From the NCBI GenBank assembly GCA_026713705.1, contig JAPONY010000053.1, positions 1 to 33,039 on the forward strand: a DNA stretch of 33,039 nucleotides. The letters run 5' to 3'. Both the position numbers and the translations under genes were made by a program. Shown here one piece after another: positions 1 to 33,039 of this stretch; the first letter of the stretch is position 1; each line of letters opens with the position of its first letter. The notes beneath the pieces were generated by a model, which saw only the letters and a program-made list of their open reading frames with translations, did no database searches and had not been told where the DNA came from. This DNA is from Gammaproteobacteria bacterium (GTDB lineage: Bacteria; Pseudomonadota; Gammaproteobacteria; Poriferisulfidales; Poriferisulfidaceae).

Positions 1-138
1 CAACCCGCGAATATCAGAGTGATTGACCGTCGTCGTATGTGCCTCCCGCGGCTTGGGCTCAGGGTGCGACCGAAACTGAAACTGACCCTATGCAGGATGT
101 TACTATAAACTGCCAAAGACAGATTAATCCATATCAGA
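1..138. repeat. Left arm of perfect 138-bp inverted repeat
   Basis: Bases 1-138 are the exact reverse complement of 32901-33038: base i pairs with base 33039-i, with no mismatch that I can find. Identity stops at base 139. Inside the arm the 8-mer ATATCAGA occurs twice, at 11-18 and 131-138. The arm contains two possible ATG starts of the ion-channel frame (39 and 90). It may be a dispersed repeat or MITE at which assembly stopped, or the end of a larger element. Because it lies at the window edge, its true outer boundary is unknown. Confidence 0.95.
82..109 (+). promoter_or_regulatory. Possible sigma70-like promoter inside the repeat
   Basis: CTGACC at 82-87 and TATAAA at 104-109 are separated by 16 bp and read into the ion channel. 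The same sequence occurs in mirror image at 32930-32957 and reads into the right-hand ATPase gene. If it is used, the transcript would start near base 116, downstream of both ATGs of the channel frame, so this promoter would require a rare non-ATG start. That conflict keeps the call weak. Confidence 0.2.
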
Positions 139-944
139 AACTCGACTGGCAAAATTGGGTAGAAGCGATTCAGAAAAGCAAGGCTTTTGAAAACTTCGTC
201 ATCCTTGTCATTATGATTGCGGCAGTATCAGTCGGAGCCAAAACCTATGACATTCCTCAATTTACTCTCAATCTAATCGAGACCCTCGAAAGGGTGATTA
301 TTACCATATTTGTCGTTGAATTGGTTATCCGACTCCTGGCCACCCGCCCAAGACATATTTTTTTCAAGGATGTATGGAATGTCTTTGATTCCCTTGTGGT
401 AGCGGTCAGTCTGGTACCAATCGAAGATAGTGACATGGCATTGGTCGCACGCCTTGCTCGGGTTTTTTGGATCCTAAGGATAGCGGGCATCAAGCCTGAA
501 ATAAAACTCTTGCTGGATTCTTTCCTGATTGCGGTGCCAAAGTTAATGTACGTGATGGTGATGATGTTTATTATTTTCTACATCTACGCAACTTTAGGAA
601 GCCTTCTGTTTGAGACAGTCGATCCTCATTCATGGGGAGACATTGGGCTGGCCATGTTGACTTTGTTCAAAGTGATGACCTTCGATGGGTGGACAGAGAT
701 CATGTCTGCGACGATGGATAAACACTCGTGGAGTTGGTTGTACTACTTGTCTTTTATTTTCTTAACTGCCTTCGCGTTCCTCAACATGATTATTGGCATT
801 ATTGTCAATGTCTTAGAGGAAGAATACCAATCAATGATTACGGTTGATCCAGATAGAATTAGCAACAAAAATCTATCTCAAGATATCAAGGAAATAAAAC
901 TCTTGATTCAATCTCAGAGAGCGGAAACCAATGAAAGATCGTAA
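90..944 (+). CDS. Voltage-gated-type cation channel (ion transport family)
   Basis: The product is a 284-aa membrane protein with the six-segment layout of bacterial NaChBac/NavAb-type channels, which work as tetramers in the cytoplasmic membrane. Visible parts are hydrophobic S1-S3, an S4 with spaced arginines (LVARLARVFWILRIAG), S5, a pore loop and S6 (LNMIIGIIVNVLEEEY), followed by a helical tail. The filter reads TFDGWTE, whereas NaChBac-type sodium channels have TLESW; an acidic-Gly-Trp filter is more like calcium-channel repeats and the prokaryotic CavMr channel. The ATG at 90 (or 39) lies inside the 138-bp repeat, so the first 16 or so residues are repeat-encoded and probably not the ancestral N-terminus. 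The gene is AT-rich compared with the window core. The next gene follows after 32 bp, probably in one transcript. The family is certain; ion selectivity is inferred. Confidence 0.9.
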   Translation: MQDVTINCQRQINPYQKLDWQNWVEAIQKSKAFENFVILVIMIAAVSVGAKTYDIPQFTLNLIETLERVIITIFVVELVIRLLATRPRHIFFKDVWNVFDSLVVAVSLVPIEDSDMALVARLARVFWILRIAGIKPEIKLLLDSFLIAVPKLMYVMVMMFIIFYIYATLGSLLFETVDPHSWGDIGLAMLTLFKVMTFDGWTEIMSATMDKHSWSWLYYLSFIFLTAFAFLNMIIGIIVNVLEEEYQSMITVDPDRISNKNLSQDIKEIKLLIQSQRAETNERS

Positions 945-976
945 ACTGCCCGCAGTTTCGAGTACGCGCATCAGCA

Positions 977-2023
977 ATGGATACTAATCAAACTAGTCAA
1001 CGATGCAAAGCTCCACGCATGATGCAAGCGGGAAACCTTAAGACTGACTTCAAATTGGATCTAGCAAATCTCCTTAAGCAACGACTGGCAGAAGCAGGCA
1101 TCCTCCACGATCACAGCATGGACGTCAGTTCCCTTGCGTCTCGTTATTATGAAATGATGGAAAGACGGATTATTGCCACACCCCGGCGAGTGCACTTTTC
1201 TAGAGAAATACACGACTCTTTAGGAAAACTCGCACGCGAAGCGAACCCAATAAAAAGAAGAAGAGCGCTTGAGGCATGGAGAACGGCTTTCTACATTCAT
1301 CGCCTCCTCGAAGAAGGCGAGAATGTTGTGCGCTTCTTGAGTAAAAAGGTACAAACTTTGACAAGTATGGATGGGATTCTATGGGACTATGGCCTGCACC
1401 ACTTGCATCTCAATAGAAAAGTTGGCCCATCTGGATTTGTTGAGCGATCTGATTATTTGCTATTTGCACATATCACCCAAGAAAGTGCGTATTTCGTGGA
1501 CGTGAGATTGCACCCTCAAGCCCAAGGCCTCGGATGGGTTCAGCAGGACCTTCTAGAAATTGCACGATCGAATTGGCCGGAATTGATTGAATCCAAGATA
1601 CTACGCGGTGTTAGTGGAACCATCCTGACGGATCAAGAGAAGCAGACACTCAGAAGAAAACGTATAAATCACGTAATGCAGGCTGGAGACAATGCTATAG
1701 CACCAATTGGTGGTGGAATGATGATGGATGGTTCGAGTACTCTATGTCGGCTATTCGGAATGAAACTCATGCACGAGATAGACTGTCACCAGCACTACTT
1801 TGATAGCCCACCCTCTGAACTACTATCTCAACTTGAGGCTAAAGGAGTAGAAATAGCCAACGGGGTCCAATTTCAACTCGCCCCGTTGGACATTCTGGAT
1901 TTATCAATCGATGTAATTTCCTCCTTGCAAGGAGATGATTGCTTGAGCAGAGATCTTTGCCGGATGGGATTTGTTATCGTAGAGAGTACCAAAAGTTTAC
2001 CTATTGTGGTTCGATTAGAGTAA
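977..2023 (+). CDS. Uncharacterised 348-aa protein paired with the channel
   Basis: I do not recognise a named family. The protein is soluble, with no signal peptide or membrane segment. The N-terminal half is helical and basic. Centrally there is a striking pattern: WDYGLHHLHL (residues 136-145), then ERSDYLLFA (156-164), then AYFVDVRLHP (171-180) and a QQDLLEIARSNWPELI stretch (189-204). The clustered His, Asp and Arg residues in short beta-strand-like blocks would suit a small hydrolase or nuclease active site, but this is inference. Start alternatives are the ATGs at 1019 and 1022; no good Shine-Dalgarno sequence is visible for any of them. It follows the ion channel by 32 bp on the same strand and shares its AT-rich composition, so the two probably form an operon. 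A hairpin lies just after the stop. Confidence 0.8.
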   Translation: MDTNQTSQRCKAPRMMQAGNLKTDFKLDLANLLKQRLAEAGILHDHSMDVSSLASRYYEMMERRIIATPRRVHFSREIHDSLGKLAREANPIKRRRALEAWRTAFYIHRLLEEGENVVRFLSKKVQTLTSMDGILWDYGLHHLHLNRKVGPSGFVERSDYLLFAHITQESAYFVDVRLHPQAQGLGWVQQDLLEIARSNWPELIESKILRGVSGTILTDQEKQTLRRKRINHVMQAGDNAIAPIGGGMMMDGSSTLCRLFGMKLMHEIDCHQHYFDSPPSELLSQLEAKGVEIANGVQFQLAPLDILDLSIDVISSLQGDDCLSRDLCRMGFVIVESTKSLPIVVRLE

Positions 2024-2030
2024 AGCTATT

Positions 2031-2065
2031 GCTCCTTATATGCCAATTCGAAACCAATAAGGGGC
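2031..2065 (+). terminator. Hairpin after the two-gene channel operon
   Basis: GCTCCTTAT (2031-2039) pairs with ATAAGGGGC (2057-2065), giving a 9-bp stem with one G-T pair and a 17-nt loop, 7 bp after the stop codon. No clean T-run follows, only a TTTTG a little downstream, so it is a weak intrinsic terminator at best. Confidence 0.35.
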
Positions 2066-2102
2066 TTCAGGGTTTTGTGTGGAATGAGGGTGAGAGGTAG
2101 TG

Positions 2103-2291
2103 CTCCAGGATTTCATTCTGGAGTCAGTCTCATAGAGGAAATCAACAAGTTTTTCGGATTTGTGCAAGACGTCCGGCTTGCACCTCATGATTGCCTCACC
2201 TTCCAGACAATCTTAAAGTCTATAGAAATGGTATGAAGGCCGCCTGGCCTGAATCCGGATGCTGGGAGGGTGAACCCTCCAGCACGTCCGG
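2103..2291 (+). ncRNA. Candidate IS110 bridge RNA region
   Basis: The segment 5' of the transposase holds a series of hairpins: CTCCAG/CTGGAG (2103-2108 with 2118-2123), a perfect 7-bp GTGCAAG/CTTGCAC stem with an 8-nt loop (2162-2183), AGGCC-GCCT-GGCCT (2237-2250), and a long stem 2255-2291 of CCGGA plus TGCTGGGAGGGT pairing with ACCCTCCAGCA plus TCCGG, with small bulges. The 8-mer ACGTCCGG appears both in the loop at 2169-2176 and at 2284-2291. IS110-family elements are known to encode a structured bridge RNA in a non-coding end that guides target and donor recognition. Position and folding fit; the exact RNA ends and guide loops are not determined. Confidence 0.4.
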
Positions 2292-2358
2292 TACGGCATC
2301 TAAAGTGCCCAAGGTGGACAATATCGGTTTCCAACAACCAGGCTGGAGGATTCACAGG

Positions 2359-3390
2359 ATGGAGTATAGCAACAAGACCGTGGTCGGGGTGGACACCGCG
2401 AAGCAGGTGTTTCAGCTGCACTGGATGGAGCCAGACGGCGGGCTGGTCGATCTGAAATTGTCGCGGAAGAAGTTCGTGGAGCATTTCGCGAACCGGGCGC
2501 CGTGCCGGATCGGGTTGGAGGCCTGCGGCGGTTCACAGGAGTGGGCGCGCCGGTTCCGGCGGATGGGCCACGAGGTGATGGTGCTGCCGGCGCAGTCGGT
2601 GCGGGCGTTCGTCATCGGCAACAAGAGCGACGTGCAGGACGCCCGGGCGATCTGGACCGCGGTGCAGCATCCGCGGGCGAAAGCGGTGGCGATCAAGGAC
2701 GAGGAGCAGCAGATGATCCTGGGGCTGCACCGGATGCGGCAGCAGCAGGTGAAGTTCCGCACGGCGACGATCAACTGCCTGCGCGGCCTGCTGTCGGAAT
2801 ACGGAGAGGTGATGCCGAAGGGCCGGGCCGGACTGACCCGGGAGATCGAAGGCGCGCTGACGCGGTTGGTGGACCGGATTCCGGAGATGGGGCAGGAAGA
2901 GCTGTCTGCGCAATGGGCGCGGGTGCGCTTTTACGATGCGACGGTCGAGCGGATCGAGCGGAAGCTGGAAGCCTGGTGCGAGAGCCATGAGGCTTGCCGA
3001 CGGCTGCGGGCGGTGCCGGGAGTCGGCCTGTTGACCGCGACCGCGCTGGTGGCGGCAGTGGGAGACGCGCGGACCTTCCGCAACGGGCGGGAGTTCGCGG
3101 CCTGGCTGGGGCTGGTGCCGCGCCACTGTGGCACCGGCGGGAAGACCCGCATCCTCGGCATCAGCAAACGCGGCGACCGCTACTTGCGCACGCTGCTGAT
3201 CCACGGGGCCCGGGCGTTGCTGGTCAATGGCAAGGATCTGCCGGACTGGATCGAGAAGATCAAGCGGAACAAGCCGTTCAACGTCGCCGTGGTGGCGGTC
3301 GCCAACCGGCAGGCGCGGATCGTCTGGGCCTTGCTGGCCCGGGGTCGCGAGTACCGGAAAGATTACGTCAGTCAGCCGCCGCGCGGCTGA
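2359..3390 (+). CDS. IS110-family transposase (DEDD recombinase)
   Basis: The product is a 343-aa IS110-type recombinase. The N-terminal RuvC-like DEDD domain shows D12 (VVGVDTAK), E54 (IGLEACGG), and D91 and D94 (NKSDVQDARAIW). The C-terminal Tnp_20 domain starts near residue 214 with RRLRAVPGVGLLTATAL and continues with AWLGLVPRH and ISKRGDRYLRTLL. The ATG at 2359 was chosen because GGAGGA at 2345-2350 is well spaced and homologues start shortly before VGVD; the frame is open further upstream to 2191 but that part is non-coding hairpin DNA. In relatives as I remember them, the block after GLVPR reads like xSTGGK or xSSGGK; here it reads CGTGGK (residues 257-262), so the serine thought to act as nucleophile appears to be glycine (G258). 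The copy may therefore be inactive although its frame is intact. Confidence 0.93.
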   Translation: MEYSNKTVVGVDTAKQVFQLHWMEPDGGLVDLKLSRKKFVEHFANRAPCRIGLEACGGSQEWARRFRRMGHEVMVLPAQSVRAFVIGNKSDVQDARAIWTAVQHPRAKAVAIKDEEQQMILGLHRMRQQQVKFRTATINCLRGLLSEYGEVMPKGRAGLTREIEGALTRLVDRIPEMGQEELSAQWARVRFYDATVERIERKLEAWCESHEACRRLRAVPGVGLLTATALVAAVGDARTFRNGREFAAWLGLVPRHCGTGGKTRILGISKRGDRYLRTLLIHGARALLVNGKDLPDWIEKIKRNKPFNVAVVAVANRQARIVWALLARGREYRKDYVSQPPRG

Positions 3391-3784
3391 AGGACTTCCA
3401 CTCTTTACTGATTTCACCGGAGGAAGCACGACACAGGTTGCGCAAGGCATTTCCAATTGTGATGGCGAGCAGGACCAGACCTGACGACCCGTAAACCTGA
3501 CAGTCTCTTTGAGCGGAACAGCTCGAGTTAGAAATGAGGATCGGGTCGGCAGATTCCATCAGGGCCAGCGGGCGATGCTTCGGCGGGACCCGCATCAACA
3601 GGTCGAATATAAAACTGCAATCTGGCCGCCCCAGAACTGTCCGGAGAGTGACTTGCGTTACAGACGGCCTTCATATAAAAGTGACTTACGACTCTTGAAC
3701 GTAACGCGCGAAGTCCTCTTTCCCGGTCTTGACGAGACGGCCGAGGCAATCGCCCAACGAAATTCTGAATAATATCAGTACATA
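3391..3784. other. Gene-free stretch after the IS
   Basis: These 394 bp lie between the transposase stop and the helicase stop (convergent genes). They probably contain the 3' end of the IS110 element. I see short GC-rich inverted repeats (GCGGG/CCCGC near 3570-3595) but no convincing gene, tRNA or intrinsic terminator. The frames open here encode low-complexity, family-less peptides. Confidence 0.5.
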
Positions 3785-6700
3785 TCAGGGCTTCAAATCA
3801 ATCTTCCATTCCTCCACAACCCTCTCAATATCCTCCTCCGGCAACTTGTCGTGCAGGAATCCCAAAAGATCCTCCTGTCGCGGTTGCCCAAAAACCAGCC
3901 GATACAGCGCCAGCCCTCGCTTCAGCCGAGCCAACTGTCCAACTTCCCGGCTATAGGACATAAGCGGCACTCTTCGTTCTACGCGCGTTCCACCTTCCTC
4001 GAAGATCCAGTATGGCACCAAGTCAGAAGTCCCATTCGAGCGATCTCTCACCGCCAAATCGAACATCACCTTCCAGGGGTCGGATGGAATTTCAGCAAGC
4101 CGGGATAACGCTTGCAGGCCATACGCCTCAGCCAGATTCTTCCGCACCGCATGCCCCTTAAAACGGTGTACGCGCCCTTCGCGCTGCTCCAGGTCAACAG
4201 GATTTGAAGGCAGATTCCAGTGCATCACCGCGTGACACCATGTATGGAAATCCAACCCTTCCTGCCCAACAGACGTTGAGGCGAGAATAAACGGCCGGAA
4301 CGGGGAATTGAATGCAGTCCTGACGACGTCAGCACGAGCAAGAGTCTGATCTTTATCGTCTTTCAGTTCACCAAACCGCAAAGCGAAACGTGAACGTACA
4401 TTGAAATCGCGGTGCACGACCTGCCCTTGATCTTCGTTTACTTGGTATTCATCCACCCGTACTTGGGCAGTCCGGATGGAGAGTGACCTAGCGAGAGCGC
4501 CTGCTGTTTCTTTTACCCGTTGGGCCGGGCTGACAGAAATTAATCCAAGGGCTTCCTGGAGGACATGTACCTGCTCGTCAAGCAGTGCCTGGAGATTCCC
4601 GTCAATACTGTATTGGAGAGCGCGTCTCCAGTAAGGCGTTTTCGAATCCTTCCCACGTAACAAACCAATCGACTCAGGCATGTTAAACAGCGTCCTGAAT
4701 CCCGATGCCCCGTGCGCTGCAGCAGAAAGTATGGCAAGGTCAGCAAGAGGGAATTCCGGCGGCACCACACGCCGCAACGCACGCAATACACAAACCCCAG
4801 GGCCGCCTAGAGCAAGTTCAGCGGCTACCCGGACGAGGTCAGAGGGAACCCTCCCTAGCGGCGGATCCAAACGGTTTTCTGCGGCTTCTACAAAATATTC
4901 AACATGCTCGGGGAAATGCATACCGGATTCATCCTCCGCGGCCGTTGCTATCCAGCCGCCCTCCTCTCTATCGCGGCACCAACCCACCGCCCCTTCACAC
5001 ATTTCCGCATCCAGCAGAATCGGCAGCGCCCAATACCATCTTTCGTCCTTGCGGCCGGTACGCGGATAACCTGCAGCAATGCGCCGCACTTCCGGGCGAA
5101 GCTTTTCCTCCGCAAGATTCAGGAGGCGACTGCGAGGTAATGGCGCTCCATTCCCGTGTTCGAGGGTCAAAGCCAAAGGATCTACGAGCGTCGCGAGAGA
5201 GGGAGAAGGATACAGGCGTGCGAGTGCATTCATTCCCGTCAGGCGTCCTTCGGTCTCTCGGGCGAATTGAAGAAGCGGCTTGATATCTTCATGGAGTTTC
5301 TCGCGCTCCAACTGTCTTCTCCGGCCCAACTTCGCGATCATCCGCCGCTCTGCCTCATAGGAACAGACAGTAGCAATAGCATCTGGAACAAGCGACCACG
5401 ATGAAAACACCAGCGATTTGGTCACGCTCCCAATATTTCGAAAAGACCCCGCTGGCTCTGAATACGGCATTGAGGGCGGCATCCACAGCAGTTTCCATAG
5501 GCCCCGATCCAGGGTGTCTGAAAAAAGGCTCCGCATGCGACTATTCGACGGGTCGAGCTCCTCGTAATTGTCGAGTCTCTCCCGTCCCAGCAGGCTACTG
5601 GCATCTCGCTTGAATGAATCCAGTACTGCGGGCGGAGGCCGTTTCGCCTTCTCCACCAAGTTTTCTCGTAGTTTGTAGTGTCGAAGAAAACTGAGTGCAT
5701 AGGGACTGGATTTCCAATATTCCAGAGAGTCTGGGGCGGACACAGCCTGGGCTAACGAATCGACGAGCCGAGCCTGACGCAAATCTGAGGCCGCAACTGT
5801 CGCAGGACGAGGTGGCTCCGCAAGCATTGCATCGCGAGTACAAGTCACGGCAACTCGTTCGGTTCGGCACATCACTCGGCGTAAGCCGCGCTCAAGGCTG
5901 CCCCGGGCGGCAATGACCGGATCAGCCCCCTCTTCACCAACAGCGTAAAGCGCCTTTCGGTAGCGGGCGATACCCTGCTCTATTGCCTTGACTGCGTTCG
6001 AGTCGTTATACAGGAATTCAAGAGTCTTCAGGAAATCAGGGTAATGATCGTCCTCTTGCTCATGATCGAGGGAAAGCATCTTGTAGGGCGTCGCCGACAG
6101 CAGCAACACCCTGACGTCCTCATAGCCAAAAAGCTTTTGAGCAAGCCTGGCTGCTTCGCTCTCCTCGCCCAACAATTCCCGGAAACGCTGGAATTCGTCC
6201 AAAATGACCAAGTCCGGCTTCAGGGCAACGATACACACTCGCGCAAGCGTATGCCGAAGACGCGCAATTAGGTCGAAGCAGGCATCCTTGAGTTCCCAGG
6301 GAACGTTCCTCAATCGCCGCCGGTCTGAAAAACGCTCGGAAAGTCGTTTGAGGTCATTCCGAAGATCCCGATCCTTACGGATCGCGCCGATGAATTGCTT
6401 GCGGATTTCCCGGTTCAGCCGCTTGTCCCAATGCTCGACATACCATTCCCAGTTTTCACGCCCAACCTCGCCTTGCAGCAAATTCAGCAACCCGCGAGTG
6501 TTTTGCCCCAATCCCGCTTTCTCCAACATCTTGAAGATGACGATCCGCTCGTCCATCCTCCCGCACCGGGATTTCAGGTCGAAAGAAGTCCCCGGCGTGA
6601 AGCTGACAAAGTTGACGTGCCGCTTCGACAGGTCGTGGACCTGGGTCGGCAGCAGCGTTAGGCGAGTGGCAACCGCAAAAGCCTCCTCTTTCCGAACATT

Positions 6701-6973
6701 GAGGCGGCGTACGTTCTGTTCCGCAATGGCGGCATTCGAACATACGTAGACGACGTTGATCCGATCCTCCTTGTCATGCAGGTGTTCGAGCATGCGCGCG
6801 ATGACACCCCGCGCAACCATCGTTTTGCCAAGCCCCACTTCATCGGCAACAAGAAAGCGTCGTCTTGAGGCACCGTTCGAATACAGCTGTTTGAAGGCAT
6901 GGTTGACGGTACGGAGCTGGAAATCCTTCAGGCCTTCGAGCACAGGCTTGGGATCAAACCGATTTCGTTCCAC
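3785..6973 (-). CDS. Large SF2 (SNF2/HepA-like) helicase of a defence-type trio
   Basis: This is a 1062-aa ATP-dependent SF2 helicase or translocase. Walker A is in ADEVGLGKT (residues 43-51), motif II is LVILDEFQRF (255-264), motif III LLLSATPYKM (290-299), and the C-terminal RecA lobe has SVGQEGLDF (about 901-909) and QREGRVHRF (930-938). About 550 residues separate the lobes, far more than in simple SNF2 proteins, which suggests a large inserted specificity or partner-binding region. The start is a GTG at 6973, 2 bp after the PLD stop, so the genes are translationally coupled. It is the last gene of the minus-strand trio. Such helicase plus PLD pairs recall the helicases of DISARM-like systems, but no methylase or DrmA/DrmB is present. 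Helicase identity is firm; the defence role is inferred from context. Confidence 0.9.
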   Translation of the reverse strand: MERNRFDPKPVLEGLKDFQLRTVNHAFKQLYSNGASRRRFLVADEVGLGKTMVARGVIARMLEHLHDKEDRINVVYVCSNAAIAEQNVRRLNVRKEEAFAVATRLTLLPTQVHDLSKRHVNFVSFTPGTSFDLKSRCGRMDERIVIFKMLEKAGLGQNTRGLLNLLQGEVGRENWEWYVEHWDKRLNREIRKQFIGAIRKDRDLRNDLKRLSERFSDRRRLRNVPWELKDACFDLIARLRHTLARVCIVALKPDLVILDEFQRFRELLGEESEAARLAQKLFGYEDVRVLLLSATPYKMLSLDHEQEDDHYPDFLKTLEFLYNDSNAVKAIEQGIARYRKALYAVGEEGADPVIAARGSLERGLRRVMCRTERVAVTCTRDAMLAEPPRPATVAASDLRQARLVDSLAQAVSAPDSLEYWKSSPYALSFLRHYKLRENLVEKAKRPPPAVLDSFKRDASSLLGRERLDNYEELDPSNSRMRSLFSDTLDRGLWKLLWMPPSMPYSEPAGSFRNIGSVTKSLVFSSWSLVPDAIATVCSYEAERRMIAKLGRRRQLEREKLHEDIKPLLQFARETEGRLTGMNALARLYPSPSLATLVDPLALTLEHGNGAPLPRSRLLNLAEEKLRPEVRRIAAGYPRTGRKDERWYWALPILLDAEMCEGAVGWCRDREEGGWIATAAEDESGMHFPEHVEYFVEAAENRLDPPLGRVPSDLVRVAAELALGGPGVCVLRALRRVVPPEFPLADLAILSAAAHGASGFRTLFNMPESIGLLRGKDSKTPYWRRALQYSIDGNLQALLDEQVHVLQEALGLISVSPAQRVKETAGALARSLSIRTAQVRVDEYQVNEDQGQVVHRDFNVRSRFALRFGELKDDKDQTLARADVVRTAFNSPFRPFILASTSVGQEGLDFHTWCHAVMHWNLPSNPVDLEQREGRVHRFKGHAVRKNLAEAYGLQALSRLAEIPSDPWKVMFDLAVRDRSNGTSDLVPYWIFEEGGTRVERRVPLMSYSREVGQLARLKRGLALYRLVFGQPRQEDLLGFLHDKLPEEDIERVVEEWKIDLKP

Positions 6974-6975
6974 TT

Positions 6976-8757
6976 CTAGCCCCTGCCCAGCGCTTTGTCG
7001 AACGTTGCCCAGAGTGCGCGGAATTCCTCAGGAATGAAGTTGTCGGAGTCTGTCTCTGATTCCAGTCGTTCCACGGCACCACGGATCTCATGCAGTCTGG
7101 TGGGGTCGCGGCTGAAAGCGCGAGTCATCTCCTCAAGCAGAGGCAAGACATCCTCGCCCTTGTCCGACCATTGCCCGCCAGCTCCCGATCCTATCCCGTC
7201 AATGTTCTGCCCCAAACCTCCATCGAATTCACCAAGCAGCAGAAGGAGATAACGTAAAAACCCTTCACGGTTCTTGAGGGCCGCACGCAGAATCGCAGCA
7301 TGTCGGCCTTCAGGCGGATCATCTAGCGGCAGATTCAATGTGAAACGTGTCTCCATGCCGTCCGGGTCGGATACGACTTCAAACGCGATGAGCCCAGTAA
7401 CCGACTGAAGGGAATAAGCCCCAAGATTTACGATCCCTCGACTCATGGACCCGAGCATGTTGACAGCATGTGTGTCTCGTACCGTAATCGGCCAAGCGCG
7501 AAGCGCCTTTACGCCTTGAAGGTCTATCGCCGTATTCCCACTGAGATTAAGTTGCCATTTCCCGCTACGGGTGTCTTCGACACACCCCACCCGGAATTTG
7601 GCTGCCGTCAAAGCTTCACGAACGCGATCACGTATCTTTTCCCCTTCCTCCTTTTTCGGATCAACTTCAGATTTCCCGTCCGAAGTCCAAGGCACGATGT
7701 ATTCACCAATTCCATCCTCACCAAGCAATGCATCAATTCCCCCTGTCCGGCTTCCAGCGAGTTCGGCGAAAAACTCGACGTTATGCCCGCCGACAAGTGC
7801 CGAAGTGGTCGCATTCGCCGATCCAACATAGACTCGGACCTTGTCCCCCTTCTCAGTCACGATGGCCTTGGCATGTAGTCCATACATGTCGTGCCCAGAC
7901 ATGTCCTCGCCATCATCGGATTCCACCGCATCATTGAGAATCTCGACCCGTTCGAACATTTCACCCAGGTCGCGTTCAAGCCCGTCGAGTTCCTCCGGGC
8001 GCGAAACGAGGGCTTCCGCTTTCTTGGTCGTCCCGGCAAGCGCCTTGAGAGCCGGAATAGTGACGAACGGCGAAACGACTGCCAGACGATCTGATTTCAT
8101 CGGCAACCACGACTTGCCTTGTATCACATGGAATCTCACTTCATCGAAACCCTCAGGCAATTCCCATTTGACACATGCAATCTCAGCGGAAAATTCTTTC
8201 GCCTGCTTACGCTTTCTGGCGGCGACGGTATTGATCGCAAGCGAAGGGAGACTGCGGACAAATTCGTAAAGTGGCTGATTTGCCGCTTGCGCCTTCTTTG
8301 TTAATTGCCCTTCGAGCTGCAAACACAAGTCCCAAGAGCGGTCAGCAGTAAGATTCCTGGACAGCACTAGCAGGCGAAAAATCGGGCCGCCTCCTTCCGA
8401 ATCCTTGAAGCGCAGCACCCAGACCTTAGGGTGAAAGGCTCCACCGCCCGGCGATGCTGCTTCCACAATCATTGGTTCAAGCAGGCTGAACAGTATTTGT
8501 TCTCCATCTGGAACCTGTATGCGCCCATACTGTGCATAGACCGTGATTCGATCGGCCACACGGTGAAGTGCTCCAAGAAGGTCGACAGGATCAGCCTCTC
8601 CGCCCTTTCTTCGCATCGTCAACCCAAGGTACACAGGTATCGTCAGCAACGTTGTGGGGTCCAGCGTATACGTCGTGCCTATTGCCTGGTCAAAAACATA
8701 GCCCCGCGGCGGCGTGAGCGCGTCGGTGTATAGGTTCCGGTCGCTGGGGTGCAACAT
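6976..8757 (-). CDS. Phospholipase D-family protein (probable nuclease)
   Basis: The 593-aa protein has two HxK half-sites of the PLD superfamily: FHPKVWVL (H109, K111) followed by LVLSRNLTADRSWD (130-143), and GLHAKAIV (H295, K297) followed by GSANATTSAL (312-321) with E328 downstream. The two half-sites should form one phosphodiesterase site; PLD enzymes in such bacterial operons are usually nucleases. No signal peptide or membrane segment is seen, so it is expected in the cytoplasm. It starts 3 bp after the DUF6361-like gene and ends 2 bp before the helicase, so all three are almost certainly co-translated and probably act as one complex, with the helicase opening or tracking DNA and PLD cutting it. 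Substrate and trigger are unknown. Confidence 0.88.
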   Translation of the reverse strand: MLHPSDRNLYTDALTPPRGYVFDQAIGTTYTLDPTTLLTIPVYLGLTMRRKGGEADPVDLLGALHRVADRITVYAQYGRIQVPDGEQILFSLLEPMIVEAASPGGGAFHPKVWVLRFKDSEGGGPIFRLLVLSRNLTADRSWDLCLQLEGQLTKKAQAANQPLYEFVRSLPSLAINTVAARKRKQAKEFSAEIACVKWELPEGFDEVRFHVIQGKSWLPMKSDRLAVVSPFVTIPALKALAGTTKKAEALVSRPEELDGLERDLGEMFERVEILNDAVESDDGEDMSGHDMYGLHAKAIVTEKGDKVRVYVGSANATTSALVGGHNVEFFAELAGSRTGGIDALLGEDGIGEYIVPWTSDGKSEVDPKKEEGEKIRDRVREALTAAKFRVGCVEDTRSGKWQLNLSGNTAIDLQGVKALRAWPITVRDTHAVNMLGSMSRGIVNLGAYSLQSVTGLIAFEVVSDPDGMETRFTLNLPLDDPPEGRHAAILRAALKNREGFLRYLLLLLGEFDGGLGQNIDGIGSGAGGQWSDKGEDVLPLLEEMTRAFSRDPTRLHEIRGAVERLESETDSDNFIPEEFRALWATFDKALGRG

Positions 8758-8760
8758 GGA

Positions 8761-9966
8761 TCAACCTCTTCTAAAGCCGTGAGCCAGATCCTCAAGACAT
8801 GTTTGCGCTATCGGCCAGCGGAAAGTCATCGGACGAATTCCGGCATAGCCGCTCCACTGTTCTCTCGCACGCGCGTTGACAAATCTGGATCGGTTCTTCT
8901 TGAGAGCCTGCTCACGCATCTGCACAAGACGTCGCGCTTCTTTATTGTCAACCACTCCATGTGGGTCCTCTCCCACATACTGCACCCATTTCTCGACAAA
9001 GCGACATGCCCCTGGTTTGATTGCATGGCGAGGATTTCTAACGACTCTCCATAGATCTGGAAGCGACCACTCGGAAATCACCCTTCCGTCGAGCTCACTT
9101 GCCCAGTCAGAAATTCCTACCCGGTGTTCATCGACAATATCCTCGCGACTATCTATTTCCGCAAGCATCAAGTTGTACAGAATTGCCGCTCCTCGCATAA
9201 CCTCGGAAAACAGTTGTGCATGTTGAAGCAACTCTCTGATAGATTCCGGGAAACGTGCCAGATCAGGATGCTCCCAAGGTCGGTCGGCACGGGCTCGTCG
9301 TTTTTCGCGAACCAACCAACCGAGCAAACTTTCGCCGGCAGCCGTCACGATGGCATCACAAAGAAATTCAGCCTCTTGCCGGGTTAGCGCAAAACTCAAT
9401 TCCCATGGGAAATTTTCAGGTGGGTCAGGGAGATGTGGATGCCATGTCAGAACATCGGACTCCTCGATTGCATCATCTCCATGAACATGAGTCTGCTTGC
9501 GGACTGCATATATTTGATCCAGAGAGCCAAAGTAGTCATTAATCGAGCCACCGAACCGGCGAATGCCCCAGTCTCCAAGACCCGCCCAGTAAACGTCGCT
9601 TGGAAGACGCTTGAGTCCCTGTCCTGCTCCCGCACCAAATGTTCCTAGCGAATCGTCGGATTCAGTCAATGGCTTGATTAACTGCAACTCAAAACGTCTC
9701 GCCCGCGCCTCAATTTCGCTGGATGGAATCCTCTGCATTTCAAGTTTCTTGAAGATCCACGGGATTATCAGCATGTAGCGCAATCGGGTTTGGATCGTAC
9801 TGGTCCCCGGAAACAGCCTGTCGGAGAACGAATCCCGAATCGCTCCCAGTCCCAGTTCGTCGCGACTGTCACGCTCCCCAAAGAGACCGATTATCTGGAG
9901 GCTTCGTTCTCGCGCGGCAGAATCATGATCGACCCACGCCAGCTTGGATTGTGCCTGATTTTTCAT
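8761..9966 (-). CDS. DUF6361-like protein, first gene of helicase/PLD trio
   Basis: I recognise the pattern of the DUF6361 family: SKLAWVDHD near the start, RDELGLGAIRDSFSDRLFPG, then TIQTRLRYMLIIPWIF, and a conserved-looking GLGDWGIRRFGG block. The function of the family is not known to me. It is predicted soluble and helix-rich. The ATG at 9966 was chosen; an in-frame GTG at 9984 is an alternative, and neither has a strong Shine-Dalgarno sequence. It precedes the PLD gene by 3 bp. A role in sensing or assembly for the PLD/helicase module is inference from this tight, ordered linkage. The AbiEii toxin gene ends 78 bp upstream on the same strand, so toxin-antitoxin and trio could share a transcript. 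Confidence 0.8.
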   Translation of the reverse strand: MKNQAQSKLAWVDHDSAARERSLQIIGLFGERDSRDELGLGAIRDSFSDRLFPGTSTIQTRLRYMLIIPWIFKKLEMQRIPSSEIEARARRFELQLIKPLTESDDSLGTFGAGAGQGLKRLPSDVYWAGLGDWGIRRFGGSINDYFGSLDQIYAVRKQTHVHGDDAIEESDVLTWHPHLPDPPENFPWELSFALTRQEAEFLCDAIVTAAGESLLGWLVREKRRARADRPWEHPDLARFPESIRELLQHAQLFSEVMRGAAILYNLMLAEIDSREDIVDEHRVGISDWASELDGRVISEWSLPDLWRVVRNPRHAIKPGACRFVEKWVQYVGEDPHGVVDNKEARRLVQMREQALKKNRSRFVNARAREQWSGYAGIRPMTFRWPIAQTCLEDLAHGFRRG

Positions 9967-10044
9967 CGCGCCAGTATTATCCACACTGCCGCATATTAGA
10001 TCGCTTCTCCTTCTCCTTCAGGCTCTCACTAGCAATGCCTCCTC

Positions 10045-10860
10045 TCATGGTTCTCCTTTCCACGGTGCGCCAGGCAGCAGCGCGATGAATTGCCCCGAAA
10101 CATCCCGGCTCGCTTCGTCTACGTTCCAGCGGCAACCTTGAGAAAGCAGGGGTTCGATATCAGCGCGGAAACGAGGGTCACGCAGCTTGATCGAGAGATT
10201 CCGTTCAAACTGAGCGCGAGTGACAGGGCTGCCGTTCCTCTCCATGTACGCCGTGAAAGCCGTGACCACGCGGCTGGCATCCACCCTCCCGCTCTCCAAT
10301 GCGCTCACTAAATCAAACAGGTCCCTCCCTTTCTTCCGCTGGTAGAGAGCCCTCAACTTCGTGGCGAGAATCTCGTCCAATGGATACGTGACGATATCCG
10401 AAGCCCCCCTGAACCAAGGCGAATCCACAGAGAAGAGGATTTTTTCAAACCCCAAAATGGAGAAGTGCTCGCGGGAATTGATCTCGACCTTCAGTCTCAT
10501 GCGCATGGACGGCGTGTTCTCTGACTCAAAACGATAAATGAGGGAAACACGGCCTCTCGTCTGTCTCCATTGAGGCTGGCCAAGCCACGGGTCGAGGACG
10601 TTGCGCAATGTATTCATGATGGGGCCGGCAGGGCCGGCATTTATTTGCACGAGGTCAATATCTTCAGAGTAGCGGACGGCCGACTTCAGGTGAAGCTTAT
10701 GAAGTGCGGTGCCGCCACGGAATGCCAGACCATCGGCCAATGCGGGCTCAGAGAATATTTCCACCAACGCTCTGCTCAGCACCAAGTCCTGCTCGACTTG
10801 AAAATCCTGAATCCAAGGCGCTTGGGACCTCCATGCGGTGATATGGTCGTGGGGAATCAC
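10045..10860 (-). CDS. abiEii: AbiEii-type toxin, nucleotidyltransferase
   Basis: This 271-aa protein is the toxin of a type IV AbiE system. The nucleotidyltransferase signature is clear: FRGGTALHKLHL (GG at 49-50, followed by TAL) and RYSEDIDL (63-70), the DxD metal and nucleotide site. The family includes phage-abortive AbiEii and the mycobacterial MenT enzymes, which transfer nucleotides and, in some members, modify tRNA. The start is a GTG at 10860 that overlaps the antitoxin stop by 4 bp (GTGA), giving translational coupling. A 5' fragment of a second copy lies at 13213-13399. Length and motifs are complete, so it is probably active. Confidence 0.93.
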   Translation of the reverse strand: MIPHDHITAWRSQAPWIQDFQVEQDLVLSRALVEIFSEPALADGLAFRGGTALHKLHLKSAVRYSEDIDLVQINAGPAGPIMNTLRNVLDPWLGQPQWRQTRGRVSLIYRFESENTPSMRMRLKVEINSREHFSILGFEKILFSVDSPWFRGASDIVTYPLDEILATKLRALYQRKKGRDLFDLVSALESGRVDASRVVTAFTAYMERNGSPVTRAQFERNLSIKLRDPRFRADIEPLLSQGCRWNVDEASRDVSGQFIALLPGAPWKGEP

Positions 10861-11666
10861 AAGTCCACCTCAATTTCCGCATTGACATAGAGCCGCCAGT
10901 CTTTCGCGCGACGCGCCCGCCCCTTGGGAAGCCCGGGAACCAGCAGTACGGTTCCTTGTGCGCGCTGCCTGATATAGTCCTTAAGGGGCAATGCCTTGTC
11001 CACCGCACCAACCACTTCCAACAAGTGACCCAATCGTTGTGCCCAGGTAATGGGAGCGGTCCGCGCTGCGGCAACGAGAAGCTCCGGCGAAATGTCACCG
11101 GCAAGTTCGCAGAAAATCGTGGCCACATGGTCCAGCCCTCCAACGCGATGCGCGTAGCCGACCAAATCAAGCGCCGTCGCCTCAATGCTTGAGACTTGGA
11201 TCGACCCCCGTGGCGTATTGATCTCCCGGACCGGCACCTCGGAAATATTCTTTCGGGCGACAAAAGAAACCCTTACAGTTCCGCAGGAAATTGGGCGACG
11301 ATTCTTGGCGAGCGCAACCTGGAATACTTGGGGCCGATGATGTGCCGCACCATGATATTCGGCGGCAGACAAGAGAGCCGCGTAGTAGATCCGTCCCGAT
11401 TTTTCCATGAGAGCCGGAATGAACTGGTCTGCCGGCAAACACCCCAAACGCCGGTATTCAGGCGGCACGATGACGTAGAAGCCTCGCGCAGGGCTTGCGA
11501 TCATCCCCTTTTTTGCCAGCCGGGTGAGCGCGGTCCGCGCTGCGGCAGATGAACCGCCAGTCATCGAGCGCATTTGCTCTGCCGTGAAATGGTATCGGCC
11601 GCTCGCCGCGAATTCGTCTATGACTTCCGCAGCCCTGAGTTTAGGAGATAACTTTTCCACATGCAT
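10857..11666 (-). CDS. abiEi: AbiEi-type antitoxin, transcriptional autoregulator
   Basis: The 269-aa antitoxin has an N-terminal winged-helix region (residues about 10-70, AARTALTRLAKKGMIASPARGFYVI in two parts) and the usual AbiEi C-terminal domain, with RIYYAALLSAAEYHGAAHH and SIEATALDLVGYAHRVGGL. AbiEi proteins bind inverted repeats in their own promoter and neutralise AbiEii. The ATG at 11666 is followed by an uninterrupted frame; the region just upstream (11667-11720) is AT-rich, as expected for the promoter. The last 25 residues are duplicated as a relic near 13386-13460. Confidence 0.93.
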   Translation of the reverse strand: MHVEKLSPKLRAAEVIDEFAASGRYHFTAEQMRSMTGGSSAAARTALTRLAKKGMIASPARGFYVIVPPEYRRLGCLPADQFIPALMEKSGRIYYAALLSAAEYHGAAHHRPQVFQVALAKNRRPISCGTVRVSFVARKNISEVPVREINTPRGSIQVSSIEATALDLVGYAHRVGGLDHVATIFCELAGDISPELLVAAARTAPITWAQRLGHLLEVVGAVDKALPLKDYIRQRAQGTVLLVPGLPKGRARRAKDWRLYVNAEIEVDL

Positions 11667-11906
11667 ATAGTATCATTATTAGATGATATTTGCAGGTAAA
11701 AAACATACTTTAGCAGGATAGTCGATTATAAAATTTTCCGCTTGGCATCACCTGAGACAGTCACACCAAATCCGGAAGCCCCTTTGACTTCTGGGACACG
11801 ACACCGATGCACATCACTTCTTCGTCAATGATGCCCGGGGGATCAAAAAGATTTTCAAAGACAGGAGACCGTGGCAATCACGGTGCGCTTGCCATTCGCC
11901 ACACCC

Positions 11907-12323
11907 TCAACTTCCGTGCAGGACTTCGATTCGGTCTTTCCAGGGTGAATTTCGAACCTGATCGGCAAAATCGATGTCTGCGGTAATCAGCCGCGTCTTC
12001 TGGTCTTCGGCGAGCGCAAGGTACAGGCAATCATAGACCGAATGGTCCAGAACGCACGCCATCTCAAAAGCTGTTTCATGCAACTGTGCAGAGGAAACCA
12101 GCGACTCGAACCATCGGGGCAAGGCTTGAAGAAAGGCGACCGCCTGTTGCTCCTGAATGTCTTTGCGCCGCACTTTTTTCCAAGCCACATTCGCACACTC
12201 TGCAAGGATCATGTCTGGAGCGAAAAAAACGGTATCCGATTCCGCCACCTTTCGGGCCGCATCCGACAGGCTTTCCTCAAAAAACCACCCGCACGCGACA
12301 CTCGCGTCGATGACCCGGTTCAT
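11907..12323 (-). CDS. VapC-like PIN-domain toxin ribonuclease
   Basis: This is a 138-aa PIN-domain protein, the usual length for VapC. The acidic residues are in place: D6 (NRVIDASVA), E42 (MILAECANV), D98 (VYDCLYLALA) and D116 (LITADIDFA). VapC toxins are Mg-dependent endoribonucleases that cut tRNA or rRNA. The ATG at 12323 overlaps the antitoxin stop by 4 bp (ATGA), so translation is coupled. The frame runs open upstream into the antitoxin gene, but that part is only the other reading frame of vapB. About 240 bp without a recognisable gene separate it from abiEi. Confidence 0.93.
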   Translation of the reverse strand: MNRVIDASVACGWFFEESLSDAARKVAESDTVFFAPDMILAECANVAWKKVRRKDIQEQQAVAFLQALPRWFESLVSSAQLHETAFEMACVLDHSVYDCLYLALAEDQKTRLITADIDFADQVRNSPWKDRIEVLHGS

Positions 12324-12829
12324 CGACTGTCGCGGTCTTCGCGCAGGAGTTGCACGCTGTCCTGCTGAATGCCCGGACTCATGGCTCGAATCCGGTCCGC
12401 CTCGGCAAGCAAGTCTCCCCGGTCCTGGACCGCCGCGCGGCGCAGAATGTTTCTGAGTTCCTGCTCCAGGGAACACCCCTTCCGCTTTGCCTTCCGTTTC
12501 AGCTGAACCACAATCTCGGCGTCCAGGCCGCGGACGATGACCTGCGAGGAGCCTTTTCCGGAAGAGTGCTCAGCGGAAGATCCCTCTCGCTCGCCGACAC
12601 GAACGAAGTGGACGATCCCTTTTTCGAGACGGGGCCGCCGAACCCGCCACCCGGAGCGCATCCAACTACGGGCCTGCACATGACTTTCGTCATTTGCCCA
12701 CCAAGACCTGCGTTTGGCGCTCGCGGGTAGAGACGCACCAATGATTTCCTCAACCTGGGAAAAAGTCAGCATGCAGAAATCAGCCTGTTGCTGAGATAGA
12801 TATTCTCCCAGCGAACCATATTTGCTCAT
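12320..12829 (-). CDS. Fusion antitoxin: DUF7662-like domain plus FitA/VapB-type RHH
   Basis: The 169-aa protein is about twice the length of a normal VapB. Residues about 88-169 are a FitA-like antitoxin: a ribbon-helix-helix start (SQVIVRGLDAEIVVQLKRKA), SLEQELRNILRRAA, then an acidic tail for toxin binding. Residues 1-77 match a small domain I know as DUF7662, usually found alone: YGSLGEYLSQQQ, LTFSQVEEIIGASLPASA, and WWANDESHVQARSWMRSGW. Its function is unknown; it may add DNA or ligand recognition. The Shine-Dalgarno GAGAG lies about 9 bp before the ATG. The vapC gene overlaps by 4 bp. A pair of direct repeats just upstream looks like an operator. Confidence 0.85.
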   Translation of the reverse strand: MSKYGSLGEYLSQQQADFCMLTFSQVEEIIGASLPASAKRRSWWANDESHVQARSWMRSGWRVRRPRLEKGIVHFVRVGEREGSSAEHSSGKGSSQVIVRGLDAEIVVQLKRKAKRKGCSLEQELRNILRRAAVQDRGDLLAEADRIRAMSPGIQQDSVQLLREDRDSR

Positions 12830-12856
12830 GTGTTTCTCTCGTAAAAGAGCATAAAC

Positions 12857-12874
12857 GATAGCAATATGATAGCA
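12857..12874 (-). promoter_or_regulatory. Direct-repeat operator candidate upstream of vapBC
   Basis: GATAGCA at 12857-12863 is repeated at 12868-12874 with a 4-bp ATAT spacer, about 30-45 bp upstream of the antitoxin start. Paired half-sites of this size and spacing suit a ribbon-helix-helix dimer pair autorepressing its operon. This is inference from position only. Confidence 0.4.
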
Positions 12875-13212
12875 TCAAATCCCTTTCTGGCCTTATCACC
12901 CATGCGCGAGCGGGAGGCCTTCTTCAGCCCGCCTTGTCCGGGAAACTCGGTTCGCGGTTGCGAATACATGCCTGAGACCGCGACGAGGGCTTCCTGCAGG
13001 ATTTCCATCAAACAACCATCAAGCAAACTATTTTTTATAAATCTATTGTTAATCAACATAATATAGGATATTCCTTCTTCTTATTAGAAGTAAAGGGGTT
13101 TCTATCAAACAAATTTCCAGAATGCCGGGCCATGGACGGCTGGGAGCTTCAACCGTCTGGAATTACGGGAAACTCCAATAACTGCTGACGGGTCGTCGAC
13201 CTACCCAACGAT
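12875..13212. other. Gene-free AT-rich stretch with repeat A
   Basis: I see no supported gene here. The first half is GC-richer and could be a decayed gene fragment on the minus strand, but I cannot name it; the second half (about 13015-13110) is very AT-rich. It contains one copy of the imperfect repeat described at 13103-13171. Confidence 0.5.
13103..13171. repeat. Imperfect dispersed repeat, copy A
   Basis: About 68 bp here match 15944-16012 in the same orientation at roughly 78% identity by eye. The shared core is GCCATGGACGGC (13129-13140). Both copies lie between toxin-antitoxin or decayed genes. The nature is unknown; it could be a relic of a gene end or of a mobile repeat. Confidence 0.6.
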
Positions 13213-13463
13213 CTTCAGGTGAAACTTATGAAGCGCGGGACTGCCACGGAATACCAGACCCTCGGCCAATACGGGCTCAGAGAATATTTCCACCAACGCC
13301 CTGCTCAGCGCCAAATCCTGCTCGACTTGAAAATCCTGAATCCAAGGCCCCCGGGACCTCCATGCGGTGATAGGGTCGTGGGGAATCACAGGTCCACCTC
13401 AATTTCCGCATTGACATAGAGCCGCCAGTTTTTCGCACGATGCGCCCGCCCCTTGGGAAGGCC
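13213..13463 (-). pseudogene. Partial duplicate of the abiEi/abiEii junction
   Basis: These 251 bp match 10684-10934 without gaps at about 92% identity (19 or so differences counted by eye). They contain the last 25 codons of an AbiEi antitoxin (ending VNAEIEVDL) and the first 60 or so codons of AbiEii (GTG start, ending at FHLKIVG). The rest of both genes is absent, and in the toxin part the GGTAL motif has become GSPAL, so it cannot be functional. The fragment has the same orientation as the intact pair, with vapBC between the two copies. It indicates a past tandem arrangement or recombination between two related abiE loci. Confidence 0.9.
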
Positions 13464-13680
13464 GAGGGGGTCTGCCTCCGACACCGTTTCCCGATCCGCA
13501 TCAACTATCCGGGGGCTTTCTGCCTGCTTGCCCAGGCGGGCGGCCTGAAGGTCTCGGCCCCGCTCGGGCGCTCCTCCGAATTGACCATCAGGACCAGTTC
13601 GCTTGCCGCAATCTCGACCGACCCAGAATTCAATTAACCAACGACATCTGTGTGTGTGTGGTAGTCCGAAGGTCGGGGCA

Positions 13681-13686
13681 TATAAT
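13681..13686 (+). promoter_or_regulatory. -10 box candidate for the MNT/HEPN operon
   Basis: A perfect TATAAT lies 20 bp before the ATG at 13706. The expected -35 region near 13658-13663 is a TG-repeat tract with no good consensus, so the promoter may be weak or activated. It is preceded by a short TGTGTGTGTG run. Confidence 0.45.
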
Positions 13687-13705
13687 TCCTGATCGCAGCC
13701 TCGCA

Positions 13706-14023
13706 ATGCCGACACTAAATCACATGGTCGCACAAATCCCAATTCCACCAGATGAGATCATCGCGCTTTGTCGCCGGTACCATATCCGGCACCTCGCTCT
13801 CTTTGGTTCAGTCTTGCGAAGTGATTTCACGCCAAACAGTGACGTGGATATCTTGGTGGAGTTCGCCCCAGGCAAGGTACCCGGTCTTGGATTTATAGAC
13901 ATTCAGGATGAACTGTCGGCATTGGTCGGGCGAAAGGTTGATCTGAATACTCCCGGTTTTTTGAGTTCTCGTATCCGGCAGAATGTGATGGAGCAGTCGG
14001 AAACCATTTATGGCACGCCGTGA
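13706..14023 (+). CDS. mntA: MntA-like minimal nucleotidyltransferase antitoxin
   Basis: The 105-aa protein has the pol-beta-type minimal nucleotidyltransferase motif GSVLRSD (34-40) followed by SDVDILVEF (45-53), with the paired aspartates D46 and D48. In type VII toxin-antitoxin systems MntA AMPylates its HEPN partner on a tyrosine and so neutralises it. The ATG at 13706 was preferred because it follows a TATAAT box; an ATG at 13724 is possible. The toxin gene overlaps the 3' end by 14 bp. The frame is open to 13652, but the upstream residues look non-coding. Confidence 0.9.
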   Translation: MPTLNHMVAQIPIPPDEIIALCRRYHIRHLALFGSVLRSDFTPNSDVDILVEFAPGKVPGLGFIDIQDELSALVGRKVDLNTPGFLSSRIRQNVMEQSETIYGTP

Positions 14024-14354
14024 CCCGATCGGACCAATCATTGATATGCGCGACCATGCCCGGGAGGCTGTTGCGTTAATTGGAAGCTGCTCACGTGAGG
14101 ATTTGGATGCCAACAGGGTATTGGTGCTAGCCCTGAGAAAATTGGTGGAGAGAATTGGAGAGGCCGCGTACCGGGTTCCAAAGAAATTCCAGGATGATCA
14201 TCCGGAAATCGTATGGGAGAAAATCGTCGGCATGCGCAATCGCCTAGTCCACGGATATGATGCAGTCGATTTGGATGTTTTGTGGAGCGTTGTCGAAAAC
14301 GATCTGCCCAGTCTTATTGCCCGGATAGAACCCTTCATAGAAAATCGCTCATAG
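14010..14354 (+). CDS. hepT: HepT-like HEPN toxin (DUF86)
   Basis: This 114-aa all-helical HEPN protein carries the RNase motif R-x4-H followed by Tyr: GMRNRLVHGYD, with R76, H81 and Y83. In known HepT proteins the Rx4HxY motif is both the catalytic site and the place where MntA adds AMP to the tyrosine. Upstream, LRKLVERIGEAAYRVP is the typical conserved helix of the family. The length is normal and all key residues are present. It overlaps mntA by 14 bp, so expression is coupled. Confidence 0.93.
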   Translation: MARRDPIGPIIDMRDHAREAVALIGSCSREDLDANRVLVLALRKLVERIGEAAYRVPKKFQDDHPEIVWEKIVGMRNRLVHGYDAVDLDVLWSVVENDLPSLIARIEPFIENRS

Positions 14355-14597
14355 AGAGGATGAACTGGGGGGCTTGACGGATGCCGGTGAAAAACGCGCA
14401 TTCTCGGTCCCGTCGGCAATCAGCGCATTTATGGAGCAGCACAATGAGCGAGCTCGTTCGTCTGGGTCGCCATCGCCGAAATCGAACGCCTTGTTCACTT
14501 ATTTCCGGGACACGACAGCTGCCCACATAACGCGCGAACGGGTATTCCAGTGTCCGCTGCGCCCTCCCATCCACGATTGTTCACTCGCTTCAATCCC

Positions 14598-15434
14598 TCA
14601 TCTTTCCCCGATCTCCTCGGCACGGGCACGCAACTCCCCGGCGGTTCGTCTTGTATCCCGAGCCTTCCCTGCCTTCAGGGCGGCAGCTTCCCGGATTTTC
14701 GCCTGGACCCCCGCCAAGGCATGAGGCTTCCCTTCAATTAGGGAACACAAGCATTCTTCCTTCTTCGTCTTGGGAAGAGCCGAGACGAACTGCCGAATCC
14801 GACTGGCAGACAATTCATAGCTTCCGCCCGACCCCGTTTCAGCGGCCGCACGGACAAGCCCCGGGTCAAGATTCAGGAAATCCGCGAAAGCATTGAGCGG
14901 CTTCGTGATCGGGCCGACCCCCGGCAGGGGCTCAACCGCATCGTCTCGCAGACCCCCCTCTCCCACCGCCAAGAGCCAGAGCAGATAGAAAGCCCTCGAA
15001 TCACCTGACAGCACATCCTCTCGCAGCGGCGCCAATTCGCCAAGCCAGTTGGAAACCTTGTCTAAATAGTCATCATCATCATCGTCGGACATCTCGTCCA
15101 GACAGACATCGACGATCAGGGCTTCGCCACGCTCTCGGACTTTGACCGCATCGGTCGCAATCTTGAGGCCATCCAGTGGAGCCGTGTCGACCAACTGCCG
15201 CGGAAATTTCATCATCAACCGCCGGCTTCCCCAATTTGCAAAATAAAGATGCAGGTCGAACCAATGTTCCATCATCTTGCCGATGTTTCCGTGAAAATCC
15301 CCCCATTCGTAATGATTGACGAAACTCACGGGAGTGATTTGCGCCCGGGACGAAACCGCCCGAAGTTTTTTCATGGCCGCCGCATCAATCGGTCGATCAA
15401 TGGCCAGAAATGCATAATACTTATATTCGCTCAT
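14598..15434 (-). CDS. Conserved hypothetical protein, 278 aa
   Basis: I recognise the N-terminal pattern from an uncharacterised bacterial family (SEYKYYAFLAIDRPID, SFVNHYEWGDFHGN, then LHLYFANWGSRRLMMKFP) but know no function. The middle holds a run of aspartates (DEMSDDDDDDYLD) and a predicted-helical C-terminus with TRRTAGELRARAEEIGER at the end. Relatives, as I remember them, continue for longer, so this copy may be shortened at the 3' end. No signal peptide or membrane segment is seen. Its ATG overlaps the stop of a 64-codon upstream frame by 4 bp (ATGA), hinting at a former or small two-gene operon. From its stop to the HEPN gene, about 240 bp hold nothing recognisable. Confidence 0.8.
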   Translation of the reverse strand: MSEYKYYAFLAIDRPIDAAAMKKLRAVSSRAQITPVSFVNHYEWGDFHGNIGKMMEHWFDLHLYFANWGSRRLMMKFPRQLVDTAPLDGLKIATDAVKVRERGEALIVDVCLDEMSDDDDDDYLDKVSNWLGELAPLREDVLSGDSRAFYLLWLLAVGEGGLRDDAVEPLPGVGPITKPLNAFADFLNLDPGLVRAAAETGSGGSYELSASRIRQFVSALPKTKKEECLCSLIEGKPHALAGVQAKIREAAALKAGKARDTRRTAGELRARAEEIGER

Positions 15435-15625
15435 CGCCGCTCATCCTCTGCATTGGGATTACCATCTAATCCATCGGAGTCCCACCGACCAGATTCTGAT
15501 TCTCGGAGAACCGGCCTTTTCCGAAATGACGAGACTTGCCCGTCTCTCTCGCGAGGCGGCAAGGCGATCCTCGGTCGGCCCAGATGCCTCGGCCATGTCA
15601 CACATCCCATGTGTTTCTTCAACAT
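15431..15625 (-). CDS. Small 64-aa reading frame coupled to the 278-aa gene
   Basis: A 64-codon frame begins with MLKKHMGC and ends in a hydrophilic, charged tail (NPNAEDERR). It is unlike any family I know. Support is only its 4-bp ATGA overlap with the next gene; the sequence could equally be the tail of a longer gene lost by rearrangement, or chance. It has no clear Shine-Dalgarno sequence. Confidence 0.3.
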   Translation of the reverse strand: MLKKHMGCVTWPRHLGRPRIALPPRERDGQVSSFRKRPVLRESESGRWDSDGLDGNPNAEDERR

Positions 15626-15654
15626 GACTGCCCGGTCGTCCCCGAGGGTCCCGA

Positions 15655-15861
15655 TTACAGCAATTTCAGCAGACTGAACAGAATGGCGGTATAGATGCCG
15701 CCAGTAATGACAACCCAGCGGGTAAGCCGAGTCCCCACTGCGGCAATGTCCGCTTTTGTGGCATTCTCACCAGGCGCGGTAAATCATGCACGGCTTTCGC
15801 GCGCGGCTTCTTCCGAAGCACCTGCTTCTACCAAAGCCTTATATAGAGCAATTTCAATCAT
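15655..15861 (-). pseudogene. Decayed CCDC90/DUF1640-like coiled-coil membrane gene
   Basis: Reading on the minus strand from the ATG at 15861, 25 codons (MIEIALYKALVEAGASEEAA and on) are followed by an in-frame TGA. The same frame then continues with NATKADIAAVGTRLTRW and a hydrophobic segment ending LFSLLKLL before a TAA at 15655. The combination of an N-terminal YKALVEAGAS helix, ATKADIA coiled coil and C-terminal membrane anchor is typical of small bacterial CCDC90-like proteins. The internal stop, and possibly a lost central coiled-coil part, make it a likely pseudogene. Confidence 0.65.
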
Positions 15862-15943
15862 GCTTGCATCATATCATTGGCAACAGAGCATCCCGCTCCG
15901 AGAGTGACTGGATGCTGACGATTGCCCGATTTAATCAAATAGC

Positions 15944-16012
15944 CATCAAGCAAATCTACAGAATTCCGAGCCATGGACGGCATGGGAATTTCAACGGTCC
16001 GGAACCACAGAA
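15944..16012. repeat. Imperfect dispersed repeat, copy B
   Basis: This is the partner of the repeat at 13103-13171, same orientation, about 78% identical with one single-base gap. The core GCCATGGACGGC is at 15970-15981. It lies between the decayed CCDC90-like gene and the primase-helicase gene, about 100 bp upstream of the latter's start. Confidence 0.6.
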
Positions 16013-16068
16013 GGCCCCTCCCGCTCTCGTCTCCACACTGTGACGCTAAGCCCGAGCACTGTAAACTG

Positions 16069-16093
16069 AACCAAACCGCATCGCTTGGTTTTT
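16069..16093 (+). terminator. Hairpin with short T-run before the primase-helicase gene
   Basis: AACCAA (16069-16074) pairs with TTGGTT (16085-16090) and is followed by three further T residues. It lies 18 bp before the ATG at 16111. The stem is short, so it may be a weak terminator, an attenuator-like leader structure, or chance. Confidence 0.25.
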
Positions 16094-16110
16094 CGGACCG
16101 TACTTTCGAG

Positions 16111-18570
16111 ATGAGCGACAAAACGCCCCCTCTATCATCCGACCATCCGTCAGATCAGGACGACGTTCCGGCCATCAGGAAACGCCTTGCCGAACTCTCT
16201 GCCGAGCAGCGCGAACTGGAAGCACAGCTTGCCGACCTGACCCGTCGGCCATCACTCAGGCATCGCTCTGCCGCTCCCGGCAGACGAATTACCCGTGCAT
16301 CTTCCTCGGCAGAAAAAATCGCCCTGTTCCGCTCCCTGTTCCGGGGACGGGAGGATGTCTTCCCCAAGCGCTGGATCAACTCGAAAAGCGGAAAATCAGG
16401 CTATTCGCCAGTTTGCGCCAACGAATGGAAAGCCGGGCTTTGCCGCAAGCCGGCCATCAAATGCGGGGAATGCCCCAACAGCGCCTTCATTCCGGTGGCC
16501 GACTCGATCATCGAGCAGCACCTGCGCGGAAGCGACGAAAAAGACCGGGATTTCACGGTAGGCGTCTACCCCATGCTGCCCGACGAAACCTGCTGGTTTC
16601 TGGCTGCCGACTTCGACGGAGGTGCATGGCACCGCGATGCCTCCGCCTTTCTCGAAACCTGTCAAATTCGGAATGTCCCCGCTTCCCTTGAGCGCTCCCG
16701 TTCCGGAAGCGGCGGTCATGTCTGGATCTTCTTCGCGGAGCCCATCCCGGCCGCCACAGCGCGACGCTTCGGCACACGGATCCTAGCCGAAACCATGGAG
16801 CGCAGGCCGGAGGTCGGATTCGCCTCCTACGACCGCCTCTTCCCCAGCCAGGACACCCTACCGAATGGTGGATTTGGAAACCTGATCGCCCTCCCCCTGC
16901 AGAATCGACCCAGACGGGCAGGCCACAGCCTGTTCGTGGATGAGAAATGCCAACCCTACGCGGATCAATGGGAATACCTATCTTCGATACGACGCCTGAC
17001 CTTGCAGGAAATAGCCGCCTGCCTGGATGAGACCCAATCACCAGGGTTCCTCCCCGGTGTACGCCTGCCCGTGGACGAGGAGGAGGACGAAGAGCCTTGG
17101 CTGATTCCGCCATCCCGAAAAAAGCCCGGCCTCCCCATAACCGGCCCTCTGCCGGAAACGATCGACATGGTGCTGGGGGACCAGATGTACATTGCTCGGA
17201 ACGGTCTCCCCCCGACCCTGGCGAACCGGCTTCTTCATCTGGCCGCGTTCCAAAACCCGGAATTCTACAAGGCACAGGCCCTGCGGCTATCCACATTCGG
17301 GATTCCCCGGATCATCGGATGCGCCGAACTGCACTCGCGGCATATTGCCCTTCCTCGCGGCTGCCTCGACCAGGCCGAATCTCTATTGTCTTCGCTGGGC
17401 ATCCGGGTTGCGCTCAGCGACAAGCGCAATCCCGGCCATCCTGTTCAGGCATCTTTCCTCGGTGAACTGACGCCGCAACAGCAGACGGCAAAAGACTCCC
17501 TGTTGCCACACGACACCGGAGTCCTGGCGGCAACCACCGCTTTCGGAAAAACCGTCGTCGCCGCCTCCGTCATCGCCGCCCGAAAAACGAATACCCTGAT
17601 TCTCGTCCACCGCCGCCAACTTCTCGATCAGTGGGTCGCGCGACTCCAGACTTTTCTAAACATCTCCAGCGGCGAGGTTGGAACCATCGGCGGCGGCACC
17701 CGAAAGCCCGGCGGCTTCGTCGATGTTGCAATCATCCAGAGTCTCGTCCGAAAAGGCGAAGTCGATGATCTCGTCTCGGATTACGGTCAACTGATCGTCG
17801 ACGAATGCCATCACTTGGCGGCTGTGAGCTTCGAGGCAGTCGCGCGTCGTTGCAGGGCCCGTTATGTTCTCGGGCTGTCCGCCACGGTCACGCGAAAGGA
17901 TGGTCATCATCCCATCATCTTCATGCAGTGCGGCCCGGTACGTTATCGCGCGGACGCTCGGGAACAAGCCTCCCGGCTGCCATTTGCCCATCGGGTGGAT
18001 ATCCGGCACACCGGATTCGCCCCTCCTCTGGAAATGGCCGACGAACAGCCGTCCATCCAACAGATCTACGCCGCCCTGACCCGAAGCGAGCAACGAAACG
18101 ACATGATCTTCAACGACGTACTGTCGGCCCTTGAGGCCAAACGCTCGCCCCTGGTCCTGACCGAACGGCGGGATCATGCGCTTCATCTGGCCGAAAGGCT
18201 TGCGCCCTTCGCCCGCAATGTCATCGTCCTGCATGGCGGCATGGGAGTGAAGGCAAGGCGGATTGCGATGCGGAAACTGGAAGACGTCGGAGACCGGGAA
18301 GAGCGACTGCTGATTGCCACGGGCCGCTACATCGGCGAGGGCTTTGATGACGCCCGGCTGGATGCACTGTTCCTGACCATGCCGGTTTCCTGGCGTGGAA
18401 CCCTCGCCCAATATGCCGGCCGCCTGCACCGAATCCATCCGGGCAAACGCGAGGTCGTCATTTACGATTATGTCGATGATGCCGTACCTATGCTGGCCCG
18501 CATGAGTGGTAAGCGGGTGAAGGGCTATGCCAGTTTGGGCTACTCGGTCAACGGTCTCCAGGCATCATAG
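16111..18570 (+). CDS. TOTE-type archaeo-eukaryotic primase fused to SF2 helicase
   Basis: The 819-aa protein has a coiled-coil start (residues 18-45), a cysteine cluster (C102, C111, C118, C121) that could bind zinc, and an archaeo-eukaryotic primase domain with the acidic motif LAADFDGG (D167, D169) and the second motif SGSGGHVW (198-205). After a linker comes an SF2 helicase: TTAFGKT (475-481), LIVDECHH (561-568), LGLSATVTRK (588-597), IGEGFDD (741-747) and QYAGRLHR (767-774). This architecture is the one annotated as the TOTE conflict-system primase; such proteins are proposed to act against invading DNA. The ATG at 16111 was chosen because the upstream in-frame residues are not family-like. 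Unlike many relatives, no obvious partner gene is adjacent. All key motifs are present, so it is probably active. Confidence 0.92.
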   Translation: MSDKTPPLSSDHPSDQDDVPAIRKRLAELSAEQRELEAQLADLTRRPSLRHRSAAPGRRITRASSSAEKIALFRSLFRGREDVFPKRWINSKSGKSGYSPVCANEWKAGLCRKPAIKCGECPNSAFIPVADSIIEQHLRGSDEKDRDFTVGVYPMLPDETCWFLAADFDGGAWHRDASAFLETCQIRNVPASLERSRSGSGGHVWIFFAEPIPAATARRFGTRILAETMERRPEVGFASYDRLFPSQDTLPNGGFGNLIALPLQNRPRRAGHSLFVDEKCQPYADQWEYLSSIRRLTLQEIAACLDETQSPGFLPGVRLPVDEEEDEEPWLIPPSRKKPGLPITGPLPETIDMVLGDQMYIARNGLPPTLANRLLHLAAFQNPEFYKAQALRLSTFGIPRIIGCAELHSRHIALPRGCLDQAESLLSSLGIRVALSDKRNPGHPVQASFLGELTPQQQTAKDSLLPHDTGVLAATTAFGKTVVAASVIAARKTNTLILVHRRQLLDQWVARLQTFLNISSGEVGTIGGGTRKPGGFVDVAIIQSLVRKGEVDDLVSDYGQLIVDECHHLAAVSFEAVARRCRARYVLGLSATVTRKDGHHPIIFMQCGPVRYRADAREQASRLPFAHRVDIRHTGFAPPLEMADEQPSIQQIYAALTRSEQRNDMIFNDVLSALEAKRSPLVLTERRDHALHLAERLAPFARNVIVLHGGMGVKARRIAMRKLEDVGDREERLLIATGRYIGEGFDDARLDALFLTMPVSWRGTLAQYAGRLHRIHPGKREVVIYDYVDDAVPMLARMSGKRVKGYASLGYSVNGLQAS

Positions 18571-18912
18571 GAATTGGAAATTCCGCACAAACAAGGTTGT
18601 AAATTTATAATTAGTTGAAAGATAAGTGTTTTATAGAAAATATCGGCTAAATCAAAGTTAACGACTGCAAATATTTGAAATAAAAGTATTTTCCTGATTT
18701 TCTCATGTTGCCTACACGGAGACTCGAACAATCTCACGAATTCCGCCAGAAAGCTGGATATTTGTAACCCCCTCGGTTGCCAGCCGCGTGGGGCTTGCGG
18801 CTCGAAATCTGCGTCCCGGAAACCGCGAGCTCCACATCGCCAAATACCCCGAAGCCTCCAAAAGTCACTCCTTTATCCTTGCTAAAATGCGCCATCCAGC
18901 CACCACATCCCC
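18571..18912. other. Gene-free AT-rich stretch, likely island edge
   Basis: These 342 bp hold no supported gene. The first 150 bp are strongly AT-rich; a small GGAATT/AATTCC hairpin lies at 18570-18584 right after the helicase stop, without a T-run. Near 18715-18730 the minus strand reads GTTCGAGTCTCC, which resembles a tRNA T-loop, but the arms do not pair. From about 18775 the composition returns to the GC-rich core style. Confidence 0.5.
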
Positions 18913-19332
18913 ATGGAGTTCCTCAAGCCCCGCACCCTCAAGGCCCGCCAGAAAGCCCTTGCCTTGCTCCTGCCCTGCCTCACTCCCGTTCAGGATGACC
19001 TCGGAAATGTTCCAGTCTCGATGCAGCAGGACCCCCGCGTGAACGGTGCTTTGATCGGCCTGACCGAACGTGTCTGCGCCTATTTCAAAGTCACCCGGAC
19101 GATCCTCATCCATCGCGTGATCGCCTCCGTGTTCGAGGAAATCTACCGCCGCGAGGCCACTACCATCCTGACTCAGTGCGATGAACTTCTGGAAGATCCT
19201 CAGTCCGAACTATCCCGTGCCCGTAACAACATCGGTAAACTGCAACCGGAGACACCAGATCCCAACTGGGTGAGCGACCTGAACGACTACATCCAGAACA
19301 ACTACGAACGCCCCGACACACTGGTACTCTAA
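18913..19332 (+). CDS. Uncharacterised 139-aa helical protein
   Basis: I recognise no family. The product is a mostly helical soluble protein, with a basic start (MEFLKPRTLKARQKAL), a central ERVCAYFKVTRTILIHRVIA segment and an acidic C-terminal third ending in a DYIQNNYERPD stretch. It is followed after 12 bp by the 377-aa gene on the same strand, so the two are likely one operon. Composition matches the housekeeping core, not the AT-rich defence genes. The ATG at 18913 lacks a clear Shine-Dalgarno sequence. Confidence 0.75.
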   Translation: MEFLKPRTLKARQKALALLLPCLTPVQDDLGNVPVSMQQDPRVNGALIGLTERVCAYFKVTRTILIHRVIASVFEEIYRREATTILTQCDELLEDPQSELSRARNNIGKLQPETPDPNWVSDLNDYIQNNYERPDTLVL

Positions 19333-19344
19333 ACTCCCTAACCC

Positions 19345-20478
19345 ATGGACATTGCCCTGCACCGCTCGTCCTCCGACATCGAGGAAGACCTGGAGTACTA
19401 TTTCAGCGAACAGCGCGACAAGCACAACCAGATCCGCCCGTCGGACGACATCCGGAGTTTCACCACGGATTCTCCCAATTTCACAGGGAACCCCGACAAG
19501 GGTGAGACCGGCAACGTGTTTTATCCGTTCGCTCCGTTCTCGCTGGACCGGATCTTCATCGGAATCAGTTTCCCTTTGTTCTCCAACAATTGGGGCGCAG
19601 CGTTCCTGCGCCACCTGCTGGGCCTGATAAAACCTGACGGCGCCGTCATCCTCCCGGTCTACCCGGAAGTCCAGGCGCGCGACCAGGGCCTGTGGTGTCG
19701 CAGTTCTCTGGAAAATATCTTCCGCAGTCGCTCACGGTATATCGGCATCAGCAATATCTGGGCGGAAAACGACGGCGTCATGTCAATGCGAGTCGGCCGA
19801 CGCTGGCCTCCTGTCATTCCGAGCACGGCCCGGTGGCTCTTTGAACAGTCTCCACGATGCGCAATGGCCTTGGGGCTCGAAGGAAGAGCCGAAATAGTCC
19901 GAGGGTTCTGGGAGTCTGAAATTCGACGCTTCTGGCGTCTCGGCCGCCATCACGCCGTGATCGAGCAAATCATCCGCAACCAATATGGCCCACGCCGTTC
20001 GGTGCGCCTGGCGGCAACCGGCGCGGATGCAGGCCTTCTTGCGCTCGAATGCCTCTACAGTCCTTATACTCGCGTTACTCGGGCCTTTGTCCTCGGCTCC
20101 ATGGAATCTCCCGACACTCTGCAAGCCCTGGATCAAGCCTGTTCCACCAAGGAGCACGGCCCTCTGGAATGCCCCGACCCGGCCGATACCGAAAACTCCT
20201 GCGATGTGCTGTGCGTCACCGACCCGGGCACCTTGGACCTAGACTTGGCCTCACGCCAACTTTCTGCAGGCGGCACGCTCATCCTGGCACCCGAATGTAC
20301 TGGATCGAACCCGGAATTCGGCTCAGAGTTTGGTGAACCGGAATTTTATTCAGATGTGGTCGCGCAACGCCTTCATCGCAGCGTTCCGATCTACCACTAC
20401 TCCGAACGGATCGAAGAGGAAATCGATCAGCAGACTGAATCGCGCCAAGGCGCCTTCACAGTTTTACGCAAGGCCTAG
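19345..20478 (+). CDS. Uncharacterised 377-aa protein, methyltransferase-like folds possible
   Basis: No family is recognised with confidence. Residues about 70-105 (DRIFIGISFPLF, then LLGLIKPDGAVILPVYPE) look like the strand pair after the SAM site of Rossmann-fold methyltransferases. A second alternating strand/helix region lies at about 225-320 (SVRLAATGADAGLLALEC, CDVLCVTDPGTL, LSAGGTLILAPE). A canonical glycine-rich SAM motif is not evident, so catalytic ability is doubtful. It shares an operon with the 139-aa gene upstream. Its stop overlaps, by 4 bp, the stop of the convergent small membrane-protein gene. Confidence 0.7.
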   Translation: MDIALHRSSSDIEEDLEYYFSEQRDKHNQIRPSDDIRSFTTDSPNFTGNPDKGETGNVFYPFAPFSLDRIFIGISFPLFSNNWGAAFLRHLLGLIKPDGAVILPVYPEVQARDQGLWCRSSLENIFRSRSRYIGISNIWAENDGVMSMRVGRRWPPVIPSTARWLFEQSPRCAMALGLEGRAEIVRGFWESEIRRFWRLGRHHAVIEQIIRNQYGPRRSVRLAATGADAGLLALECLYSPYTRVTRAFVLGSMESPDTLQALDQACSTKEHGPLECPDPADTENSCDVLCVTDPGTLDLDLASRQLSAGGTLILAPECTGSNPEFGSEFGEPEFYSDVVAQRLHRSVPIYHYSERIEEEIDQQTESRQGAFTVLRKA

Positions 20479-20708
20479 AGCCACTGCCAGACCGCTCCCG
20501 CGATGAACGCCACACTGACAATCAGGGCTACTGCATTGAACAACACAGGCTTCCAGCCAGCATCCCTCTTCCCCTGCCGTAGCCGTCCAACCTCATGGAT
20601 CAGCATGTTCCCGCTGACCAGCGCCGGAAGGATCGCCAGTACGCCAAACAATGTCAACCCGTAACGGTAGTGTGGCAGATTAATGATCCAGTCCCAGTCC
20701 CATTCCAT
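20475..20708 (-). CDS. Small two-helix membrane protein
   Basis: The 77-aa product begins MEWDWDWIINLPHYRYG and has two hydrophobic segments (LTLFGVLAILPALVSG and ALIVSVAFIAGAVWQWL) separated by a basic loop (RLRQGKRDAG). It is probably an inner-membrane protein of unknown role. The start at 20708 was chosen because the further upstream part of the frame is antisense to the slt signal peptide. Its 5' end overlaps the start of slt by 26 bp on the opposite strand, and its 3' end overlaps the previous gene's stop by 4 bp. Confidence 0.65.
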   Translation of the reverse strand: MEWDWDWIINLPHYRYGLTLFGVLAILPALVSGNMLIHEVGRLRQGKRDAGWKPVLFNAVALIVSVAFIAGAVWQWL

Positions 20709-22656
20709 TCGATTGTCCCGCTCACCCCGCTCGCACCGACAGTATACGGGCTGGCTGCTGGCACTTGCCTTTCTGGCTGCCTTGTTTGCCCCCACCGCAG
20801 AAGCCAAATCCAGCGACCGCGAACTGGCGGCTCAACGCACGGTCTACAGCCAAGCCCTGAAAGCCTTGCGCAAAGGCCAGACCAAGCGTTTTCGCCAACT
20901 GCACAAACAACTCGGCGACTATCCACTGGTCTCCTACCTCGACTACCATTACCTGGTCGCGCGCCGAGGCGGATCGCACGACAAGCAGATTGCCGAGTTC
21001 ATCGTCGAGCACAAAGGCTCCCACCTGAGCCGCCGGCTGAGCAACGCCTGGCTGCGCTCCCTGTTCAAGCGCCGCCAATACACCAAGTTGATCAATGCCT
21101 ACCAGGAATACGGCGATGTCAGCCTCCAGTGCCTATACGTCCGCTCACATATCCGCCTCAAAAGATCCACCAAGGAGCTCGAGCCGTTGATCCACTCCAT
21201 CTGGCTGCACGGCAAATCCCGGCCCAAGATCTGCGACCCCCTGCTCAAGTGGTTCCAGAGCAATGGAATGACCAATGACCTGGTCTGGCAGCGCATCCAG
21301 TTGAGCATGGACAAGCGCAACACCCGACTGGCCCGCTACCTCAAACGCTTCCTGCCGAAAAAGGAACGTGCCTGGGTCGACCTCCTGATCCGGGTCCATC
21401 GAAACCCCAAGCGCTACCTGAGAGACCCTCGTCTTAAATCCTCCAGTCCCCACGCAAGCCGGATCGTCGCGCACGGCATCAAGCGCCGCGCGCGTAAAAG
21501 CCCCGAGGCCGCCTACGAATGGTACGAAGGATTCCGTAAAGCCAAAGTGCTCAGTCTCAAGCAGGTCCAGGACCTGCGCTACCGCATCGCCCTGGAAGCG
21601 GCCAGCGACGGATTGCCTCTGGCCCATTCATTGATGGAAGCCACGCCCCCTTATCTGCGCGACGGCACGTTCCGACACATGCGCCTGCGCCTGGCCCTCC
21701 ACGAAAGGGACTGGCAAAAGATCCTGGAAGCCTCCCAGGAACTGCCGGATGCCTATCCATACAAGCAGATGGGCCCGTACTGGCAGGCCCGCGCGCTGAA
21801 ACAACTTGGTCGTGCCGCCGAAAGTGCCAAGTTGTTCGAAAAAATCGCCCACCACCGCGGCTACTACGGATTTCTGGCAGCCGAACGACTCAATCGGCCG
21901 CATGCCTTGAACAATGCCCCCACCCCTTTGGAAGAGGTTTCCAGGGAAGACCCCCCCGCGCTGAAGCGCGCCCGCGAGTTCCTCCATCAGGGGAGCATCA
22001 TGAACGCACGTGAGGAATGGTACGACCTGATGGATCAAGGCAGCGCGGAGCAACTCAATCGCGCGGCCATCGCCGCCAACCAGTGGGGTTGGCATGAAGG
22101 CACCATCCGCGCCTTCGGGAAAAACCGCAACTTCGACGATCTCAAGCGCCGCTTTCCGCGGGCTCATGCCGACCTGTTCGAGAAAGAAGCCCGTCGCAAC
22201 AAGGTTGATTCTTCCCTGCTGTTCGCCATCTCGCGACGCGAGAGTGCTTTCGCGGCTGATACACGCTCCCGGGCCGGAGCCGTCGGCCTGATGCAGCTGA
22301 TGCCGGGAACCGCACGGCAGGTCGCCCGATCTCTCAAGCTCAAGCGTCCCCGGACCCAGTCCCTCAAAAGGCCCTCGCTGAATATCCGCCTGGGCAGTCG
22401 TTACATTGCCGACATGCTCAAGCGCTACGACGGTAATCCCGCCATGGCCTTGGCCGCCTACAACGCCGGCCCCGGAGCCGTCGACCGCTGGCGCCCTGAT
22501 TTCGAGACGGACGCGGACATCTGGATCGACACCATCCCATTCGAGGAGACTCGGAAATACGTTCGCATCGTGCTGGAATACGCCGCCATTTATCAATGGC
22601 GGGCCGGTCGGAGAACCTCGCCGATCTGGCCGCAGATCCAGCCCATCCGCCCCTGA
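20683..22656 (+). CDS. slt: Soluble lytic murein transglycosylase, Slt70 type
   Basis: The 657-aa periplasmic enzyme cleaves peptidoglycan between MurNAc and GlcNAc to give 1,6-anhydro products. An N-terminal signal peptide is visible (GWLLALAFLAALFAPTAEA, cleavage after AEA). A long superhelical, basic helical region follows, and the C-terminal SLT domain carries the catalytic glutamate in AISRRESAF, then GAVGLMQLMPGTARQVA and AMALAAYNAGPGAVDRW. Length and order are normal for Slt70. The start may be the ATG at 20683 or a later codon; the ATG leaves a slightly long, basic n-region. It converges with metY across a GC-rich hairpin. Confidence 0.95.
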   Translation: MIQSQSHSIRLSRSPRSHRQYTGWLLALAFLAALFAPTAEAKSSDRELAAQRTVYSQALKALRKGQTKRFRQLHKQLGDYPLVSYLDYHYLVARRGGSHDKQIAEFIVEHKGSHLSRRLSNAWLRSLFKRRQYTKLINAYQEYGDVSLQCLYVRSHIRLKRSTKELEPLIHSIWLHGKSRPKICDPLLKWFQSNGMTNDLVWQRIQLSMDKRNTRLARYLKRFLPKKERAWVDLLIRVHRNPKRYLRDPRLKSSSPHASRIVAHGIKRRARKSPEAAYEWYEGFRKAKVLSLKQVQDLRYRIALEAASDGLPLAHSLMEATPPYLRDGTFRHMRLRLALHERDWQKILEASQELPDAYPYKQMGPYWQARALKQLGRAAESAKLFEKIAHHRGYYGFLAAERLNRPHALNNAPTPLEEVSREDPPALKRAREFLHQGSIMNAREEWYDLMDQGSAEQLNRAAIAANQWGWHEGTIRAFGKNRNFDDLKRRFPRAHADLFEKEARRNKVDSSLLFAISRRESAFAADTRSRAGAVGLMQLMPGTARQVARSLKLKRPRTQSLKRPSLNIRLGSRYIADMLKRYDGNPAMALAAYNAGPGAVDRWRPDFETDADIWIDTIPFEETRKYVRIVLEYAAIYQWRAGRRTSPIWPQIQPIRP

Positions 22657-22658
22657 CT

Positions 22659-22672
22659 GCCCGCACGCGGGC
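22659..22672. terminator. GC-rich hairpin between convergent slt and metY
   Basis: GCCCGC-AC-GCGGGC forms a perfect 6-bp stem in the 21-bp gap between two convergent stops, so it could serve both directions. No T-run is present on either side, so efficiency as an intrinsic terminator is uncertain. Confidence 0.45.
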
Positions 22673-22677
22673 TGCAA

Positions 22678-23952
22678 TCAGGCTTTTGCTGCCTGCAAGG
22701 CCTGGTCGATATCTTCGAGAATGTCGTCGATGTGCTCGATGCCGATCGACAGACGCACCATGTCCGGACTCACTCCAGCCGCCTTCATGGACGCTTCGTC
22801 CAACTGGCGGTGAGTGGTGGTGGCCGGGTGGCAGGCCAGTGACTTGGCGTCTCCGATATTGACCAGCCGGACGATCAGGTTCAAGGCGTCGATGAACCGC
22901 CCTCCCGCTTCCGCGCCGCCCTTGATCCCGAAGCTCATGATGGACGAGGCTTTCCCATCCATGTAGCGCTGCACTCGGTCGTGGTGCGGATGATCCTCAA
23001 GTCCCGCAAACTTCACCCAAGTCGCCTGGTCGTTCCCCTGCAGGAATTTCGCCACTTTTTGAGCGTTTTCGCAATGCCGCTCCATGCGCAGCGGCAAGGT
23101 CTCGAGACCCTGCAAAACCAGGAAGCTGTTAAACGGCGACAATGCCGCGCCCATGTTGCGCAACGGAATCAACCGAACCCGCGTGATATAGGCTGCCGCG
23201 CCAAGATCAGTGTAGACCACGCCGTGATAGGACGCGTCCGGCTCGCTCATCACGGGGAAACGGTCCGCATGGTCGAGCCACGGAAACTTTCCGGAGTCCA
23301 CGACGACGCCGCCGATCGACGTGCCATGCCCACCCATGTACTTGGTCAGCGAATGGATCACGATATCGGCCCCGAATTCGAATGGCCGGCACAGCACCGG
23401 GGTCGGGACGGTGTTGTCCACCATCAGCGGCAATCCATGCGCATGCGCCACATCGGCCAGCGCTGTCAGATCCGCAATGTTGCCGAGCGGATTCCCGATC
23501 GTCTCGCAGAAAACCAGCCGCGTGCGGTCGTCGATGCTTGCCTCCAGTGCCTCCAGATCGTCCGGATCCACGAAACGCACTTCGATCCCCAGTCGCGGCA
23601 AGGCATGCGCGAACAGGTTGTAAGTACCGCCGTACAAGGTATGCGCGGAAATGATGTTGTCGCCACTGCCCGCGATGGTGAAGATTGCGTCAGTGATGGC
23701 CGCCATCCCGGAGGACAGCCCCAGCGCCCCGACGCCTCCTTCCATTTCGGCGACGCGCTTCTCCAGCACCGCCGTGGTCGGGTTCATGATGCGGGTGTAG
23801 ATGTTCCCTTCGACCTTGAGGTCGAACAGGTCCGCCCCATGCTGCGTGTCGTCAAAAGCGTATGACGTGGTCTGGTATACCGGCACAGCCACCGCCTTGG
23901 TCGTCGCTTCCGGTTCGTAGCCGCCATGTACGGCTAAGGTTTCCATTTTCAT
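22678..23952 (-). CDS. metY: O-acetylhomoserine sulfhydrylase (PLP-dependent, MetY type)
   Basis: The 424-aa enzyme of the Cys/Met metabolism PLP family most likely makes homocysteine (or methionine from methanethiol) from O-acetylhomoserine in the cytoplasm. Seen are the N-terminal VYQTTSYAFDDTQHGADLF, YTRIMNPTTAVLEKR, the GLSSGMAAI phosphate-binding region (78-86), MVDNTVPTPVL and the PLP lysine K204 in HSLTKYMGGHG. The C-terminal SLACHPATTTHRQL block binds the substrate carboxylate. Slightly over 420 aa and VEGNIYTR favour MetY over the shorter MetB/MetZ. The ATG at 23952 has GAGG 8 bp upstream; a second ATG follows at 23946. Confidence 0.93.
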   Translation of the reverse strand: MKMETLAVHGGYEPEATTKAVAVPVYQTTSYAFDDTQHGADLFDLKVEGNIYTRIMNPTTAVLEKRVAEMEGGVGALGLSSGMAAITDAIFTIAGSGDNIISAHTLYGGTYNLFAHALPRLGIEVRFVDPDDLEALEASIDDRTRLVFCETIGNPLGNIADLTALADVAHAHGLPLMVDNTVPTPVLCRPFEFGADIVIHSLTKYMGGHGTSIGGVVVDSGKFPWLDHADRFPVMSEPDASYHGVVYTDLGAAAYITRVRLIPLRNMGAALSPFNSFLVLQGLETLPLRMERHCENAQKVAKFLQGNDQATWVKFAGLEDHPHHDRVQRYMDGKASSIMSFGIKGGAEAGGRFIDALNLIVRLVNIGDAKSLACHPATTTHRQLDEASMKAAGVSPDMVRLSIGIEHIDDILEDIDQALQAAKA

Positions 23953-23968
23953 GTGCTAGTCCTCAATG

Positions 23969-23987
23969 CCAGCACGATCCGTGCCGG
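23969..23987 (-). promoter_or_regulatory. Imperfect palindrome in the metY leader
   Basis: CCAGCACG-ATC-CGTGCCGG is an imperfect 8-bp inverted repeat, about 17-35 bp before the metY start. It could be an operator or a leader hairpin. It does not match any SAM riboswitch or MetJ box that I know. Confidence 0.3.
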
Positions 23988-24082
23988 ATTTGTCCAATTC
24001 CTCTGTATGCGTCCGGTTAAGGCTCTCAAGTATTAGTATATAGAACCAATATATTTCTTCCTTTTTTCGGCGGGTTTGTCCC

Positions 24083-24415
24083 TTACCGAATCGGGTCAGG
24101 CACGGTCGTTCCTTCGGCCTGCCATTTATCAATGTGGACAGTAACCTTGACCCGATCATCCAAGGCTACCAGCATCTTCATCAGCCTATCTAGAGTAAAA
24201 CGCCCCAAATCTGCATTACGGACACGGGAAAAGTCAGCCGCTGCAAAACGAGTGAGGCTTTCAGCCTTGCGCACCGTAAGGCTACGTTCGTCCAACAGGG
24301 AAATAATTTGAGCAGCAAGAATAGCCTTGGCCTGCTTCAGGTCCGCGTAAGGGTCGTCAAGGTCCCGAAAGACATTTCCGCTCCCATGGGTCACCTCGAA
24401 TCTATCTGAACTCAT
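24083..24415 (-). CDS. HigA-like XRE-family regulator, orphan antitoxin
   Basis: The 110-aa protein has the SGNVFRDLDDPYADLKQAK start and the helix-turn-helix block of HTH_37/HigA-like antitoxins (AAQIISLLDERSLTVRKAE, FSRVRNADLGRFTLDRLM, LVALDDRVKVTV). Such proteins usually pair with a HigB or Gp49-like RNase toxin encoded directly upstream; here about 220 bp upstream contain no toxin frame, so it seems an orphan. The ATG at 24415 was preferred over an in-frame TTG at 24421. A 20-bp palindrome lies about 75-95 bp upstream. It could be a domesticated repressor of its own gene or of ypjD. Confidence 0.85.
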   Translation of the reverse strand: MSSDRFEVTHGSGNVFRDLDDPYADLKQAKAILAAQIISLLDERSLTVRKAESLTRFAAADFSRVRNADLGRFTLDRLMKMLVALDDRVKVTVHIDKWQAEGTTVPDPIR

Positions 24416-24490
24416 TGCCAAGTCTTCTACGCACCCTTAGTGCTGCATGGATTCATGAAATCGGCCGCGTATTGCGCTTCATGCCGGTCA

Positions 24491-24510
24491 TGTTGTCATC
24501 ATTGACAACA
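24491..24510. promoter_or_regulatory. Perfect 8-bp inverted repeat, operator candidate
   Basis: TGTTGTCA-TCAT-TGACAACA (arms 24491-24498 and 24503-24510) lies between the divergent higA-like gene and ypjD. A symmetric 20-bp site is the classical form of a dimeric XRE-repressor operator. The right arm includes TTGACA (24502-24507), which could be a plus-strand -35 box, though no good -10 follows. Binding by the adjacent regulator is inference. Confidence 0.5.
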
Positions 24511-24637
24511 TCTGTCCATAGTACTACTGCGCCCTCCCTCTATGCCACACAAGAAGTAGAATAACAATCTGTGATTCTTCCCTATCTGACATACTAACTC
24601 CCGAGTATTCAGGCTCAGTGCAAGATTGGAATTTCCC

Positions 24638-25420
24638 ATGTCCCTACTGCTACCCGCTGCTCCATTCGTCCTGTACCTAGTTGCCCTGGCAGGCATCCTG
24701 TCGGACAAATTAAGCCGTACCGCCACGGCCGCAGCCTGGACGGCAGGCTGCTTGTTGCATGCCTGGATCCTGTTTGACCCTGTCGGGTCTGGGGGAAGCT
24801 TCGTATTCACGTTTTTCAATGCCATGGCGTTGACCGCCCTGCTGATCAACGCGCTGGTGTTGGCTTGGGCCGTATTCCAGCCGACCTGGCACTTGGGTCT
24901 GATCACCCTGCCCTGCGCGCTGGCCGCCATCTGGATCGAGCCTGCTGCGGGTCCACAGGCCACAACCCTTCCGTGGAGTGTCGGTACGCACATCATGATC
25001 TCGCTTCTGGCCTACGGCACGCTGATGCTGGCCGGAGTCCAAGCTTTGATGCTGCTGCTGAAGGAACATCAACTCAGCTCTCGCCATCTGGGCGATCAGA
25101 TCTCCGGTCTGTTGCCGCCGTTGGACCGAATGGAGTCTTTGCTCATCAAAATTATCGCACTGGGCCTGATCCTGCTTTCAGTCGGGCTTGCTGTTGGCGG
25201 CAGCGCACTGACCGAACCATTCAGCCCAGGCATGATGCACAAAATGGCGTTTTCCGCCTTGGCGTGGGTCACGCTCGTCGCACTTCTTTGGGGGCACTGG
25301 CAGTTTGGCTGGCGGGGGCGGCTGGCCGCAGGTATGACACTGGCAGGCCTCGTCTTTCTTATTCTTGGCTTCCTCGGCACCAAGCTGGTGCTGGAAATAA
25401 TTCTGAATCGGCCCATTTAG
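24638..25420 (+). CDS. ypjD: YpjD-like CcsA-family inner-membrane protein
   Basis: The 260-aa protein has about eight hydrophobic segments and matches the cytochrome c assembly (CcsA/CcmC-like) family, YpjD branch: PFVLYLVALAG at the start, VGTHIMISLLAYGTLMLAG, an LLKEHQLSSR loop, PPLDRMESLLIKIIALG and LALWGHWQFGW-like C-terminal blocks. The family is annotated as haem-handling or cytochrome c biogenesis, but the E. coli YpjD role is not settled. The ATG at 24638 was chosen over a TTG at 24626. The gene commonly sits near ffh in gammaproteobacteria; ffh is not in this window. It converges with the YhaN-like gene. Confidence 0.85.
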   Translation: MSLLLPAAPFVLYLVALAGILSDKLSRTATAAAWTAGCLLHAWILFDPVGSGGSFVFTFFNAMALTALLINALVLAWAVFQPTWHLGLITLPCALAAIWIEPAAGPQATTLPWSVGTHIMISLLAYGTLMLAGVQALMLLLKEHQLSSRHLGDQISGLLPPLDRMESLLIKIIALGLILLSVGLAVGGSALTEPFSPGMMHKMAFSALAWVTLVALLWGHWQFGWRGRLAAGMTLAGLVFLILGFLGTKLVLEIILNRPI

Positions 25421-25494
25421 CCTAGACCTCTGAATCCAGTCTAACCCCCCACACATAATGTGTCACCCACTAGGAGAATACGTGCCTCGCCTAT

Positions 25495-28400
25495 TTACAA
25501 CTCATGCACCTGTACCGCCCCTTTCAGCCGTTTCGATTGCTTGACAACCTGCGAATGATGAGTAAATAGGATGACTTGTATTTTTTCGGCTAATTCAGCT
25601 AAGGCATTCAATGCTGCTTGTGAACGAGCATCATCAAAGTCCACAAGTACATCGTCTACAATGAAAGGCATCGGTTCTGCACTTTCTACATATTTTTCAA
25701 GAGAAGCCAAGCGCAACGCCAAATAGAGTTGATCTCGCGTTCCTGAACTCATACCTTCCACGTACACTCGTTCTCCCCCTGAGCGAATGCCAGCGAGGAT
25801 GGGCTCATCCCTTTCATTAAAATCGGTCATAAGTGCATCAAACGACCCAAGTGTTAGCGTCGAAAAATGTTCACTGGCGCGCTTGACTAGGGGGCCCTGA
25901 TTCTCTTTGCGATAACACTCAATCCGGTTGCGTAAGATCTTGCCAGCGAGTTTCGCTTGAACATAACGTTCGACATTTGAGCGAATACCAGCGAGAATGA
26001 TATTGGCCTGATCAGCGAGTGCCGCCGCATGATCGCCACCATCCATGAGTTCCAGTTCCTTTTCTTCGCGTCCTTTTGCCTCCGCAAGATCGGTTCGCTT
26101 GGGCTCAAGCTCATCCTCGATGAGATTGCTTAACTCTTTAATTTTTGCAAGCAATATATCTGGATCTATTCCCTCCGCTTCAGCCTCCAATTCTGCAATG
26201 GGTACACCTTCGCCTGTCTCCAAGATCTCTTGCTCAACTGTATTGATTGCCGCCTTGATTTGAAGATAATCAGCCGACCTCTGCGCCACCACTTCGAGTT
26301 CATCTTGGCTATCACATTTCGCCTCTACGCATAATGTGCCAATCCGATCTTTCATGGCCTGAATGGAGACCATCGAATCCTGTATATCCTGTTTTGCTTG
26401 TTCGATCTGTTCTTCAATTTGTTTCCGTTTAATCTGTCTCGATCGGTTTTCCGACAGCAGTGAATTGAGACGCATCACTGCATCATCTGGAAGCAAGTCG
26501 CCAAGTTCTGGGGCAATCGTGGCAACCATATTTTCTACCTCACTAGAGAAAGCATCTGCATCTTCATTGATCGCATTGATGCGTATACGTAATTTTTTCG
26601 CCTCATCCTGTTTAGAGAACAGGACTCTGACGTTTTCGATGAAATCGCTAACCTCTGATGGTGAGGAATCGATCTGAAGGCCAAAATCCCGCATCAGCTC
26701 ATTCCACTGTATCTTCCATGTTTCAAACTCTTCTGTTACCAGCCTATACTCTTCAGTCAATAATTCAACATTAGTTGCCTGGCTCTCAACCTCATTATCT
26801 AGAAAATCACGTTTGTGTTTAGCGTCATCAAGTTGCTTTACAATCTCTTCACATTCCAAAAGTACGGTTTCGATCTCCTCAGCAATTGCGCGCTCTTTCC
26901 CTAGCTCTTCCAACTGCTGATCAAGCCGCCGGATATGCGTGTTACGACTCTGTTCAAGCTCGCTCACTTTCTGGCGGAGCAGATTTAATTGTCCGACCTG
27001 ATCACGAAGCTTCTCAAATTCATGTAACCAAGCACGCATCTCTCGTGGAGTCTGTGGGACAATTTGACAAGGTACCCATAATTCCAGCCAATCAGCATCA
27101 AGCTGATCTTTTTCAGTGTTAATTGCCTCTAGTTGTTCGGCCATCTCATCTGCTTGCCGCTGCGCAGCTTCCCGCTTGGCCTGAAGGCTTGCTAATTCGT
27201 GGACCCGGTCCGTCTCACGGCGTAAGCGATCAGACACCATATCGGCGCTAGCAACGCTATTTTCGAATACATCCGGCAATGTTTCTCCCTTCAGGTAGTC
27301 ACTTGCGTCGGCTGACACATCCTCGCCATCGACCCACTTCCGGCGCAGTAACTGCCATACTTTATCGCGCTCGGATCTAGCCTTGGAAAGGGCCGCCTCC
27401 GTAGGCACCTCCCCCACACGCTTGATCTCATCAAGTCTCTGCGAAGTATCTTTCAAGGAGTCAATTACATCTTCTCTTCTCTCTTCAAACCGCTGGAATC
27501 GTTTCTCAAGTTCGAGATATGTCTCTTCAAATCTATTGATGCTTTCTTGATGGGGTAACTCTAATCCAACTAAATCTTCCAATTCACCGCTCCAAAGTGT
27601 AAGGCGTGAGAGATCAGCAGCACATTCTTCCTGTAGGTTTACGAGTTGGTTATGAGTAGATTCGATTGAGACATCCAATTCACCCTGTTTCCTAGCTGCA
27701 GCAATTACTCGGTGCAATGCGTCCGTAGAGCCCGATTCGAGAATCCCATCGCGCTCCTTGCGGGCGATCTTCAAACTATTTTTTGCCTCACGCAAACTAG
27801 ACTTTACCTGTTCTAAAGAAGTATTCAATACGACATTTTTGTTACTTAATTCGGTAACTACCTGCCGCTTTGCCAATACGGGGCGCAGTTCCTCCATATC
27901 CTCCAATGCAAGATCAGGGCGAATTTCTTTGAGTATAGATTTAGCATCTGTCAGTAATTGTTGACCTTCCGCTTCAAGATGCGGGCGATCTTGTAGTGCC
28001 TTTCGATGTCCGCCCAGACGTGCATGGATATTTTCAATGTTCTCTGCCTGATCCAATAACCTCTGGTTTGTTAATAGTCCTCCAAGCTGTTTCTGTAGTT
28101 CTTCAAGGCGAGGAATTGTCTTTCCAACTGTGCCCTGATGTGTCTCCAGCTCATTTGCCGCTTCCTGGCAGCGACCTACAAAATCATCCGGGAGGACGAC
28201 CACATCTCCCAAAGATTCCAGTTCCTGAAAAAACTTACGGCGCCGTGCAAATTTCGGTAAAACCCGTTGGATACGTTGCAAACGATTCACCTCGACTCTG
28301 CTGTTCGCCAGTTCAACTTCAATTTTTTTCAGTTCTTGCATCGTCCGCCTCAAAGCACGGCGATGCTTATCCCATTCTCTGGATGAAAGAGAACATCCCT

Positions 28401-28983
28401 TAATCTCCTTGTTGATCTCAGCATACGACTTCAGTGCTGCATTGATCGTCTGTGTTGATCCTCTAGGCCGAAAAAGATCACTGGCTTCATCATCAAGTTG
28501 TGTTAGGACGGTATGTAGCGCATGACTGCCAAGCGCTGCCGAAAAAAGCGCCTTCCCAACTTCTCCTCTCTGTTGCAGAATTTCCTGCCCTCCTTTCACT
28601 AAAGCCTGATGGTCAATCCCAAAAAGTGTCTCGAAGAGTTCCAGAGTCACGCCTTGAAGGAAGGGCGCCAGTACCTGTTCATCAAGTACCTCGCCATCGG
28701 GAGTTAATAGAGTATTTTTTCGACCTTTGCGTCGAACGAGCATGAGTTCATGCCCATCAGTTGTCTGCAAACAACCATGAATACGCAGCTTGTCATTGGC
28801 ATGAAGAAAATTGTCTTGAGTTCGTTCTTCAAAACCATAAAGCAGGGCTTTTAAACCCCGCAAGGATGCACTCTTTCCTGCCTCATTGGGGCCATAAACG
28901 ACATGTAGACCCCTCTCATCAAAAGCCAATGCCCTATCAGTGAAAGGGCCAAATGCAACAAGATTCAATTCGTCTATTCTCAT
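25495..28983 (-). CDS. YhaN-like SMC/Rad50-type ATPase
   Basis: The 1162-aa protein has an N-terminal ATPase half with Walker A GPNEAGKS (31-38) and YhaN-specific flanks (LKALLYGFEERTQDNF, LFETLFGIDHQALVKGG). About 700 residues of heptad-rich coiled coil follow, then a C-terminal half with the ABC signature MSSGTRDQLYLALRLAS, Walker B MPFIVDDVLVDFDD and the H-loop LFTHHSQ. I find no CxxC hook in the coiled coil, which is also the case for many YhaN proteins. It pairs with the YhaO-like nuclease 6 bp upstream in the operon, like SbcC with SbcD or Rad50 with Mre11. The role is likely DNA-end processing or defence. The gene is AT-rich against the core, suggesting transfer. Confidence 0.92.
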   Translation of the reverse strand: MRIDELNLVAFGPFTDRALAFDERGLHVVYGPNEAGKSASLRGLKALLYGFEERTQDNFLHANDKLRIHGCLQTTDGHELMLVRRKGRKNTLLTPDGEVLDEQVLAPFLQGVTLELFETLFGIDHQALVKGGQEILQQRGEVGKALFSAALGSHALHTVLTQLDDEASDLFRPRGSTQTINAALKSYAEINKEIKGCSLSSREWDKHRRALRRTMQELKKIEVELANSRVEVNRLQRIQRVLPKFARRRKFFQELESLGDVVVLPDDFVGRCQEAANELETHQGTVGKTIPRLEELQKQLGGLLTNQRLLDQAENIENIHARLGGHRKALQDRPHLEAEGQQLLTDAKSILKEIRPDLALEDMEELRPVLAKRQVVTELSNKNVVLNTSLEQVKSSLREAKNSLKIARKERDGILESGSTDALHRVIAAARKQGELDVSIESTHNQLVNLQEECAADLSRLTLWSGELEDLVGLELPHQESINRFEETYLELEKRFQRFEERREDVIDSLKDTSQRLDEIKRVGEVPTEAALSKARSERDKVWQLLRRKWVDGEDVSADASDYLKGETLPDVFENSVASADMVSDRLRRETDRVHELASLQAKREAAQRQADEMAEQLEAINTEKDQLDADWLELWVPCQIVPQTPREMRAWLHEFEKLRDQVGQLNLLRQKVSELEQSRNTHIRRLDQQLEELGKERAIAEEIETVLLECEEIVKQLDDAKHKRDFLDNEVESQATNVELLTEEYRLVTEEFETWKIQWNELMRDFGLQIDSSPSEVSDFIENVRVLFSKQDEAKKLRIRINAINEDADAFSSEVENMVATIAPELGDLLPDDAVMRLNSLLSENRSRQIKRKQIEEQIEQAKQDIQDSMVSIQAMKDRIGTLCVEAKCDSQDELEVVAQRSADYLQIKAAINTVEQEILETGEGVPIAELEAEAEGIDPDILLAKIKELSNLIEDELEPKRTDLAEAKGREEKELELMDGGDHAAALADQANIILAGIRSNVERYVQAKLAGKILRNRIECYRKENQGPLVKRASEHFSTLTLGSFDALMTDFNERDEPILAGIRSGGERVYVEGMSSGTRDQLYLALRLASLEKYVESAEPMPFIVDDVLVDFDDARSQAALNALAELAEKIQVILFTHHSQVVKQSKRLKGAVQVHEL

Positions 28984-28989
28984 CCTTGC

Positions 28990-30255
28990 CTACGTCCCTT
29001 TCTCCGTGGACAACAAGCGATTAACGAGAAGTTCCTTAATTTCCCCCAAAGTACCGTTGAGTACATCTGGATTGATTGGATCATAAGGATCATCGCCACC
29101 CAAGAGTTCGGCTGGAAGCTTCTGGCGAAGCGCGAAGATCTCATCGGAGAGTTCGTCTAGAGCCGATGCATCAAATTCCATATCGTGGATGGAACGCAGC
29201 AGACCACTTAATGCATCGTCGCGTTCAAGGAACTCATCAGTGGAGGCAGGCGACTTTGTTTTGATAGAAACCTGCTCCAACCAGATTCCAGAACCGCTAA
29301 GCCCGGACCCCAAAGCTCGATACTCCTGAATCCAGTGTTCACGGTCTACATGCAATGCCGAATGCGCCGAGCAAACTCCTTGTAGGATTAGACGTACTGC
29401 TACCAGCCTTTCTTCGGCAGCATCTAGTGTAGCCTGCAACTCCTCTCGAACTTGCTCATAAACATCATCCACTGTCTCACTGACAGAAACATCAATCTCA
29501 CATAAAGCCCAACGCATTACGTCCAGATTGCGATGTTCCACCTCCACGATCTCATTGCTTTCGACTGTGACCAAAGTACAACCCTTTGCTCCTACTTCCC
29601 GGATATGCCGTCCCTGAATATTCCCAGGGAAGACAATCCATGGATCCCGGCTCACCTCTTCCCGTTTATGAATGTGACCAAGTGCCCAGTATTGGTAACC
29701 TTTGGATCGCAGTCCTTCGACAGTGCAAGGCGCATAGGGCTTATGCCCTGGCTTGCCATCCAGACAAGTATGCAACAATCCAATGTTTAAGAGTTGCGGG
29801 TCACCTTGTGGATATGACTGAGACAAATCATCTGTTACTGCCCGCGTAGCGAAACTCTGCCCATATACCGCGACATTCAGATCATCTAGAGTTACTTGCT
29901 CTGGGCTCTTGGCTGAAAACAGCTTGACATTTTCCGGCAATCGAAGGTGTTTGGTGATTTGGCTGGGGGCATCATGGTTTCCAGCCACGATGAAAACACG
30001 GATACCTGCCTCTTGCAGCCTCCCCATCCGCTCTACAAAATAGAGGCCTGTGTTGTAATCTTTCCAATCACCGTCATACAGGTCTCCGGCTAGCAGCACA
30101 AATGCCACTCCCTCTTCAATCGCCAGATCTACCAAGTTGTCAAAAGCGCGACGAGTGGCGCTGCGAATCTCATCAACCGGAGCACCTTCATAAAATTCTA
30201 ATCCATACAGCGCACTATCAAGGTGGATATCGGCTGCATGTATAAAACAGAACAT
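28990..30255 (-). CDS. YhaO-like Mre11/SbcD-family nuclease
   Basis: The 421-aa calcineurin-like phosphoesterase shows all metal motifs: HAADIHLDS (D9, H11), LLAGDLYDG (54-62), GNHD (92-95), LLHT (159-162) and GHIH (192-195). The family acts as Mn-dependent double-strand exonuclease/single-strand endonuclease with an SMC-type ATPase partner, here the YhaN-like protein encoded next. The ATG at 30255 was chosen because MFCFIHAADIHLD is the normal start; the frame is open 120 bp further upstream but that overlaps the preceding gene. It begins 22 bp after the upstream ATPase gene, so all three share an operon. Confidence 0.92.
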   Translation of the reverse strand: MFCFIHAADIHLDSALYGLEFYEGAPVDEIRSATRRAFDNLVDLAIEEGVAFVLLAGDLYDGDWKDYNTGLYFVERMGRLQEAGIRVFIVAGNHDAPSQITKHLRLPENVKLFSAKSPEQVTLDDLNVAVYGQSFATRAVTDDLSQSYPQGDPQLLNIGLLHTCLDGKPGHKPYAPCTVEGLRSKGYQYWALGHIHKREEVSRDPWIVFPGNIQGRHIREVGAKGCTLVTVESNEIVEVEHRNLDVMRWALCEIDVSVSETVDDVYEQVREELQATLDAAEERLVAVRLILQGVCSAHSALHVDREHWIQEYRALGSGLSGSGIWLEQVSIKTKSPASTDEFLERDDALSGLLRSIHDMEFDASALDELSDEIFALRQKLPAELLGGDDPYDPINPDVLNGTLGEIKELLVNRLLSTEKGT

Positions 30256-30277
30256 GGATAAACCTTCTGTATACCGA

Positions 30278-32845
30278 TCATATATTAGGGTTTGCAGTAG
30301 CCTGCACACTACCAGCCACTTTTCGTTGTCTCTGAGTGGCCACGCCACGCTGTTCGACTTGTTTTCGCCATTCATCCAAAGCGTTAATGTCCGCTAGTAA
30401 TTCGCTCGGGTTAGGCACTTCTACTCCACCAAGAAGTGCTTGGTCATGAGCATAGTCTGAACATTTTTTCATCCATTGATTCACGGTAGCATAATCGCTG
30501 TCCTCAACCACCACGCCAGCCAATCTCTGAGTTTCTACTCCCTTTCGGAACCGGAGCACCACGCTTCGTAATAATACTTCTTCAATGCCCCTTTCCCAAG
30601 CAATACGTAGTTGTCGATAGGCATCTACCGTCTGCTTGCGGTGCCCAAGTTCATCGCCCGATTCATAAGTCTTCTTGATCGCCTGTTGCTCATTTCGCAA
30701 ATAGCCCACGCGAGCCTTGGTATTCATCCCTTCAAAAGGCAAATCAGGGTTTGTAACGCCAAACCCTTCGGGACGGCGCTGGAGACTTTGTTTCTCAACC
30801 GGAACCTTCGCCTCCTCTGCTTCATATATGAGCAAGTTGAGAAAATATAGATCGTGCGTGAAAACAATAACCTGTCTGCTGGTTGCCTCGTGCGCCAGCC
30901 TTCTGGCGACGCGCTCGCGATGCTTATGGTCCAAAGATGAAACTGGGTCATCAAAAATGAGACCAATCGGGCTATCCCCGATAGTGGCCTCTGCCAAAAA
31001 TGACCCAATGGCAATCGCTCTTTGCTCTCCTTCGCTCAAAATTTCCCCAGGGTTTTTTGCTTGTGGGAGGTTCAATTTAAGCTTGTGAAACGCTTTACCT
31101 TTATCTGTTCTGCTTTTCAGGCAAACTTGGAGGTTCCCTGCACCTAGTCCCTGAAACTCTCGGTTGAGCGCTGTCTCCAAATCTTTCGACACAACTTCTT
31201 GAGTCAGCTCCCTCGTCTTATTCGAAATTGCATTAGTCTTCACCGCTGATTGACATTTCTTAAGTTTCACCCGACGACCTAATTGCTCAATTGCGGTTAG
31301 TACTGCTCCTTTTACCCTGGCTAGTTGAACGCGAGTTCTAAGTTCTGCGAATTCCTTTTCCGCAGAAATTCGCCCTGTTTCTTCGGCAATCTTATCGAGC
31401 GTATCAGCCTCTGTATTCAGCCCGTCCACCAATGACTGAAGTCGTACAACGGGACTTGTTGGTAGAGCGTCCACCTGATCCCATTTTTTTGTATTGACAG
31501 CTTTTTTAATTGCGGTGTGTCGATTATTAAGTCCTAAACCAAATTGCCGCACACTTTCAGCTAGTTCTGTGTCTAGTGCGGCTAATTCCGCATAGAGTTC
31601 ATCGTCAGCACCGAGCGACATACTTTGCCCAGCAAATGCTTCGCATCCATCTGCCAGTGCTTTTCTATTTGCTTCCGCCTTCTTCTCAGTCTCCTTTTGG
31701 ACAAACTCCTCAAATCGAAGTAAGCGGACCGCTCCTTCCTTCAACGGTTGCTGGCACAGAAGGCATTGGGAGTCAGGTCCTAAATTTGGGAAGGTTTTGT
31801 CTGGATATGCTTCGACCGCGTACCGTCGGGCTGCTTCAAAGAGTTCTTTCCATACCCTGCCACCAGTTCCCGGAAGAAGCCCCTCTTCATCCTCGAATGC
31901 TTGGGAGGCCAGCAATGCTGCTCTTTGTGCACTGTCATTAGCGTCTGCCAGCCCGCGGAGTTTTTCCAGTGCTGCATCATCAACAATTGATTGTTTCTCT
32001 CCTATCTTACTCACAACTTTTGCAATTCGCCGGGCACGCAATCGCAATTGCACCGCTCTATCTTTTGGGTTTTCTTCTTTAAGGCTGTCTTTCAATTCAG
32101 TATATCGAGCATCTTCAGCTTCTGTCATAGTTGCTAGCGCAATTACTCGTTCAGGCTCAGTCTTCTCCGATAAGCCAGCAATAAGTTGCCCGACGGCTGT
32201 TTCCCCCTCTAGATCTCTATACGCCGTGTTATCAACAGTAGATTGCACGTATTCTGCATCAATCTTCTCCTTTAATTTCTTGCAGATATTCGCCAGTCCT
32301 TCCAAAATGTCTAAGCCATATGGCACATAGGCGTAATCCCCTTCACTGTCCAAGTAGTTTCTTGCGCAACGTGAATCAAACACAGCAAGTGCTGATAGTG
32401 TTTCAGGTGCTACCTTGCCATCTTCCCAGATCACTTCTTCCAAAGAGCCGTTTATGTCGACTTCAAATGTAGCTTCAGCATTACCTGTTTCTTCGGGCAA
32501 CAAAAATGCATTAGGGTGGATTGGTTCATTTTGATCACGAGCTCGACAAGCGCGCTTTAGAACCCTCGAATATCCGGATTTTCCTGACCCATTGTCTCCA
32601 TAGATAACGGTTAGGCCTTGCGGCAAAAATGAAAGCCGCTGATCAGGCGCAATAGCATTTACATTGCGCAAGTCTTTCATTGCAAGCAGCTTAACCTGGA
32701 CGTTTGCAGCCACGCTTGCCGGAATTTGATCGGCCCTAAGTCTATTGGCCTTTCTATCCTTTGGATCCTCAAGCCCATGCTCACTTTTAAGTAACGCATA
32801 CAGGTCCTCTAGGTCATCCATTGAAAGTTCTTCTTTCTCGAACAA
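30278..32845 (-). CDS. Zn-hook ABC ATPase, possible PrrC/RloC-like anticodon nuclease; 5' end disturbed
   Basis: Starting from the TTG at 32845 the product is 855 aa. It has Walker A GDNGSGKS (83-90), coiled coil with a CLLC zinc hook (361-364), more coiled coil, the ABC signature LSEGEQRAIAIG (603-614), Walker B GLIFDDPVSSLD (628-639) and H-loop VFTHD (661-665). The C-terminal part has R747 and E751 in YRQLRIAWERGIEE and H800 in CSDYAHD. An R-x3-E...H set after an ABC ATPase with a CxxC hook recalls RloC and PrrC, tRNA anticodon nucleases; this is inference. In-frame codons upstream of the TTG (ILNWSTDLPAWQSDAIGRLF) look like genuine coding sequence, so the true start lies near or beyond 32901, where the 138-bp repeat begins and an in-frame TAA blocks the frame. 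The gene is probably 5'-truncated or altered. Confidence 0.8.
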   Translation of the reverse strand: MFEKEELSMDDLEDLYALLKSEHGLEDPKDRKANRLRADQIPASVAANVQVKLLAMKDLRNVNAIAPDQRLSFLPQGLTVIYGDNGSGKSGYSRVLKRACRARDQNEPIHPNAFLLPEETGNAEATFEVDINGSLEEVIWEDGKVAPETLSALAVFDSRCARNYLDSEGDYAYVPYGLDILEGLANICKKLKEKIDAEYVQSTVDNTAYRDLEGETAVGQLIAGLSEKTEPERVIALATMTEAEDARYTELKDSLKEENPKDRAVQLRLRARRIAKVVSKIGEKQSIVDDAALEKLRGLADANDSAQRAALLASQAFEDEEGLLPGTGGRVWKELFEAARRYAVEAYPDKTFPNLGPDSQCLLCQQPLKEGAVRLLRFEEFVQKETEKKAEANRKALADGCEAFAGQSMSLGADDELYAELAALDTELAESVRQFGLGLNNRHTAIKKAVNTKKWDQVDALPTSPVVRLQSLVDGLNTEADTLDKIAEETGRISAEKEFAELRTRVQLARVKGAVLTAIEQLGRRVKLKKCQSAVKTNAISNKTRELTQEVVSKDLETALNREFQGLGAGNLQVCLKSRTDKGKAFHKLKLNLPQAKNPGEILSEGEQRAIAIGSFLAEATIGDSPIGLIFDDPVSSLDHKHRERVARRLAHEATSRQVIVFTHDLYFLNLLIYEAEEAKVPVEKQSLQRRPEGFGVTNPDLPFEGMNTKARVGYLRNEQQAIKKTYESGDELGHRKQTVDAYRQLRIAWERGIEEVLLRSVVLRFRKGVETQRLAGVVVEDSDYATVNQWMKKCSDYAHDQALLGGVEVPNPSELLADINALDEWRKQVEQRGVATQRQRKVAGSVQATANPNI

Positions 32846-32900
32846 CCTTCCGATCGCATCACTCTGCCATGCTGGTAAGTCGGTAGACCAGTTCAGTATC

Positions 32901-33038
32901 TCTGATATGGATTAATCTGTCTTTGGCAGTTTATAGTAACATCCTGCATAGGGTCAGTTTCAGTTTCGGTCGCACCCTGAGCCCAAGCCGCGGGAGGCAC
33001 ATACGACGACGGTCAATCACTCTGATATTCGCGGGTTG
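32901..33038. repeat. Right arm of perfect 138-bp inverted repeat
   Basis: This is the exact reverse complement of bases 1-138; only the final base of the window (33039) lies outside. The 8-mer TCTGATAT appears at 32901-32908 and 33021-33028, mirroring the left arm. The inner edge coincides with the start of the conserved coding sequence of the ATPase gene. As on the left, the first gene inside the repeat runs inward from it. Confidence 0.95.
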
Positions 33039-33039
33039 G

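Follow-up and report, generated by a model that had tools for sequence, protein, structure and literature searches.

The window analyzed here is a 33,039-nucleotide stretch of a gammaproteobacterial contig (JAPONY010000053.1). Its minus strand carries three genes, all with open and complete reading frames, separated by only 3 bp (zacA–zacB) and 2 bp (zacB–zacC), as the initial annotation had described. The first gene of the operon, zacA (8761–9966), encodes a DUF6361 protein of 401 amino acids if translated from the ATG at 9966. A longer reading (8761–9984, 407 amino acids) would begin with the GTG at 9984; the ATG is the better fit to homologues. The middle gene, zacB (6976–8757), encodes a 593-residue member of the phospholipase D (PLD) superfamily, a probable nuclease with both HxK half-sites intact. 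The third, zacC (3785–6973), encodes an SF2 ATPase of 1,062 residues with a predicted Swi2/Snf2-type dsDNA-translocase core.

PADLOC profiles of the Azaca system matched all three proteins nearly end to end: ZacA with 445 bits (residues 12–404 of the 407-residue reading), ZacB with 569.7 bits (residues 1–591 of 593), and ZacC with 1166.5 bits (residues 6–1062). The DUF6361 assignment of the first gene was confirmed by Pfam (PF19888, 245.6 bits). ZacA, ZacB with both HxK motifs, and ZacC with motifs I, II, III, and VI are each present at full length, encoded by adjacent genes in the order A-B-C on a single strand. Judged by sequence, the trio is almost certainly a complete and intact-looking copy of Azaca (zacABC), an anti-phage system of the catalogues. 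It has the same three full-length proteins, order, strand, and catalytic residues, and sequence divergence is the sole difference at the level of the system; the closest relative found shares no more than 55% identity with ZacC. The initial annotation had presented the trio as a compact defense candidate outside described systems and had named a profile match to such a system as the outcome that speaks against it, which is the outcome obtained. What stands of that proposal is a nuclease–helicase defense operon that differs from both DISARM and Mokosh and lies in an accessory, defense-rich region; its novelty does not. The trio is already known as a system, and this ordinary find needs no new name.

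Azaca was among the PLD-containing systems of Millman et al. 2022 (PMC10952713), and ZacC has been named as its helicase (PMC12278908). Given that a 2026 review enters the mechanism of Azaca as unknown (PMC12926258), the invariant residues described below are direct targets for mutants. The present analysis supplies a motif-complete, intact copy of the operon together with a comparison set of 88 loci. A scan of genome contigs retrieved 418 ZacA relatives, from which the best 80 of 418 were kept, and eight further loci came from plasmid and phage collections. Across this set, zacA, zacB, and zacC occur in order, on the same strand, and nearly touching in 82 of 88 loci, and in most of the loci consecutive genes share a few bases. 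For the remaining six, the rest of the contig is too small for zacC, with zacB also cut short in one (L014). Every locus with room for the trio keeps the A-B-C order. Plasmids of Cronobacter and rhizobia carry homologues, as does the archaeon Halomarina. No viral contig was confirmed. A divergent but full trio with 27–32% identity is present on a contig from the human gut (L013:11998-18272) that was deposited as phage but may be bacterial DNA. At another locus (L005, G238:C6:238358-239137), there is a far more divergent DUF6361 protein (59.7 bits) and, after it, a ZacB-like protein with 26% identity; the pair perhaps represents a remote branch of Azaca.

The catalytic residues of ZacB and ZacC are strictly maintained. 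The two HxK motifs of ZacB are H109/K111 and H295/K297, and these four residues, along with G312, S313, and N315, are the same in all 61 of 61 sequences, confirming the earlier call of an intact two-HxK protein. From its motifs, ZacB is a probable nuclease with a putative DNA substrate, although lipases and transferases belong to the PLD superfamily as well. In ZacC, the SF2 motifs I (GLGKT, 47–51), II (DEFQ, 259–262), III (SAT, 293–295), and VI (QREGRVHR, 930–937) are all present, in line with the initial call of a 1,062-residue SF2 helicase, and are invariant in 57 of 57 sequences. The predicted structure of ZacC (pLDDT 85.6) has as its best structural match a Swi2/Snf2 ATPase (Z 16.9 over 446 residues). 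Among the 50 matches listed, all are Swi2/Snf2-family chains (Z 14.6–16.9), with 393–461 residues aligned in all but one. The model is consistent with a Swi2/Snf2-type dsDNA translocase built on two RecA lobes. A very large insertion had been placed between these lobes. As drawn from motif positions and predicted secondary structure, the insert is helical and comes in two pieces: a smaller one is indeed located between the lobes (residues ~310–510), but the larger interrupts lobe 2 between motifs IV and V (residues ~550–880).

ZacA is predicted to be all-helical (pLDDT 87.9) and bears a strictly conserved N-terminal block, DELG...RD...FPGTSTIQTR, with no recognized enzyme motif. Structural comparison of the model with solved structures produced nothing convincing (best Foldseek E value, 0.79; best VIA-align Z, 3.4), and searching the ZacA profile against solved structures returned chance-level matches only. 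The missing match for the predicted fold does not prove a new fold.

The trio resides in accessory island DNA rich in defense genes. Neither the five same-genus genomes nor any of the 54 other relatives searched carry PF19888; across the phylum, 5 of 398 genomes contain it, including that of the window itself. Comparison of the window with four genomes of the genus recovered an ordered shared core only from 18869 (or 18875) to 25413, plus a 200-bp piece in one genome. A housekeeping locus is ruled out by the absence of the trio from the five same-genus genomes and its position outside this core. The accessory first 18.8 kb holds the trio, an AbiE pair, PIN/RHH and MNT-HepT genes, and a TOTE primase-helicase.

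The toxin–antitoxin pair that had been noted upstream of the trio on the same strand is AbiEi/AbiEii by both Pfam and PADLOC. A five-gene system in which AbiE guards or regulates the trio could be imagined from the shared strand, the distance of only ~60 bp, and the lack of a promoter-like site between the two, although that scan carries little weight (1 site found versus 3.6 expected by chance). In tblastn, however, not one of the other 88 Azaca loci has an AbiE homologue beside it, which makes such a system highly improbable, and AbiE was rejected as an Azaca component in favor of a purely local neighbor.

The surroundings of the trio offer several further observations. At the AbiEi/AbiEii junction, 252 bp (10684–10935) recur 2.5 kb away at 13213–13464 with 92% identity and are what is left of a second AbiE copy. 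A PIN toxin with an RHH antitoxin (11907–12829) and an MNT-HepT pair (13652–14354) are also present, and the window therefore contains several toxin–antitoxin modules side by side. At 15973–18570, still within the accessory region, one gene encodes an archaeo-eukaryotic primase of the TOTE type fused to an SF2 helicase. Farther along (25495–32845) are genes for an AAA_27 ATPase, a calcineurin-like phosphoesterase, and an AAA_13 protein, the last of which matches the candidate defense family PDC-S06 with 698 bits. Approximately 140 bp preceding an IS110 transposase (2223–2363) have 94% copies on three further contigs of the same genome, and the contig ends (1–138 and 32901–33038) are identical 138-bp inverted repeats. 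A 23-nt inverted repeat (2059–2081 and 11762–11784, 87%) brackets IS110, the trio, and AbiE; weighed as the possible ends of an element, it proved to be the best of 19 chance-like pairs and was set aside.

The initial annotation had likened the trio to the nuclease–helicase logic of DISARM or Mokosh while observing that their defining partners are missing, and the operon indeed lacks DrmA, DrmB, a methylase, and an SF1 helicase. DISARM resembles Azaca in combining a Snf2-like helicase (DrmD) with a PLD protein (DrmC), and what would favor reading the trio as a DISARM variant rather than as a system of its own are the weak, partial scores that PADLOC gives ZacC against DrmD (52 bits) and ZacB against DrmC (20 bits). 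The Zac profiles, however, score more than 20 times higher and over the full length of the proteins, and neither DrmA, DrmB, nor a DNA methylase was detected among the trio or the neighbors scanned with Pfam and PADLOC, where matches to DrmD, DrmA, and DrmC were weak and partial. Mokosh likewise pairs a PLD domain with a helicase, but the Mokosh helicase belongs to a different superfamily, and no Mokosh (Mko) model matched ZacB or ZacC in PADLOC at E ≤ 0.001. Membership in DISARM or Mokosh is refuted by the profile scores, and we regard a variant of either as having next to no chance of being correct.

For Azaca itself, we infer that the three proteins act together. ZacC would load onto invading double-stranded DNA and move along it; the two HxK halves of ZacB would form one active site and cut the invading DNA; and ZacA would serve as an adaptor or sensor that licenses the ZacB–ZacC pair. 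Because the operon is without a methylase, host DNA would presumably be spared through a complex that responds to how the DNA is structured or to the state of the phage (ends, forks, or damage) and not to a missing base modification. We give this scheme of translocation by ZacC, cutting by ZacB, and licensing by ZacA roughly even chances. More tentatively, ZacA could be a new kind of sensor of DNA or phage state that controls a Snf2 translocase paired with a PLD nuclease in a system devoid of DNA modification, a suggestion we hold to be possible but doubtful.

The main alternative is that Azaca works in the manner of Hachiman: ZacC would sense damaged or replicating phage DNA and free ZacB, ZacB would degrade all DNA of the cell, and the infected cell would die instead of being cured. 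An SF2 ATPase and a nuclease with no modification enzyme resemble HamAB, and ZacC has been compared with HamB among defense helicases (PMC12278908). Hachiman shares with Azaca the union of a nuclease and an SF2 helicase in a methylase-free operon but comprises two genes, uses another nuclease family, and has no ZacA. With ZacB of PLD type and ZacC of Snf2 type by predicted fold, the pairing is a different one, and we consider an abortive, Hachiman-like outcome conceivable yet rather unlikely. The overall account, a complete Azaca operon in an accessory defense island together with the proposed ZacABC mechanism, we judge to be probable.

Some Azaca loci, mostly from Alphaproteobacteria, combine the same zacABC core with an extra PD-(D/E)XK nuclease and UvrD helicase, an AddAB-like pair that was not found in the window. 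Across the 88 loci, a UvrD helicase gene precedes zacA on the same strand in 27, is missing from 50, and was not assessable in 11. All but one of the 27 encoded helicases are >60% identical to that from Bradyrhizobium, and in two loci a gene lies in between. The PD-(D/E)XK nuclease gene was also seen in 21 of the UvrD-bearing loci, and no PADLOC model fits this nuclease. The pair is often accompanied by a divergent WYL gene, encoding a regulator. Loci with the pair group in one mostly alphaproteobacterial part of the ZacC tree, with five changes of state. Within 289 alphaproteobacterial genomes, the pair occurs in seven, and ZacABC follows it in two of these. On plasmids, it also adjoins Shango, a CBASS cyclase/E1-E2 set, and type III restriction-modification genes. 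Exemplified by L007:1916-7983 and by L104, L105, L107, L108, and L109, the AddAB-like pair is possibly a portable accessory module, and its recurrence next to Azaca and these other defense systems is the part of this analysis most deserving of separate study.
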